64,000 nucleotides of DNA, from contig NZ_AP022573.1 in NCBI RefSeq assembly GCF_010729105.1, forward strand, positions 4,278,001-4,342,000, given 5' to 3'. Shown piece by piece: positions 1 to 64,000 of the stretch (position 1 is its first letter; each line of letters opens with the position of its first letter). The position numbers and the translations under genes are program-made. A model generated the notes under the pieces. It worked only from the letters and a program-made list of their open reading frames with translations, had not been told where the DNA came from and did no database searches. Source of the DNA: Mycobacterium saskatchewanense (GTDB lineage: Bacteria; Actinomycetota; Actinomycetes; Mycobacteriales; Mycobacteriaceae).

Positions 1-240
1 GCGGCCCGGGGCTGGAGAAGTCGGGCGAATGGTGCGCGGCGACGCTGCCGCCGTCGGCGCGTCAGCCCGCGGTGTCGGAATTGATCAGCTTCATCACCAC
101 GCCGAGATGCACGCAGGCGATGATCCGCGGATCGGGTGTGGGCGTGACGCGGTTCCGGCCGAAAGTGCATGTGACGCTGTGGAGTTGAGTGTGTGCCTGG
201 ACGGCCGGCCGACTGTTGTCCAGGGTGCGCGTAGGGCGTC

Positions 241-457
241 CATTGTGCGCTGAGGGCGGAGAAAACGCCGAAGCGCCGCCCTGGATGCACACCCAAAACC
301 CTCAGCACGCACTCGATGGACTGGGCGCACCCTCGACGGGCTGCTCCAACCCGACGCTCATCGACTGTGCACCTGGGGCTTTCATTGTGCGCTGAAGGCG
401 GGGAAAACGCCGCGGCGCCCGCCCCGGATGCACACTCGAAACCCTCAGCACACACTC
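241..457. repeat. Pair of ~75-bp direct intergenic repeats
   Basis: Two near-identical copies (241-314 and 383-457, offset 142 bp) both begin cattgtgcgctga and end in a cac(g/a)cactc motif, with a shared gaaaacgcc core and a shared ggatgcacac segment. They lie downstream of the RNA methyltransferase stop codon. Neither strand of 1-476 shows a convincing gene; the short open frames there are unsupported by codon use or homology I recognise. Repeats of this kind look like interspersed intergenic elements of MAC genomes, but that assignment is from memory. Confidence 0.6.
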
Positions 458-476
458 AACGCCCGACAGCGCACCC

Positions 477-1121
477 TCACCAGGCGCGCGAGAGATCCGC
501 GTGCCGACGAACCCAGGCGTGCATCGCGATCCCGGCGGCCACACCGGCGTTGATGCTGCGCGTCGACCCGAACTGCGCGATCGACACGGTCACGGCCGCG
601 CCCGTGCGGGTGTCACCGGTGATCCCCGGACCCTCCTGACCGAAGACCAGCAGGCAGTCCCGCGGCAGCGCCGTCTCCTCCAGCCGCGCCGCTCCCGGGA
701 CGTTGTCGACCGCGACGACCGTCAGCCCGGCCTCCGCCGCGAAGTCCAGCAACTCGGCCGCGCTGTCGTGATGACACAGCCGCTGGTAGCGGTCGGTCAC
801 CATGGCGCCGCGGCGATTCCAGCGTCGCCGGCCGACGATGTGCACGGTGTGCACGGCGAAGGCGTTGGCGGTGCGCACCACCGACCCGATGTTCGCGTCG
901 TGCCCGAAGTTCTCGATCGCCACGTGCAGCGGGTGCCGCCTCGTGTCGATGTCGGCGATGATCGCCTCCCGGGTCCAGTACCGGTAGGCGTCGACCACGT
1001 TGCGGGAATCGCCCTCCCGCAACAGGACCGGGTCATACCGCGGGTCGTCGGGAACCTCGCCGGCCCAGGGGCCGACGCCCGGCGCCGGTACCGCCCATTC
1101 GGTGGGCCCCGGCTCGCTCAT
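477..1121 (-). CDS. TrmH/SpoU-family RNA methyltransferase (Rv0380c-like)
   Basis: This 214-residue protein is a SPOUT-class, SAM-dependent RNA ribose 2'-O-methyltransferase. The three SpoU motifs are visible in order: an N-terminal NIGSVVRTANAF stretch, a central LLVFGQEGPGIT, and a C-terminal SINAGVAAGIAMHAW that forms the trefoil-knot cofactor site. The ATG start (MSEPGPTEW) overlaps the stop of the upstream lipoprotein gene in an ATGA arrangement, so the two are probably translationally coupled. It is the last gene of a minus-strand run that includes pyrE. The exact RNA target (tRNA or rRNA position) cannot be read from sequence. Confidence 0.9.
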   Translation of the reverse strand: MSEPGPTEWAVPAPGVGPWAGEVPDDPRYDPVLLREGDSRNVVDAYRYWTREAIIADIDTRRHPLHVAIENFGHDANIGSVVRTANAFAVHTVHIVGRRRWNRRGAMVTDRYQRLCHHDSAAELLDFAAEAGLTVVAVDNVPGAARLEETALPRDCLLVFGQEGPGITGDTRTGAAVTVSIAQFGSTRSINAGVAAGIAMHAWVRRHADLSRAW

Positions 1122-2026
1122 CGCTGCGTCCACACCGCGGCGTGCGTGCCGTCCACCGCGACGGTCGCATACAGCAGCGCCTCGTTGATCTCGCCCTGCG
1201 TGCACAGCGAGGCGTTGACGTGCACCGAATCCAGCGAGGCGTCGGGCAGGATCAGCACCGACGACCCGTACACCGCGCACGACGGGTTCAGCCCCGGCGG
1301 GGGCAGGGTCGGCGACGCGAGCAGCATCATCGGGCCGCCGCGCTTGGCGGAGTCGTCGCGGTAGCGGCCCGCGACCGCGTCGGCCTCCAGGCCCAGCAGC
1401 ATGTAGCCGTTGCCGGTGAACGCCCCCGGATCGCCGAGCTGCGCCTGGGTCACCGGCTTGCCGTCGGCGCGCCAGGCCGACAGGCTGGCGGTCTTGACCA
1501 CCAATCCGGTGTCGTTGACGTTGGTCGGCATCAGCCCCACCGGGAACGCCACCGGGTAGGCCGCCGACGTGTTCGGGATCCGGTCGCGCGGTGAGTAACC
1601 GTAGACCCCCCGGACCTGGCTTCGATCCTGCAGGGGCCCAAGGCAAACCGTGCCGGTGAGCCGGTCCGGCGGCGCCGACAGCGGCGAGCGGACGTCTCGC
1701 ACGCTGGCCGCCGCGTCGTCGCAGCTGCCCAGCGCGGTGTGCTCCATCGGATGCGCGAGCGCCCCGTAGAGCCCGAAGCGGATGTCCGCCGGCGCGGCGT
1801 GCGCGCCGTGCGGATCGGCCACCGACGCGTCGACGTCGACCAGCACGTAGTCGCCGTCCCAGCGCAGATTCGACACCGACATGTTCCAGCCCAGCAGCGC
1901 CAGCGATTCGCCCAGCCGGGCGCCCTGGGCGCCGTACGCGCGGACCGGCTGACGCGAGCCCGAGCACCCCGCCACGAGCGCCAGCAGGCAGGCCGCAATC
2001 GCGAGAAGCTGCGTGCGGCGATGCAA
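1118..2026 (-). CDS. Conserved mycobacterial lipoprotein (Rv0381c-like)
   Basis: The product is a 302-residue exported protein with no recognised catalytic domain. Starting from TTG at 2026 it has a short basic N-terminus (HRRTQ), a hydrophobic core (LLAIAACLLALVAG) and a lipobox LVAGC, so Cys is the predicted lipid-attachment site. The TTG lies just beyond the pyrE stop codon, and 302 residues matches my memory of Rv0381c, which supports this start over longer in-frame alternatives that run back through pyrE. The mature part holds several Cys and mixed beta-type sequence. Function is unknown; it would sit on the outer face of the inner membrane. Confidence 0.8.
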   Translation of the reverse strand: MHRRTQLLAIAACLLALVAGCSGSRQPVRAYGAQGARLGESLALLGWNMSVSNLRWDGDYVLVDVDASVADPHGAHAAPADIRFGLYGALAHPMEHTALGSCDDAAASVRDVRSPLSAPPDRLTGTVCLGPLQDRSQVRGVYGYSPRDRIPNTSAAYPVAFPVGLMPTNVNDTGLVVKTASLSAWRADGKPVTQAQLGDPGAFTGNGYMLLGLEADAVAGRYRDDSAKRGGPMMLLASPTLPPPGLNPSCAVYGSSVLILPDASLDSVHVNASLCTQGEINEALLYATVAVDGTHAAVWTQR

Positions 2027-2027
2027 A

Positions 2028-2576
2028 CTAGCCCAACCCCAGATCGGCCAGGCCCAGCACGCTGCGATAGGGCAATCCCTCGGCTTCGATCGCCTCGGCG
2101 GCCCCGGTGGCCCGGTCCACCACGGTGGCCACGCCGACCACCTCGCCCCCGGCGTCCCGCACGGCGTGCACGGCGGTGAGCGCCGAGTTGCCGGTGGTGC
2201 TGGTGTCCTCGACGACCAGCACCCGCTTGCCCACGACGTCGCTGCCCTCGATAAGTCGTTGCAGCCCATGAGTTTTCGCCGACTTCCGCACCACGAACGC
2301 GTCGACCGGGCGCCCGGGCGCGTGCATGACGGCCGTGGCCACCGGGTCGGCGCCCAGGGTCAACCCGCCGACCACGGCGTAATCCCAGTCGCTGGTGAGC
2401 TCGCGCATCAGCCGGCCGATCAGCGCGGAGGCCCGGTGATGCAGGGTGGCGCGGCGCAGGTCGACGTAGTAGTCCGCCTCCTTGCCCGACGAGAGGGTGA
2501 CCCGCCCGTGCACCACCGACAGCCGGCGCACCAGGTCCGCCAATTCCGCCCGGTCGTCAGCTTCGGCCACGGCCAC
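2028..2576 (-). CDS. pyrE: Orotate phosphoribosyltransferase
   Basis: PyrE converts orotate and PRPP to orotidine 5'-monophosphate in de novo pyrimidine synthesis in the cytosol. The 182-residue protein shows the PRPP-binding signature VLVVEDTSTTGNS near residue 120 and the N-terminal SSGKEADYYVDLR substrate region expected of the family. Length is typical. The first 20 bp overlap the end of the upstream dehydrogenase gene, and the stop codon is followed almost at once by the TTG start of the lipoprotein, so pyrE is embedded in a compact transcription unit. Confidence 0.95.
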   Translation of the reverse strand: MAVAEADDRAELADLVRRLSVVHGRVTLSSGKEADYYVDLRRATLHHRASALIGRLMRELTSDWDYAVVGGLTLGADPVATAVMHAPGRPVDAFVVRKSAKTHGLQRLIEGSDVVGKRVLVVEDTSTTGNSALTAVHAVRDAGGEVVGVATVVDRATGAAEAIEAEGLPYRSVLGLADLGLG

Positions 2577-3339
2577 CGCCGACCCGTTTGACGACCCCGC
2601 GCAGCAGGCCGCGCGGAATGAGGCGCCCGGCGGTGACCAACGCCTTGTATTGCACCCCGGGGATGCTGATGACCTTGCCGGCCGCGACGTCGGCCAGGCT
2701 CTGGCTCACCACGTCGTCGACCTCCAGCCACATGAACGACGGCAGCTTGGCCATGTCGATGCCGGCGCGGGCGTGGAACTCGGTGTGCACGTATCCCGGG
2801 CAGACGGCGTGCACGCCGACGCCGGTGCCCTCCAGGGCCACGGCCAGGCCCTCGCTGAACGAGATCACCCACGCCTTGGACGCCGAATACGTCGACCCGC
2901 GCCCCGCCACCAGCCCGGCGACGCTGGCGATGTTGATGACGGTCCCGGCGCCGGCGTCGAGCATGGCGGGCAGGGCTGCCCGCGTGAGGTGCATGACCGA
3001 CGTGACGTTGACGTCGAGCTGCTTCTGCAGCAGCGCGGGGTCGGTCGCCCAGAAGTCGCCCTTGGTGCCGAAGCCGGCGTTGTTGACCAGGACCCGCACC
3101 CCGTCGGCGAGCCGGTCGGCGACCTTCGCGCGATCGGCGGGGTCGGCGAGATCGGCGGGCAGGATCTCGACGGTGCCGGTCTGGGCCTCCAGTTCACCGG
3201 CCAGCTCGGTCAGCCGGTCGACGTCGCGGGCCACCAGCACCAGGTCGTAGCCGTCGCGCGCGTAGCGCCGGGCGTAGCCGGCGCCGATGCCCGACGTGGG
3301 CCCGGTGATCAGGGCGACGGGGCGGGGCATGAGCGACAT
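2557..3339 (-). CDS. Short-chain dehydrogenase/reductase (SDR)
   Basis: This 260-residue protein is a classical SDR, an NAD(P)H-dependent oxidoreductase with a Rossmann fold. The cofactor motif TGPTSGIG lies near residue 12, NNAGF near residue 85, the catalytic Ser in INIASVAG, and the YSASK (Tyr-x-x-x-Lys) pair follows. An alternative ATG three codons in (MPRPVAL) has a better-placed AGGA upstream and may be the true start. The gene overlaps pyrE by 20 bp. I do not recall an SDR at this spot in M. tuberculosis, so it may be a lineage-specific insertion. The substrate is unknown. Confidence 0.88.
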   Translation of the reverse strand: MSLMPRPVALITGPTSGIGAGYARRYARDGYDLVLVARDVDRLTELAGELEAQTGTVEILPADLADPADRAKVADRLADGVRVLVNNAGFGTKGDFWATDPALLQKQLDVNVTSVMHLTRAALPAMLDAGAGTVINIASVAGLVAGRGSTYSASKAWVISFSEGLAVALEGTGVGVHAVCPGYVHTEFHARAGIDMAKLPSFMWLEVDDVVSQSLADVAAGKVISIPGVQYKALVTAGRLIPRGLLRGVVKRVGGGRGRS

Positions 3340-3381
3340 CCTATGACGGCGGCGCCGCCGCCCGACCCGCGCTCCCCGGGG

Positions 3382-4251
3382 TCAGTGCTGGAAGTTGCTG
3401 GCCTGCCGGCCGTTGCGCCCCGTCGGCGGTGGGCGGTGGCCCGGTTCGGGCCGGCCCTCGGCGCGCGGCGCCTGCTCCCGGCGCACGGGCTCCGGCCCGC
3501 GGCGGCCGGCGTCCCCCAGCAATCCGGCCACGTCCTGCTGAGCGCGGCGCGGCGGCAGTTCCGCCCGACCGGCCGGCGCCAGCGGGCGGCCCGGGGCCGC
3601 GGTGCGCGGCGCGGGCGCCGCGGCTTCTTCGGCGGTGTCCTGCGGCGCCGGTGGCAGCACCCGCAGCAGGTCGTTGAACTGGCGCACGGTGCGCAGGCCC
3701 TCGTCCCACTGGGTGCGCGTGCTGGTGACCGGCAGGGCGACCAGCGTCCAGTTCTGCTCGTTCCACATGATCTCGGCGGAGTCGGGCGCGGTGTGGGCGA
3801 AGGTGACCATGCGCCGGTCGCAGGCGCGACGGGCGGCGTCGAGGTTGGTGGAGTACACCATCCGCGGGCCGATGGCGCCCAGCAACCAGATGTCGCTCTC
3901 CCGCGGCTCTTTGAGCCCCTTGAGGCGCAGGTCCACCACGACGTTGGTGCCGACCTTGCGGTGCAGCGCGATGACCGTCGCGACCTCTTCGAGGTCGAAG
4001 ATGTACACGGCCTCGCCGCGGATCTGGCCCAGCACCACGTTGAAGGCCGGGACGTCGCCGACCGTGGACATCACGCCGCGCTTCCAGCGCTTGAGGATCT
4101 CGGTCGATTCGCTCTCGAAGTCGAAGCCGTGCGAGCGCGCCCACGATCGACGCCGCCGGCTGCGCCCGCGGCGTCGATCCAGGTCGACGTACAGCAGCAC
4201 CCCCGCACCGACAAAGCACAGTGCGGAGAGCGTGAACCAAAGGGGGACCAT
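3382..4251 (-). CDS. ttfA: Trehalose monomycolate transport factor TtfA (Rv0383c-like)
   Basis: The 289-residue protein has one N-terminal membrane helix (LWFTLSALCFVGAGVLLYV), a basic RRRGRSRRRR stop-transfer region, a folded cytoplasmic domain to about residue 190, and a Pro/Arg-rich low-complexity tail. TtfA/Rv0383c is known to associate with MmpL3 and to be needed for export of trehalose monomycolate to the cell envelope. The assignment rests on architecture and on its place beside clpB and pyrE, which mirrors M. tuberculosis. The tail is poorly conserved and may act as a flexible linker. Confidence 0.82.
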   Translation of the reverse strand: MVPLWFTLSALCFVGAGVLLYVDLDRRRGRSRRRRSWARSHGFDFESESTEILKRWKRGVMSTVGDVPAFNVVLGQIRGEAVYIFDLEEVATVIALHRKVGTNVVVDLRLKGLKEPRESDIWLLGAIGPRMVYSTNLDAARRACDRRMVTFAHTAPDSAEIMWNEQNWTLVALPVTSTRTQWDEGLRTVRQFNDLLRVLPPAPQDTAEEAAAPAPRTAAPGRPLAPAGRAELPPRRAQQDVAGLLGDAGRRGPEPVRREQAPRAEGRPEPGHRPPPTGRNGRQASNFQH

Positions 4252-4352
4252 CCCACACAGGGTATCTGCTGTTGGGCCGGAACACCGAAGCCCGGCCGGT
4301 CACAACCCAGTTACAGCGGCGGGACGGTCCCCCCTTAACCGGTTCGAGGGAT

Positions 4353-6899
<2,547 letters not shown>

Positions 6900-6956
6900 G
6901 ACACCTCCGTTCGGGTTGTGGGAAAAATGGTGGTCGGGTTGTTCAACGCCGTCAAG

Positions 6957-6977
6957 GTTGAGTGTGTTCCGCTCAAG
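6957..6977. promoter_or_regulatory. HAIR element (HspR operator) of clpB
   Basis: The sequence gTTGAGT-N7-gCTCAAG matches the HspR-associated inverted repeat CTTGAGT-N7-ACTCAAG at 12 of 14 arm positions with exact 7-bp spacing. It sits upstream of the clpB start, where HspR repression is established in actinobacteria. Confidence 0.88.
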
Positions 6978-7047
6978 TCCAACCAAGTTTGGCATCGGGT
7001 CATTTGTTCATCGGGTCACCCGCCAACGCCGCCGGGAGGCGAGCCGG

Positions 7048-8292
7048 TCAGCGCTGCTCACCGCTGGACAGCACACCCTTGCGGTTGACGGGCCTCGGCG
7101 GCCCGCCGGCGGATGATCGGGTGGCGGTGACCGCAGCCGCGGCAGGAGTCCACCACTTGGCCAGCGACACCAGTTCGCGGGCCTCCTGCTCGAGAGTCGT
7201 CGCACGGGAGGTGGCGATGTGGGTCGCATCGGCTCGTTGCGGGGTGGTTCCCGATGCTTTGGCGTCGGCCGCGTGGGCTAGTTGCAGGGCCAGGATCGCG
7301 GTGTCGCGATCAGCCGCGGGGACGGAATGCGCCGCGACGAATTGCTCAACTTGCCGCGGGGGGATGTCGCGAAAGTGTGGCCGTAGCTGCAAGATCAGGT
7401 CCCGAATTTCAACGACGGCCTGATGGAGCTGCAGGGCGGATTTCCGGTACCGGGTACCGCTGTCCTGCGGGTCAAAAGCGTTCTGCGGTAAGGCCTGTCG
7501 CAGGCCGTGCCGCAGCGGCTGCAGTTTGCGCCATTGTCGGCTGACGGGATCCAACCCGACACGGGCGATGATCGCGAGCGCGCACGGGACCGCGGCGAGC
7601 GCGGCGCAACCGACGGCTTCCCAGAAGAAATACACGCCGTGGACCTTGACCCGGTACGCGCTGGTGTGCAGCCACCCGAGCTGTTCGAAAACCAGCAGCA
7701 GCAACGATTCCACGGTGACCCACCCGATTGCCACCGCCAATACCACCCCCAGGGCGGCGATGAGGCGCTCGCGGCGCGGCGCACCCGCGCGCGCGAGTTC
7801 CCCGATGCTCAGTCGCATCAGCTGAACGACCAACACGAGGAACATCGTCGAGTAGAAACCGTAGGCGAGCACCCCGTCCCACCCGCCGGAAATTTCGACG
7901 GGCTTTGCCGCGACCCGGGCTCGCGTTGCCGCGACGAGATAGCCGAACGCCAATAGCGCTGCCGCACAACGGTAGTAGCGATGGCGGCGGCGCATGTCGG
8001 GTCCAGATAGCCCTGCCCACATCATGGTGAAACCGATGAATTCCACGCTGCCGAAGATCAGGGCGACCACTGCCAATTGCTGTGCCGTGGTGGCGGTGAT
8101 CAGCGCAGCATCCGACAGCAATTGTTCGACAGCGTGTTCGCGCAATAGCTGGGCCAGCAGCAAGGTCGCCAGGGTGTTGTTGAGGTACGCGTCATAAAGA
8201 TTCGTGTTGAACCCCACGTAGCGCGTGACCACGACGATCGCCATGAACAGGATCAGCGGCCAAGCGACCGCCGGGGGCACGGTGCTGGTCAT
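7048..8292 (-). CDS. Multi-span membrane protein of the MAB_1171c-like type
   Basis: The 414-residue protein has six or seven hydrophobic segments in its first ~280 residues (for example PLILFMAIVVVTRYVG near residue 12 and LIAALGVVLAVAIGWVTVES near residue 175). A soluble C-terminal half rich in Gln, His and Ala follows and is probably cytoplasmic. It resembles the MAB_1171c family of putative transporters, a name without proven function. Its ATG overlaps the stop of the ImmA-like gene (ATGA), making it the last gene of a three-gene cassette. The constant partnership with an XRE regulator and an ImmA-like protease suggests a regulated membrane effector, but this is inference. Confidence 0.75.
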   Translation of the reverse strand: MTSTVPPAVAWPLILFMAIVVVTRYVGFNTNLYDAYLNNTLATLLLAQLLREHAVEQLLSDAALITATTAQQLAVVALIFGSVEFIGFTMMWAGLSGPDMRRRHRYYRCAAALLAFGYLVAATRARVAAKPVEISGGWDGVLAYGFYSTMFLVLVVQLMRLSIGELARAGAPRRERLIAALGVVLAVAIGWVTVESLLLLVFEQLGWLHTSAYRVKVHGVYFFWEAVGCAALAAVPCALAIIARVGLDPVSRQWRKLQPLRHGLRQALPQNAFDPQDSGTRYRKSALQLHQAVVEIRDLILQLRPHFRDIPPRQVEQFVAAHSVPAADRDTAILALQLAHAADAKASGTTPQRADATHIATSRATTLEQEARELVSLAKWWTPAAAAVTATRSSAGGPPRPVNRKGVLSSGEQR

Positions 8293-8789
8293 CGGGAGCG
8301 GAAGAACACGCTGCGCATGACGGAGCGTTGCGCACCGGCGTCGGCGGCGGCAATCATCAGCATGGAGGCGAAGGTTTCGGCGGCGCGTTCCTGGGCACTG
8401 GCGTAGTCGGTGCGACCCAACACCGCGCGCACGGCGGCCGGATCGAGGTCGGGCAGCAGCGTGCTGCTCAGATGGTCGTGCGGCAAGCCAGGCGGGCCGC
8501 CGGCGCGGGATTGGTCGTGACCGAGAACCATGTGCCCAACTTCGTGGCAGACGATCTGGTCCATGTGGTACTCGGAGGTGCCGATCGCGTGGACGATGAC
8601 ATCGTCGGCGTCGCGCTTCAACCACAACCCGCACGGGCTACCGGCCAACGCCGGAGTGGGCGTTGGTACCAGCCGAATCGGTCGGCCCCGCATCCGGGCC
8701 ACGTTGTCCACGAACTGATGACGGTCCCACGGGACAGGGATCGGCATCCGGCGGGCCAGCGCCTGCAGCTCAGCGTCAGACGTGGTCAT
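8289..8789 (-). CDS. ImmA/IrrE-like zinc metallopeptidase
   Basis: The 166-residue protein carries HEVGHMVLGH, the HExxH zinc site of ImmA/IrrE (COG2856) peptidases, and a downstream ERAAETFASMLM helix that can supply the third ligand. In phages and mobile elements ImmA proteins cleave or inactivate a partner XRE repressor. Here the upstream gene is exactly such a regulator and overlaps this one by 14 bp. The start at 8789 (MTTSDAELQ) was chosen because longer frames run into the regulator gene. The peptidase target is presumably the XRE protein, but it is not shown by sequence alone. Confidence 0.82.
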   Translation of the reverse strand: MTTSDAELQALARRMPIPVPWDRHQFVDNVARMRGRPIRLVPTPTPALAGSPCGLWLKRDADDVIVHAIGTSEYHMDQIVCHEVGHMVLGHDQSRAGGPPGLPHDHLSSTLLPDLDPAAVRAVLGRTDYASAQERAAETFASMLMIAAADAGAQRSVMRSVFFRSR

Positions 8790-9249
8790 CTCCGCCCCGA
8801 GGCGCCGGGGCGAGTGGAGGCAGCTTCTCCAGCTCGCGGACATGGTCGACCATCGCCGCCAAATTAGTGAGGGCAGCATCCGTCAGCCCGGAAGCGCGCA
8901 TGGCCAGATCCCGCACCCCCGCATCCCGCAGTGCCTGCAACAGATCCAGCTGCGCCTCGAGGTGTTCGTCGACCCCGGCGTCGATCAAATACGACGCCGA
9001 CACACCGAAGAACTCCGCGATCGCACGCAGATGCGCCACCGTCGGGTTGGTTTTCAGCCCGCTGCGAAGCTGCCACAAGTACGCCGGGCTGATCGAGACA
9101 CCGGTCTTTTCCGTAATCGCCTCGGCAGCGGCGGCATTCGACAGCGCCGGCTCCGACGGGCTGTGCATGACCTCGAACAGCTTGTTGAGCTTGACCGCCA
9201 AATCCGTCGTGGACACCTGACTCTCCATGGCGGCACGATCCCGGGTCAC
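8776..9249 (-). CDS. XRE-family helix-turn-helix regulator
   Basis: The 157-residue protein has an N-terminal helix-turn-helix of the XRE class, with ISPAYLWQLRSGLKTNPT (residues ~55-72) containing the recognition helix, followed by AIAEFFGVSASYLID, typical of EspR/XRE proteins. The remaining ~70 residues are helical and could dimerise. GTG at 9249 was selected because GGAGGT lies 3 nt upstream; an internal ATG (MESQVSTTD) is the alternative. It heads a three-gene overlapping operon with the ImmA-like peptidase and the membrane protein and probably represses its own promoter. Confidence 0.82.
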   Translation of the reverse strand: MTRDRAAMESQVSTTDLAVKLNKLFEVMHSPSEPALSNAAAAEAITEKTGVSISPAYLWQLRSGLKTNPTVAHLRAIAEFFGVSASYLIDAGVDEHLEAQLDLLQALRDAGVRDLAMRASGLTDAALTNLAAMVDHVRELEKLPPLAPAPRGGDDHV

Positions 9250-10092
9250 GATACCTCCGTTCACAGGCGCTCCCACCCGCGTCCACCCATGTTAACGGTG
9301 AATCGGCCGCCGGGGGCCTCGAGACCGGTGTCCGGTGTCAAGCGGGACAGGGTGATCGCCCCGAGACCAGATCGCATGCCCGGCCGGCGGAAGCCGCCGC
9401 ACCGGGCATTGTCGGACTGCCCGCGGACCGGGGAGACCCCAGGTCACAGTTCCGGGAGCTTCGGTATGCCGACGCGCTCCGCGCCGCACGACATATTTAT
9501 CTCAGTTTATGTTGCCGACGACGACGCATACCGGTATATTCGGTTGTGCCGAGCGGCTCCGGCCAGATGCGGAATCAGTCACGCGAAGACGGCAGGCCGC
9601 GCCATTTCCCGGAGATGGGGGAAGCCCAGAATTCTTATCGTCTCAAAAATAAGCGTCCACCCTCATCGCGCCGAACCATCCGCAGCGTAAAGCAACCCGA
9701 CTATCGGAATTCCGGATAGTGCGCGCGCGCGACTATTTCCGCATGATCTGGCAGCTCAAGCCGCAGTGAATTCGCGTTTCATGGATCAAGCCGCTGGCCC
9801 GTGCCCGGGTCAGAGCGCGAAACGATTCTCAGGAGTATTAGGTGACCTCTAAAACGGCTATGCCCGAGCCGATTTCAGCCGTCAAGGCAACCCGATCCGG
9901 CGACGCTGAGCGGGCGGGTCATCGACTGGCGCCAATGACAGGCCACCAGCTACGACGGCGTGAAGACCTCGGCACTTCCGATCGATCGGCCAGGCGGATA
10001 GCGAGGGCCGGAAAGACTGCGCCGGCGCAATAGACGATGGCGAATTTGTCGTATCGGGTGGCCCCTTCCGCTAGGCCACGGAGTTCGGCGTG
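9250..10092. other. Long AT-enriched intergenic/promoter region before PE_PGRS
   Basis: About 840 bp without a convincing gene separate the XRE cassette from the PE_PGRS gene. The stretch 9,480-9,760 is clearly less GC-rich than its surroundings (catatttatctcagtttatg, for example). One small plus-strand frame at 9842-10033 (63 codons, GTG start, AGGAG 7 nt upstream) cannot be excluded but has no recognisable domain. A 21-bp palindrome is listed separately. The region probably holds the divergent promoters of the XRE operon and the PE_PGRS gene. Confidence 0.6.
9700..9720. promoter_or_regulatory. 21-bp imperfect palindrome, candidate operator
   Basis: The sequence ACTATC-GGAATTCCG-GATAGT has perfect 6-bp outer arms around a nearly symmetric GGAATTCC core. 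It lies between divergent genes, about 370 bp upstream of PE_PGRS and 450 bp upstream of the XRE gene, and could bind a dimeric regulator. No known consensus is matched. Confidence 0.35.
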
Positions 10093-13000
10093 ATGTCGTT
10101 CGTGTTGGTTTCCCCGGAGACCATGACAGCAGCTTCGCAGGATCTCGCGCGGGTGGTTTCGGCTGTTCGGGCGGCGAACACCGCTGCGGCAGTCTCAACG
10201 ACTCAGATTGTGGCCGCGGGCAGCGACGAGATCTCGGTGCGTATTGCTGAGTTGTTCGGCGGATACGCCCAGGAACGACAGGCGCTGATCGAACGTGCGG
10301 CGACGCTTCAGGACATCTTCGCGCAATCCGTGAATGGCGGAGCCGAGGCATATCTGACGACCGAGGCGGCCAATGCCGGGCAGGCTCTGCTCAACGCAAT
10401 CAATGCGCCGACCGAGGCGCTGATTGGGTTCCCGCTGATTGGCAACGGCGCCAACGCGTCGACGCCGGGAGGTAACGGCGGCAACGGCGGTCTGTTGTTC
10501 GGAAATGGTGGTAACGGAGCGCCCGGTGGTCCGGGCCAGCCCGGTGGTGCGGGCGGGTCGGCGGGATTGTGGGGCAACGGTGGGGCCGGCGGAGCGGGCG
10601 GGGCTTTCGGAGCCGCGGGCGGCGCCGGCGGTCACGCCGGATTGCTGCTCGGGTGGGGTGGAGCCGGAGGCACCGGTGGAACCGGCGGGGGCACCGGCGG
10701 AGCCGGCGGTATGGGCGGGTGGCTGGTGGGCGGCGGCGGAGACGGCGGCACCGGTGGCTTCGGCGGGGGCGCCGGGGGCACCGGCGGCCGGGCCGAATTG
10801 CTGTTCGGCACCGGCGGGGCTGGCGGCGCGGGCGGCACCGGTAGCGACGCTGGTCCCAGCGGCCCCGCCGGCGCGGGCGGCCCCGGCGGCGCCGGCGGAC
10901 CGGGCTCGTTGTTCGGCGGCGGTGGCGCGGGCGGCAACGGCGGGTCGGGCGGTTACGGCGGCACTGGCGGCAACGGCACCGCGCTGGGTAACGGGCTCGG
11001 CGGCGCGGGCGGGACCGGTGGCGCCGGCGGCGCCGGCGGGACCGGTGGCCAAGGCGCGTTGCTGTTCGGCGCCGGCGGGCACGGCGGGATGGGCGGCAAC
11101 GGTGGCGTGGGCGGCACCGGCGGTACCGGTGCCGACGGGAGCATCGCCGGTCTGGCCGGCATCGGCGGCACCGGCGGGGCGGGTGGCACCGGCGGCGCTC
11201 CAGGTGTCGGCGGGGCGGGCGGGGCCGCCGGCCAATACTTGAGCAGCAGCGGCACTGGGGGCGGTGCGGGCATCGGCGGTCAGGGGGGAACGGGCGGCAC
11301 AGGTGGGGCCGGTGCGGCCGGGGCCGACGCCGTCGCGGGTTCCGGTGGCACCGGCTTCGCTGGTGGGGCGGGTGGCGTCGGCGGTCTGGGCGGCGGCGAG
11401 GGCGCGATCCAGGGCGCGGGCGGCCAGGGTGGCACCGGCGGTGTGGGCGGACTCGGTGGGCGCGGCGGCACGGGCGTCGTCGGTGTCGACAACGGCCAGG
11501 GTGGCAGCGGCGGCACCGGAGGCACCGGCGGCGCCGCCGGACTGGGCGGAGCCGGCCGGGTCGCCGGCGTGGCGGGCGTAGCCGGCGACGGCGGCCAGGG
11601 TGGCGCGGGAGGCACGGGCGCGGCCGGCGCCGACAACACCACCGTCGCAGCGCCCGGCACTGCCGGCGCCCAGGGCGGGCAAGGCAGCGCCGGCGGCACC
11701 GGCGGCCAGGGTGGGGCGGCCGGTGCCGCCAACGGCGGCACCGCCGGCCACCAAGGAATCGGCGGCGTCGGCGGCACCGGCGGACAAGGCGGCCAGGGCG
11801 GCCAGGGCGGGACCGGCATCGCGGGCGTCAACAGCGGCCAAGGCGCCCAAGGCGGCGTCGGCGGCACCGGCGGCGCCGCCGGCATCGGCGGCACCGGCTC
11901 CACCCAAGGCAACGCGGGCACGGCCGGCGACGGCGGCACCGGCGGGGTCGGCGGGACGGGCGCGACCGGGACCGACAACACCACCGTCGCCGCGGCAGGC
12001 ACCCAGGGTGGGCAGGGCGGCGCCGGCGGCCAGGGCGGCGACGGCGGCGACGGCGGGGCAGCCGGTGCCGCCAACGGCGGCACCGCCGGCCAGCAAGGCG
12101 CCGGCGGCGTCGGCGGCACCGGCGGACAAGGCGGCCAGGGCGGCCAAGGCGGCACCGGAATCACCGGCACCAGCAACGGCCAAGGCGCCCAAGGCGGCAC
12201 CGGCGGCCAGGGCGGCGCCGCCGGCATCGGCGGCACCGGCTCCACCCAAGGCAACGCGGGCACGGCCGGCGACGGCGGCACCGGCGGGGTCGGCGGGACG
12301 GGCGCCACCGGGACCGACAACACCACCGTCGCCGCGGCAGGCACCCAGGGCGGCCAAGGCGGACAAGGCGGCCAGGGCGGCACCGGCGGCGACGGCGGCG
12401 CAGCCGGCAACGCCCACGGCGGCACCGCCGGCCACCAAGGCACCGGCGGCAGCGGAGGCAACGGCGGCAACGGCGGACAGGGCGGCCAAGGCGGCACAGG
12501 AATCACCGGCGTCGACAACGGCCAAGGCGCCCAAGGCGGCACCGGCGGCCAGGGCGGCGCTGCGGGACTCGGCGGCACCGGCTCCACCCAAGGCACCGCC
12601 GGTACGGCCGGCAACGGGGGCACCGGAGGTATTGGCGGCACCGGGGCTACCGGCACCGACGCAACCACCGCCGGCGCGGGTCTGCAAGGCGACCAGGGCG
12701 GCACCGGAGGACACGGTGGGACTGGCGGCGACGGCGGGGCCGCCGGCAACGCCAACGGCGGAACGGCCGGCCACCAGGGGTCCGGCGGCGACGGCGGCAC
12801 TGGCGGACAAGGCGGCCAGGGCGGACAGGGCGGCACCGGAATCACCGGGCTAAACGACGGTCAAGGCGCCCGGGGCGGCACCGGTGGTACGGGCGGCGAT
12901 GCCGGACTCGGCGGAAACGGCTCCACCCAAGGCAATGTGGGGACCGCCGGTAACGGCGGCCAGGGCGGAAACGGCGGCACTGGAGTAGCGGGTACCGACA

Positions 13001-16000
13001 ACACCACCGTCGCCGGGGCCGGCACCCAGGGCGGCCAAGGCGGACAAGGCGGCAGCGGCGGGATCGGCGGCGACGGCGGAGCAGCCGGCAACGCCCACGG
13101 CGGCACGGCCGGCATTCAGGGCGCCGGCGGCACCGGCGGGACGGGCGGGATCGGGGGCCAGGGCGGCCAAGGCGGTGCCGGCATCGCCGGCACCAACGAC
13201 GGCCAAGGCGCCCAAGGCGGCACCGGCGGCACGGGCGGCGACGCCGGACTCGGCGGAAACGGCTCCACCCAAGGCAATGCGGGGACCGCCGGCGACGGCG
13301 GCACCGGCGGGGTCGGCGGGACGGGCGCCACCGGAACCGACAACACCACCGTCGCCGCGGCCGGCACCCAAGGCGGACAAGGCGGACAAGGCGGCAGCGG
13401 CGGGGTGGGCGGCGACGGCGGAGCAGCCGGCAACGCCCACGGCGGCACCGCCGGCCAGCAAGGCACCGGCGGCACCGGCGGACAAGGCGGCAGCGGCGGA
13501 CAGGGCGGCCAAGGCGGCGCCGGCATCACCGGCACCAACGACGGCCAAGGCGCCCAGGGCGGCACCGGCGGCCAGGGCGGCGACGCCGGATTCGGCGGAA
13601 ACGGCAGTGTCACCGGCGCGGCGGGGACCGCCGGCGACGGCGGCACCGGCGGGGTCGGCGGGACTGGCGCCACCGGCACCGACAACACCACCGTCGCCGC
13701 GGCCGGCACCCAGGGTGGGCAGGGCGGCGCCGGCGGCCAGGGCGGCACCGGCGGCGACGGCGGAGCAGCCGGCAACGCCCACGGCGGCACCGCCGGCCAG
13801 CAAGGCACCGGCGGCACCGGCGGACAAGGCGGCAGCGGCGGCCAGGGCGGCCAAGGCGGCACCGGCATCACCGGCACCAACGACGGTCAAGGCGCCCAGG
13901 GCGGCACCGGCGGCCAGGGCGGCGACGCCGGACTCGGCGGAAACGGCAGTGTCACCGGCGCGGCGGGGACCGCCGGCGACGGCGGTACCGGCGGGGTCGG
14001 CGGGACGGGCGCCACCGGAACCGACAACACCACCGTCGCCGCGGCCGGCACCCAGGGCGGCCAAGGCGGACAAGGCGGACAAGGCGGGATCGGCGGCGAC
14101 GGCGGCACCGCCGGCAACGCCCACGGCGGCACCGGCGGCCAGCAAGGCGCCGGCGGCACCGGCGGACAAGGCGGCAACGGCGGCCAGGGCGGCCAAGGCG
14201 GCACCGGCATCACCGGCGTCAACAACGGCCAAGGCGCCCAAGGCGGCACCGGCGGCACGGGCGGCGACGCCGGACTCGGCGGCACCGGCTCCACCCAAGG
14301 CGCCACCGGCACCGCCGGCGACGGCGGCCAGGGCGGCACCGGCGGCACCGGAGTTACGGGCACCGACGGCGCCTCCGTCCTCGGTGGTGGCACCCAAGGC
14401 GGACAAGGCGGCAGCGGCGGGGTGGGCGGCGACGGCGGGGCCGCCGGCAACGCCCACGGCGGCACCGGCGGCATTCAGGGCGCCGGCGGCACCGGTGGCA
14501 CCGGCGGACAAGGCGGCCAGGGCGGCCAAGGCGGCACCGGCATCACCGGCGTCAACAACGGCCAAGGAACCCATGGCGGCACCGGCGGCACGGGCGGCGA
14601 CGCCGGACTCGGCGGCACCGGCTCCACTCAAGGCGCCACCGGCGCGGCCGGCGACGGCGGCCAAGGCGGCGCCGGCGGGACCGGGGCTACCGGCACCGAC
14701 AACACCACCGTCGCAGCGGCCGGCACCCAAGGCGGACAAGGCGGACAAGGCGGCAGCGGCGGGATCGGCGGCGACGGCGGAGCAGCCGGCAACGCCCACG
14801 GCGGCACCGCCGGCCAGCAAGGCACCGGCGGCAGCGGAGGCAACGGCGGCAACGGCGGACAGGGCGGCCAAGGCGGCGCCGGCATCACCGGCGTCAACAA
14901 CGGCCAAGGCGCCCAAGGCGGCACCGGCGGCCAGGGCGGCGACGCCGGACTCGGCGGAAACGGCAGTGTCACCGGCGCGGCGGGGACCGCCGGCGACGGC
15001 GGCACCGGCGGGGTCGGCGGGACTGGCGCCACCGGCACCGACAACACCACCGTCGCCGCGGCCGGCACCCAGGGCGGCCAAGGCGGACAAGGCGGCCAGG
15101 GCGGCACCGGCGGCGACGGCGGAGCAGCCGGCAACGCCCACGGCGGCACCGCCGGCCACCAAGGCACCGGCGGCACCGGCGGACAAGGCGGCAACGGCGG
15201 ACAGGGCGGCCAAGGCGGCACCGGCATCACCGGCACCAACGACGGCCAAGGCGCCCAGGGCGGCACCGGCGGCCAGGGCGGCAACGCCGGGCTCGGCGGA
15301 AACGGCTCCACCCAAGGCGCCACCGGCACCGCCGGCAACGGCGGCACCGGAGGCCAGGGCGGCCAAGGGGCGGCCGGTACCGACGGCTCCAACTCGTTGG
15401 ACGATCCCACCGACGGCGGCCAGGGCGGCCAGGGCGGCATCGGCGGGCAAGGCGGCTCGGGTGGCTTAGGCGTTGACGGCGTCGGCGGCGGCGCGGGCGG
15501 CCAAGGCGGGCTCGGTGGCACCGGCGGCACCGGCGGCACCGGCGGCAATTACGAAGGCCTTGGCGGCGGCACCGGCGCCGACGGCGGGCAGGGCGGCACC
15601 GGAGGCGCCGCCGGCCCGGGCGGCAGCGGGGTCGACGGCGGGGCGGCAGGCGGCCTCGGCACCGGCGGTGTTGGCGGCCAGGGGGGGCAAGGCGGCAACG
15701 GCGGAATCGGCACCAACGGCTCGAACGGTGACTCCCCCACCGCCGGCAATCCTGGCGGCCGGGGCGGCCAGGGCGGACCCGGGGGCGACGGTGGTTCGGG
15801 CTTCAACGGCGTCGGCGGCGGCGCGGGCGGCCAAGGCGGGCAAGGCGGGCAAGGCGGTCTTGGTGGCGACGGCGGCTCCAACACGGGCACCGCCCATTTC
15901 AACGGCGATTCCGGCGAGGGCGCCGAGGGCGGTCAGGGTGGCATCGGCGGTGCGGGCGGAGCCGCCGGGGCCGGTACCGACGGCGGCGCCAACGGCACCG

Positions 16001-16985
16001 GCGGTGTGGGCGGCACGGCCGGAGAGGGCGGACAAGGCGGCAGCGGCGCCACGGGTTACGACTCTGACGCGTCCGGCGCGGCCGCCCCCGGCGGCAAGGG
16101 TGGCGCCGGGGGTGCGGGCGGCGTCGGTGGCGCCGGTGGCGCCGGCATCGACGGCGTCGGCGGCGGACGGGGCGGCCAGGGCGGAGAAGGCGGCCAGGGC
16201 GGCACCGCCGGCAACGGAGGCGAAGGCACTCCCTACGGCGGCGGTTTCGACGGGGCCCAAGGCGGCCAGGGCGGAACCGGCGGTGTCGGCGGCGCGGGCG
16301 GCCAGGGCGGAAGTGGCACCGGACCTGGCGGAACCGGTGGGCAGGGTGGCCAGGGCGGCCTGGCCGGGCAAGGCGGCAACGACGGGGACGGCCCCAGCGG
16401 GGGCGTCGGGGGGGTCGGCGGTACCGGCGGCGACGGCGGGATAGGGGGTACTGGCGGAGACTTCGGCGGCAACGGTGGCGTCGGCGGAAACGCGGGCACG
16501 GGCGGTCAGGGTGGTCAAGCCGGCACTGTGAACCAGGACGGCTTCGGGGGGACGGGCCAAGTCGGCGGCACCGGCGGGCCGGTGGGACCGGCGGCGACGG
16601 CGGGGACGGCGGCACCGTCGTCGGTTCCAGCGGCGGCGGCGACGGCGGTCACGCCGGTAGCGGCGGCAACGGCGGCCTGGGCGGAACCGGCGGAACCGCG
16701 GGCGATGGCACCGGCACCGGCGGGACCGGCGGCACCGGCGGTATCGGCGGCACCGGCGGCACCGGCGGTGACGCCACGGGCGGCGGCGTAGGCGGCATCG
16801 GTGGCGACGGCGGAAGCGGCGGAACCGGCGGAACCGGCGGTCCGGGCCCCAACGGCGCCGGGAGCGGCGGGGGCAGCCCGGGCGCCGGCAATCCCGGCAA
16901 CGGTTGGACCGGCACAACGGGCGGAACGGGCGGCACCGGCGGTCGAGGCGGTGCCGGCGGCGCGGGCGACCCAGGGAACTCGTGA
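10093..16985 (+). CDS. Giant PE_PGRS protein with an apparent 3' frameshift
   Basis: The protein begins with a PE domain ([19 protein letters not shown], about 95 residues), then a linker, then over 2,100 residues of Gly/Ala-rich PGRS repeats. PE domains direct type VII (ESX-5) secretion to the cell surface. The initial frame stops at 16791, but the Gly-Gly-x reading moves to another frame around 16,575-16,590 and then runs cleanly to a stop at 16983-16985. Restoring one G in the ggcggg run at 16573-16578 would give a single ~2,298-residue protein. ATG 10093 follows a GGAG box. Eleven 342-bp repeats form the core. The frameshift may be a sequencing error, phase variation or real damage. Confidence 0.85.
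11632..15381 (+). repeat. 342-bp (114-aa) higher-order repeat array in PE_PGRS, 11 units
   Basis: Using the TDNTTVAA landmark (or its variants), units begin at 11632, 11974, 12316, 12658, 12997, 13339, 13681, 14023, 14365, 14698, 15040 and end at 15382. Spacings are 342 bp except for one of 339 and one of 333, all multiples of three. Each unit contains [19 protein letters not shown] and GSTQG landmarks in the same order. This is a super-repeat far above the usual Gly-Gly-x level. Confidence 0.92.
15475..16480 (+). repeat. Second PGRS super-repeat block, ~330-345-bp units, 3 copies
   Basis: The landmark (D/N)GVGGG(A/R)GGQGG recurs at 15475, 15805 and 16150, spacings of 330 and 345 bp. These units differ in sequence from the 342-bp array just upstream but have nearly the same period. 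The end of the third unit is approximate. Confidence 0.7.
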
Positions 16986-17218
16986 TGACGGTGTCATTTG
17001 TATCGATAGCGCCGGAGGCCGTGTCGGCAGCGGTGCGGGACTTGGCCGCGGTGGGGTCGGCGATCAATGCGGCCAACGCGACCGCGGCAGCGTCAACGAC
17101 AGCGCTGGCGGCAGCGGACGGCGACGAAGTTTCGGCGGCTATCGCGAAACTGTTCGGCAACTACGGCCAGCAGTATCAGGCGGTAAGCGCAACCCCGACC
17201 GCCGTCCAGGAGGGCTGA
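16985..17218 (+). CDS. Short PE-family protein, truncated domain
   Basis: The product (77 residues, [20 protein letters not shown] start) matches the first ~70 residues of a PE domain, including the helix pair and the [13 protein letters not shown] segment. It then ends abruptly in PTAVQEG instead of completing the ~95-residue domain. Its ATG overlaps the PE_PGRS stop (TGATG), so it could be translated by re-initiation. It may be a degraded former PE or PE_PGRS gene, or a small secreted PE partner. No PPE gene follows, which is unusual for a functional PE/PPE pair. Confidence 0.75.
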
Positions 17219-17239
17219 CCGCGCCTAGAATCGGCGTCC

Positions 17240-18394
17240 GTGAGCTTGGAGGACCGGGATGCGTTGCAGGTCCTGCGCAACGCCTTCGCCGGCAGCGAGC
17301 TCGTGCACCGCTTCTACACGCACTGGTTCGCGCTCGACGTCTCGGTGCGCGACCTGTTCCCGCCCGAACTGGACGCCCAGCGAGCGGCCTTCGCCCAGGC
17401 GATGCGCTGGGTCTACGGCGAGCTGGTCGAGCAGCGCGCCGCGGAGCCCGTCGCCTTTCTCGCCCAGCTGGGCCGGGATCATCGCAAATACGGTGTGCAG
17501 CCGGGCCATTACGACACGTTGCACCGCGCCCTCTACGCGACGCTGCGCACCCGGCTGGGTGACGCGTGGACGCCCGCCGTCGACGCCGCCGCCACACAGT
17601 CGCTCAACCTGATCACCGGCCTGATGCGGGGCGCCGCCGACGCCGAGCAGGGGCCCGCCTGGTGGGACGGCACGGTGATCGAGCACCACCGCGTCTCGCG
17701 TGACCTCGCGGTGGTGCGGCTGCACCTGGACCGGCCGCTGCACTACCACCCCGGCCAGTACGTCAACGTCCACGTCCCGCAGTGCCCGCGCCGCTGGCGC
17801 TACCTCAGCCCGGCGATCCCGGCGGACCCGGACGGCGGGATAGAGTTCCACGTCCGCCGGGTCCCCGGCGGACTGGTGAGCGCCGCCGTCGTCGACGAGA
17901 CGCGCCCCGGCGACCGGTGGCGCCTGTCCAGCCCGCACGGCAGCCTCCGCGTCGACCGCGGCGGCGGCGACGTGCTGATGGTCGCCGGCAGCACCGGCCT
18001 GGCGCCGCTGCGGGCGCTGATCATGGACCTGAGCCGCTACGCCGAAAACCCGCGGGTGCACCTGTTCTACGGCGCCCGCTACCGCTGCGAGCTTCACGAC
18101 CTGCCCACCCTGTGGCAGGTGGCGTCGCACAACCCGTGGCTCTCGGTGTCGCCGGTCTCGGAATACGCCCGCGACCCCGCGTGGGCCGCCGACTACCCCG
18201 ACGTCACCCCGCCGCGCGGCCTGCACGTGCACCAGACCGGGCGGCTGCCCGAGGTGGTGACCAAGTACGGCGGCTGGGGCGACCGGCAGATCCTGATCTG
18301 CGGCGGCCCAGCCATGGTCTGCGCCACCAAGGCCGCCCTGATCGCCAAAGGTGCACCGCCCGAACACATTCAGCACGACCCCCTGTGGAGGTAG
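17240..18394 (+). CDS. Type II flavohemoprotein-like oxidoreductase (Rv0385-like)
   Basis: The 384-residue protein joins an N-terminal globin-like domain (about residues 1-135) to a ferredoxin-reductase module. The reductase part shows an FAD-binding segment (HYHPGQYVNVHVPQ, where classical enzymes have RxYS), an NAD-binding VAGSTGLAPLRA and a terminal ILICGGPAMV. Rv0385-type proteins are described as type II flavohemoglobins linked to redox or D-lactate chemistry rather than NO dioxygenation. GTG 17240 gives the family length. A mutarotase-like gene follows after 3 bp, so the two are probably cotranscribed. Confidence 0.85.
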   Translation: MSLEDRDALQVLRNAFAGSELVHRFYTHWFALDVSVRDLFPPELDAQRAAFAQAMRWVYGELVEQRAAEPVAFLAQLGRDHRKYGVQPGHYDTLHRALYATLRTRLGDAWTPAVDAAATQSLNLITGLMRGAADAEQGPAWWDGTVIEHHRVSRDLAVVRLHLDRPLHYHPGQYVNVHVPQCPRRWRYLSPAIPADPDGGIEFHVRRVPGGLVSAAVVDETRPGDRWRLSSPHGSLRVDRGGGDVLMVAGSTGLAPLRALIMDLSRYAENPRVHLFYGARYRCELHDLPTLWQVASHNPWLSVSPVSEYARDPAWAADYPDVTPPRGLHVHQTGRLPEVVTKYGGWGDRQILICGGPAMVCATKAALIAKGAPPEHIQHDPLWR

Positions 18395-18397
18395 GCA

Positions 18398-19288
18398 ATG
18401 GACGTCGTCACGCTGACCGACCCGGCGTCGGAGGTGGCCGCGCAATTCGTCCCGACCGCGGGCATGATCGGCACCTCGCTCACCGACGCCGGCGCGCAGC
18501 TGCTCGGGCAACGCCGCGGGCTGGACGCCTACCGCACGGCGGGCAAGACGATGGGCATCCCGATCCTCTACCCGTGGGCGAATCGGCTGGGCGCCAACAC
18601 GTATACCGCGCAGGGCGTGACGGTGGAGCTGACGCCGGGCCGCAACGGGGTCCGCGCGGACCCCAACGGGCTGCCGATTCACGGCGTGCTGGCCGCCTAC
18701 CCGGGCTGGCGGGTGACGGCGGAGTCGGGCAACGAGCTGACCGCCGAGCTGGACTTCGGGGCCGACCCGCAACTGCTGGCCAGTTTCCCCTATTCGCACC
18801 TGCTGACGGTGGCCGTGCGACTGGCGGAGCGGGCGTTGACCATTCGCACCACGATCACCGCGACGGGCGAACACGCCGTGCCGCTGTGCTTCGGGTTTCA
18901 CCCGTACCTACAACTCCCCGGCCTGCCGCGCCGTGAGTGGGTGATCGAGACGCCGCCCCTGCGGCATCTGGGGCTCGACGAGCGCGGCCTGCCCACCGGC
19001 GAGTCGCAAGCCCAGGAACCCATGCGGGAAGCCTTGGGCGACAAGGCTTTCGATGACGCCTACGACGGGGTCGACGAGGGCGCGGTGTTCGCCGTGTCCG
19101 GCGGCGGCCGGCGCCTCGAGGTCCACTTCGATCGCGGGTATCCCGCCACGCAGATCTTCGCTCCGCCCGGCGAGGACCTGGTGTGCTTCGAGCCGATGAC
19201 CGCGCCCACCGACGCGTTGCGCCGGGGCGGCTACCGGTGCGCGCCGCCGGGCGAGCCGGCGATCACCCAATTCTCGATCCGCGTGTGA
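18398..19288 (+). CDS. Aldose 1-epimerase (galactose mutarotase-like)
   Basis: The 296-residue protein belongs to the galactose-mutarotase fold family that interconverts alpha and beta anomers of hexoses. Visible landmarks are GIPILYPWANRL (substrate Asn-Arg region, residues ~50-61), IHGVLAAYPGW with the first catalytic His, FGFHPYLQLPG with the second, and EDLVCFEPMTAP with the catalytic Glu region near the C-terminus. A GGAGG lies just before the ATG and the upstream reductase gene is only 3 bp away. It ends 4 bp from the end of hspR on the other strand. The sugar substrate is not known. Confidence 0.85.
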   Translation: MDVVTLTDPASEVAAQFVPTAGMIGTSLTDAGAQLLGQRRGLDAYRTAGKTMGIPILYPWANRLGANTYTAQGVTVELTPGRNGVRADPNGLPIHGVLAAYPGWRVTAESGNELTAELDFGADPQLLASFPYSHLLTVAVRLAERALTIRTTITATGEHAVPLCFGFHPYLQLPGLPRREWVIETPPLRHLGLDERGLPTGESQAQEPMREALGDKAFDDAYDGVDEGAVFAVSGGGRRLEVHFDRGYPATQIFAPPGEDLVCFEPMTAPTDALRRGGYRCAPPGEPAITQFSIRV

Positions 19289-19292
19289 TCGC

Positions 19293-19688
19293 CTAGCGCG
19301 CGCGGCGCGGCTGCCACACGACGAGCGCGGTGCTCTTGGGCACCACCGCGAGGTCGCGGCGCTGGGCGGCCCGCACCTGCGCCAACTCCTCGGTCAGCTC
19401 CTTGACCCGCGACTGCAGCGCCTCGACCTGATTGGTCAGCTCGATGATGCGCTTGATGCCGGCCAGGTTGACGCCCTCGTCCTGGGACAGCCTCTGCACC
19501 TCGCGCAGCAGGTCGACGTCGTGCTCCGAATAGCGCCGTCCCCCACCGGAAGTGCGGCGCGGGCTGACCAGGCCGAGGCGGTCATAGGTGCGCAGGGTCT
19601 GCGCGTGCATGCCGGCCAGTTCCGCCGCCACCGAAATCAGGAAGGTGCGGGACTCTTCCCGGTCCGAGTCTCTGCGGTTCCCTGCCAT
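19293..19688 (-). CDS. hspR: Heat-shock repressor HspR
   Basis: HspR is a MerR-family repressor that binds HAIR operators with DnaK as co-repressor and controls the dnaK operon and clpB. The 131-residue protein has an N-terminal winged helix (FLISVAAELAGMHAQTLRTYDRLGLV) and RRYSEHDVDLLREVQRLSQDEG, then a leucine-rich coiled coil and a basic tail. It is the last gene of the operon and its ATG overlaps the dnaJ1 stop by 1 nt. Three matching operators are present in this window, at clpB and dnaK. Confidence 0.96.
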   Translation of the reverse strand: MAGNRRDSDREESRTFLISVAAELAGMHAQTLRTYDRLGLVSPRRTSGGGRRYSEHDVDLLREVQRLSQDEGVNLAGIKRIIELTNQVEALQSRVKELTEELAQVRAAQRRDLAVVPKSTALVVWQPRRAR

Positions 19689-20866
19689 CAGCGATTACCC
19701 GCCCATCCCGCTCGCGGATCGAAACCACTGGCCCGCTCGGCGGCCGCGTAGGCCTCCAGGGCCTCCTGCGCGGCGCCCTCCACGTTGGGCGGCACCGCCA
19801 CCTTCACGGTGACCAGCAGGTCCCCGCTGCCCCCGCTGCGCTTGGGCACGCCGCGGCCGCGGACCCGCAGGATGCGGCCGTCGGCGGTGCCCTTGGGCAC
19901 CCGGACCCCGACCTTGCCGTCCAGCGTCGGCACCGAAAGCGTTGTGCCCAAAGCCAATTCGGTGAAGCTGACCGGAACGGTCACCGTCAGGTCGTCACCG
20001 TCGCGGCCGAAGACCTTGTCGGGCCGGACGTGCACCGTCACGTACAGGTCGCCGGACGGGGCACCGCGCAGGCCGGCTTCGCCCTGACCGGGCAGCCGGA
20101 TGCGCTGCCCGTCCTCGACGCCGGGCGGAATGCGCACGTTGATGGTGCGCGTGCGGGTGGTCACGCCGGTGCCCTTGCACTCGTCGCAGGGGTGCTCGAT
20201 GATCGAGCCGCTGCCCCGGCAGTCGGTGCACGGTTCGGAGAAGCCGAACGCACCCTGATTGCGGTTGATCACGCCGGAACCGTTGCAGCTCGGGCACACC
20301 TTCGGGCTGGTGCCCGGACGCGCGCCACTACCGTGACAGTTGGTGCACGGCGCCGGGCTGGTCAGCCGCAGCGGCATCGCGACACCCTTGGCGGCCTCGA
20401 CGAAGTCCAGCTGTGTCTCGGTCTCCAGGTCGTTGCCGCGCCGCGGCCGGCTGGGACGGGTCCCGGCGCCCCGGCCGAACAGGCCGCCGAACAGGTCGCC
20501 GATGTTGGCCCCGCCGCTTCGCCCGGCGGCGTCGAACAGGTCGTTCAGGTTGAACTCGGCACCGTCACCGCCGAACCCGCCGAAGCCGCCACCGCCGTCG
20601 AACCGGCGGCCGCCACCGAAGCGGCCGCCGGCGAACAGCCGACGCGTCTCGTCGTACTCCTTGCGCTTGGCCGGGTCCGACAACACGTTGTGCGCCTCGG
20701 ACACGGCCTTGAACCGTTCGCCCGCGGCGGGGTTGTCGGGGTTGGCGTCGGGGTGCAGGTCGCGCGCCAGCTTGCGGTAGGCGCGCTTGATCTCCTCCGG
20801 GCTGGCGTCGGAGGAGACGCCCAGCTCCTTATAGAAGTCCTTTTCGACCCATTCACGCTGGGCCAT
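19688..20866 (-). CDS. dnaJ1: Co-chaperone DnaJ1
   Basis: DnaJ stimulates the DnaK ATPase and delivers unfolded clients. The 392-residue protein has the J domain with the HPD motif (residues ~38-40), a Gly/Phe-rich linker (FGGFGG), four zinc-finger repeats ([32 protein letters not shown]) and the C-terminal substrate-binding domain. The ATG at 20866 is preceded by a GAGGGGG stretch. It lies between grpE (53-bp gap) and hspR, the usual mycobacterial order. This is the class I DnaJ of the heat-shock operon. Confidence 0.96.
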
Positions 20867-20919
20867 GTCGCGTCACCCCCTCTCACCTTTCTGTTGTCAT
20901 GTTGTGCTGATTGTGTGGT

Positions 20920-21557
20920 CTAGTCACCTGGGCTGCCGGCTTTATCGTCCGATTCGCCCCGTTTCGTGTCGGCCGCGGTGGCCGCGCCGGCGTCACCAAC
21001 CGTGTCGACGACGGCGACCAGCGCGTGGCGCAGCACCTGCTCGCCGAGCTTGTAGCCCTGCCGCATGACCGTGCCGATCACCGGCCGCGACCCTTCGCCA
21101 CCATCGCCCTCGTGCTGGACGGCCTCGTGCAGTACCGGGTCGAAGTCCTCGCCCTCGGCGCCGAACGACGTGAGGCCGAGGCCGGTCACGACGCTCATCA
21201 GCTTGTCCGCCACCGCCTTCAGCGGGCTGGAGTCGAGGTCGCCGTGCCGGCGCGCGCGATCGAGATCGTCGAGCACGCCCAGCAATTCGTTGACGACCGC
21301 GGCCTTGGCCCGGTCCGCCGCCGCCTGCTGGTCGCGCAGCGCCCGCTTGCGGTAGTTGGCGAAGTCGGCCTGGACCCGCTGCAGGTCGGCGGTCAGCTCG
21401 GCGACCTTGGTGCCCGCCTCTGCGCCCGCCTCGCTGGGCTTGCCGGCCGGCGGGCCCCCCTCCGGCTGAGCGCCGGAAGGGGCCTGCCGAACCTCGCCCG
21501 TCTGGGGGTCGATGCGCCGCTTATCGGTGACAGTTACCTGTTCCTGATTCGCTTCGC

Positions 21558-21561
<4 letters not shown>
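20920..21561 (-). CDS. grpE: Nucleotide exchange factor GrpE
   Basis: GrpE releases ADP from DnaK. The 213-residue protein has a Gln/Pro/Gly-rich N-terminal extension, a long coiled coil ([20 protein letters not shown], residues ~55-75) and a beta-wing domain with [10 protein letters not shown], which matches the GrpE signature. The GTG start overlaps the dnaK stop by 4 bp (GTGA), so translation is coupled. The acidic/Gly-rich C-terminal tail is common in actinobacterial GrpE. Confidence 0.95.
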
Positions 21562-23417
<1,856 letters not shown>

Positions 23418-23424
23418 AGTGATT

Positions 23425-23430
23425 CCTCCT
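23425..23430 (-). promoter_or_regulatory. Strong ribosome binding site of dnaK
   Basis: On the minus strand AGGAGG lies 7 nt before the dnaK ATG, a full match to the anti-Shine-Dalgarno core, consistent with a highly expressed gene. Confidence 0.85.
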
Positions 23431-23458
23431 GAGTAGTAGAGCTTGGGTACTGCACTAT

Positions 23459-23479
23459 GCTGAGTGAACCCCGCTCAAG
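23459..23479. promoter_or_regulatory. HAIR element 1 (HspR operator) of the dnaK operon
   Basis: The sequence gcTGAGT-N7-gCTCAAG matches the HspR consensus CTTGAGT-N7-ACTCAAG at 11 of 14 arm positions with exact spacing. It lies about 45 bp upstream of the dnaK start. Confidence 0.8.
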
Positions 23480-23513
23480 ACTGCTCCGGCCGAGCCGTGG
23501 TGTCAACCCCAGC

Positions 23514-23534
23514 CTTGAGCCTAGTTCACTCAAC
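23514..23534. promoter_or_regulatory. HAIR element 2 (HspR operator) of the dnaK operon
   Basis: The sequence CTTGAGc-N7-ACTCAAc matches the HspR consensus at 12 of 14 arm positions. It lies 55 bp (five helical turns) from the first element, an arrangement that suits cooperative binding on one face of the DNA. Confidence 0.85.
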
Positions 23535-23572
23535 TTGTTGATCATGCTAACGGCGGGCGGCCGCGTCTTGTT

Positions 23573-23597
23573 CCCGGGGGGGCCGCGCGCCCCGGGG
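23573..23597 (-). terminator. GC-rich hairpin after the LysR gene
   Basis: cccgggg and ccccggg arms flank a short GC-rich loop directly after the stop of the LysR-type gene. There is no T tract, so this is at best an L-shaped (non-canonical) mycobacterial terminator. Confidence 0.35.
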
Positions 23598-24512
23598 TCA
23601 GGGCACGCTCGGCGCGCCGCGATCCGGAATCATCTGCTCGATCAGGGAGAACACGGCTCGCGCGGCCGCGCTGGGCGGGCGGACCGCGGACATCGCGACG
23701 TAGAGGCGCCAGCAGAGGTCCTGGTCGGCGATCCGGACGGTCGCCAGGCCGTCGTCCCCGATCTCGTCGAGAATGAATCGGCTCAGGAAGCCGATCCCGA
23801 TACCGTTGCGGATGTGGGTCGCCGTCGTGCCGATGTCGGCGATCTCGAGCGCGATCGTGCGTGCCACCCCGGCCGCGGCGAAGGCCCGATCCACCACGGC
23901 CCGGTTGCCGTAGCCGGGGGGCCCGTCGACGAATGTCATCCCGGCCAGCTCGGAAATCCGCACCGTCTCCCGCGCGGCGAGCGGATGGTGGGCGGGCACG
24001 ACCAGCAGCAGCGGGTAGGCGGCGACGAGCCGCGTGTGCAGATCGGCCGGCGACCCCTCCGGGAACACGACGAACGCGACGTCGAGGTCGCCGGCGCGGA
24101 GTTGCCGCACCAGCCCCGCCGACCCGGCACGGGCGGAGCGGAGCTGGACCAACACCCCCGGATGCCGGGCGTAAAGCTCGGCCAGCAGCGTGGGCAGGTC
24201 GATGATGTTGATCGAGGTGAGCGTCCCGAGCGTGACGGTGCCGCGGACGGCGCCACGGGCGGCCGCCACGGCGTCCACGGCCGCGCGGGCGGCGTCGAGG
24301 GTCGTGCGGGCGCGGGGCGCGAGCTCGCGTCCCGCGGCGGTCAGCGTCACACCGGCCGGACCCCGGACGAACAGTTGCGCGCCGAGCTCGCGTTCGAGAG
24401 CCTTGATCGTCGAGGAGACCCCGGACTGCACCACGTGCAGCTTCTCGGCGGCGCGGGTGAAGCTGTGGTTGTCCGCGACGGCGAGGAAATACTCCAGTTG
24501 ACGAAGCTCCAC
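23598..24512 (-). CDS. LysR-type transcriptional regulator
   Basis: The 304-residue protein has the LysR winged helix at its N-terminus (LRQLEYFLAVADNHSFTRAA and VVQSGVSSTIKALERELG, residues ~3-45) and a periplasmic-binding-like effector domain. GTG at 24512 (VELRQLEYF) fits the family start; an in-frame ATG 11 codons upstream would place the candidate operator inside the gene. It diverges from an aldehyde dehydrogenase/amidohydrolase pair with a T-N11-A type palindrome between them, so it probably controls that pathway. The inducer is unknown. Confidence 0.88.
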   Translation of the reverse strand: MELRQLEYFLAVADNHSFTRAAEKLHVVQSGVSSTIKALERELGAQLFVRGPAGVTLTAAGRELAPRARTTLDAARAAVDAVAAARGAVRGTVTLGTLTSINIIDLPTLLAELYARHPGVLVQLRSARAGSAGLVRQLRAGDLDVAFVVFPEGSPADLHTRLVAAYPLLLVVPAHHPLAARETVRISELAGMTFVDGPPGYGNRAVVDRAFAAAGVARTIALEIADIGTTATHIRNGIGIGFLSRFILDEIGDDGLATVRIADQDLCWRLYVAMSAVRPPSAAARAVFSLIEQMIPDRGAPSVP

Positions 24513-24520
24513 GTGGTCAT

Positions 24521-24537
24521 TATCACCCTCGGTGATA
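24521..24537. promoter_or_regulatory. LysR-type operator, perfect 7-bp inverted repeat
   Basis: TATCACC-CTC-GGTGATA is a perfect palindrome with 3-bp spacer that fits the LysR T-N11-A rule. It lies just upstream of the preferred GTG start of the LysR gene and in the divergent promoter region. Confidence 0.65.
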
Positions 24538-24555
24538 GCCCCCATCAGAAACCGG

Positions 24556-24569
24556 TATTGGCACCGATA
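24556..24569. promoter_or_regulatory. Second, weaker LysR-type half palindrome
   Basis: TATTGGCACCGATA is an imperfect inverted repeat that shares the TAT--GG/CC--ATA pattern with the palindrome at 24521, offset by ~34 bp. LysR proteins usually bind a recognition and an activation site at about this distance. Confidence 0.4.
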
Positions 24570-24654
24570 ACGCTGGTCAACGTACGGTTCGCTTGGAGTT
24601 ACCCCTCCGGTTGATCAACCACGGTCCTCCCACCCCCCCTCACTGTGCTGGACG

Positions 24655-26130
24655 GTGCCTATGGCTTACCCTTTGCCGACCTTGACCAGGATCCGGACGC
24701 GTTGGTCGTCGGCGTCCACCGACGACCAGTTCGTCGTTCAGAACCCCGCGACGGGCCAGACGGTCACCGTCGTCCAGGGCGCCGGCGCCGAGGAGGTGGA
24801 CCAGGCGGTGCGCGCGGCCCACTCGGCCCACCTGCGCTGGAAGCGGCGCGCGGCGAGCGAACGCGGACGGTACCTGCGCGAGGTGGCCGAGGTGATCCGC
24901 GCCAACGCCGACGAGATAGCCCAACTCGAGTCCCTGGAGATGGGCAAGCCGTTCACCCAGGCGCGCAACGTCGACGTCGAGGCCGCGATCAACATCTTCG
25001 AGCACTTCGCCGGCGCGGTGGAGGCGCTGCCCGGCCTGGCCCGCGACGACGCCGGTGAGCAAGGGCCCGTCTTCGACGTGACCACGCTGGAGCCATACGG
25101 GGTGGTCGCCTGCCTCGTGCCGTTCACCTGGCCCCCGATCCACACCGCGGCGAAGATCGCGCCGGCGCTGGCCGTCGGAAACGCCGTGGTGCTCAAACCG
25201 CCGGAGCAGACGCCCTCGGTGGTGCTGCGCATGGTCGAACTGATGCAGTCCGTGTTGCCGGACCGCGTGGTGCACGCGGTGCCGGGCAGGGGCGAGGTGA
25301 GCAGCGTGCTGGCCGGGCACCGGCTGGTGGGCAAGGTCTCCTTCACCGGCTCACCGCGGACCGGGGCCGCCGTGTTGCGAACCGCTGCGCCCAACCTCAC
25401 ACCCACCCTGCTCGAGCTGGGCGGGAAGAACCCGCTGCTGGTCTTCGACGACGCCGATCAGCACGAGGCCCTGCTGGCCGCCGTCGACGGCGGATTCTTC
25501 AGCCACGGTGAGATCCGCGCCGCCTCATCGCGAATCCTGGTGCAGCACAACATCGTTGAGGAATTCGCCGACAAGCTGTGCGCCGCGGTGCGCCGGTTGC
25601 GAGTCGGCGACGGCGCGGACCCGGAAACCGACGTCGGGCCGCTGGTCACCCGCCCGCAGCAGAAGCAGGTCCTCGACTACCTGAGCATCGGCGTGTCCGA
25701 GGGCGCGCGCATCGCCGCGCAGGCGCCGCTGCCCGACGACCCCCGACTGGCGGACGGCTTCTTCGTCTCCCCGACCGTGCTGACCGACGTGACCCCCCGC
25801 ATGCGGGTGGCCCGCGAGGAGATCCTCGGTCCGGTCGTCGCCCTGATCCCGTTCGCCGACGAGGACGAGGCCGTGCGCATCGCCAACGGCACGCGCTTCG
25901 GGCTGGCGGCGGCGGTGTTCACCGAGGACAGCGACCGCGCGCTGCGGGTCAGCCGGCGGATGCGCGCGGGCACCGTGTTCGTCAACCGCGGGGTGGGCGT
26001 GTGCGGCTTCGTCTGCAACAACACCCAGCAGACACTCGCGGAATACGGGTACACCAAGACGATCCGGCTCGCCGACAACCGCGAGCGGGGGCCGCTCTGG
26101 ACCGCCGCCGCCCGAGTGCTCGAGGGGTAG
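24655..26130 (+). CDS. Aldehyde dehydrogenase family protein, catalytic Cys apparently lost
   Basis: The 491-residue protein is an NAD(P)-dependent aldehyde dehydrogenase by overall sequence: GVVACLVPFTWPP (the FNWP-type motif), FTGSPRTGAAV (Rossmann loop) and LLELGGKNP with the general base Glu254. At the nucleophile position, where relatives have GEICAASSR, this protein reads GEIRAASSR, so Cys is replaced by Arg288 through a TGC-to-CGC change. If the base is right, the enzyme cannot form the thiohemiacetal. The N-terminus is also poorly conserved and the true start may be ATG 24661. It is followed after 10 bp by an amidohydrolase and diverges from the LysR gene. Confidence 0.85.
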   Translation: MPMAYPLPTLTRIRTRWSSASTDDQFVVQNPATGQTVTVVQGAGAEEVDQAVRAAHSAHLRWKRRAASERGRYLREVAEVIRANADEIAQLESLEMGKPFTQARNVDVEAAINIFEHFAGAVEALPGLARDDAGEQGPVFDVTTLEPYGVVACLVPFTWPPIHTAAKIAPALAVGNAVVLKPPEQTPSVVLRMVELMQSVLPDRVVHAVPGRGEVSSVLAGHRLVGKVSFTGSPRTGAAVLRTAAPNLTPTLLELGGKNPLLVFDDADQHEALLAAVDGGFFSHGEIRAASSRILVQHNIVEEFADKLCAAVRRLRVGDGADPETDVGPLVTRPQQKQVLDYLSIGVSEGARIAAQAPLPDDPRLADGFFVSPTVLTDVTPRMRVAREEILGPVVALIPFADEDEAVRIANGTRFGLAAAVFTEDSDRALRVSRRMRAGTVFVNRGVGVCGFVCNNTQQTLAEYGYTKTIRLADNRERGPLWTAAARVLEG

Positions 26131-26140
26131 ACACGACCGC

Positions 26141-27091
26141 ATGCGCACGATCGCCCTCGAAGAGCATTTCGTCACCGCGGAATTCCTGAACGGTCCGGGT
26201 GGCTGGCTGAAATCCCGGGACGGCATCGTCGGGCCGATCAGCGACCTCGGCGAGGGTCGGATCGCGGCGATGGACGACGCGGGCGTCGACCTGGCGGTTC
26301 TGTCGCTGGCGGCGCCGGGAGTCGAACAGCTGGACCCGCCGGACGCCGTCCCCCTGGCCCGCGTCTGCAACGACGAGCTCGCCGCCGCGATCGCGCGTCA
26401 CCCCGACCGGCTGGCGGGGTTCGCCGCCCTGCCCATCAGCGCACCGGAGCGGGCGGTCAAGGAGCTCGAGCGCACGGTGCGCGACCTCGGCTTCCTCGGG
26501 GTGGTGATCAACGGCCACAGCCAAGGTCGCTACCTCGACGACCCGTTCTTCGACCCGGTGCTGGAGCGCGCCGCCGCGCTGCACGCCCCGATCTACCTGC
26601 ACCCCACCATCCCGCCGGCCGGCGTGATCGAGTCAAGCTACGCGGGCTTCGCCGACCGGGTCACGTTCGCGCTGGCCACCGTGGGCTGGGGGTGGCACAT
26701 CAACACCGGCACCCACGTGCTGCGCATGATCCTCGGCGGCGTGTTCGACCGTTACCCGTCGCTGCAGGTGATCATCGGGCACATGGGCGAGGCGACACCG
26801 TTCATGCTCCCCAGGTTCGACGCCACGCTGACGCCGCAGCTGACCGGCCTGAAGCGCCCGGTCAGCTCCTACCTGCGGGAGAACTTCACCTACACGTTCG
26901 CGAATTTCAACGACGAAGCGACCTACGCGAACCTGGTCGCCCAGGTCGGCGTCGACCGGGTGGCCTTCTCGGCCGACTATCCCTTCGGATCCATGCGTGC
27001 GGCGCGCGCCTTCCTGGACAACCTGCCGCTCAGCTGCGACGACCGGGCCCGCATCAGCCACCGCAACGCCGAACGGGTGCTGGGGATTTAA
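26141..27091 (+). CDS. Amidohydrolase-2 family (ACMSD / gamma-resorcylate decarboxylase-like)
   Basis: The 316-residue protein has the metal-dependent TIM-barrel pattern of the amidohydrolase-2 group. ALEEHF is at the N-terminus, where ACMSD-type decarboxylases have ExH/DxH. PIYLHPTIPP is near residue 150, VIIGHMGE near residue 210 and FSADYPFGS near residue 280. This subgroup includes decarboxylases of dihydroxybenzoates and carboxyvanillate. With the adjacent aldehyde dehydrogenase and the LysR gene it suggests an aromatic-compound route. The ATG has GAGGGG upstream, inside the dehydrogenase stop region, so the two genes are one operon. Confidence 0.85.
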   Translation: MRTIALEEHFVTAEFLNGPGGWLKSRDGIVGPISDLGEGRIAAMDDAGVDLAVLSLAAPGVEQLDPPDAVPLARVCNDELAAAIARHPDRLAGFAALPISAPERAVKELERTVRDLGFLGVVINGHSQGRYLDDPFFDPVLERAAALHAPIYLHPTIPPAGVIESSYAGFADRVTFALATVGWGWHINTGTHVLRMILGGVFDRYPSLQVIIGHMGEATPFMLPRFDATLTPQLTGLKRPVSSYLRENFTYTFANFNDEATYANLVAQVGVDRVAFSADYPFGSMRAARAFLDNLPLSCDDRARISHRNAERVLGI

Positions 27092-27170
27092 CTCCGGCCG
27101 GTTTTGGCCAGCGTGCGCCGCGTCCATGGTTTAGCCTGAGGTTTCCCGGAGCCACCACAGCAGGAGCTCG

Positions 27171-28622
27171 ATGTCATCCCCAGACAGCGCCCGGCTCACG
27201 CGTGAAGACGCCGGCTACCACAAGGGCCTCAAGAACCGGCAGATCCAGATGATCGGCCTCGGCGGGGCCATCGGAACGGGTCTCTTCCTCGGCGCCGGCG
27301 GGCGCCTCGCGTCGGCGGGGCCCGGGCTGTTCCTGGTCTACGCGGTGTGCGGCGTGTTCGTGTTCCTGATCCTGCGCGCGCTGGGCGAGCTGGTGCTGCA
27401 CCGCCCGTCGTCGGGCTCCTTCGTGTCCTATGCCCGCGAGTTCTTCGGCGAGAAGGTCGCTTTCGTGGCGGGCTGGATGTACTGCCTGAACTGGGCGATG
27501 ACCGGCATCGTGGACACCACGGCGATCGCGCACTACTGCCACTACTGGAACACGTTCCAGGCCGTCCCGCAGTGGACGCTCGCGTTGGTCGCGCTGGTCG
27601 TCGTGCTGGCGATGAACCTGATCTCGGTCAAACTGTTCGGCGAGCTCGAGTTCTGGGCTTCGCTGATCAAGGTGCTGGCGCTGGTGACGTTCCTGGTGGT
27701 CGGCGCGGTAATCGTGATCGGGCGGTTCAAGGTCGACGGCCGGGACACCGGCGCGGGGCTCTGGGAGAGCCACGGCGGCCTGCTCCCGGCCGGGCTGCTG
27801 CCCCTGGTGCTGGTCACCTCGGGGGTGGTGTTCGCCTACGCCGCCGTCGAACTGGTCGGCATCGCGGCCGGCGAAACGGAGAACCCCGAGAAGATCATGC
27901 CGCGCGTGATCAACTCGGTGGTGCTGCGCATCGCTCTCTTCTACATCGGCTCGACGGTCCTGCTGGCGCTCCTGCTGCCCTACACCGCGTACCGGGACCA
28001 CGTGAGCCCGTTCGTGACGTTCTTCTCCAAGCTGGGGTTCGGTGCGGCGGGCAGCCTGATGAACGTCGTGGTCCTCACCGCCGCGCTGTCGAGCCTGAAC
28101 GCCGGGCTGTATTCCACCGGCCGCATCCTGCGATCGATGGCGCTCAACGGCAGCGGCCCGAAGTTCACCGCCCCGATGTCCAAGAACGGCGTGCCGTACG
28201 GCGGGATCCTGCTCACCAGCGCCATCGGCCTGTTCGGCATCGTGCTCAACGCCGTCAAACCGAGCCAGGCGTTCGAGATCGTGCTGCACCTCGCCGCCGT
28301 CGGCGTGGTGGTGGCCTGGGCGACGATCGTGGCCAGCCAGCTGGCGCTGCACCGGCTGGCCCGGGCCGGACGGGTGCAACGGCCGAGCTTCCGGATGCCG
28401 CTGGCCCCCTACAGCGGCTATCTCACGCTGGTGTTCCTGGCCAGCGTCATCGTCCTGATGCTGTTCGACAAGGTGCAGGGCCCGTGGCTGATGGGCGCGC
28501 TGATCTTCGGCACCGTCGCGCTCACCGGCGGCTGGTTCCTGGTCCGCCACCGGGTGCGGGCCGCGGCGCAGGACCCTTCGGTGGCGGCCTCGCCCCTCAC
28601 CGACCCGCCGGTGGCGGCCTAA
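27171..28622 (+). CDS. Amino acid permease, L-asparagine permease type (AnsP-like)
   Basis: The 483-residue protein is an APC-superfamily importer with about 12 membrane helices. It has the family hallmarks [15 protein letters not shown] near residue 30 and [16 protein letters not shown] near residue 220. The N-terminal [12 protein letters not shown] and [14 protein letters not shown] segments are very like mycobacterial AnsP1/AnsP2 asparagine permeases, and Rv0346c (ansP2) lies close to dnaK in M. tuberculosis. AGGAG precedes the ATG. It meets the MobA-like gene tail to tail with a 4-bp overlap. Transport of asparagine is likely but not proven. Confidence 0.88.
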
Positions 28623-29212
28623 CCTTCGGGCGCGCCCGCGGGGAAATCGATGTCGCGGCCGTCGGCGAGGTCCGCGCAGTCCACGCGCTCGACGTCGGCG
28701 CGGCCGCGCAGGTAGGCGCCGGCACCCTGGTCCCCGGACAGCCAGGCCAGCACCGCCGGCCAGTGGGCTCGGGCCAAGACCACCGGATGGCCCGGCCGGT
28801 CGCCGAAATACGCCCGCGCCAACCCGGCGCCGGAGCGCGCCGCGCGGTCCAGGACGCGCGCGACCACGGCGGGGCCGACGTCGGGGGTGTCGATGACGTG
28901 CAGCACCGCGTAGTCCGCGCGCATGCGGTCGGCCCCGGCCAGCCCCGCGCGCACCGAGGCGCTCAGCCCGTCCTCCCAGTCCGGCGCCACGACGGCGGTC
29001 ACCCGGGGCGGCGGCACGATCTGGGCGGCGCCCAGGACGACGACGACGTCCGCGCAGCCCCCGCCGCGCAGCGCGCCGACGGCGGTGTCCAGCCACCCGT
29101 CGACCAGGACCTTCGGCTTGCCGTACCGCCGTCCGGCGCCGGCGGCCAGCAGCACCCCGACGTGGCGGGGCTCCGGGTTCCTCGACGCGTCGCTCGACTG
29201 CGATAACGGCAC
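28619..29212 (-). CDS. MobA/MocA-like nucleotidyltransferase (Rv0371c-like)
   Basis: The 197-residue protein has the NTP-transferase fold: [19 protein letters not shown] at residues ~18-36 is the LAAGxxxRxGxxK nucleotide-binding loop, and VIDTPDVGP carries the metal-binding Asp. Proteins of this kind (MocA, Rv0371c) attach CMP or GMP to molybdopterin. The gene diverges, with only 49 bp between starts, from a three-subunit molybdenum hydroxylase, so it probably matures the cofactor for that enzyme. No GMP/CMP specificity can be read with confidence. Confidence 0.85.
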
Positions 29213-29261
29213 TCTCCTATGATGACATTGAGCTTCTCACGTTGCGACGACATGGAGCGCG

Positions 29262-31592
29262 ATGACCCAGGACCTCCGCGGCGCCGCCCCGCCCCGCTAT
29301 GCCGGGACCCGTGTCCAGCGCGTCGAGGACGGCCGGTTGCTGACCGGCCGCGGCAGCTTCGTCGATGACATATCGCGGCCCGGCATGCTGCACGCGTGCT
29401 TCGTCCGCAGCCCGTTCGCACGCGCGGCGATCAACGCCATCGACGCGTCGGCGGCGCTCGCGCTGCCCGGCGTGTACGCGGTGTTCACCGCCGCCGACCT
29501 GAACCCGGACGTGCGCGAGGCCTGGCACGCCGTCGCGGGCAAGGACGTCCCGGACACCCCGCGGCCGCCGCTGGCCGAGGGCGAGGCGAAGTTCGTCGGC
29601 GACCCGGTGGCGCTGATCGTCGCCGAGAGCCGCTACGTCGCCGAGGATGCGCTCGAACTCGTCGACGTCGACTACGAACCGCTGCCCGCGGTCAGCGACT
29701 TCACCCGGGCCCGGTCGTCGGAGGTGCTCGTGCACGACGGTTACCCCGGCAACGTGGCGGGCGGGCTGGGTGGGGCGCCGCCGGACGAGGCACTGTTCGC
29801 CTCGGCGCCCTGCGTCGTGGAGGAGCACATCCACCAGCAGAGCTACGCGCCGGTGCCGATCGAGACGCGCGGGCTGGTCGTGGAATGGACCGCCGCGACC
29901 GGCGAACTCACGCTGTGGGCGTCCACGCAGACGCCCCACGAGCTGCGCGCGTTCTGCGCGCGGCTGTTGGGCATTGCGGCGCAACGAGTTCGGGTCATCA
30001 TGCGCGACACCGGCGGCGGTTTCGGCCAGAAGGTGGTCCCGATGCGCGAGGACATGTGCATCATGCTGGCCGCCCGCAAGGTGCCGGCCGCGCTCAAGTG
30101 GATCGAGGACCGGCGCGAGAACCTGATGTCGGCCGGTCAGGCCCGGCACGTCGACGGCACCGCGCGGATGGCGTTCGACGCCGACGGCGCCATCCTCGCC
30201 GCCGACATCGACTTCATCCAGGACGTGGGCGCTTATCCGACGCCGTACCCTGTGCTGACCACGGCCGCCATCGGCATGTTCTTCCCGGGGCCCTATCGGG
30301 TGCCCAAGGCCAGCTTTAAGTACCAAGCGGTGTTCTCCAACACCAGCGGCCTGGCGGCCTACCGCGGCCCCTGGCAGTACGAATCGCTCGCGCGGGAGGT
30401 GGTGCTCGACATCGCCGCCCGCAGGCTCGGAAGCGACCCGGTCGAGTTGCGGCGGCGCAACCTGCTGCGCCGCGACGAGATGCCGTACGTCAACCCCAAC
30501 GGGATGCCGTACGACCACGTCGCCCCGATCGAGACGTTCGAGCAGGCCGTGAAACTCCTTGATGCCGAAGGCTTTCGGAAGGAGCAGCGCGATGCGCTCG
30601 CCCACGGCCGCTACCTCGGCCTCGGGTTCGCGGCCTACGTCGAGCCGACCGGCGCGGCCACCGGCCACCTGGCCACCGAGGGCTGCACGATCCGGATGGA
30701 GCCGACCGGCAAGATCAACGTCTACGTCAACGGCGGCTCGAGCGGGAACAGCTTGGAAACCACCGTCATTCAGCTCACGGCCGACGCGCTGGGCGCCGAC
30801 ATCGACGACGTGGCGACCATCCAGGGCGACACGGCGGTCACCCCGTACGGCGCCGGCACCCAGGGCAGCCGCAGCGGGCCGATGACGGCCGGGGCCGTCG
30901 GTGAGGCCGGCGCCATCCTGCGCGAGAAGCTCGTCGCGCTGGCCGCGCACCGCCTCGAGGTCGCCGAATCCGAGGTGGAGCTGGCGTATTCCGTGGCCGC
31001 GGTGCGCGGCGACCCGTCGCGGCGGGTGTCCTTCGGCGAGCTGGCCTATTTCGCCTACTACTCGCCGCAGCTGCTGCCGCCGGGCGCGTCGGCCAATCTG
31101 GAGGCGACCGCGCGGTTCAGCTCCCCCAACCCGATTCACTGGGCGAACGCGACGCACGCGTGCACGTGCGAGGTGGACGTGGCGACGGGCAAGGTGACGC
31201 TGCTGCGCTACATCGTCAGCGAGGACGTCGGGCCGATGATCAACCCGACGATCGTCGAGGGCCAGATCGCCGGGGGAACCGTGCAGGGCATCGGCGGTGC
31301 CCTGATGGAGGACATGGTCTACGACGACGACGGCAACCCGCTCGCCACCACGTTCGTCGACTACCTGCTGCCGACGGCCACCGAGGTCCCGCCCATCGAG
31401 TTCGGCCACGTCGAAATCCCCGGCCCCGGCCCCGGCGGCTACAAGGGCGCCGGCGAGGGCGGGGCCATCGGCTCCACGCCCGCCGTCATCAACGCGGTCA
31501 ACGACGCGCTCGCGCCGCTGGGCGTGGCGGTCACCCGGCTGCCGGCCAGCCCCGCGTCCATCGCCGCGCTGCTGAACGGGGTGAACCGGTGA
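29262..31592 (+). CDS. Molybdenum hydroxylase large subunit, CoxL-like but not CODH
   Basis: The 776-residue protein is the molybdopterin-binding large subunit of a xanthine-oxidase-family enzyme. It has an N-terminal a/b hammerhead domain (RVEDGRLLTGRGSFVDD), a GGGFGQK motif and a C-terminal GAGEGGAIGS loop with the catalytic Glu732. The active-site loop reads AYRGPWQYE around Tyr367. True aerobic CO dehydrogenases have AYRCSFR (form I) or AYRGAGR (form II), so this enzyme should hydroxylate another substrate. It overlaps the FAD subunit gene by 4 bp (GTGA) and forms an L-M-S operon. Confidence 0.88.
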   Translation: MTQDLRGAAPPRYAGTRVQRVEDGRLLTGRGSFVDDISRPGMLHACFVRSPFARAAINAIDASAALALPGVYAVFTAADLNPDVREAWHAVAGKDVPDTPRPPLAEGEAKFVGDPVALIVAESRYVAEDALELVDVDYEPLPAVSDFTRARSSEVLVHDGYPGNVAGGLGGAPPDEALFASAPCVVEEHIHQQSYAPVPIETRGLVVEWTAATGELTLWASTQTPHELRAFCARLLGIAAQRVRVIMRDTGGGFGQKVVPMREDMCIMLAARKVPAALKWIEDRRENLMSAGQARHVDGTARMAFDADGAILAADIDFIQDVGAYPTPYPVLTTAAIGMFFPGPYRVPKASFKYQAVFSNTSGLAAYRGPWQYESLAREVVLDIAARRLGSDPVELRRRNLLRRDEMPYVNPNGMPYDHVAPIETFEQAVKLLDAEGFRKEQRDALAHGRYLGLGFAAYVEPTGAATGHLATEGCTIRMEPTGKINVYVNGGSSGNSLETTVIQLTADALGADIDDVATIQGDTAVTPYGAGTQGSRSGPMTAGAVGEAGAILREKLVALAAHRLEVAESEVELAYSVAAVRGDPSRRVSFGELAYFAYYSPQLLPPGASANLEATARFSSPNPIHWANATHACTCEVDVATGKVTLLRYIVSEDVGPMINPTIVEGQIAGGTVQGIGGALMEDMVYDDDGNPLATTFVDYLLPTATEVPPIEFGHVEIPGPGPGGYKGAGEGGAIGSTPAVINAVNDALAPLGVAVTRLPASPASIAALLNGVNR

Positions 31593-32479
31593 AGCCCGCC
31601 GCCTTCGACTACCACCGACCCGACACCGTCGAGGACGCGGTGCGGCTGCTGGCCGAACTGAGCGACTCGGGAGACGGGGCGAAGATCCTGGCCGGCGGAC
31701 AGAGCCTGGTGCCGATGCTGGCCATGCGGCTGGCCTACTTCGACCACCTCATCGACGTCTCCCGACTGGGCGAGTTGCGCGGCATCGACCGCAGGGGCGG
31801 CGAACTGTGGATCGGCGCGGGCACCACCGAGGCGACCGTCGGCTCTGACGACCAAGTGCGGCAAGCGGTTCCGCTACTGGCCCGGGTCACGCCGTTCGTC
31901 GGGCACTTCCAGATCCGCAACCGCGGCACCCTCGGCGGGTCGATCGCGCACGCCGACGCCGCGGGCGAATACCCCGCCGTCGCGCTGGCGCTGGACGCGG
32001 TGATGGAGGTGGTCTCACCGGGCGGGCGGCGCGAGATCGCGGCCGCGGACTTCTTCGCCGGGCTGTGGGAGACGACGATGGCTCCCGACGAGGTGCTGAC
32101 CGGGGTGCGGTTTCCCGTATGGGAGGGTCGATCCGGGTTCGCGGTCCGGGAATTCTCGCGCCGCCACGGCGATTTCGCGATCGCGGGGGCACTGGTGGCG
32201 GTGCAGCTCGACGATCGCGACCGCGTATCCCGCTGCGCGATCGGCTTGTTGGGTCTGGGCGCCACGCCCCGGCGCGCGACGGCGGCCGAGGCGGCGGTGA
32301 TCGGCAGGCCGGCCGACGAGCTGAGCGCCGAGGAGATCGGGCGGGCCGCGATGACCGGGCTCGACGACATACCGGTCGACCTGCAGGGGTCTGCGTCCTA
32401 CCGGACGCGGGTGGGCGCCGCGATGGCCGCGCGCGCCTGGACCGAGGCCATCGACGAAGCGGGGAGCGCCAGTGCCTGA
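31589..32479 (+). CDS. Molybdenum hydroxylase FAD-binding medium subunit (CoxM-like)
   Basis: The 296-residue protein carries the two FAD-binding motifs of this subunit class: KILAGGQSLVPMLAMRL (AGGxSL) near residue 30 and GTLGGSIAHADAAGE (TxGGSxxxAD) near residue 115. It transfers electrons from the [2Fe-2S] subunit to the acceptor. GTG 31589 overlaps the large-subunit stop, and its own end overlaps the small-subunit start by 8 bp. Length and domain order are normal. Confidence 0.9.
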   Translation: MKPAAFDYHRPDTVEDAVRLLAELSDSGDGAKILAGGQSLVPMLAMRLAYFDHLIDVSRLGELRGIDRRGGELWIGAGTTEATVGSDDQVRQAVPLLARVTPFVGHFQIRNRGTLGGSIAHADAAGEYPAVALALDAVMEVVSPGGRREIAAADFFAGLWETTMAPDEVLTGVRFPVWEGRSGFAVREFSRRHGDFAIAGALVAVQLDDRDRVSRCAIGLLGLGATPRRATAAEAAVIGRPADELSAEEIGRAAMTGLDDIPVDLQGSASYRTRVGAAMAARAWTEAIDEAGSASA

Positions 32480-32963
32480 GCTGCCGATTGGGTTGTCGGT
32501 CAACGGGGTTGCCGTCACACGCAGCGTCGAGCCACGGATGACGCTGGCGGACTTCCTGCGGGACGAGTGCGGCCTCACCGGCACCCATCTGGGGTGCGAG
32601 CATGGCGCCTGCGGGGCCTGCACGGTGCTGCTGGACGGCGACGCGGTGCGGTCGTGCCTGCTGTTCGCCGTGCAGGCGGACGGCCTCGAGGTGACGACGG
32701 TGGAGGGCATCGCGTCCCCGGACGGGACGCTCTCGCCCGTGCAGTCCGCGCTGCGCGAGTGTCATGGCCTCCAATGCGGGTTCTGCACGCCGGGTTTCGT
32801 CACGTCGCTGATCGCCCTGCTGCGCGACAACCCCGATCCGACCGACGACGAGATCCGCGAGGGCCTGTCCGGCAACTTCTGCCGGTGCACGGGCTACCAG
32901 GGCATCGTTGCGGCGGCGCGCCGGGCGGCCGAACTGATGCGCGAATCGGTCACGCCGCGGTAA
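32472..32963 (+). CDS. Molybdenum hydroxylase [2Fe-2S] small subunit (CoxS-like)
   Basis: The 163-residue protein has the plant-type ferredoxin cluster CEHGACGACTVLLDG (residues ~38-52) and the second, helical cluster CGFCTPGF plus FCRCTGYQG (residues ~100-145). Together these define the iron-sulfur subunit of xanthine-oxidase-type enzymes. It is the last gene of the three-subunit operon, started by GTG inside the previous gene. Electrons pass from the molybdenum site of the large subunit through both clusters to FAD. Confidence 0.93.
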   Translation: MPELPIGLSVNGVAVTRSVEPRMTLADFLRDECGLTGTHLGCEHGACGACTVLLDGDAVRSCLLFAVQADGLEVTTVEGIASPDGTLSPVQSALRECHGLQCGFCTPGFVTSLIALLRDNPDPTDDEIREGLSGNFCRCTGYQGIVAAARRAAELMRESVTPR

Positions 32964-33064
32964 AGCTTCGCCATCGACGAGCATTCGCAGGCGCGTCACT
33001 GCAGCCACTTTCGGCGCCCGCTGTTTAATCTGATCCCGGTATTGGACCGAGCTGGGAGTTGCGC

Positions 33065-33661
33065 GTGCTGTTGCCTCGGAAGGTGCGGTGGGGGCTGGCC
33101 GGCGGATCCTTGCTGCTCGTCCCCGTGTTCGTCAGCCCCGCCCTGATCGACGGCTGCGCCTCGATCATCGAGGGCAAGCCCGTCGCCGCTCCGGGTGCCG
33201 GGCCGGTCGAACCCACCTTCCCCACCCCCAGGCCGACCACGCCGACGCCCGCGCCGACGGCACCGGGCACCACCGTGGCCCCGCCGCCGGCGCCGGGCGG
33301 CCCGACCCCACCGGCCGGCGCCATCCCGCTGGCGCCCGACCAGAACGGTTACGTCTTCATCGAGACGAAGTCCGGGCAGACCCGCTGCCAGATCAACAAG
33401 GACACCGTGGGGTGCGAGGCGCCGTTCACCAACTCCCCGCTGCAGGACGGCGAGCACGCCAACGGCGTCAGCATCAGTTCCGCCGGCAACGTGCAATGGG
33501 TGCTGGGCAACCTTGGCGCCATCCCGACCGTCACCATCGACTACCAGACCTACAACGCGCAGGGCTGGACGATCGTCGCCACCGCCGACGGCACCCGATT
33601 CACCAACGATCGCACCAAGCACGGCATGTTCGTCAGCCTCGACAAGGTCAACACCTTCTGA
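33065..33661 (+). CDS. Secreted/membrane-anchored mycobacterial protein, unknown function
   Basis: The 198-residue protein has an N-terminal hydrophobic segment (WGLAGGSLLLVPVFVSPALI) that can act as a signal peptide or anchor. A Pro/Thr-rich linker (about residues 45-90) follows, then a compact C-terminal domain starting at GYVFIETKSGQTRCQI with two Cys that could pair. GTG 33065 was chosen because GGGAG lies 6 nt upstream; a TTG two codons earlier is possible. I recognise the family only as a conserved mycobacterial exported protein and offer no function. Confidence 0.7.
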   Translation: MLLPRKVRWGLAGGSLLLVPVFVSPALIDGCASIIEGKPVAAPGAGPVEPTFPTPRPTTPTPAPTAPGTTVAPPPAPGGPTPPAGAIPLAPDQNGYVFIETKSGQTRCQINKDTVGCEAPFTNSPLQDGEHANGVSISSAGNVQWVLGNLGAIPTVTIDYQTYNAQGWTIVATADGTRFTNDRTKHGMFVSLDKVNTF

Positions 33662-33831
33662 TATCGACCCGACTGCGGGGCGTCGTCCGCATGTGGCTTC
33701 GAAGTTCTGCTCTGCATGACCCCGTCGATGTTGACCGTGGGGTCGACGGCGGGGATAACCGGCGGCCGGCGTTTGACGGTCCTGACCGCTGGCTCGGGAG
33801 CCTGGCCGGCGATGTCAGTACCATCGGTGCC

Positions 33832-34359
33832 GTGCCACGCAACGGCCCACCCGACGACTTTCACAACCAGGCGACCCAGTTCGGCGACTACGGCAAGGGC
33901 GAGCCCCCGCCGGCGGCCGAGCCCTCGCCCACCCCGGCGGCGTCGCCCGAGGGCGAGTGGCCGCAGTTCGCGGACCCGCTGGACGAGGCCGAGCCCAACC
34001 CCTGGTACCGCAAGCCGGCGGCGCTGATCGCCTGGATCGTGGCCGTGCTGGTCCTCATCGGCCTGATCGTGTTCGGCGTCCTCGAGCTGCTGCACGGCGA
34101 GCAGGGCACCAGCCACACACCCTCGACCACCACCAGCACGACGTCGACGTCCACCACGACAACCACCACCACGACCGCGACCACCGCGCCGACGACCACC
34201 GAGCCCTCCACCAGCAACGCGTCGGAGCCGCCCGCCCAGCAGCCCACCCAGCAGCAGCCGCGTCAGCCGACCCATCGGCACCATCTGCCGCAGCTACCGT
34301 CGGTGATCACGATCCCGGAGGTCCCGACCGTGATCACCCTGCCGCCAGGCCTGAACTGA
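33832..34359 (+). CDS. Single-span membrane protein with Thr-rich extracellular tail
   Basis: The 175-residue protein has a Pro/Glu-rich cytoplasmic N-terminus, then WYRKPAALIAWIVAVLVLIG as start of one membrane helix (residues ~58-84). An external tail dominated by Thr/Ser follows (residues ~95-125), then Pro/Gln, ending in a PSVITIPEVP segment. Such tails are typical O-mannosylation targets. The GTG start lacks a clear Shine-Dalgarno box and may be leaderless. It lies 70 bp before an Hsp70-like gene whose C-terminus has the same helix-plus-Thr-tail plan, so the two may work together. Confidence 0.65.
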   Translation: MPRNGPPDDFHNQATQFGDYGKGEPPPAAEPSPTPAASPEGEWPQFADPLDEAEPNPWYRKPAALIAWIVAVLVLIGLIVFGVLELLHGEQGTSHTPSTTTSTTSTSTTTTTTTTATTAPTTTEPSTSNASEPPAQQPTQQQPRQPTHRHHLPQLPSVITIPEVPTVITLPPGLN

Positions 34360-34429
34360 CGGGCCGAGCCGCTAAGGTGAGGGCCGCCGGGCCATCGCCA
34401 GCCGGACAACTGATACAGGGGTGCGCTAT

Positions 34430-36106
34430 ATGAGCGAGTCGCTCGGGCTGTCCATCGGCGTGACCCGCCTGGTCGCGGCCCGCTCCGGCAGCGCCCCGGT
34501 CACCCGCAGCCCCGTCGTGACGCTGTTCGAGAACCGGCCCACCGAGGTGGGCCTGCCCGAGGAGAACCCGAACCTCACCGGGCAGGGGCTGGTGCTGCGG
34601 GGATTCGTCGAGCGGGTGGGCGACCGCACCCCGCTGGTGGCCGCCGACGGGACGAAATACCTCGGCGAGGTCCTGACGGTGGAAGCGATCGAGGCCATGG
34701 CCCGCGCCGTCGGTTACGGCACGCCGGTGACGATCGCCATCCCGGCGTATTGGTCGGAGACCCAGGCGACCGCGCTACGCGAGGAGTTCTTCGCCCAGCC
34801 GGATCTGGCGCGCGCCGGCGTGCCCCCGGTCTTGGTCCCGGACGCCACGGCGGCGCTGGCGGCGCTGCGCGCCCAGCCGGGATTCCCGACGAGCGGCGTC
34901 GTCGCCCTGTGCGATTTCGGCGCCAGCGGGACCAGCGTCACGCTGTTCGATGCGGGCTCCGGCTACCAGCAGATCGGTCCCTCGGTGCGCAACACCGACT
35001 TCTCCGGCGACGCGCTCGATCAGCTCGTCCTCGAGCAGGCGACCGCGCCCGCGGCCACCGCCGACATCGCGAGCACCGCGCGGATCGGCTCGCAGAGCCG
35101 GCTGCTCGGCGAGTGCCGACGCGCCAAGGAACACCTGTCTTCCGCCACCACGGCGACGGTGGCGGCCGGGTCGGGGGAAATCGTCACGCTGTCGCGCGCC
35201 GACTTCGAGCAACTCGTCGCCGAACCGCTGGACCGGTTCGCCGGCGCCGTCGAAGAAGTGTTGCGGCGCAACGGGATAGCCGGCACGGGGCTGGCCGCCG
35301 TGGCGACGGTCGGCGGTGGCGCCGCCATTCCGCTGATCGGCAGGCGGCTCGCCGAACGCTTCGGGGTCCCGATCCACACCGCGCCCCAGCCCGCGTTCAG
35401 CGCGGCGGTCGGCGCGGCCGTGCTCGGCGACCAGCAGCAGTCGGCCGGCGCGCCCACCGCCGCGGCTGCCGCCGTCGAGACGCCGACCCAGATGGTCCGC
35501 ACCGCCCGGGCCGCCGACGCCGATCCCGTGCTGGCCTGGTCGGAAGACGACGACGACACCGGCGAACCGGTGCCCTACACCGGCCCGGACATGACCGGCC
35601 AGTACGACCGGGAGGCACCCAAGGCCGCCGACGTCTCCACCGGCGCCGACGCCGACCGCTACCCCGCCGAACCGGGCGGGCTGCCCTGGTACAAGCGCAC
35701 CGCGCTGGTCCTCAGCGTGGCGGGCGCCGCCGCGGCAGTGCTGGTCGCCGTGGTGCTGGCACTGACGCTGGGCCGCGACAAACCCGGCCCCGCCGGCACC
35801 ACAGCGCCCAACGCACCGGCGCCGCCGCAGACCGTCACCATCACCGGGCCGAACGACAGCACCACGGTGACGGTGGTCCCCGCGCCGCCGCCCCCGTCGA
35901 CGCAGCCCACCGAAACCACGTCGGCCGCGCCGCCACCGAGCACCACGACGAACACGACGACGAACCCACCCACGACGACGACCGCGGCGCCGCCGACCAC
36001 CACCAGCCAACAACCCACGACGACGCAACCCACCACCACGGCCGCGCCGACCACGGCGCGCGACCGGCCTCTGCCCCCGCGGTTCGACTCGCCCTTCCGG
36101 CGCTAG
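34430..36106 (+). CDS. Hsp70-like ATPase fused to a membrane helix and Thr/Pro tail
   Basis: The 558-residue protein starts with an Hsp70/actin-fold nucleotide-binding domain (about residues 1-330; SLGLSIGVTRLVAAR, VVALCDFGASGTSVTLFD and AVATVGGGAAIPLIG are the phosphate and adenosine motifs). It then lacks the Hsp70 substrate-binding domain. Instead it has an acidic linker, WYKRTALVLSVAGAAAAVLV as one membrane helix near residue 430, and a long Thr/Pro-rich tail that should be outside the cell. ATG 34430 has AGGGG upstream. It resembles mycobacterial Hsp70-family membrane proteins of unknown role; envelope sensing or assembly is only a guess. Confidence 0.78.
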   Translation: MSESLGLSIGVTRLVAARSGSAPVTRSPVVTLFENRPTEVGLPEENPNLTGQGLVLRGFVERVGDRTPLVAADGTKYLGEVLTVEAIEAMARAVGYGTPVTIAIPAYWSETQATALREEFFAQPDLARAGVPPVLVPDATAALAALRAQPGFPTSGVVALCDFGASGTSVTLFDAGSGYQQIGPSVRNTDFSGDALDQLVLEQATAPAATADIASTARIGSQSRLLGECRRAKEHLSSATTATVAAGSGEIVTLSRADFEQLVAEPLDRFAGAVEEVLRRNGIAGTGLAAVATVGGGAAIPLIGRRLAERFGVPIHTAPQPAFSAAVGAAVLGDQQQSAGAPTAAAAAVETPTQMVRTARAADADPVLAWSEDDDDTGEPVPYTGPDMTGQYDREAPKAADVSTGADADRYPAEPGGLPWYKRTALVLSVAGAAAAVLVAVVLALTLGRDKPGPAGTTAPNAPAPPQTVTITGPNDSTTVTVVPAPPPPSTQPTETTSAAPPPSTTTNTTTNPPTTTTAAPPTTTSQQPTTTQPTTTAAPTTARDRPLPPRFDSPFRR

Positions 36107-36221
36107 CGCGGGCGTAGTTAGGGCAGCCTTTCTCGCGGCTCGGGCCGCGAAGATGTAACTATGAGCAGGGCTAATCAGCACAAAGCAGGCTGAATGACAC
36201 TACGCATTGGGGAGATTTTCT

Positions 36222-39110
36222 GTGACCACGCAGATGCTCATCAGACTGACCGTGGGCATGGGCATGACGTTGCTCGTGGTGGCGCTTGCCGCACGACGGG
36301 TCCTGTTCCTGTTCCAACTGGTCACGGCCGGCAAACCGGCACCGGGGCACACTGACGACCCCGGCCGGCGGGTCTGGACCGAGATCACGGAGGTCTTCGG
36401 GCAGCGGCGCCTGCTGAAGTGGTCGATCCCCGGCCTGGCCCACTTCTTCACGATGTGGGGCTTCTTCATCCTGCTCACGGTGTACATCGAGGCCTACGGG
36501 CTGCTGTTCCAGGACAACTTCCACATCCCGATCATCGGCCGGTGGGACGCGCTGGGCTTCCTGCAGGACTTCTTCGCGACGGCCGTCTTCCTGGGCATCA
36601 CCACGTTCGCGATCATCCGCCTGACGCGCAGCCCGCGTGAGATCGGCCGGTCGTCGCGGTTCTACGGTTCGCACACCGGCGGCGCCTGGCTGGTGCTGTT
36701 CATGATCTTCAACGTCATCTGGACCTACGTGCTGGTCCGCGGGTCGGCCGTCAACAACGGCACCCTGCCCTACGGCAAGGGCGCGTTCCTGTCCCAGCTG
36801 TTCGGTGTGATCCTGCGCCCGCTCGGGCAGCCCGCCAACGAGATCATCGAGACGACGGCCCTGCTGCTGCACATCGCGGTCATGTTGGCGTTCCTCATCA
36901 TCGTGCTGCACTCCAAGCACCTGCACATCTTCACGGCGCCGATCAACGTCATCTTCAAGCGGCTGCCCGACGCCCTGGGCCCGCTGCTGCCGCTCGAATA
37001 CGAGGGCAAGCCGATCGACTTCGAAAACCCGCCCGACGACGCCCAATTCGGCCGCGGCAAGATCGAGGACTTCAGCTGGAAGGGGATGCTCGACTTCGCC
37101 ACCTGCACCGAGTGCGGGCGCTGCCAGTCGCAGTGCCCCGCCTGGAACACCGGCAAGCCGCTGTCGCCGAAGCTCGTCATCATGGACCTCCGCGACCACT
37201 GGATGGCCAAGGCTCCCTACATCCTGGGCAAGAAGGAGACGCCCACCGAGAACACGCCGGAGGGCGGGCTCGGCGAGGACGTGGCCGGCGAAAAGCACGA
37301 AGAGGCGCACCACGTTCCGGAGTCCGGCTTCGGCCGGGTCATGGGGTCCGGACCCGAGCAGGCCACCCGCCCGCTGGTCGGCACCGCCGAGCAGGGCGGC
37401 GTCATCGACCCCGACGTGCTGTGGTCCTGCGTGACGTGCGGCGCGTGCGTCGAGCAGTGCCCGGTGGACATCGAGCACATCGACCACATCGTGGACATGC
37501 GCCGCTACCAGGTGATGATGGAGTCCGAGTTCCCCACGGAACTGTCGGTGCTGTTCAAGAACCTGGAGACCAAGGCCAACCCGTGGGGCCAGAACGCCGC
37601 CGACCGCACCAACTGGATCGACGAGGTCGACTTCGACGTTCCCGTCTACGGCGAGGACGTCGACAGCTTCGACGGCTTCGAATACCTCTTCTGGGTGGGC
37701 TGCGCCGGGGCCTACGACGACAAGGCCAAGAAGACCACCAAGGCCGTCGCCGAGCTGCTGGCCATCGCCGGGGTGAAGTACCTGGTGCTGGGCGCCGGGG
37801 AGACCTGCAACGGCGACTCCGCGCGCCGCTCCGGCAACGAGTTCCTGTTCCAGCAGCTGGCCGCCCAGGCCGTCGAGACCCTGGACGGCGTCTTCGAGGG
37901 CACCGAGACCGTCGACCGCAAGATCGTCGTCACCTGCCCGCACTGCTTCAACACGCTGGGCCGCGAATACCGGCAGCTGGGCGCGAACTACTCCGTGCTG
38001 CACCACACCCAGCTGCTGAACCGGCTGATCCGCGACAACAAGCTGGTGCCGGTCACCCCGGTTTCGCAGGACATCACCTACCACGACCCGTGCTACCTGG
38101 GCCGCCACAACAAGGTGTATGAGGCACCGCGAGAGCTGATCGGCGCCGCCGGGGCCACCCTGACCGAGATGCCACGCCACGCCGAGCGCAGCTTCTGCTG
38201 CGGCGCCGGCGGCGCCCGGATGTGGATGGAAGAGCACATCGGCAAGCGCATCAACCACGAGCGCGTCGACGAGGCGCTGGCCACCGGGGCCGCCACGATC
38301 GCGACGGGCTGCCCGTTCTGCCGGGTGATGGTCACCGACGGCGTCAACGACCGGCAGGAAGAAGCCGGCCGCAGCGGCGTCGAGGTGCTCGACGTGGCCC
38401 AGGTGCTGCTCGGGTCGCTCGAGTACGACAAGGCGACGCTGCCGGAGAAGGGCACGGCCGCCAAGGAGGCCGAGAAGCGGGCACCGAAGGCGGAACCGAA
38501 GGCCGCCGTCGCGGCGCCCAGCGCACCGGCCGAGGCGCCCGCGGAGGCGGAAGCGCCGAAGGCGGAAGCGCCCGCCGCGCCGGTGAAGGGCCTGGGCATC
38601 GCCGGGGGCGCCAAGCGGCCCGGCGCCAAGAAGTCCCCTGCCCCCGCCGCCAAGGCGACCGAGGCGCCGGCCGAACCGGCCGCGGAGGCCAGGAGCGAGG
38701 CACCCGCCGAGGCCAAGGCGCCGGCCGCGCCGGTGAAGGGCCTGGGCATCGCGGGCGGCGCCAAGCGACCCGGCGCCAAGAAGGCCGCCCCGAAGGCTGC
38801 GGCACCCGCCGCCAAGGCGAGCGAGGCACCGGCCGAGGCGGAAGCGCCCAAGGCCGAAGCTCCGGCCGCCCCCGCGGCTCCGGCTGCTCCCGTGAAGGGC
38901 CTGGGCATCGCCGCGGGCGCCAAGCGCCCCGGCGCCAAGAAGGCCGCCCCCGCGAAGGCCGAGCCGCCGAAGGCCGAGGCGCCCAAGGCCGAGCCGGCGC
39001 CCGAAGCCGGAACCGACGGCGACGGCGAGGCCTCCGCGTCGGCGGCACCCACACCGCCGGTGAAGGGGCTGGGCATCGCGCGCGGCGCCCGTCCGCCGGG
39101 CAAGCGTTGA
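36222..39110 (+). CDS. etfD: EtfD-like membrane iron-sulfur oxidoreductase (Rv0338c-like)
   Basis: This 962-residue protein couples electron-transfer flavoprotein to the respiratory chain during fatty-acid beta-oxidation in mycobacteria. About six membrane helices occupy the first 235 residues. Then come two [4Fe-4S] motifs (CTECGRCQSQCP from Cys295, CVTCGACVEQCP from Cys403) and the CCG-type domains (CPHCFNT, FCCGAGG) of heterodisulfide-reductase subunits. A ~200-residue Ala/Pro/Lys tail contains four copies of VKGLGIA-x-GA-(K/R). GTG 36222 has GGGGAG upstream and was preferred to an earlier TTG. My memory of Rv0338c is ~880 residues, so this tail is expanded. Confidence 0.9.
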   Translation: MTTQMLIRLTVGMGMTLLVVALAARRVLFLFQLVTAGKPAPGHTDDPGRRVWTEITEVFGQRRLLKWSIPGLAHFFTMWGFFILLTVYIEAYGLLFQDNFHIPIIGRWDALGFLQDFFATAVFLGITTFAIIRLTRSPREIGRSSRFYGSHTGGAWLVLFMIFNVIWTYVLVRGSAVNNGTLPYGKGAFLSQLFGVILRPLGQPANEIIETTALLLHIAVMLAFLIIVLHSKHLHIFTAPINVIFKRLPDALGPLLPLEYEGKPIDFENPPDDAQFGRGKIEDFSWKGMLDFATCTECGRCQSQCPAWNTGKPLSPKLVIMDLRDHWMAKAPYILGKKETPTENTPEGGLGEDVAGEKHEEAHHVPESGFGRVMGSGPEQATRPLVGTAEQGGVIDPDVLWSCVTCGACVEQCPVDIEHIDHIVDMRRYQVMMESEFPTELSVLFKNLETKANPWGQNAADRTNWIDEVDFDVPVYGEDVDSFDGFEYLFWVGCAGAYDDKAKKTTKAVAELLAIAGVKYLVLGAGETCNGDSARRSGNEFLFQQLAAQAVETLDGVFEGTETVDRKIVVTCPHCFNTLGREYRQLGANYSVLHHTQLLNRLIRDNKLVPVTPVSQDITYHDPCYLGRHNKVYEAPRELIGAAGATLTEMPRHAERSFCCGAGGARMWMEEHIGKRINHERVDEALATGAATIATGCPFCRVMVTDGVNDRQEEAGRSGVEVLDVAQVLLGSLEYDKATLPEKGTAAKEAEKRAPKAEPKAAVAAPSAPAEAPAEAEAPKAEAPAAPVKGLGIAGGAKRPGAKKSPAPAAKATEAPAEPAAEARSEAPAEAKAPAAPVKGLGIAGGAKRPGAKKAAPKAAAPAAKASEAPAEAEAPKAEAPAAPAAPAAPVKGLGIAAGAKRPGAKKAAPAKAEPPKAEAPKAEPAPEAGTDGDGEASASAAPTPPVKGLGIARGARPPGKR

Positions 39111-39167
39111 TCACAGATTGACCTCCGGCGGCAAATTTCGGTGGACAGCGGTGGCACCATAGGGGGC

Positions 39168-40442
39168 GTGACTACCCACCAGCTGCCCGTGCACGGCCCC
39201 GGTCATCAGGCCGGTCATCACCGGCAGCGCACGTTCGCGCAGTCGTCCAAGCTCCAGGACGTCCTGTACGAGATCCGCGGGCCGGTGCACCAGCACGCCG
39301 CGCGACTCGAGGCCGAGGGGCACCGGATCCTCAAGCTCAACATCGGCAACCCCGCGCCGTTCGGCTTCGAGGCGCCCGACGTCATCATGCGCGACATGAT
39401 CCAGGCGCTGCCGTACGCCCAGGGGTACTCCGACTCGAAGGGCATCCTGCCGGCCCGGCGCGCGGTGGTCACCCGCTACGAGCTGGTCGAGGGCTTCCCC
39501 CGGTTCGACGTCGACGACGTCTTCCTGGGCAACGGGGTGTCCGAGCTGATCACGATGACGCTGCAGGCCCTGCTCGACAACGGTGACCAGGTGCTGATCC
39601 CGTCGCCGGACTACCCGCTGTGGACGGCGTCGACGTCGCTGGCCGGCGGCACCCCCGTCCACTACCTGTGCGACGAGACGCAGGGCTGGCAGCCCGACAT
39701 CGCCGACCTGGAGTCCAAGATCACCGAGCGCACCAAGGCGCTGGTCGTGATCAACCCGAACAACCCGACCGGCGCCGTCTACGGCCGCGAGGTGCTCACG
39801 CAGATGGTGGATCTGGCGCGCAAGCATCAACTGCTGCTGCTCGCCGACGAGATCTACGACAAGATCCTCTACGACGACGCCAAGCACATCAGCCTGGCCA
39901 CCCTTGCCCCCGACATGTTGTGCCTGACCTTCAACGGGCTTTCGAAGGCCTACCGCGTCGCCGGCTACCGGGCGGGCTGGCTGGCGATCACCGGGCCCAA
40001 GGACCACGCCAGCAGCTTCATCGAGGGGATCAGCCTGCTGGCCAACATGCGCCTGTGCCCCAACGTGCCCGCTCAGCACGGGATCCAGGTGGCCCTCGGC
40101 GGCCACCAGAGCATCGAGGACCTGGTGCTTCCGGGCGGCCGGCTGCTCGAGCAGCGCGACGTCGCCTGGGAGAAACTCAACGCGATTCCGGGCGTCTCGT
40201 GCGTGAAGCCCGAGGGTGCGCTGTACGCGTTTCCCCGCCTGGACCCCGAGGTCTACGACATCGAGGACGACGAGCAGCTGGTCCTGGACCTGCTGCTGTC
40301 CGAGAAGATCCTGGTCGCCCAGGGCACCGGCTTCAACTGGCCCGCACCCGACCACCTGCGGATCGTGACGCTGCCGTGGGCGCGCGATCTGGCGGCCGCG
40401 ATCGAGCGGCTGGGAAACTTCCTGGTCAGCTATCGCCAGTAA
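39168..40442 (+). CDS. aspC: Aspartate/alanine-type aminotransferase AspC (Rv0337c-like)
   Basis: The 424-residue protein is a class I PLP-dependent aminotransferase. GIL-PARRAVV and GNGVSELI mark the cofactor pocket, NPNNPTGAVY and ADEIYDKI hold the PLP-binding Asn and Asp, and NGLSKAYRVAGYRAGW contains the Schiff-base Lys. GTG 39168 gives a length near that of the M. tuberculosis homologue and is preceded by AGGGGG. It follows etfD by 57 bp on the same strand, the same order as in M. tuberculosis. Transamination with glutamate/2-oxoglutarate is expected; the preferred amino acid is uncertain. Confidence 0.9.
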   Translation: MTTHQLPVHGPGHQAGHHRQRTFAQSSKLQDVLYEIRGPVHQHAARLEAEGHRILKLNIGNPAPFGFEAPDVIMRDMIQALPYAQGYSDSKGILPARRAVVTRYELVEGFPRFDVDDVFLGNGVSELITMTLQALLDNGDQVLIPSPDYPLWTASTSLAGGTPVHYLCDETQGWQPDIADLESKITERTKALVVINPNNPTGAVYGREVLTQMVDLARKHQLLLLADEIYDKILYDDAKHISLATLAPDMLCLTFNGLSKAYRVAGYRAGWLAITGPKDHASSFIEGISLLANMRLCPNVPAQHGIQVALGGHQSIEDLVLPGGRLLEQRDVAWEKLNAIPGVSCVKPEGALYAFPRLDPEVYDIEDDEQLVLDLLLSEKILVAQGTGFNWPAPDHLRIVTLPWARDLAAAIERLGNFLVSYRQ

Positions 40443-40462
40443 TCGCCTCTACCGTGGAGCGC

Positions 40463-41737
40463 GTGACGCACTCCCACTCGCACGGCCTGCCGCCCGGCCC
40501 GTCCCCGTTGCGCCCGCTGCCCGCCCACATCGTCGTGGGGCTGCTGGTGGCGATCGGTCTGGCGGTGCTGGCCGGGGCGATCGTGTTATGGCCGAGCCGG
40601 CAGCACGTCGACATCCCGGTGCCGTTCCAGAACGCGTCCGGGGGCGCCGTGAGCACCCAGGCCGGGCACGTGCTGTCGAGCGCCCTGGGCGACTGCGGTA
40701 GCCCGTCGGCAAGTCAGGTGCTGACCACCGCGCCGGCGCCGGCCGCCCCGGGTGCCGGGCGGTGCGTGCAGACGCTGGTCGCGATCGATTCGGGGCCCAA
40801 CGCCGGCGCCAGGACCCTGCTGGAGTTCTCCCCCGGCCCCGGCCAGCCGCAGTTCGCGCCGGGGGATCGCGTCCGGCTCGTCCGGCAGGTCGACGACCAG
40901 GGCGCCACCAGCTACTCGTTCTACGACTTCGAGCGCGGCTGGCCGCTGGTGGCACTGGCCATCGCGTTCGCGGTGGTCATCGTCGCGGTCGCGCGCTGGC
41001 GCGGGCTGCTCGCCCTGGTCGGCATCGTCGTCGCGTTCGCCGTGCTGGTCGTCTTCCTGCTGCCGGCGCTGCGCGACGGCGCGCCCGCGGTCCCGGTGGC
41101 GCTGGTGGCGTCGGCGGCCATCCTCTACGCCGTGATCTACCTCGCGCACGGCGTCAACCTGCGGACCAGCGCCGCCCTGCTCGGCACCCTCTCGGCGTTG
41201 CTGCTGGCCGCCGGTTTGTCTTGGGCGGCAATACAACTGACGCACCTGACCGGCCTGTCGGACGAGCAGAACTCGGCGGTCAGCGCGTACCTGGGCAACG
41301 TGTCGATCAGCGGCCTGCTGCTTGCCGGCTTCATCATCGGGTCGCTGGGCGTGCTCAACGATGTCACGGTGACGCAGGCGTCGACCGTCTTCGAACTCGC
41401 CCACCTCGGCGGGTCATCGTCGCGCCGGGCCGTCTTCCTGGGCGCGCTGCGCGTGGGCCGCGACCACATCGCCAGCACGGTGTACACGCTGGTACTGGCC
41501 TATGCCGGCAGCTCGCTGCCCCTGCTGTTGCTGTTCAGCGTCGCCAATCGCTCGCTCGCCGACGTGCTGACCGGCGAGAGCGTGGCCATCGAGCTGGTCC
41601 GGTCCGCGGTGGGCGGCATCGCACTGGCGCTGTCGGTGCCGTTGACGACGGGGATCGCCGCGGTGCTGGCCACTCCGGGCCGGGTCACCTCCGACGTTCC
41701 AGCAGCTCCAGCAGGTACGACCCGTAGCCGGACTTGA
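40463..41737 (+). CDS. YibE/F-like integral membrane protein
   Basis: The 424-residue protein begins with a His-rich cytoplasmic stretch (THSHSHG) and a membrane helix. An external domain of ~120 residues with two Cys (possible disulfide) follows, then seven or so further helices (for example [19 protein letters not shown]). [17 protein letters not shown] and ELAHLGGSS are typical YibE/F-family motifs. Function is unknown in general. GTG 40463 is used; another GTG 9 bp upstream is possible. Its 3' end overlaps rmlA on the other strand by 53 bp. Confidence 0.82.
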
Positions 41738-42554
41738 GCAGGGTGTGGGCCCGTTCGGCCAGCTGTTCGTCGCCGATCCAGCCCCTGCGCCACGCCACCT
41801 CTTCGGGCACGCTGACCTTCAGGCCCTGCCGCCGTTCCAGGGTGCGGACGTAGTCGCTGGCGTCCAGCAACGAGTCGAATGTTCCGGTGTCGAGCCACGC
41901 CGTGCCGCGGGCCATCACCTCGACGGAGAGCCGCCCCCGGTTGAGGTAGATCTGGTTGACCTCGGTGATCTCGTACTCGCCGCGCGCCGATTTCTTGAGG
42001 CCCCTTGCGATGTCGATCACGTCGTTGTCGTAGAAGTACAGTCCCGGCACGGCGAAGTTGGATTTCGGGGTGGCGGGCTTCTCCTCCAGCGAGAGCGCCA
42101 TGCCGTCGTCGGCGAATTCGACGACGCCGTAGGCCGACGGGTTGGCCACCCAGTAGGCGAAAATGGCTCCGCCGCTGATGGTTTGGAAGCGGCTCAAACT
42201 GGTGCCCAGGCGCGGCCCGTAGAAGATGTTGTCGCCCAACACCAATGCCACCGAATCGTTCCCGATGTGGTTGGCGCCCAGGACGAATGCCTGCGCCAGC
42301 CCATCCGGCCTCCCCTGCGTCGCATAGGTGAGGTTGATGCCCCACTGCGACCCGTCACCGAGGAGCCGCTGAAAGCCCCCGGCGTCGTGCGGGGTGGTGA
42401 TGACCAGGATGTCGCGGATTCCGGCCATCATCAGCGTGGACAGCGGGTAGTAGATCATCGGTTTGTCGTACACCGGCAGCAGCTGCTTGCTGATGCCCTT
42501 CGTGATCGGGTGCAGGCGCGTTCCCGAGCCGCCCGCCAAGATGATGCCGCGCAT
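41685..42554 (-). CDS. rmlA: Glucose-1-phosphate thymidylyltransferase RmlA
   Basis: RmlA makes dTDP-glucose, the first step to dTDP-L-rhamnose, which links arabinogalactan to peptidoglycan and is essential in mycobacteria. The 289-residue protein has the nucleotide loop [20 protein letters not shown] at its N-terminus, VLGDNIFYG with the metal Asp, [15 protein letters not shown] and [14 protein letters not shown], all diagnostic of RmlA. Length is normal. The last 53 bp overlap the convergent YibE/F-like gene. A SnoaL-like gene lies upstream on the same strand, 33 bp away. Confidence 0.96.
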
Positions 42555-42587
42555 GTTTTTGGCTCCCTATCGATCCCTATTCAACCC

Positions 42588-42941
42588 CTATTCGACGAGG
42601 TCGTCCTCGGTGAGTTCGGTGGCCGCCAGCGCCGACGCCAGGTCCGCGTGCCGGAACACCGAGGTGACGCGGTCGTGGACGACGCGAAAGGCGGACGCGG
42701 CGTCGGCTCCGTCGGCCTTCTGCTCGACGACCACGACGCCCTCGTGCACGTACAGGCGGCCCGGCTCCGCCTTTGCCGGGCCGGCGGCGGCCCACTTGCG
42801 GAGCGCCTCGTGGCCCTGGGCGGCCCCGTGCGCGTCACCGATCTCGATGTCGTCGCTGGACAGGGCCACCAGAGTGTCCAGGTCGGCGGCATTGAGGGCG
42901 TCGTGCCAAGCCAGGACGGTGGCGATCTCCGATGTAGTCAT
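42588..42941 (-). CDS. SnoaL/NTF2-like small protein
   Basis: The 117-residue protein has the NTF2-like/SnoaL-like cone fold pattern: an N-terminal VLAWHDALNAADLDTLVALSS helix pair followed by beta strands (IEIGDAHG, GRLYVHEGVVVVEQ, AFRVVHDRVTSVFR). Members range from ketosteroid-isomerase-type enzymes to ligand-binding proteins. ATG 42941 (MTTSEIATV) was chosen; an ATG three codons upstream is in frame. It may be cotranscribed with rmlA, but its role is not evident. Confidence 0.75.
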   Translation of the reverse strand: MTTSEIATVLAWHDALNAADLDTLVALSSDDIEIGDAHGAAQGHEALRKWAAAGPAKAEPGRLYVHEGVVVVEQKADGADAASAFRVVHDRVTSVFRHADLASALAATELTEDDLVE

Positions 42942-42971
42942 GGTCAGCAAGTTACCGTGTGTCCGCGGTCC

Positions 42972-43727
42972 TCACAGCGGCGTTCGGTCCAGCCAGGTCC
43001 GCCAGACGGCGTCGTCGCCGAAGAGTTGGATGCCAGTGTCGCCGACCGGCACTCGGCGCAGCATCGCCAGCAGAAGCTCGGTGGCAGCGCCGCGCAGCGC
43101 CACGCTGCCCTTGCCGTGCTCGTGCGCCCAGGCGATCTTGCCGCCGTCGGCACGGGCGGTCCACTCGCCCGTTTCGCCCAGGTTCGGGTCGGTGGCGTGC
43201 AGGTGCAGGGTGTCCCCGTGTTCGAGTGGCAGTGGCGCGCCGTTGGCCCCGGCCTGGATCGCGACCCGTTCCAGCCACTCGGTGATGGCGTCGGCCGCGA
43301 TGTCGGGGGCGAGGGTGTACTCACCGCCCAGCGCGAAGGCGGCGTCGGCGCGGTGCACCGCGGTTTCGTGCAGCCGGCGCCGGACCCACCAGTTCGCCGG
43401 ACGGGGCCCGAGGAACGTCCACACGGGCGTCTCGGGGCCCGTCAGCTCGACGGCGTCGACCAGGCGCTGGGCGCCGCCTTGCATCCAAGAGACGGCGTCG
43501 GCCGGATCGGGCGGGGGCTTGCCGCCCTCGACGGCGCGGAGGTCGGGGGCTTCGTCGAGCCGGTCGCGCACGATCTGCGCCGCCCAGCGGTGCCCGCGGC
43601 CGACGTGCCGGAAAAGCTGCTTGAGGTTCCACTCCGGGCAGGTCGGCACCGGCGTGGACTCGTCGATGTCGCGGAACAGTTCCGAAAATGCGCGGTTCTC
43701 GTCGAGGAATGCGGCCGCATAGTCCAC
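42972..43727 (-). CDS. Maleylpyruvate-isomerase-family (MDMPI/DinB-like) protein
   Basis: The 251-residue protein has an N-terminal four-helix DinB-like bundle, with PVPTCPEWNLKQLFRHVGRG carrying the conserved His found in mycothiol-dependent isomerases. A C-terminal domain of the SCP2-like type (ELLLAMLRRVPVGDTGIQL) follows. The name maleylpyruvate isomerase is used for this broad actinobacterial family; the actual reaction, perhaps mycothiol-dependent, is unknown. The start is taken at GTG 43727 (VDYAAAFLDENR) and lacks a strong Shine-Dalgarno, so it is uncertain. It diverges from the 13E12 gene. Confidence 0.75.
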   Translation of the reverse strand: MDYAAAFLDENRAFSELFRDIDESTPVPTCPEWNLKQLFRHVGRGHRWAAQIVRDRLDEAPDLRAVEGGKPPPDPADAVSWMQGGAQRLVDAVELTGPETPVWTFLGPRPANWWVRRRLHETAVHRADAAFALGGEYTLAPDIAADAITEWLERVAIQAGANGAPLPLEHGDTLHLHATDPNLGETGEWTARADGGKIAWAHEHGKGSVALRGAATELLLAMLRRVPVGDTGIQLFGDDAVWRTWLDRTPL

Positions 43728-43822
43728 GGCGGTCAGGCTACTCGCACGGGTTATCCACAGTTGGGAGTTCGTCCACAGGCGGGCGACGGGCCGGCCTCGG
43801 GTGTCGCCGCTGACGACTATTT

Positions 43823-43838
43823 TCGAACACATGTGCGA
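43823..43838. promoter_or_regulatory. LexA/SOS box overlapping the 13E12 start codon
   Basis: TCGAACACATGTGCGA differs at one position from the mycobacterial SOS consensus TCGAAC-N4-GTTCGA. The ATG of the 13E12 gene lies inside it, so the right half-site also codes the first residues (Met-Cys-Asp instead of the usual Met-Phe-Asp). Confidence 0.7.
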
Positions 43839-45045
43839 CACCTTGAGTGTTTCGGAGTTGCGGTCGGCGACCGATGGGCAGCTGGCGGCGATGATCGGGG
43901 CGGGTGCGCGGGACGAGGCGAGGGCCGCGGCGCGGCGGTTGGCGGCGATCGCGGAGTTCGTGGTGCGGCACGCCGATGGGCCGACCGAATCCGCGCATTG
44001 GTCGTGTGACAACTGGGACGCGATGGCCGCCGAGGTGGCCGCGGCCGGGCACGTCAGCCATGCGATGGCCTCGGGGCAGATGTATCTGGCGGTGGCGTTG
44101 CGCAGCCGGCTGTCGCGCGTGGGAGCGTTGTTGGCCCGCGGGGTGATCGGTGTGCGGCTGGCCTCGGCGATCGTGTGGCACACCGACTTGATCAAAGACC
44201 CCGACACCCTGCGTCTGGTCGATGAGGCGCTGGGCGAGGATGCCGCGCAGTTCGGTCCGCTTTCGGTGGCCAAGGCCGGCCAGCGCATCGACGCCATCGT
44301 GTCCCGCCATGACCCCGCCGCGGTGCGCCGCTACCGCGCCGGGGCCCGCGGCCGCCACGTCTCGATCACCCCTGCCGACGACGCGTCGGGCACCGCGGGC
44401 CTGTGGGGGTCGCTGTATGCCACCGACGCCGCCGTGCTCGACCGCCGGTTGACCCAGCTGGCCCGGCAGGTCTGCGACCACGATCCGCGCACCGTCGAGC
44501 AGCGCCGCGCCGACGCCCTGGGCGCCCTGGCCGCCGGCGCCCAGACCCTGGCGTGCGGCTGCGCCAACCCCGACTGCCCCGCCCGCTCCGAGGTCGACCC
44601 GCGCGCCGCGGCGGTGACCATCCATGTGGTGGCCGATGCCGCCGCCCTGACCGCCCCGCCCGACCCGCACACCTCCGGCCAACCCGAGCGCCGACCGCTC
44701 ACCCCCGAGATGACGCTGGCCGAGGCGCTGGCCCCCGACCCCGAACCCGGCCCCCCAACACCACTGCCGCCCGCGGCCCACCTCACCGGCGGGGCCACCC
44801 TGCCCGCCGCGCTGATCGCCGAGCTGGCCCGCGCCGGCGCGCGCGTCAGCCCCCTACTGATGGCCGCCGGGGCGCCCGCCGAGCCGGGCTACCGGCCCTC
44901 GGCCGCGCTGGCCCGGTTCGTCCGCTGCCGCGACCTGACCTGCCGCTTCCCCGGCTGCGACCGCCCCGCCGACCTCACCGACATCGACCACACCATCGCC
45001 TACCCAGCCGGGCCCACCCACCCGTCCAAGGTTAGATGCTGCTAA
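43831..45045 (+). CDS. 13E12-family protein (DUF222 + HNH), truncated by element insertion
   Basis: The 404-residue open frame begins MCDTLSVSELRSATDG and covers the DUF222 domain plus the start of an HNH nuclease domain (CRFPGCDRPADLTDIDHTIAYP). The family then normally continues through a Cys/His-rich KxLCRxHH segment, which is absent. After HPSK the reading runs three codons into foreign DNA and stops, 9 bp before a serine integrase start. The break therefore marks an integration site inside a 13E12 repeat, the same target family used by prophage phiRv1 of M. tuberculosis. The protein has lost the HNH catalytic end and is probably inactive as a nuclease. Confidence 0.88.
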   Translation: MCDTLSVSELRSATDGQLAAMIGAGARDEARAAARRLAAIAEFVVRHADGPTESAHWSCDNWDAMAAEVAAAGHVSHAMASGQMYLAVALRSRLSRVGALLARGVIGVRLASAIVWHTDLIKDPDTLRLVDEALGEDAAQFGPLSVAKAGQRIDAIVSRHDPAAVRRYRAGARGRHVSITPADDASGTAGLWGSLYATDAAVLDRRLTQLARQVCDHDPRTVEQRRADALGALAAGAQTLACGCANPDCPARSEVDPRAAAVTIHVVADAAALTAPPDPHTSGQPERRPLTPEMTLAEALAPDPEPGPPTPLPPAAHLTGGATLPAALIAELARAGARVSPLLMAAGAPAEPGYRPSAALARFVRCRDLTCRFPGCDRPADLTDIDHTIAYPAGPTHPSKVRCC

Positions 45046-45054
45046 TATACCCCC

Positions 45055-46494
45055 ATGGCGAAGATGAAATCCGCTGGTCAGCGGGCTGGGGTGCGGTCGG
45101 CGGCGATTTACGCGCGTATCTCGGCTGATGTGGAGGGCACCGGGTTGGGGGTGGCGCGGCAGTTGGAGGATTGCCGCAAGCTGTCTGCTGACCGCGGTTG
45201 GCCGGTTGGCGATGAGTATGTCGATAACGATGTGTCGGCGTTCTCGGGCAAGCCGCGTCGGCAGTATGCGCGGATGCTGGCCGATCTGGCATCAGGGGCG
45301 CGGGATGCGGTGATCGTCTACAACTTGGACCGGTTGCATCGCCGACCGGTGGAGTTGGAAGAGTTTGTCGCTTTGTGTGAGTCGGTGGGTGTGCGAGACG
45401 TGGCTACCGTGACCGCCGATATTGACCTGGGTAACGATGACGGGTTGTTCATGGCCCGGATTTTCGCCGCGTTCGCCGCCAAGGAGTCCGGGCGCAAGTC
45501 CGCACGTATTCGCCGCAAGATGTTGCAGAACGCCGAACAGGGACTACCGCACGGCTCGGTGCGCCCGTTCGGCTACGAGGACGACAAGATCACGCTGCGG
45601 ACGTCGGAGGCGGCGGTGGTGCGTGAGATGGTGGACCGCTACTTGGCGGGCCAGTCGTTGTTGTCGTTGACGGTGTGGCTCAACGACTCCGGCGTTTCCC
45701 CGGCGGTGGCCAAGTCGTGGCAGACCTCGGCGGTGCGCCAGATCCTGTGCTCGGGCCGTATCGCCGGGCTGCGGGAGCATCGTGGTGAGGTGATCGGGCC
45801 TGCGAAATGGCCGGCGATCATTACGCCGGCGGAGCGGGACCGGATCTTGGCGCGTATCGCGGCGCGGTCGGTGACCAAGACGCGGGCGGCGCGCACATAT
45901 GTGTTGTCAGGGATGCTGCGGTGTGGGCGTTGCGGTAATCGGCTGTATTCGCAAGCCCGGCACAGTAATCCCGATCATCGGGTGCGCCGCTATGTTTGTC
46001 TGAAAGGACCCGATCATGGCGGCTGTGGTCGGCTGACGGTGGTCGCCGAACCGGTTGAGGCTTTGTTGACTGATGCGGTGTTGACCCGCCTGGATTCTCG
46101 GGATCTGGCGAAGGTGTTGGCCGGCAAAGCCAGCCCTAATCATGATGTGGCTGCGTTGGCGGCGGCCGTGGAGGCCGATCAAACGCGCCTCGATGAGCTG
46201 GCCGGTTTGTATGCCGACGGCGCGATCAGCGCGCGGGAGTGGATCGCGGCCCGCGACCCGATCACCAGCCGCATCCAGCAGGCCAGGCGTGACATCGCTG
46301 AGGCCACCGATACCAGTGAGGTTTATGAGTTGGCGGGCACCGGCGGGGCGTTGCGCGGCCAATGGCCGGACCTCGACGTGGAACGCCAGCGGAGCATCGT
46401 CAAATCGATCCTGGATCACGCGGTGATCGCACCGGGCACCCCCGGTTCCCGCAGTCTCGACATTAACCGCGTGCAACCCCATTGGCGCATCTAG
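45055..46494 (+). CDS. Large serine recombinase (phiRv1-type integrase)
   Basis: The 479-residue protein has an N-terminal serine-recombinase domain with nucleophile Ser23 in AAIYARISAD, followed by VIVYNLDRLHRRPVELEEF and RKSARIRRKM. A recombinase domain and a zinc-ribbon (CGRCGNRLYS...CLKG) with coiled coil come next, and the end is VQPHWRI. The overall pattern and the end resemble the phiRv1 integrase Rv1586c (469 residues, ending in a similar motif), which integrates in REP13E12 copies. Its location right at the broken 13E12 gene supports the same specificity. It would need a separate directionality factor for excision. Confidence 0.93.
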   Translation: MAKMKSAGQRAGVRSAAIYARISADVEGTGLGVARQLEDCRKLSADRGWPVGDEYVDNDVSAFSGKPRRQYARMLADLASGARDAVIVYNLDRLHRRPVELEEFVALCESVGVRDVATVTADIDLGNDDGLFMARIFAAFAAKESGRKSARIRRKMLQNAEQGLPHGSVRPFGYEDDKITLRTSEAAVVREMVDRYLAGQSLLSLTVWLNDSGVSPAVAKSWQTSAVRQILCSGRIAGLREHRGEVIGPAKWPAIITPAERDRILARIAARSVTKTRAARTYVLSGMLRCGRCGNRLYSQARHSNPDHRVRRYVCLKGPDHGGCGRLTVVAEPVEALLTDAVLTRLDSRDLAKVLAGKASPNHDVAALAAAVEADQTRLDELAGLYADGAISAREWIAARDPITSRIQQARRDIAEATDTSEVYELAGTGGALRGQWPDLDVERQRSIVKSILDHAVIAPGTPGSRSLDINRVQPHWRI

Positions 46495-46535
46495 GTTTTC
46501 GGCGTCGCGGATGCTCCCTGGCGAGTGCCGAGTGT

Positions 46536-46620
46536 GTGTCTGGGCTGGTGGGCCGTCAAGGCCAAAGCCGCACGCGGTCGAAGCCAGCTTCGAGCCTGGA
46601 CGGCCCACCAGCCCAGACAC
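46536..46620. terminator. Perfect 22-bp stem hairpin between integrase and rep operon
   Basis: The arms 46536-46557 and 46599-46620 are exact reverse complements (22 bp) with a 41-nt loop that itself contains a TCGAAGC/GCTTCGA inverted repeat. It lies 41 bp after the integrase stop and downstream of the convergent minus-strand operon, so a bidirectional terminator is the simplest reading. A single-strand origin, double-strand origin or recombination structure is also possible. There is no T tract. Confidence 0.65.
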
Positions 46621-46711
46621 CAGGAATGCTCTTATCGCCGGGAAGGGTTGTGTTGAAATAACTTTCGTCGTCTATCCGGTTGGCCGGTGACGGTACGGTG
46701 CCTTTGCGTGC

Positions 46712-46885
46712 TCAGCGCAGGAGGGTTGCGATGGCAGCCAGGGTGGTGGGGTCGGTGACGGTGACGGATAGGGCTTGGCGTTCACATGAGGCGGTCAGCC
46801 AGGCTATGAACTCCGGGCGCTCGTGCAGCGGGACCGCGCCGGCATCGTGGTTGTTGGCGGCGCCGCCCGCGGGCGTCGTGGCCAT
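46712..46885 (-). CDS. Small protein coupled to rep (57 aa), unknown
   Basis: A 57-residue frame starts at the ATG that overlaps the rep stop codon (TGATG) and runs MATTPAGGAANNHDAG to the end ATLLR. It has no recognised domain, but HERPEFIAWLTASCERQ and a helical TLAAIATLLR end look like real protein. The tight coupling to rep favours a true gene. Size and place would suit a small accessory or excision factor, but I see no helix-turn-helix that I could defend. Confidence 0.5.
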   Translation of the reverse strand: MATTPAGGAANNHDAGAVPLHERPEFIAWLTASCERQALSVTVTDPTTLAAIATLLR

Positions 46886-48515
46886 CACCCTGCCCCGCGT
46901 GGTGGCGGCGAGATGCGGGTGGAGACAGTCCGGGATTCGGTGATACCGGTGATGCGGGCGCTGATGTGGCGCAGGGCTGCGGAGATGACCAGGACGCGGT
47001 CACCGGCGCTGGCGTGTCCGGCGCGGTCGAACTCCCACAGCATCTCATCGGTGTCGATCGGTTGCTGCTGCCTGCCGGTGCTCGCCGTCACGTCGTCAGC
47101 GAAATGGGCGGATTGCGTATCGTCCTGTCGCCCTGAATGTTTGGCTATCTGGTTACGGGTCCAGGTGGCGCGGGCGGCGCGCAGGGCACCCATGGTGGTC
47201 GAATAGCGCCGCGATTTGGTAGTGATGTGGCCGCGGTAGCCCAGGGTGTGCAGCCAGCGCCCAATCCCCGCCAACGACGGACCCGCGGACGCTGGGTGTT
47301 CGGCGAGTCCGGCGATGGTGGACAGGATGGCCCGCACATGTTCAGTAACGTCGAGTTCGCCGATCGCTTCTGCGGACAGCCGGCGCGCGGTGATGCCGAA
47401 GTCGTGCAGGGATTTGGTGACGTATTTCGCCAGATATGCCGCAACCCTGCGCGGCGACAACCGCGAGGCCGAAGCGACTGCGGTGTCGTCGACTTCGGAA
47501 TCGCTTGCGGTTATTGGTTCGGGTGTCAATGGTTGGGTATCAATTTGGGTGCCGAACCGCACCGTGCGCACCCGCCCGGGTTGGCGTAATCGTCGTCGCC
47601 GGCGGGCACGTCGATACTGACGCGACTGGCAGCGTGTTGGATCAAGGCGGCCAGCTCGGCGGCGGTGATCGCTGACGACCAGCCGGGATGCTGCTCGGCT
47701 ACCGGACGAGACAACCTGCCACCCGCGGGCGGCGGGCCGTGACGATCGTGGTCACCTGATTTCGTGGTGTCGTTGGTGGCGGGTGGCGGGTCGAGGCGGA
47801 TCAGGGCATGGATGTGGGGTATGGCGCGGGCTTGCAATTCAACGACTTTGACGAAGCTGACCCGCACCGAGCCGGGCTTGACGCCAACTGTTTTCAGGTG
47901 CGTCGCCACGGCGCGCCGTAGTGCGATGGTGAACCGCCGCCACAGCTCGGGCAGATGCCAGGTGAACAAGATATGTCCCAGATAGTCGTAGCAGTCCGCG
48001 CACAATGGTTGGCCCACCAGAGGGTCATCGACACTGTGGATTATGGTGCAGCGCAGGCAGTTTCCGTGCCGGCAGCGGCCCGCCGACCTGTTGGGTATGG
48101 CGTGACACGGAGTTCCGGTGGCGTTGTGCACGGCCCCGTAGCTGGGGGCGGTCAAGGTGGTGAACACTTGCGGACGGTTGGCGACCTCGACGGGTATGTC
48201 GTGGTGGCCGCCGGCGGCTCCGGCGTGCACGAGTTGCCAGGTGTCGCGGGCGTAGAGGTCTGAGCATGACGGGCACACCGCGTGACGGCGGTTGTTGCAG
48301 CGCGTCCACACCGTGTGCTGACGCCCGGCGGTGTCGACACCGAGCAGCTGGATCGGGTGGGCGCAGTAACCGACCGATTCCACTCGCCGCCACCACGACC
48401 CGAAACCGGGTGAGGAGGCGCGCCGGCACATCTGGGTGACCACCGCATCGGCATCGATGGTGGCCGGCAGGCCCGGCAGCACGATCACCGGGCTCTGCGT
48501 CGTTACGGTCTTCAC
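46885..48515 (-). pseudogene. RepSA-like replication initiator, split by a frameshift
   Basis: The N-terminal part (from ATG 48515) has a Cys-rich zinc region (RCNNRRHAVCPSCSDLYARD, CRHGNCLRC) and the VVELQARAIPHIHALIRLD motif with the HxH typical of rolling-circle-type RepSA initiators. It stops at 47526. The family continuation (VRFGTQIDTQPL, VAAYLAKYVTKSL) is intact in a different frame that ends at 46885. The frames cross at the ggcggg run near 47570-47580, where one extra base would rejoin them into a ~540-residue protein. This is either a disabling mutation or a sequencing error. It overlaps tra by 4 bp. Confidence 0.8.
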
Positions 48516-49912
48516 CGATTTCCCTGTTCGCCTGAACGCGGTGCCCGAAAGGTGCGGGCCAACAAGGTGATATCGCGATCGGTGACGTGAAAGGCCCGGA
48601 CCCGTATCGGGTCGGCGGTGCCATCGATCATCACGTACCCGATGCCGGGGGTGGTATCAGCGATCAGGTCGCATTCGGCGCCGGCATCGCGGGCTCCTTG
48701 GCCCAAGACCATGGCGGTTTGGGTAGCCTCGGTCATCCGCAGCCCGATCCGCACGGTGAACAACTGCCGTACCGGCAGGGTGTCTTTGGCCGGGTCTTGC
48801 ACCGCGGCTACCACCGATATCCCGACCGCACGCCCTTGGGATAACAGCAGGCCGAGGAGTTGTTCTGTCTCGGCGCGGAGTTTGCGGTCGGTGACATAGG
48901 CGGTCAGCGCGGCGATCTCATCAATGATCAGCACGATCAACGGCTCAGCGAGGGCGGGGGTGTGCAGGCGGGTGTGCCCGCGCAGCCGGGTGGCGCGGGT
49001 CTGCATCAGCTTCACCAGCTCGCGCAGCAGTTCCACGGTGGGCTGACCGGTGTGGTAGCAGAACCGGGCGAACAGCGGCGCGCCAGCACCGAGTTCCATG
49101 CCGCCTTTGGGGTCGATCACCCACAACCGCACCCGCCCCGTTTTAACGTGGGGTGCCAGCCCGGCGATCAGCGACCACAACACCGAGCCTTTGCCGGCTC
49201 CGGTGGCACCGGCGGCCAGGATGTGCTGGCCCAACACCGGTAGGTGCCACCAGCGCCGCGATTCGGTGACCCCGACCCGCACCGCGCCCAGATCGACCGC
49301 CGAACCCGGGGTTGGCATGGGCACCGCGATCGGCTGGCCGAGCACATCCCCGCGGCCGATGATGATCCGCAGCTGGCCCGGCGTGGTGGCGCGGATCGTC
49401 AACCGCTGCGCGTCCCAGGTCGCCGCCAGTGCGAGGGCGCGTTTCTGCCAGTCGGCAATCGACTGGCCGGTCACCACCTTGACGATCAGCACGTCGGCGT
49501 GATGGCCGATCCGCACCGATTGCAGGGCAGGCACCAACGTGCGTTCACCCAGTTTGGCGGTCAGGCCGTGCAGGGCGCAGACCGATTCCCAGTTGCGGTG
49601 ATAACGCCACCACGCCCAGAAACGCTGCCGCAGCGGAGCGCTGACCCACCGGGTGAATGAGGCCGGCTGGCACACCCACCAGCCGAGGTATGCCACGGCC
49701 TCCACAACGGCGGTCAAAACGCCGGCTCGGGCGCCGTGACTGAAACCGACCCAGATGGCGACGACGGTGGGAATGCTCAGGGAGGGAAACAGGATTGCCC
49801 ACCACAGCAGATACCCGGCGGCTTTGAGTAGTCCGACGATCAGCTCGCCGATCCAGTCATCATCGGGTGATGGATTGTTGTTGTGGTTCTTACGGTTTGG
49901 ACTATTCGACAT
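48512..49912 (-). CDS. FtsK/SpoIIIE-type DNA translocase (TraSA/TraB-like)
   Basis: The 466-residue protein has two or more N-terminal membrane helices (residues ~22-80). An FtsK-type motor follows with Walker A GATGAGKGS at 235-243 and Walker B LIVLIIDEIAAL near residue 330, then AVQDPAKDTLPVR. In AICEs a single such hexameric pump moves double-stranded DNA between mycelia or cells. The ATG follows a weak GAAGG and its stop overlaps rep (ATGA). It is the only main operon gene that is intact, and the strongest sign of a conjugative origin. Confidence 0.85.
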   Translation of the reverse strand: MSNSPNRKNHNNNPSPDDDWIGELIVGLLKAAGYLLWWAILFPSLSIPTVVAIWVGFSHGARAGVLTAVVEAVAYLGWWVCQPASFTRWVSAPLRQRFWAWWRYHRNWESVCALHGLTAKLGERTLVPALQSVRIGHHADVLIVKVVTGQSIADWQKRALALAATWDAQRLTIRATTPGQLRIIIGRGDVLGQPIAVPMPTPGSAVDLGAVRVGVTESRRWWHLPVLGQHILAAGATGAGKGSVLWSLIAGLAPHVKTGRVRLWVIDPKGGMELGAGAPLFARFCYHTGQPTVELLRELVKLMQTRATRLRGHTRLHTPALAEPLIVLIIDEIAALTAYVTDRKLRAETEQLLGLLLSQGRAVGISVVAAVQDPAKDTLPVRQLFTVRIGLRMTEATQTAMVLGQGARDAGAECDLIADTTPGIGYVMIDGTADPIRVRAFHVTDRDITLLARTFRAPRSGEQGNR

Positions 49913-49958
49913 GACGGTCTGCCTTCACTTACGACGGGGAAAGAAGGGGCGGGAGCGT

Positions 49959-50005
49959 CGGCCCGGCAGCCCATAGGCGCACGCTGTCGCGGGGCTGCCG
50001 GGCCG
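49959..50005. terminator. 14-bp perfect stem hairpin between pra-like and tra genes
   Basis: The arms 49959-49972 and 49992-50005 are exact complements around a 19-nt loop. It lies directly after the Pra-like stop and ~47 bp before the tra start on the minus strand. It could act as an attenuator or intergenic terminator that lowers transcription into tra and rep. Confidence 0.55.
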
Positions 50006-50013
50006 GCCTGCGG

Positions 50014-50349
50014 TTACCGGGCCTGCTGGCCCGTCTTGACGGTGGCGAGGTCGGTGGCGGTGATGGCTTCGGCGCGGTACGCGATGCCCGAGCGGCCGTC
50101 TTGCGACCACGGCAACGCCACCAGACCCGTCACAGACACCGGCTGGCCGACAACGACTTTCGGTTCCCCGACCACGGTGACCGCCAGCACTTCACCGCCG
50201 GTGGCGTCCAGGGCGATCAGCTGCACCTGCCACAACGCCTGCCCGGTGGCCTTGTCCACGCGCGGTGCACCGGTGTCGAAATTCGTGCGCTGCTCGGGAA
50301 TCCGAGTACAGAGGAACGTCACCCCGGTGGTGTCGATACGTAACTTCAT
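50014..50349 (-). CDS. Pra-like / SCO3933-family element regulatory protein
   Basis: The 111-residue protein (MKLRIDTTGVTFLCTR start) reads as a small OB-like beta protein: DKATGQALWQVQLIALD, VLAVTVVGEPKVVVGQ and VTGLVALPWSQDGRSGIAYR are typical of the SCO3933 family found in actinomycete integrative elements. There the Pra protein activates replication, integration and excision genes. AAGGAAGGA lies 8-10 nt before the ATG. It is the first gene of the minus-strand rep/tra operon and diverges from the XRE/TPR regulator. Activator function is inferred from the pSAM2 model only. Confidence 0.7.
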   Translation of the reverse strand: MKLRIDTTGVTFLCTRIPEQRTNFDTGAPRVDKATGQALWQVQLIALDATGGEVLAVTVVGEPKVVVGQPVSVTGLVALPWSQDGRSGIAYRAEAITATDLATVKTGQQAR

Positions 50350-50501
50350 GGATTGCTGTCCTTCCTTGCGGTGTTGGCGCGGTCTGTTCGGCCGCGACTC
50401 AAGGACAGCGCCATCCCGGATGCGCCCGGAAGTGACAGGCAGTGATACTGGTGATGACCGCACACGCGCACACGTAGCTGACCTGCGCTGATGTATGCGG
50501 C

Positions 50502-51713
50502 ATGATCGAAGCCATGGCCGCAGTCGACCCGATCCGGGCACTCAATGCGCAGCGGCTCAGCCAAGCCCGCAAACGCTACGGCTACAGCTTGCGTGAGTTG
50601 GCGATCGAGGTCGAAAACGTGCGCAAGCTACGCGGCGACCCGACCTGCCCGCGCGGGAATCCCTGCGGCAAAAAATCGCCCAGATCGAGCGGACCGGAAT
50701 GCTCGGCCCGCTGTGGCGTGAAGACCTGGCCGCGGTGTTCGGCGTCGAACCCGACGAAATGTTCAGCGTGCCGATCGCCACCGAGCTGCCGCACCCGCTG
50801 CTGATACAACTACCCGTCGACCGTGACGTACTCGCCGTCATCGAGGCCCAGCAACATGCCCACATCCAAGCTGAGCACACCTTCGGCCCCCAACACGCCC
50901 GCCCCCTGGTGGAATCCGATCTGGTCACCATCGAATCCCTGATTGCCCACGCACCCTCGCAGGTCAAGGCAGAGATGCGGCGCGCCGCTGGGGCTATCGC
51001 CGAAGTTGCCGGGTGGATCGCCCAAGACCTCGGAGATCACGCCGCCGCGGAGAAGCTCACCCACACCGCAGCCCTGCACCTACGTACGGCCGGCCCGCCA
51101 TTCAACGCCATAATCTTGATGCGCCAATCCAACATTCTCACCCGCACCAACCCCGACCTGGCCACCGCCTTGGCCACCGATGCCGCCGACCTCATCGACG
51201 GCCACGACGTGGGTCGCCTGGCCGCCAGCATCGCCCGCCAACAGGCCCTTGCCGAGCTGGCCAATCACAATGAGCGGGGATTTCATCGCTACGCCGCCGC
51301 AGCCCTCGAACTCGGTGACCTGCAACCCCACCCGCATGATCATGCGATCTATGCCCACGGCGCCTACGTCGCCAGCGAGATCGCCTCCGGCTACCTGCGC
51401 ATCGGTGACCCGGATAAAGCCCTAACCCTGCTCGCCGGGCACCATCACGCCTGGACATCACAGCAGCACCGCGATCAGACCGTGGCCGATATGCGACTCC
51501 TGCACGCCTACATCGCCACCGGCGAATACCAGCAAGCACTGGCACTGACCGCCGCAGCGATCCCGGGCTACCTGGCCGCGCCCTCAGCGAGCCAGGATTC
51601 ATCTGGCCAGGGCAGGCACAATCGTGCGAGACCGTCGACGGCGAAACAAAGACCCGATCCTGCAACAGCTCGCCGGCCGCATCAAAAACGCCACCCAAGG
51701 AGTCACCCCGTGA
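50502..51713 (+). pseudogene. XRE/TPR-type element regulator with two frameshifts
   Basis: The gene begins MIEAMAAVDPIRALNAQRLS with a helix-turn-helix (YGYSLRELAIEVENVRKL). Three frames must be joined to give one family-like protein. The first change is near 50650 (from PTCPRG to ARESLRQKIAQIERTGMLG). The second is near 51580 (from IPGYLAA to RARIHLARAGTIVRDRRRR). The middle part is a long helical TPR-like region with paired Ala/Leu helices. The true end, AGRIKNATQGVTP, overlaps the creatininase GTG (GTGA), which shows the intended reading. Such regulators keep AICE transfer genes silent; here it is probably broken. Confidence 0.75.
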
Positions 51714-52432
51714 GCCGTCGAATCATCCCCGACACCACCACCACCACCGACCCCGCGGCCACCCACACGGTCGCGGTGCTGCCGGTCGGCTCATTCGAAC
51801 AACACGGCCCCTACCTTCCGCTGGGCACCGACACCCTCATCGCCACTGCCATCGCATCCGCAATCAATCAGCACCACAACGTATTTCAGCTACCACCGGT
51901 CGCGTTCAGCTGCTCCCACGAACACGCCGCCTACCCCGGCACCATCAGCATCAGCGCCACCACCTTGGCCGCGATCGTCGCTGACATCATCGAATCGCTG
52001 GCACAGCAGAACATCGCCGGGCTGATCGTCGTCAACGGCCACGGCGGCAACGCCGTACTCACCAACGTCGTCCAACAAGCCAACCACCCCAACAACCCCG
52101 TCAAGGTTGGGCTCTACCCCAGCCGCGAAGACTGGACCGAAGCCCGCACCGCCGCAGGAATCCACAGCAGCAACCACGACGACATGCACGCCGGCGAACT
52201 AGAGACCTCCATCCTGCTCGCCACCCATCCCGACTACCTGCGCGACGGCTGGCAGACCAGCGACCACACAGCCAACGACCGCCGCTACCTCACCAGCCTC
52301 GGCATCCACGCCTACACGCCCACCGGCGTCATCGGCTCACCATCCCAGGCCACCGCCGCCAAGGGCAGCAGTGCCCTCGACCACCTCGGCCGCAACGCCG
52401 ACACCCTGATCGAACTCCTCACCACACGTTGA
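51710..52432 (+). CDS. Creatininase-family metal-dependent amidohydrolase (MftE-like)
   Basis: The 240-residue protein has the creatininase-family metal sites: GSFEQHGPYLPLGTDT near residue 23, VNGHGGNAVL near residue 108 and DDMHAGELETSILLA near residue 155. Members hydrolyse creatinine or formamide pyrimidines, or trim the mycofactocin precursor (MftE). GTG 51710 overlaps the end of the regulator gene, so the two are coupled. Regulator plus creatininase-like pairs recur in actinobacterial mobile elements, where the role is unknown. A longer in-frame fusion with the regulator is an artefact of that gene's frameshift. Confidence 0.85.
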   Translation: MSRRIIPDTTTTTDPAATHTVAVLPVGSFEQHGPYLPLGTDTLIATAIASAINQHHNVFQLPPVAFSCSHEHAAYPGTISISATTLAAIVADIIESLAQQNIAGLIVVNGHGGNAVLTNVVQQANHPNNPVKVGLYPSREDWTEARTAAGIHSSNHDDMHAGELETSILLATHPDYLRDGWQTSDHTANDRRYLTSLGIHAYTPTGVIGSPSQATAAKGSSALDHLGRNADTLIELLTTR

Positions 52433-52746
52433 GCACAAGCGACAGCTCGGCGGCTACCTTCCGGGCTTCGCTGCGCTCCCTTCGCTTCCGTCCGCTGGCG
52501 CTCCCGTCCGCGCCGGTCGCTCCACTGCGCCCTGCGTCCGCCGCCGAGCACCAGACCAGCGCCCACCACTCAGTGAGAACACCGGCCGTGTTCGCGCCTG
52601 CCACCGCCAGGCCAACGGCGTTTGCGCCTCTCGCGCGGCGACCAGAGCCGGGCCAGACCGCCGGCCACCGTGGGACACATGCCCTGACCTCGCACGTGAG
52701 GACTTTCTTTACTGCTATTTAACGGTGGATCCGACCTTGGCATTTG
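52433..52746. other. Non-coding, short-repeat-rich region after creatininase gene
   Basis: About 310 bp with no convincing gene. It has degenerate repeats of a (g)cttcgctgcgctccc type around 52475-52530 and strong strand asymmetry (C/T-rich on the plus strand). In AICEs cis-acting transfer loci with short repeats occur near such places, but no known recognition repeat is matched. The right part (after ~52710) probably belongs to the IS256-family element. Confidence 0.4.
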
Positions 52747-52965
52747 TTAGTTGCCGGTCGGGGTGATCCGGCCGTTGAAGGTGATTGCGAACGCGTTGAG
52801 TGCGGGCTTCCACCTCATTGCCCATCGTGCCCTACCTCGCCCGGTCGGATCTAGTGATCGGGTAACGAGATACAGGCATTTCAGGGCAGCTTGGTCGGTA
52901 GGGAAATGCCCGCGGGCGCGAATCGCGCGCCGGTAGCGGGCGTTGATCGACTCCACGGCGTTGGT

Positions 52966-54457
52966 ACCCGGTATGAAATGGGGTGGAGGCCCACGTGGTT
53001 CTGTCTTGCCTGGTCAGACGTACTAGGCATACGGTGCGACCGTCCGGAACAGGGGCCTTCGGGGAACACGTATGGGCAGGCCGTTCTTGCTCGATGGGCT
53101 GCGAGCCCGTGTTAGTAGTTGGCCGCCCCTGCGACTTGTCCGGCTGCGCTGCGAGCGCGTATCCGTAGGTGTCGTTCCGTCCCAGCGGTTCCCCGGCCAA
53201 GTGATCAGCACGGAAGGGAGAACCAGGCGGTGGTCAGATATGTCGGCATGGATGTGCACCGCGAGTTCGCGCAGCTGGCGGTGGTCGAGGACGGGATCCT
53301 CCGCGACGAAGGCAAGATCGGAGTGACGCCAGAAGCATTGCGGGCGTGGGCGTCTGAACTACGCCCGGATGATGAGGTGGCGTTGGAGGCCACCGGAAAC
53401 AGCGATGCGATCGCTACTCTGCTCACACCGCTGGTGGCCCGTGTGGTGGTGTCGAACCCGTCGAAGACGCGGGCGATCGCCGAGGCGAAGGTGAAAACCG
53501 ACAAGGTCGATGCGCGGATCTTGGCGCAGTTGCTGGCAGCGGATTTTCTGCCACCGGTGTGGCTGCCCGACGATCGGACCCGCAGTCTGCGCCGGCAGGT
53601 GATGCGTCGTGCTCACGTGGTGCGTCAACGGACTCGGCTGAAGAATCAGGTGCACGCGATCCTGGCCCGTAACCTCGCACCGACGCCGCCGGTGTCGGAT
53701 TTGTTTGGCAAGACCGGTCGGCACTGGCTCTCGCGTCAGCCGTTACCTGCCGATGAACGCGCCAGCGTGCAGGCGTTGTTGCGTCAGTTGGACTTTCACG
53801 CCCATGAACTCGCTTTGGTCGATAGAGAGCTGGCCCAGAAGCGCTCACCGATCCGATGGTGGCCCGGTTGATGACCATCCCTGGTGTCGATGCGATCGCC
53901 GGCATCTCCATTGTGGCCGCGGTCGGCGACTTCTCTCGGTTCGACGATCCCGACAAGTTAGTGGCCTATATCGGGCTCAACCCGAAGGTGCGCCAGTCCG
54001 GGAATTCCGCGCCGGTGCACGGTCGGATCAGCAAAGCCGGCCGCGCCCATGTGCGTGGTGTGCTGGTGGAGGCGGCCTGGTCGGCCAGTCGCGCACCAGG
54101 GCCCTTGCGTGCGTTCTATCAGCGCATCAAATCCCGACGCGGATTTCAGACCGCGATCGTGGCCACCGCCCGCAAGATGACGGTGCTCGCATGGCATTTG
54201 GTGACCAAGGACCAGGACTACGCCTTCGCTCGACCAGGGCTGGTCACCCACAAGCGCCGAAAGCTCGAACTGGCCGCCGGGGCGCCGTCACGCCGCGGCA
54301 ACTACCGCCAGCCCGGCGCGACCTATAACAGCAAGCACCGCCGCGACGAAGAGAACGCGGTCGTCGAACAGGCCGAACGTGCCTACGAAGTCCTCGTCGC
54401 CCACTGGCAACCCCGCAAACCCGCCACCAATCACCGCTCACCTTGACGATTTCATCC
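52966..54457 (+). mobile_element. IS110-family element inserted in the IS256-family transposase
   Basis: Boundaries follow from rebuilding the interrupted reading frame: the host frame ends with GGT at 52963-52965 and resumes at GGAGCAG at 54460. The bases GT occur on both sides, so the element is 1,492-1,494 bp with at most a 2-bp duplication. No terminal inverted repeats are seen, as expected for IS110 elements. Confidence 0.85.
53230..54446 (+). pseudogene. IS110-family transposase with a 1-nt frameshift
   Basis: The first frame (GTG 53230 to 53871) starts VVRYVGMDVHREFAQLAVVEDG and has the DEDD-type Asp, VALEATGNS and KTDKVDARILAQLL of IS110 transposases. The second (from ~53856) carries the Tnp_20 part with MTIPGVDAIAGISIVAAVGD and KVRQSGNSAPVHGRISKAG. 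They join at cagaagcgctc near 53845, where an inserted G (aaggcgctc) would give one ~406-residue protein. GAAGGGAG precedes the start. The copy is inactive as read. Confidence 0.88.
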
Positions 54458-55570
54458 GTGGAGCAGATGACCCGACGTATCTCGACGTCGTAGTCCAGGA
54501 AGGGCACGAACTCGCTCCAGGCGTTCTCCCAGAGCCGGATGATCGCCGGGTACTGGGGACCCCATTTCGCGGTGAATTCGACGAAGCGTTCCTTGGCCGC
54601 GGCCTCGGTCGCCGCGGTATAGACCGGCCGAATGTCGCGGGCGATCTGATCCCAGTACTTGCGGGACGCGTAGCGAAAGGTGTTGCGCAACAGATGAATG
54701 ACGCACGTTTGGATGATCGCTCGGTCCCAGACGGTGTTGACTGCCTCGGGCAATCCTTTCAATCCGTCACAGACCACGATGCACACATCGCCGGTGCCGC
54801 GGTTCTTGATCTCGGTGAGCACCGACAGCCAGAACTTGGCGCCTTCGCTGCCCTCGCCGGCCCACAGCCCGAGGATGTCGCGCTCGCCTGCGCAGGTGAC
54901 CCCCACGGCCACGTAGATGGGCCGGTTGGTGACCTGCCCGTCGCGGATCTTGACGAAGATGGCGTCGATGAAGACCACTGGATATACCGCTTCCAGCGGC
55001 CGGTTGCACCATTCGGCCATCTCGCCGACCACCTTGTCGGTGATCCGGCTGATGGTGTCTTTGCTGACGGTGGCGCCGTAGACGTCGGCGAAGTGTGCCG
55101 CGACCTCGCCGGTCGTCAATCCTTTTGCCGTCAACGACAATACGATCTCATCAATACCGGTCAGGCGACGCTGTCGTTTCTTGACGATCTGCGGGTCGAA
55201 GCTGCTGTTGGTGTCACGGGGCACCTCGATCTCGACGGGCCCGATCTCGGTGAGCACCGTCTTGGCCCGGGTGCCGTTTCGGGAATTGCCGCTGCCACGG
55301 CCCGCTGGGTCATGCTTGTCATAACCCAGGTGCTCGGCCATCTCCGCGTCCAGCGCGGTCTCAAGCACGTTCTTGGTCAACTGATTGAGCAGCCCGTTGG
55401 GGCCGACCAATTCGACTCCTTGTTCCTTCGCCTGCGCCAGCAGCTGCTCAGCCAGCTGCCGTTGATCCAGTTCCATCGCCACAGGATCGAGTGTTTCTGA
55501 CATCGTCAGTCCTTCCCGCCAAGCACCGCTCTGAGCCGTCCCGGTGAGTCCGGAGACTGCATTCGTTGAA

Positions 55571-56580
<1,010 letters not shown>

Positions 56581-57012
56581 GCTTTCAAGATCTCGTTGGC
56601 CCGGCGCAGCTCGGCAATCTCCTTGCGCAGCGCCTTGTTCTCCTCGGCCATCGCGGAGGTCACACCCGGCCGCTGGCCGGTATCGACCTCCGAGCGGCGG
56701 ATCCAGGTCCGCAACGTCTCCGGTGTGCCGATCCCCAACATGCCCGTGACCGCCGTGATCGCCGCCCACTGCGACGGGTACTGCGGGCGCACCTCAGCGA
56801 CCATGCGCACCGCACGTTCACGAAGCTCGTCGGGGTACTTGCTGACACGTCCCATAACCCAGATCCTCCCAAGATCGGGAGTCTCCGGAAACGCCGGGAC
56901 GGCTCACTGGGGGCTGACCCGTCGATGACCTACATCTGCGCCTATTTCACCCAGGTCTTGAATTCACGGGTCATTTGGTGCAGTGAGAGATCGAGGTCGT
57001 CAACTCGTAGGC

Positions 57013-57828
57013 CTACTGGTCTGGGCCTTCTGGTGAAGGTCGGCGAGCAGTGCGGTGTCCGCTGGATCGTGCCCCGCCGACTTTACCCTCCACAATGAGG
57101 TAACCGTTCTCGTCGACCCTGATCCAGTCCACTGCGGCGATACGCGTGTCGTCGGGGGAGAAGGGGCCGGGGGGTTGGTCATCGGGTTGGGGGATGGCGT
57201 CTTGGCGTCGAGAAAGTTCCAGTTCGGCGTTGCGGTAGTCGTCGTAGGTGTCGCGCAAGATTCTGTCGACCCACAGGCCGATGACGACGAGTTCGGTACG
57301 CTGTCGTACGAGATCCTCGTCGTCGACGCCGACAGTTGACTGCAAGGTTTGACGCACCCGCTCGGCCTCCCAGGAGCCGGGCCGCCCGGCCAGGATTTGT
57401 TCGGTGCCTTCGATGTTGACGGCGGCCGCGGCCAGGGCGTGGGTGACGAACTCGGCCCAGTCGATCGGTAGCGCTGCGCGGGAGTCGCGATCCGGTTCCC
57501 ATTTCCCCGAACTATGTTGACGCATCGGCTGATTCGTCAGATGAGCGGCCTCCGTCAGGGCGGCGATCACGTCGTAGAGGACTTCGTCGTACGGTCGGGG
57601 AACCATCGTCTCGGCCGCAGTCAGATATCCGGTGTCGAACAGCGCCGCCGAGAGGACCTGACGATAGGGCCGGCCGATCTCGGCGGCCATAGCCCGCAAG
57701 TTGTCTCGTGTTGGCAGAGAGGTCAATTCGCTGATCGTCACTGCATCAAGGATTGCCGCGTGACGCCAATACGGTTCGCCCAAGCCGGTGTCGGACGCGT
57801 TGTGACCGCGCTTGTACTCGTCGATCAC
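57013..57828 (-). CDS. Hypothetical protein, possible C-terminal frameshift
   Basis: The 271-residue product starts from GTG 57828 (VIDEYKRGHNASDTG) and is rich in helices: LRAMAAEIGRPYRQVLSAAL, EVLYDVIAALTEAAH and WAEFVTHALAAAAVNIEG. I recognise no domain. The end reads GRIIEGK-like IVEGKVGGARSSGH in this frame. A neighbouring frame from the same place gives VKSAGHDPADTALLADLHQ and stops at 57000, which looks more protein-like, so one base may be missing near 57085. It lies just right of the IS3 copy and may be accessory cargo. Function unknown. Confidence 0.55.
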   Translation of the reverse strand: MIDEYKRGHNASDTGLGEPYWRHAAILDAVTISELTSLPTRDNLRAMAAEIGRPYRQVLSAALFDTGYLTAAETMVPRPYDEVLYDVIAALTEAAHLTNQPMRQHSSGKWEPDRDSRAALPIDWAEFVTHALAAAAVNIEGTEQILAGRPGSWEAERVRQTLQSTVGVDDEDLVRQRTELVVIGLWVDRILRDTYDDYRNAELELSRRQDAIPQPDDQPPGPFSPDDTRIAAVDWIRVDENGYLIVEGKVGGARSSGHRTARRPSPEGPDQ

Positions 57829-58211
57829 CGAGCCCGGTGCCTGGTGTCAGGCAGCGCCAGCCGGTAACTCAGCATGTCTGCCGCCGATACCAACGACGAA
57901 TCACTCAAAGGTATTAACCGACTACACCCCATGAATGACCGGGGCTAACCACGGAGGCCTCTATCCGGTCCATATTCCTTACGGTTTTTGCAGGGTGTTC
58001 GTGGCTGTCGGCCGTAGGCTTCGAGTACCCAGGGACGTCGGGTATGGCTTTCCATATTCTGCCTTTGGTGATGGCTCGAATCGATTGGCCGCCCGGGCGT
58101 CCCGCGACGACTCGACCGCTAATTGAGAGGTGCGATCTAATCGCTGTGTAAGGACACGTCGGCGTGGTCGTCTGGTGGGTTCAAAGACCGACAACGAACA
58201 CGGAGGTGGTT
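57829..58211. other. Intergenic region, no gene recognised
   Basis: About 380 bp between the hypothetical gene and the second IS110-family copy contain no supported gene. A small plus-strand frame at 57935-58126 has no recognised domain and no good start. The right end probably belongs to the IS110 element's upstream part, with GGAGGTGG before its GTG. Confidence 0.5.
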
Positions 58212-59406
58212 GTGCCACAGCAACTATGGGCGGGTGTGGATGCCGGCAAGTCAGAGCACCATTGCGTCGTCGTCGACGTTGATGGCAGGAGGGTGCTCTC
58301 GCGGCGGGTAGCCAACGATGGCGACACTAAACGAGTTGATCAACGCGGTCACCACGCTCGCTGATGGGGGCGACCTCACCTAGGCGATCGACCTGGCCGG
58401 TGGTGGTGCTGCGTTGCTGATCACGCTGCTGCTGGACGCCTCCCAGCGGCTGCTCTACATCCCGGGCCGCAGTGTCTATTACGCATCGGGCGCCTATCGC
58501 GGCGACGCGAAAAGCGACGCCAAAGACGCGGCGATCATCGCCGATCAAGCCCGGATGCGCCGTGATCTACAGCCGCTGCGTTCCGGTGATCAGATCACCG
58601 TGCAGCTGCGCATCCTGACCGCTCGGCGCGCTGATCTGGTCGCCGATCGCACCCGAGCGCTAAACCGGCTGCGCGCTCAGCTGCTGGAGTACTTTCCCGC
58701 CCTCGAGCGGGCGTTTGACTACGGTCAACACAAGGCTGCGCTGATCTTGCTCACCGGTTACCAAACCCCCGAGGCACTGCGTCGCGCGGGCGCCGCGCGG
58801 CTGGTGGCCTGGCTGCGCAAACGCAAGGCCCGCACCGCCGAGGCGGTCGCCGCCGCCGCACTCGAAGCTGCCCACGCTCAGCACACTGTGCTGCCCGGAC
58901 AAGACCTGGCCGCCGCCATGGTGGCCCGGCTAGCCCAGGAGGTGATCACCCTCAACACCGAAATCGCCGACACCGAGACGATGCTCGAGGAACGATTTCG
59001 CCGCCACCGCCACGCCGAAATCATCCTGAGCATGCCCGGCTTCGGGGTCATCCTCGGCGCCGAATTCCTCGCCGCAACAAGGGGAGACATGAGCGCTTTC
59101 GACTCCGCCGATCGTCTGGCCGGCATCTGCGGGCTGGCGCCGGTACCGCGCGACTCCGGGCGCATCAGCGGCAACCTCAAACGCCCCCGCCGCTACCACC
59201 GACGACTCCTGCGCACCTGCTACCTGGCCGCCCAAAGCGCCGCCCGCACCGACCCGGCGTCTCGCGCCTACTACGAACGCAAACGCGCTGAGGGCAAACA
59301 CCACCGACAAGCCGTCCTAGCCCTGGCCCGCCGACGCCTCAACGTCCTGTGGGCCATGCTGCGCGACCACACCACCTACCAAATCCCAACCGCCGCAGCG
59401 GCTTGA
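58212..59406 (+). pseudogene. IS110-family transposase (IS900/IS1110-type), frameshift and stop
   Basis: The N-terminus VPQQLWAGVDAGKSEHHCVV is typical of MAC IS110 members. After RRVAND the frame shifts (gatggcgac, near 58320), and the restored frame has a TAG where Trp is expected (LTWAIDL) at about 58379-58381. From there the frame is open to 59406: YIPGRSVYYASGAYRGDAKS, SMPGFGVILGAEFLAATRGD and GICGLAPVPRDSGRISGN are the RuvC-like and Tnp_20 motifs. Two independent lesions make a sequencing error less likely, so this is probably a dead copy. Confidence 0.87.
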
Positions 59407-59470
59407 CAAACCCATTGAGAATCGAATGGGTCACACGAGGCTGCAGCTGACCACGTTTTAGCCGCTAGAC

Positions 59471-59490
59471 GGTACGGTACTGGACTGTAC
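59471..59490. promoter_or_regulatory. Candidate operator with three GTAC half-sites
   Basis: GGTACGGTAC-TGGACT-GTAC contains three GTAC units just upstream of the TetR gene start at 59509. GTAC-N6-GTAC is an inverted repeat and could be an autoregulatory operator. Confidence 0.4.
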
Positions 59491-59508
59491 TACGGCGACG
59501 GTTCTATC

Positions 59509-60102
59509 GTGGGCGCTGTGTCTCGGATTGCCGATCACCCCGCGGAGTCCGCGCCGTGGTCGCCGCGGGAGGCCGAGTTGCTTGCGGTGACATTATGGCT
59601 GCTGCAGCAACACGGGTATGACCGGTTGACGGTGGACGCGGTGGCGGCCACCGCCCGCGCCAGCAAGGCGACGGTGTACCGGCGATGGCCATCGAAAGCC
59701 GAACTGGTATTGGCCGCGTTCATCGAGGGGACCCGCCAGGTCGTGGTCCCGCCCGATACCGGCACACTGCGGGGAGATTTGCTGGAACTTGGGGAGTTGG
59801 TGAGCCAACAGGCCCGCCAGCACGCCAGCACCATCCGCGCGGTGCTTGTCGAGGTGTCGCGTAACGCCGCGCTCAACGAGGCGATACGGCATCAGTTCCT
59901 CGAGCAGTGGAAAGCCTTGATCCAGCACATCCTGAAGCAGGCCGTTGACCGAGGTGATATCGCGGGCGCCGCCATCGACGACGAACTTTGGGACCTACTT
60001 CCCGGCTACCTAATGTTCCGGTCCATCATCTCTAGCCGACCCCCCACCCGTCGCACCGTGCAAGCCCTGGTCCTTGACTTCATCATCCCCAGCCTCACCT
60101 GA
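59509..60102 (+). CDS. TetR/AcrR-family regulator
   Basis: The 197-residue protein has the TetR helix-turn-helix at residues ~25-65 (YDRLTVDAVAATARASKATVYRRW) and a helical ligand/dimer domain ending LDFIIPSLT. The ARASKATVYRRWPSKAEL recognition region is typical. GTG 59509 is used; a second GTG (VSRIADHP) three codons later is possible, and neither has a Shine-Dalgarno, so the mRNA may be leaderless. Flanked by IS debris on both sides, its target genes are not evident. Confidence 0.85.
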   Translation: MGAVSRIADHPAESAPWSPREAELLAVTLWLLQQHGYDRLTVDAVAATARASKATVYRRWPSKAELVLAAFIEGTRQVVVPPDTGTLRGDLLELGELVSQQARQHASTIRAVLVEVSRNAALNEAIRHQFLEQWKALIQHILKQAVDRGDIAGAAIDDELWDLLPGYLMFRSIISSRPPTRRTVQALVLDFIIPSLT

Positions 60103-60489
60103 TCCACCGGGTAGGGCGGTTTAGCCCCTGTTGTCTTCGGCGACGCCTCGCAGGCGTGAAAATGTGGTCGGGTTGCCCACCGACGCCGACTTTCACTCTG
60201 GTTTGTGGGCCCGTGGTTTAGCCTGGCGCCGGGCCCGACCTGGGAGGGTCACGCACTGTTGCTTCGAGCAGCCGGTCAGAATTTCGGTTCCTCGACCGAG
60301 GCCCCAGCAACCTCCCCATGAAATATCGATGTGATGGGAGGACAAGCGAAGTGAAATGGTCAACGTCCGCGACGTGAACAACGACACGGTGGACGCGGTG
60401 TGGCTGGTCACGTTCACAGAAGGGCGTGCTGCGGCCATCGTTCGTGCCGGCACCGGCGCGGCGGCTGCACGATGACACCCGGCTACGGG
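60103..60489. other. Intergenic region with one possible small ORF
   Basis: About 390 bp between the TetR gene and IS debris. One small frame at 60356-60475 (39 residues, MVNVRDVNNDTVDAVWL start) has a GGGAGGA some 14 nt upstream but no known domain. Nothing else is supported. Confidence 0.4.
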
Positions 60490-61205
60490 TCGACTGACCG
60501 GCGAACGCGCCCGCTACTGGGAGCGGCTCGAGAAGCTGCTCGAGGACGCGTTGATTTAAAGTGTCGGCGGTGGCGCGTAGAAGCTAGACACCGTCTCGGT
60601 TCGCGACATGCTTGAGGTGTTGATCGCTGGCGAGCGCGACGCCGGACAACTCGCTGATCTGGCCCGCCGCCGGGTGCGGGTCGAACACGGCGCCTTGGTC
60701 GAGGCTTGACGGGCCGATTTCGATGACCACCACGCGGAGCGGAGCCGGATGCTTGCTCACCCGATTGACACCCTCAGCGCGTGGATCGAACCCTAACCAC
60801 TCGTATCGACGACCAACTGAGCGTCCTGATCGACGTGGCAGCCACAGCGGCGACACCAACGCGAGCGCGGCCGGCGGCGGGCCAGGCCAGATCATCGTCG
60901 ACGACACCATGGCTGCCCGACAGACGCTTGCGGCGATCGAGTGTCTCGACGAGATCGCCGGCGTCGGGCGGCTCGGCGTACAGCTGATCCTGGCCGCATC
61001 GGCGCCGATATGGCCCCAATTCCCGACCGCCGCGCGCCTGGTGCAAACGGCAGTCGCTACCGGATTGGTTCGCGGTCAGCCCGCGGTTCAGTACGCGTTT
61101 CCGCACAGCGGCGGGACGCAGGTGCGTGGCGGCCACCCGTCCAGGTCTCCTCCGGGGCTATCTGTCGTTGCCGATCTCGTGGTCGGCGAATTGGCCATAC
61201 TCGGG
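60490..61205 (+). pseudogene. Degraded IS110-family transposase remnant
   Basis: Pieces of an IS110 transposase occur in order but in several frames and with stops: GERARYWERLEKLLEDALI, then VSVRDMLEVLIAGERD and LADLARRRVRVEHGALVEA, then LAAIECLDEIAGVGRLGVQL and LILAASAPIWPQFPTAARLV. The last piece matches the Tnp_20 domain, where relatives read DEIPGIG and ILAEVG. N-terminal DEDD sequences are missing. This copy belongs to a different IS110 subgroup from the two fuller copies upstream. Confidence 0.7.
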
Positions 61206-61255
61206 TAGCCGGAGCGGCTGCTGCGGGAAGCTGGTTTGCGGAGGGTGAGGGGGGC

Positions 61256-61897
61256 CTACGTTGCGGGCTCATCGGCATGGCGGCGGTGCGCGGCAAGGAA
61301 GTCATCGACGATGCGCTCACAGTCTTGACGATCGATGGCACGCAGGCCGGTGAGTCGAGCGAACGCGAGTGGCCCCACGAGTTGACACAGGATCAGCTGC
61401 GGGTCGAATTCATCGAGGTCGGCGCGGGCTTTGGGGCTTTGCAAAAGGCGATCGAACGGCTGGCGATACTGGTCGACGATTCGTGTCCGCAGCGCGTGCC
61501 GATCGTAGGTTTCCTGGGTGCTGTTCGGTGTTGGGCCAAGCGCGACCCAGGCCAGTGTGGTGACGTGCAGCGGTGCCTCCTGGAACAGCGTGGCTTGTCG
61601 GCTCAACAGTTCGATGAGTTGGTCGCGCAACGGTCCCGTCCCCGGCGGAGGGTGGACTTGCGGCAGCAGCCGTTCAAATGTGGCGGCCAGCAGTTGAGTG
61701 GAGCTGCTGAAGTGGCGATACAGGGTCGTGCGCGCGACTTTGGAGGCTTTGGTGACCGCGTCGATGGTGACGGCTTCGATGCCGCCGGCGCTGAGGAGTT
61801 CGGTGGCCGCATCCAATAGCCGGGTCCGTGAGCGTAGCCGGCGTGGGTCGACGTCGTCATCGTCGTCGACGGGGAATTCAAGGGCGTCGCGCTCCAT
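61256..61897 (-). CDS. TetR-family regulator
   Basis: The 213-residue protein has an acidic leader, then the TetR DNA-binding domain (TRLLDAATELLSAGGIEAVTI and KASKVARTTLYRHFSSSTQL, residues ~30-80) and a C-terminal helical domain. ATG 61897 (MERDALEFPVDD) was chosen over an upstream start that would cross the promoter. It is divergent from the mceA-like gene, with three palindromic repeats in between. TetR-type regulators such as Mce3R and KstR control mce loci in mycobacteria, so this one may control the adjacent mceA or itself. Confidence 0.85.
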   Translation of the reverse strand: MERDALEFPVDDDDDVDPRRLRSRTRLLDAATELLSAGGIEAVTIDAVTKASKVARTTLYRHFSSSTQLLAATFERLLPQVHPPPGTGPLRDQLIELLSRQATLFQEAPLHVTTLAWVALGPTPNSTQETYDRHALRTRIVDQYRQPFDRLLQSPKARADLDEFDPQLILCQLVGPLAFARLTGLRAIDRQDCERIVDDFLAAHRRHADEPAT

Positions 61898-61981
61898 GTA
61901 GTCACCGTAAGCCCCGCCCGTACCTGGCCCGCACCGAATCGTGCCTGCATCGGGCGATTGACCCGTCCGCAACGCAATTAA

Positions 61982-62035
61982 CACTACTGGTAGTGGTGTA
62001 GCGCTACTAGTAGTAGTGTAGCGCTACTAGTAGTC
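61982..62035. promoter_or_regulatory. Operator array: one palindrome plus two tandem 20-bp repeats
   Basis: CACTAC-TG-GTAGTG (61982-61995) is a perfect 6-bp palindrome. Two adjacent 20-bp copies (61996-62015, 62016-62035, 19/20 identical) each contain the perfect palindrome CTACTAGTAG. All three share the CTAC/GTAG arms, as expected for binding of TetR dimers, and lie 85-140 bp upstream of the TetR start. Confidence 0.7.
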
Positions 62036-62537
62036 CACTTATGCATATCCGTCTTTGCGCCCGGGGGAGGATTCATGTCAGGCAACGGGCCGAACGATCC
62101 CTGGTTCACAAGCTCCTCGATGCTGCCACTACATGCCATGTCGTCTGGCTGTCGAACGAACTTTCCGAGTTGTGCGAGCGAAATCGCGCAGACGAAGAGC
62201 GATGGTCCGCGATGAGTGTGCTGCTTGCGCCAACCAAGCCTCACGTGTGGACGCGTGCGGTTCGGGCTTTCAAGCGCACCGGCCGCGCGATTACCAGTGG
62301 CGTGCACCGACCGCCGCCGGTCGAGCAAGGCCGCGTGCGTCCACGTCATTACCCGCCTCGCTGCTGCTCATACCTCGACGACGACCTAATGAACCGCGAA
62401 ATGTATGACCACTTGCGCGAGGAGCCGATCAGACTAACCTCCCGGCTGGCATTTCGCCTACGCCGCTCATGAAACTAACAAGGTTTCGACGATGGTGCAT
62501 CGGGATCGTCAAACCACCTGCGCGCCAAGGGCGTTAC
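62036..62537. other. Region upstream of mceA, no gene supported
   Basis: Roughly 500 bp follow the operator array. Open frames exist (for example 62041-62472) but have atypical Arg/Cys/His-rich composition and no recognised domain. An mce operon would normally have yrbEA and yrbEB permease genes directly upstream of mceA; neither is here. Confidence 0.5.
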
Positions 62538-63845
62538 GTGCTGTTGGTTAGGACTCAGACCAACGCCCCGCGGACGCCGCCGTATAAGTGGATTGCAGTC
62601 GCGACGCTGCTCGTACTCGCGGTGATTTTAGCCTCGGTGTACGGGCAATTCCGCGGTGCCTTCACCGAAAAGACGCAGCTGACCATGATCGCCGCCCGCG
62701 CCGGGCTGCTGATGGATCCGGGTTCGAAGGTGACCTATAACGGGGTGCAGATCGGCCGGGTGGGGTCGATTTCGGAAACCGTTCGCGACGGCAAGCCCGC
62801 CGCGAAGTTCACCTTGGAGGTGTATCCGCGGTATTTGGCGTTGATTCCATCGAACGTGAACGCCGATATCAAGGCGACGACGGTGTTCGGTGGTAAGTAT
62901 GTGGCGTTGACGACGCCGGCCAATCCGTCGCCGCAGAAGATCTCGACGCACACGGTGATCGATGCCCGCTCGGTGACCACCGAGATCAACACGCTGTTTC
63001 AGACGATCACCTCGATCGCGGAGAAGGTGGATCCGGTCAAGCTGAATTTGACGTTGAGCGCGGCGGCGCAGTCGTTGACGGGGCTGGGGGAGAAGTTCGG
63101 TCAGTCGGTGACCAACGCCAACGCGTTGCTTGATGATGTGAATCCGCAGATGCCGCAGGCGCGCAGGGATATTGCGCGGTTGGCGGCGCTGGGGGATACC
63201 TATGCGAACGCGTCGCCGGATTTGTTGGATTTCTTGGACGACGCGGTGATCACCTCGCGCACCATCAATGCCCAGCAGAAGGATTTGGATCAGGCGTTGC
63301 TGGCGGCGGCCGGGTTCGGCAACACCGGTGCGGAGTTGTTCAACAAGGGCGGGCCGTATTTGGCGCGCGGTGCCGCCGATCTGGTGCCCTCGGCGCAGCT
63401 GCTGGACACCTACAGCCCCGAACTGTTCTGCGCCCTGCGCAACTACCACGACATCGTGCCCATCACCGGTGCCTCGGAGGGCGGATTCAACGGCTACTCG
63501 TTGAACATGGACACCGAGGTGCTCTCCGGGCTGGGACTGATCGCGAACCCGGTGTCCGCGGCGCCCGTCATCGCTTCGCTGGTGGGCGGTGTCGCCGGGG
63601 TGGTCGGTGGGGCGCCCAACCCCTACATCTACCCCGAAAATTTGCCGCGGGTGAACGCCCGCGGTGGGCCCGGCGGTGCGCCGGGGTGCTGGCAGCCGAT
63701 CACCCACGACTTGTGGCCCGCACCGGAGTTGGTGATGGACTCCGGCAACAGCCTTGCGCCGTACAACCACCTGGACACCGGATCGCCGTATGCGATCGAA
63801 TACGTCTGGGGCCGCCAGGTAGGGGATAACACAATCAACCCATAA
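62538..63845 (+). CDS. MceA-family substrate-binding protein, apparently solitary
   Basis: The 435-residue protein has one N-terminal helix (WIAVATLLVLAVILASVYGQ), the MCE domain (LTMIAARAGLLMDPGSKVTYNG onward, residues ~35-115), a helical MCE needle region and a C-terminal part. The end GAPGCWQPIT and YVWGRQVGDNTINP is the hallmark of the MceA subfamily (for example Mce1A). MCE proteins form the tunnel of lipid/steroid importers. GTG 62538 places 13 residues before PPYKW, as in Mce1A; ATG 62469 in frame is the alternative. No yrbE genes precede it and no mceB follows at once. Confidence 0.88.
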   Translation: MLLVRTQTNAPRTPPYKWIAVATLLVLAVILASVYGQFRGAFTEKTQLTMIAARAGLLMDPGSKVTYNGVQIGRVGSISETVRDGKPAAKFTLEVYPRYLALIPSNVNADIKATTVFGGKYVALTTPANPSPQKISTHTVIDARSVTTEINTLFQTITSIAEKVDPVKLNLTLSAAAQSLTGLGEKFGQSVTNANALLDDVNPQMPQARRDIARLAALGDTYANASPDLLDFLDDAVITSRTINAQQKDLDQALLAAAGFGNTGAELFNKGGPYLARGAADLVPSAQLLDTYSPELFCALRNYHDIVPITGASEGGFNGYSLNMDTEVLSGLGLIANPVSAAPVIASLVGGVAGVVGGAPNPYIYPENLPRVNARGGPGGAPGCWQPITHDLWPAPELVMDSGNSLAPYNHLDTGSPYAIEYVWGRQVGDNTINP

Positions 63846-63900
63846 AAATGGGCATTGCCGCATAGAGTGGGCGATGATCTTTTGTGGTGGGAGGGTTTTC

Positions 63901-64000
63901 GTGTGCGAGCCCAGTCAGCATCCGGGACAGCTCTCGACGCAATCCCGCGCCGACGCCGATCTGGTCATCCAGCAGATCCCGGCGATGCAGCATCACGTGG
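63901..64000 (+). CDS. Partial gene at window edge, unidentified
   Basis: A GTG at 63901 with GGGAGGG eight bases upstream opens a frame that reads VCEPSQHPGQLSTQS and continues to the window end without a stop. It shows no MceB-like N-terminus. A second frame from GTG 63903 is also open, so both gene and frame are uncertain. Confidence 0.35.
   Translation, partial: MCEPSQHPGQLSTQSRADADLVIQQIPAMQHHV

Follow-up and report, generated by a model that had tools for sequence, protein, structure and literature searches.

The window analysed here is the whole stretch of 64,000 nucleotides from Mycobacterium saskatchewanense (contig NZ_AP022573.1, positions 4,278,001 to 4,342,000 of the forward strand). 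It carries an interrupted 13E12 gene, a large serine integrase, a block of replication, transfer and regulatory genes, and cargo that runs on past the window end, as listed below in window positions or, beyond 64,000, in window-equivalent ones.

43801..45029 (+), 5' half of a 13E12 (DUF222-HNH) gene, breaking off within the HNH-motif Asn codon (...GPTHPS-N)
45022..45054 (+), attL: target sequence, AA core (45028-45029) and 25-bp left arm GGTTAGATGCTGCTAATATACCCCC (45030-45054)
45055..46494 (+), large serine integrase, 479 aa, with Resolvase, Recombinase and Zn_ribbon_recom matches
46888..47571 (-), C-terminal piece of RepSA in its own frame, with YLAKYVTK, the tyrosine motif
47529..48515 (-), N-terminal piece of RepSA in a different frame, with HIHALI, the HUH motif
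48512..49912 (-), FtsK/SpoIIIE-type transfer protein (Tra), FtsK_SpoIIIE (PF01580)
50017..50541 (-), Pra-like regulator of the SCO3933 family (NCBIfam NF051478)
50502..51710 (+), XRE/TPR regulator, three pieces in two frames (50502-50651, 50642-51586, 51585-51710)
51710..52432 (+), creatininase-family protein (PF02633)
52696..52718 (+), site b, GTGAGGACTTTCTTTACTGCTAT, predicted rolling-circle double-strand origin and right end of the backbone
52719..64000, continuing to 72403, cargo
mutator-type (IS256-like) transposase remnants, interrupted by an IS110-family gene (53119-54446)
55571-56272, rve (IS3-like) transposase
57209..57212 (+), CGAG inside the cargo; in the M. ahvazicum copy it adjoins site b
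58414-59406, second IS110-family gene
59509-60102 and 61256-61984, two TetR genes
62469-63845, Mce/MlaD gene
past the window, further cargo: TetR, ISL3, MmyB-like and MmpL genes
72404-72428, attR: right arm GGGGGTAGTTTCCCGACTTGCCACT

As the preliminary description had noted, the 13E12 frame is cut within HNH and a serine recombinase follows: the frame at 43801-45042 matches DUF222 (PF02720, 179 bits), terminates within the HNH motif and is interrupted at 45028. A whole-genome search located the 3' half at genome position 4350429, 8.4 kb beyond the window end (window-equivalent 72429 on), so that the integrated element measures 27.4 kb, from 45030 to window-equivalent 72430, and the window carries its left two-thirds. 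The right end first placed at 52740 therefore has to be moved to the attR arm, and 52718 is an internal boundary of the element. Both att junctions can be read and consist of inverted 25-bp arms flanking the AA core. In intact 13E12 homologues the two halves are contiguous, with the 5' end and the 3' start on one codon in 9 of 11 homologous loci; at the other two (L243 and L245) the 5'-half alignment ends 3 residues earlier. The comparison with an uninterrupted 13E12 copy, proposed earlier, held for these homologous genes, which are not an orthologous empty site; relatives gave no match to conserved neighbors up- or downstream of this locus within 1.5-kb flanks. In a tblastn search, 21 intact 3' halves had no match at the right end predicted for the mycobacterial loci first analysed. 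Rearrangement, considered as the reason, was dropped when the whole-genome search located the missing halves 27 to 58 kb away. The genome was taken to hold a single island and in fact holds three, of 27.4, 42.6, and 57.8 kb (the window copy is E1; the others are E2 and E3), each inserted in a 13E12 gene of its own and always at the codon for the HNH-motif Asn.

The idea that such an integrase gains many chromosomal targets was borne out and extended by the flanks of related loci, which we classed by eye. Left flanks of 37 mycobacterial loci comprised 25 clear HNH 5' halves, 3 remnants, 7 of neither kind, and 2 that were too short; an HNH gene or remnant adjoins the integrase end in 28 of the 35 informative loci, the other seven flanks being non-HNH genes. 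Outside mycobacteria, 16 of 21 loci adjoin an HNH gene, 15 of the 21 at the Asn codon (at L128 the HNH gene adjoins without it). The true arms combine GGGGNTA with the AA core, and a search pattern ending in AACCT, with 2 mismatches allowed, gave 29 matches in 13 of the 24 genomes searched (all with this integrase) and none when reversed; judged by a separate, strict pattern, 13 of the 29 matches are followed by an in-frame HNH 3' half. Insertion in the 3' end of a tRNA gene, the mark of tRNA-targeting AICEs, was not seen, as the window and the 37 loci scanned contain no tRNA.

The label phiRv1-type finds no support as a statement of integrase kinship. The best-ranked phage integrase is 38% identical, all 1158 matched phage records stay below 60%, and phiRv1 integrase is absent among the best 15 of these 1158 matches; comparison with the PDB returned distant integrases only. 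Two distant integrases (33% and 36% identical) also lie beside 13E12 genes, where the cut appears, by eye, about 7 to 8 codons further downstream. A serine recombinase adjoining a 13E12 half recalls phiRv1, which is located in REP13E12 (PMC9317374), and could suggest that the island is a prophage of that kind. We consider this extremely improbable, given AICE-type Rep, Tra, and Pra genes and a PHROGs scan of nine proteins that returned only integrase/invertase, transposase (plus one unknown-function model), and FtsK-like matches, with no phage structural genes.

The gene set of the island is that of an AICE. Profile matches recovered every gene reported after the integrase (RepSA, FtsK/Tra, Pra-like, XRE/TPR, and creatininase) and, with the 13E12 halves and att sites at both ends, uphold the earlier view of an AICE gene set integrated in 13E12. 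The replication module is identified by PF20199, matched by the two RepSA pieces with 268.9 and 139.1 bits; the transfer protein by PF01580, its match to the plasmid_TraB model being below the model cut-off; and the Pra-type regulator by NF051478, with 85.4 bits against a cut-off of 80, SCO3933 being a Pra homolog (PMC8584621). KorSA (GntR) and Pif homologs were not found among the proteins scanned, and their place is occupied by the XRE/TPR regulator, whose NsdA-like match is under that model's cut-off, and the creatininase gene, often paired with it in related elements. PADLOC found nothing in the XRE/TPR and creatininase proteins of E2 or in the protein encoded at 57016-57828. The backbone order Int-Rep-Tra-Pra-XRE/TPR-creatininase is conserved; at one locus (L079, genome G002) site b and Int are present, with Rep and Tra undetected. 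From this gene set, the element would be expected to excise and to transfer by conjugation.

With RepSA in two overlapping frames and the XRE/TPR gene in three pieces, the window copy looks damaged; open versions of both genes are present at E2 and at E3. If the window copy still moves, it may do so with the help of the other copies. These split genes, together with the split Tra of E3, could mean that all three islands are dead remnants whose pattern records past activity only. This seems doubtful to us, since all seven backbone frames of E2 are open and near-identical islands occur in M. ahvazicum and M. europaeum, which points to recent movement.

The unexpected part lies at the other end of the backbone, which, where found, is one 23-bp site resembling the pC194 origin, with variable cargo beyond it. 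Site b closes the conserved backbone in 24 of 37 mycobacterial loci (reversed control, 0), on the opposite strand at L106; it was undetected in the other 13, several of which are stretches that end early (L107 and L109 do not), and none was seen in the non-mycobacterial loci scanned. Across the genus it occurs in 125 of 396 genomes and the reversed pattern in 1; of the 139 matches listed that carry no more than 2 mismatches, 126 are followed by CAAG or CGAG, the last letter of the pattern slightly disfavoring flanks ending in A. At 20 sampled b sites, Rep, Tra, and Pra lie on the same side at a similar distance in 18, and Rep was undetected within 10 kb in 2. This integrase accompanies 6 of the 18 modules; a narrower scan had found it in 2, since some Int genes lie about 10 to 12 kb left of b.

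Beyond b, 30 of 34 distinct flanks start with CAAG or CGAG, compared with a background of 0.97% in 197 kb of cargo, and the copy on the M. avium plasmid pS2b, where a simple pattern detected no att arms, has CAAG. The four exceptions are TTAA in the window copy and TAAA in E2, in L091, and in the group E3/L093/L235, whose shared flank appears to be an IS110-family element inserted at b. The site b family has the sequence of the pC194-type nick site, TAT|CAAG, the window copy's own flank being TTAA, and RepSA has both motifs of an HUH initiator with a catalytic Tyr. The pC194 origin is printed as TATTAT(nick)CAAGATAAGAAAGA (PMC5037232); pSAM2, whose origin is nicked by RepSA, has been assigned to the pC194 family by its nick site (PMC3218068). 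The same paper reports that motif 3 of RepSA seems closer to that of the phiX174 group than to its pC194 counterpart, a point against a pC194-type origin. From these motifs, we infer that site b is an origin nicked on the minus strand, CTTG^ATA, between 52718 and 52719.

Two other readings of site b have to be weighed. It loosely resembles a 25-bp half-site and has purine-rich flank starts, so it could once have been an attR, or could be an additional site for this serine integrase, with cargo captured via imprecise excision. This appears quite unlikely: the true arms have GGGGNTA and the AA core, whereas b is flanked by CAAG or CGAG, and 12 of the 18 sampled b-bearing modules gave no match to this integrase within 10 kb to the right and about 18 to 22 kb to the left of b. 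The idea of b as an old attR arm was dropped once the true arms were known and b had been found at such modules. Alternatively, b might be a mere hot spot for transposon insertion, the cargo junctions being IS-mediated deletions. The shared flank of E3, L093, and L235, in E3 with an adjoining IS110-family gene, fits this reading, as do a second TGCTAT|CAAG junction 1.36 kb further on in E3 and the window junction, which falls within the end of a mutator-type IS, about 12 bp in. We nevertheless hold it to be unlikely, because most of the 34 flanks differ in sequence, several lie, by eye, within ordinary genes (e.g., alcohol dehydrogenase and an ArsR regulator), and no one IS type was seen to explain them.

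Near-identical copies that differ by the loss of b-adjacent cargo bring us back to site b as a predicted origin. Two copies in one genome (G022) share 99.7% backbone identity, and 23.5 kb are lost from one relative to the other. The M. ahvazicum island was compared with the window and M. europaeum islands as near-identical copies; its backbone is 99.9% identical to that of the window, and the b-proximal 4.5 kb are absent from it, site b being joined to the CGAG at 57209..57212. A further difference is a 1.4-kb IS-like segment, and the 4.5 kb include IS elements, so part of the difference may be a gain in the window. Since the variable gene load starts exactly at the predicted origin, replication errors likely trim it. 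In our working model, RepSA would nick at b, and the replication fork would depart through the backbone and attP and reach the cargo last. A stop short of b, at a CTTG-like or CTCG-like site, would delete b-proximal cargo and spare everything that the element needs. The model would account for cargo loss, cargo gain being outside its scope. Part of the CAAG/CGAG pattern might go back to an ancestral origin, only a few junctions having an undeleted parent.

Together, these observations make it probable that the window element is an AICE-type island whose serine integrase recombines it into the chromosome at an AA core within the HNH Asn codon and whose cargo is trimmed by faulty rolling-circle termination at a predicted origin, a reading that rests on sequence comparison. 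We lean somewhat towards a broader proposal, namely, that actinobacterial conjugative elements have a built-in cargo editor, in which the RepSA origin would be the fixed edge of the cargo and the initiator a one-ended recombinase rejoining it to any CTTG- or CTCG-like site, each premature stop of replication trimming cargo and Int, Rep, Tra, and attP always being kept, together with an integrase clade that targets the catalytic-Asn codon of HNH nuclease genes across Actinomycetota. For mycobacterial AICEs, the analysis defines exact ends, deduces an attP with an AA core, and yields a target rule, the HNH Asn codon, which recurs in many genes and is presumably kept for its catalytic role. The candidate origin is concrete and testable and would give a simple account of a constant backbone with ragged cargo. 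If it is correct, natural deletion junctions could show the specificity with which RepSA terminates, and such islands, here with MmpL, Mce, and regulator genes, could be delimited by annotators in mycobacteria of environmental and clinical origin.

The combination of an AICE with a serine integrase, at first thought undescribed, is not new, such elements having been described in mycobacteria since 2011. All but one of the Mycobacterium AICEs of Ghinet et al. (2011, PMC3218068) use serine recombinases; Mmar2129, Mav3790, and Srot1958 lie in protein-coding genes and 8 others in tRNA-Leu, and in Frankia a putative endonuclease gene is disrupted by an AICE that uses a serine recombinase (PMC3218068). 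S. coelicolor is reported to harbor an AICE remnant that has a serine integrase (PMC8584621). Compared by description, the Mycobacterium AICEs share with the window element the gene set and the serine recombinase, and the Mmar2129/Mav3790/Srot1958 group also the protein-coding target; the available part of PMC3218068 gives no HNH codon, att arms, or origin-anchored cargo boundary for them. A literature search of titles and abstracts, with subscription journals mostly uncovered, returned no report on 13E12 with conjugative integrases, nor, at the same scope, on origin-anchored cargo loss in AICEs. Unlike the window element, pSAM2 uses a tyrosine integrase and a tRNA target. A RepSA-type initiator and an FtsK-type Tra are common to the window element, pSAM2, and pMR2, and pSAM2 also has a Pra-type regulator (PMC8584621); the pMR2 record is without an annotated creatininase gene. 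The M. tuberculosis prophage phiRv1 shares a serine recombinase and a 13E12-family target (PMC9317374), whereas no close sequence relationship was found among the phage matches listed. The one-ended transposition of IS91-type elements is likewise marked by a fixed end beside a tetranucleotide of the partner DNA. In IS91, the tetranucleotide next to the fixed end is the target rule; here, no IS91-type transposase was found among the genes scanned, and the RepSA initiator would act instead. Origin-linked deletions also occur in plasmids. Rolling-circle plasmids of the pC194 type share the TAT|CAAG nick site (PMC5037232) and an HUH initiator, the difference being that in the window element the predicted origin marks the edge of the cargo in a putative conjugative element that integrates.

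The gene set named in the preliminary description (a 13E12 frame, a serine recombinase, RepSA, an FtsK-type Tra, a Pra-like gene, an XRE/TPR gene and a creatininase gene) is present in full in the window, and the element continues past the end at 52740 proposed there. A search of the 6.01-Mb genome (one contig) with the 5' half of the 13E12 gene gave two further long matches, each interrupted at the position seen in the window copy by an integrase belonging to this family, and one short remnant. An intact 3' half gave three long 3' halves, at 4350429, 4758012 and 4159472, plus short remnant pieces. Paired, these halves bound islands of 27.4, 42.6 and 57.8 kb, and the 27.4-kb pair therefore places E1, the copy in the window, from 45030 to window-equivalent 72430 (the same count carried past the window end). 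The features of E1 needed here are:

43801-45042, DUF222 (13E12) frame whose end falls within the HNH motif
45055-46494, forward strand, large serine integrase (Int)
52696-52718, site b, 23 bp, at the right end of the conserved backbone
52719-55531, mutator-type (IS256-like) element interrupted by an IS110-family element

E1 and the island E3 are 99.2% identical across 7.9 kb, and the third island, E2, is 89% identical to each of them along about 6.0 kb of backbone, falling to 76-77% in the integrase-bearing part. RepSA of E1 is split into two pieces that overlap but lie in different frames, which separates the HUH motif from the Tyr motif, and its XRE/TPR gene lies in three pieces and two frames; the SCO3933/Pra-family, FtsK-type Tra and creatininase genes are as earlier described. 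In E3 (12947-14835 of its locus) Tra is split over frames and Rep is open, the opposite of the window copy. At G000:C1:3911619-3912035 (loci L006, L011, L134 and L135) lies a decayed remnant of 13E12, its HNH stretch damaged, with no island seen within the 6 kb examined. ARAGORN found no tRNA genes in the window. At 10001-17000 of the window, GC reaches 72-82% with a strong AT skew of up to 0.70, a composition resembling that of large PE_PGRS-like repeats.

The left arm, adjoining Int, is GGTTAGATGCTGCTAATATACCCCC in both E1 and E3. The right arm, adjoining the 13E12 3' half, is GGGGGTAGTTTCCCGACTTGCCACT in these two islands and GGGGATAGATTCACGATGTCTCACA in E2; both arms lie around AA. Reverse-complemented, the right arm terminates in CTACCCCC, a near-match to ATACCCCC of the left arm; such inverted likeness is expected of serine-integrase half-sites. 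Where homologues of the 13E12 gene interrupted by E1 are intact, their two halves are contiguous. Across 37 mycobacterial loci (integrase about 80% or more identical to that of E2, or nearer to the window's; L080, with a fragmented integrase, excluded), with AA taken as the codon's first two bases and classes assigned by eye, the left junction falls at the Asn of the HNH motif in 25, 12 of 13E12 type and 13 of GLHAHHIRHWEDGG type. Three others are HNH remnants, seven lie elsewhere and two are too short to classify; the seven flanks without HNH are evidence against an Asn-codon rule. Among 21 further loci with integrases of 48-67% identity (one record labelled Bacillus, the rest actinobacteria), an HNH gene adjoins 16, at its 3' half with the integrase reversed in 14 and at its 5' half in two, and all but L128 of these 16 have the Asn codon at the junction, as judged by eye. 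Two distant integrases adjoining 13E12 genes (genomes G016 and G029) apparently cut 7-8 codons further on, so that use of the Asn codon looks, from these junction sequences, like a trait of this integrase clade.

In 24 genomes, all carrying this integrase (that of L091 not among them), a degenerate pattern for the right arm, AACCT included and two mismatches allowed, matched 29 times, in 13 of the genomes; the reversed pattern had no match in the 24. An in-frame HNH 3' half follows 13 of the 29 arms under a strict rule, and shorter HNH-like starts or unrelated frames follow the other 16. In M. europaeum, an ABC-transporter frame comes after one right arm, and the sequence beside Int at locus L105 of this species reads, by eye, as the earlier portion of a frame of this kind, which argues that HNH genes are preferred and not required.

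The backbone, with Int rightward, Rep, Tra and Pra leftward, and the XRE/TPR and creatininase genes rightward, recurs in many mycobacterial loci; in some it is partly missing or outside the stretch examined. Site b, searched as GTGAGAACTTTCTTTACTGGTAT with up to five changes, is present in 24 of the 37 loci, and its reversed control in none of the 37. Of the 13 stretches in which it was not found, several stop short of it, but L107 and L109 extend far enough to include it. In L106 it lies on the other strand, and the non-mycobacterial loci showed no copy of it. Genus-wide, it occurs in 125 of 396 genomes, and the reversed pattern in one. In 18 of 20 sites sampled from the listed matches, blind to neighbours, Rep, Tra and Pra lie on the same side of b, the near edge of Rep being about 4.0 to 5.6 kb off. 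Six of these 18 modules have this island integrase close by, in two of them within 10 kb and in four at a distance of 10-12 kb. For the other 12, the sequence covered extends 10 kb to the right of b and about 18-22 kb to its left and contains no match to this integrase, which argues that b belongs with the Rep-Tra-Pra module and not with this integrase.

A Rep-Tra-Pra module with b in G016 (L233) has no match to this integrase within the stretch examined, and its flank is that of L226 and L231, in two other genomes. The L079 element (G002:C1:3545500-3560000) carries Int, b and 19 kb of cargo, with no Rep or Tra detectable, and is possibly mobilised in trans. The same backbone lies on the 344-kb M. 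avium plasmid pS2b of a clinical isolate (NZ_CP076860.1, 190132-219481; L247), with Tra 99.1% identical, a serine recombinase, Rep, a creatininase gene with a partner frame and, beyond b, an MmpL gene.

The bases after b are CAAG in 10 of the 24 loci, CGAG in nine, TAAA in four and TTAA in the window; beyond them the flanks differ, except that L092 equals L100 and E3 equals L093. Among the 150 genus-wide matches listed, 139 differ from the site at no more than two positions, and CAAG or CGAG comes next in 126 of these. Pooling the 24 loci, the 20 sampled sites and the plasmid copy gave 44 junctions with 34 distinct flanks, 30 of which start with CAAG or CGAG, against 0.97% of positions in 197 kb of cargo (binomial 1.8e-56, independence assumed). 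The four other flanks, the loci without b and the b sites without Rep count against reading b as an origin.

Closely related copies suggest how cargo may be lost. Along 7.7 kb of backbone, copies a and b in G022 share 99.7% identity, rising to 100% in the final 732 bp. In copy b, 23.5 kb separate site b from a CGAG that stands in place; copy a is without this stretch. The M. ahvazicum island, its backbone 99.9% identical to the window's, has b joined to the CGAG of window 57209 and is thus without 4.5 kb present in the window; since this stretch contains IS elements and the islands differ further on by a 1.4-kb segment, part of the difference may be a gain in the window. In the M. europaeum island L182, the CGAG of 57209 is in place (100% over 500 bases), as is the CGAG at the L182 counterpart, 97.8% identical, of the M. 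helveticum junction L089. In these cases, b-proximal cargo is missing and the attR-proximal part is kept. Rolling-circle replication begun at b would traverse the backbone and reach the cargo last, and an early stop would lose b-adjacent and keep attR-adjacent cargo, the pattern observed; we infer that trimming proceeds in this way. Plasmids of this rolling-circle type have short termination sequences.

Insertion sequences also meet b. The window junction lies about 12 bp within a mutator-type IS end, judged against two E3 copies, and the 2.8-kb block of 52719-55531 occurs twice in the E3 island. E3 (L013), L093 and L235 share a flank at b, TAAAGAACTACC or TAAAGACCTACC, where an IS110-family element, presumably IS1111-like, appears to have entered precisely at the predicted nick position. 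E3 also has, 1.36 kb on, another TGCTAT|CAAG junction, with the flank of L105.

The pairing of an AICE with a serine integrase, of which the preliminary description knew no described example, is prior art (PMC3218068, PMC8584621); no earlier description of the codon-level target or of origin-bounded cargo was found in the literature searched. According to PMC3218068, the pSAM2 origin is nicked by RepSA, the nick site of pSAM2 assigns it to the pC194 family (te Poele et al., as cited there), and motif 3 of RepSA is nearer the phiX174 group. The RepSA motifs HIHALI and YLAKYVTK are present here. On its minus strand site b reads CTTG or CTCG, the predicted nick, then ATAGCAGTAAAG, a match in sequence and context that makes b a predicted rolling-circle origin. 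PMC5037232 gives the pC194 origin as TATTAT(nick)CAAGATAAGAAAGA, the complementary strand being the one nicked; this origin resembles site b in its nick-site sequence.
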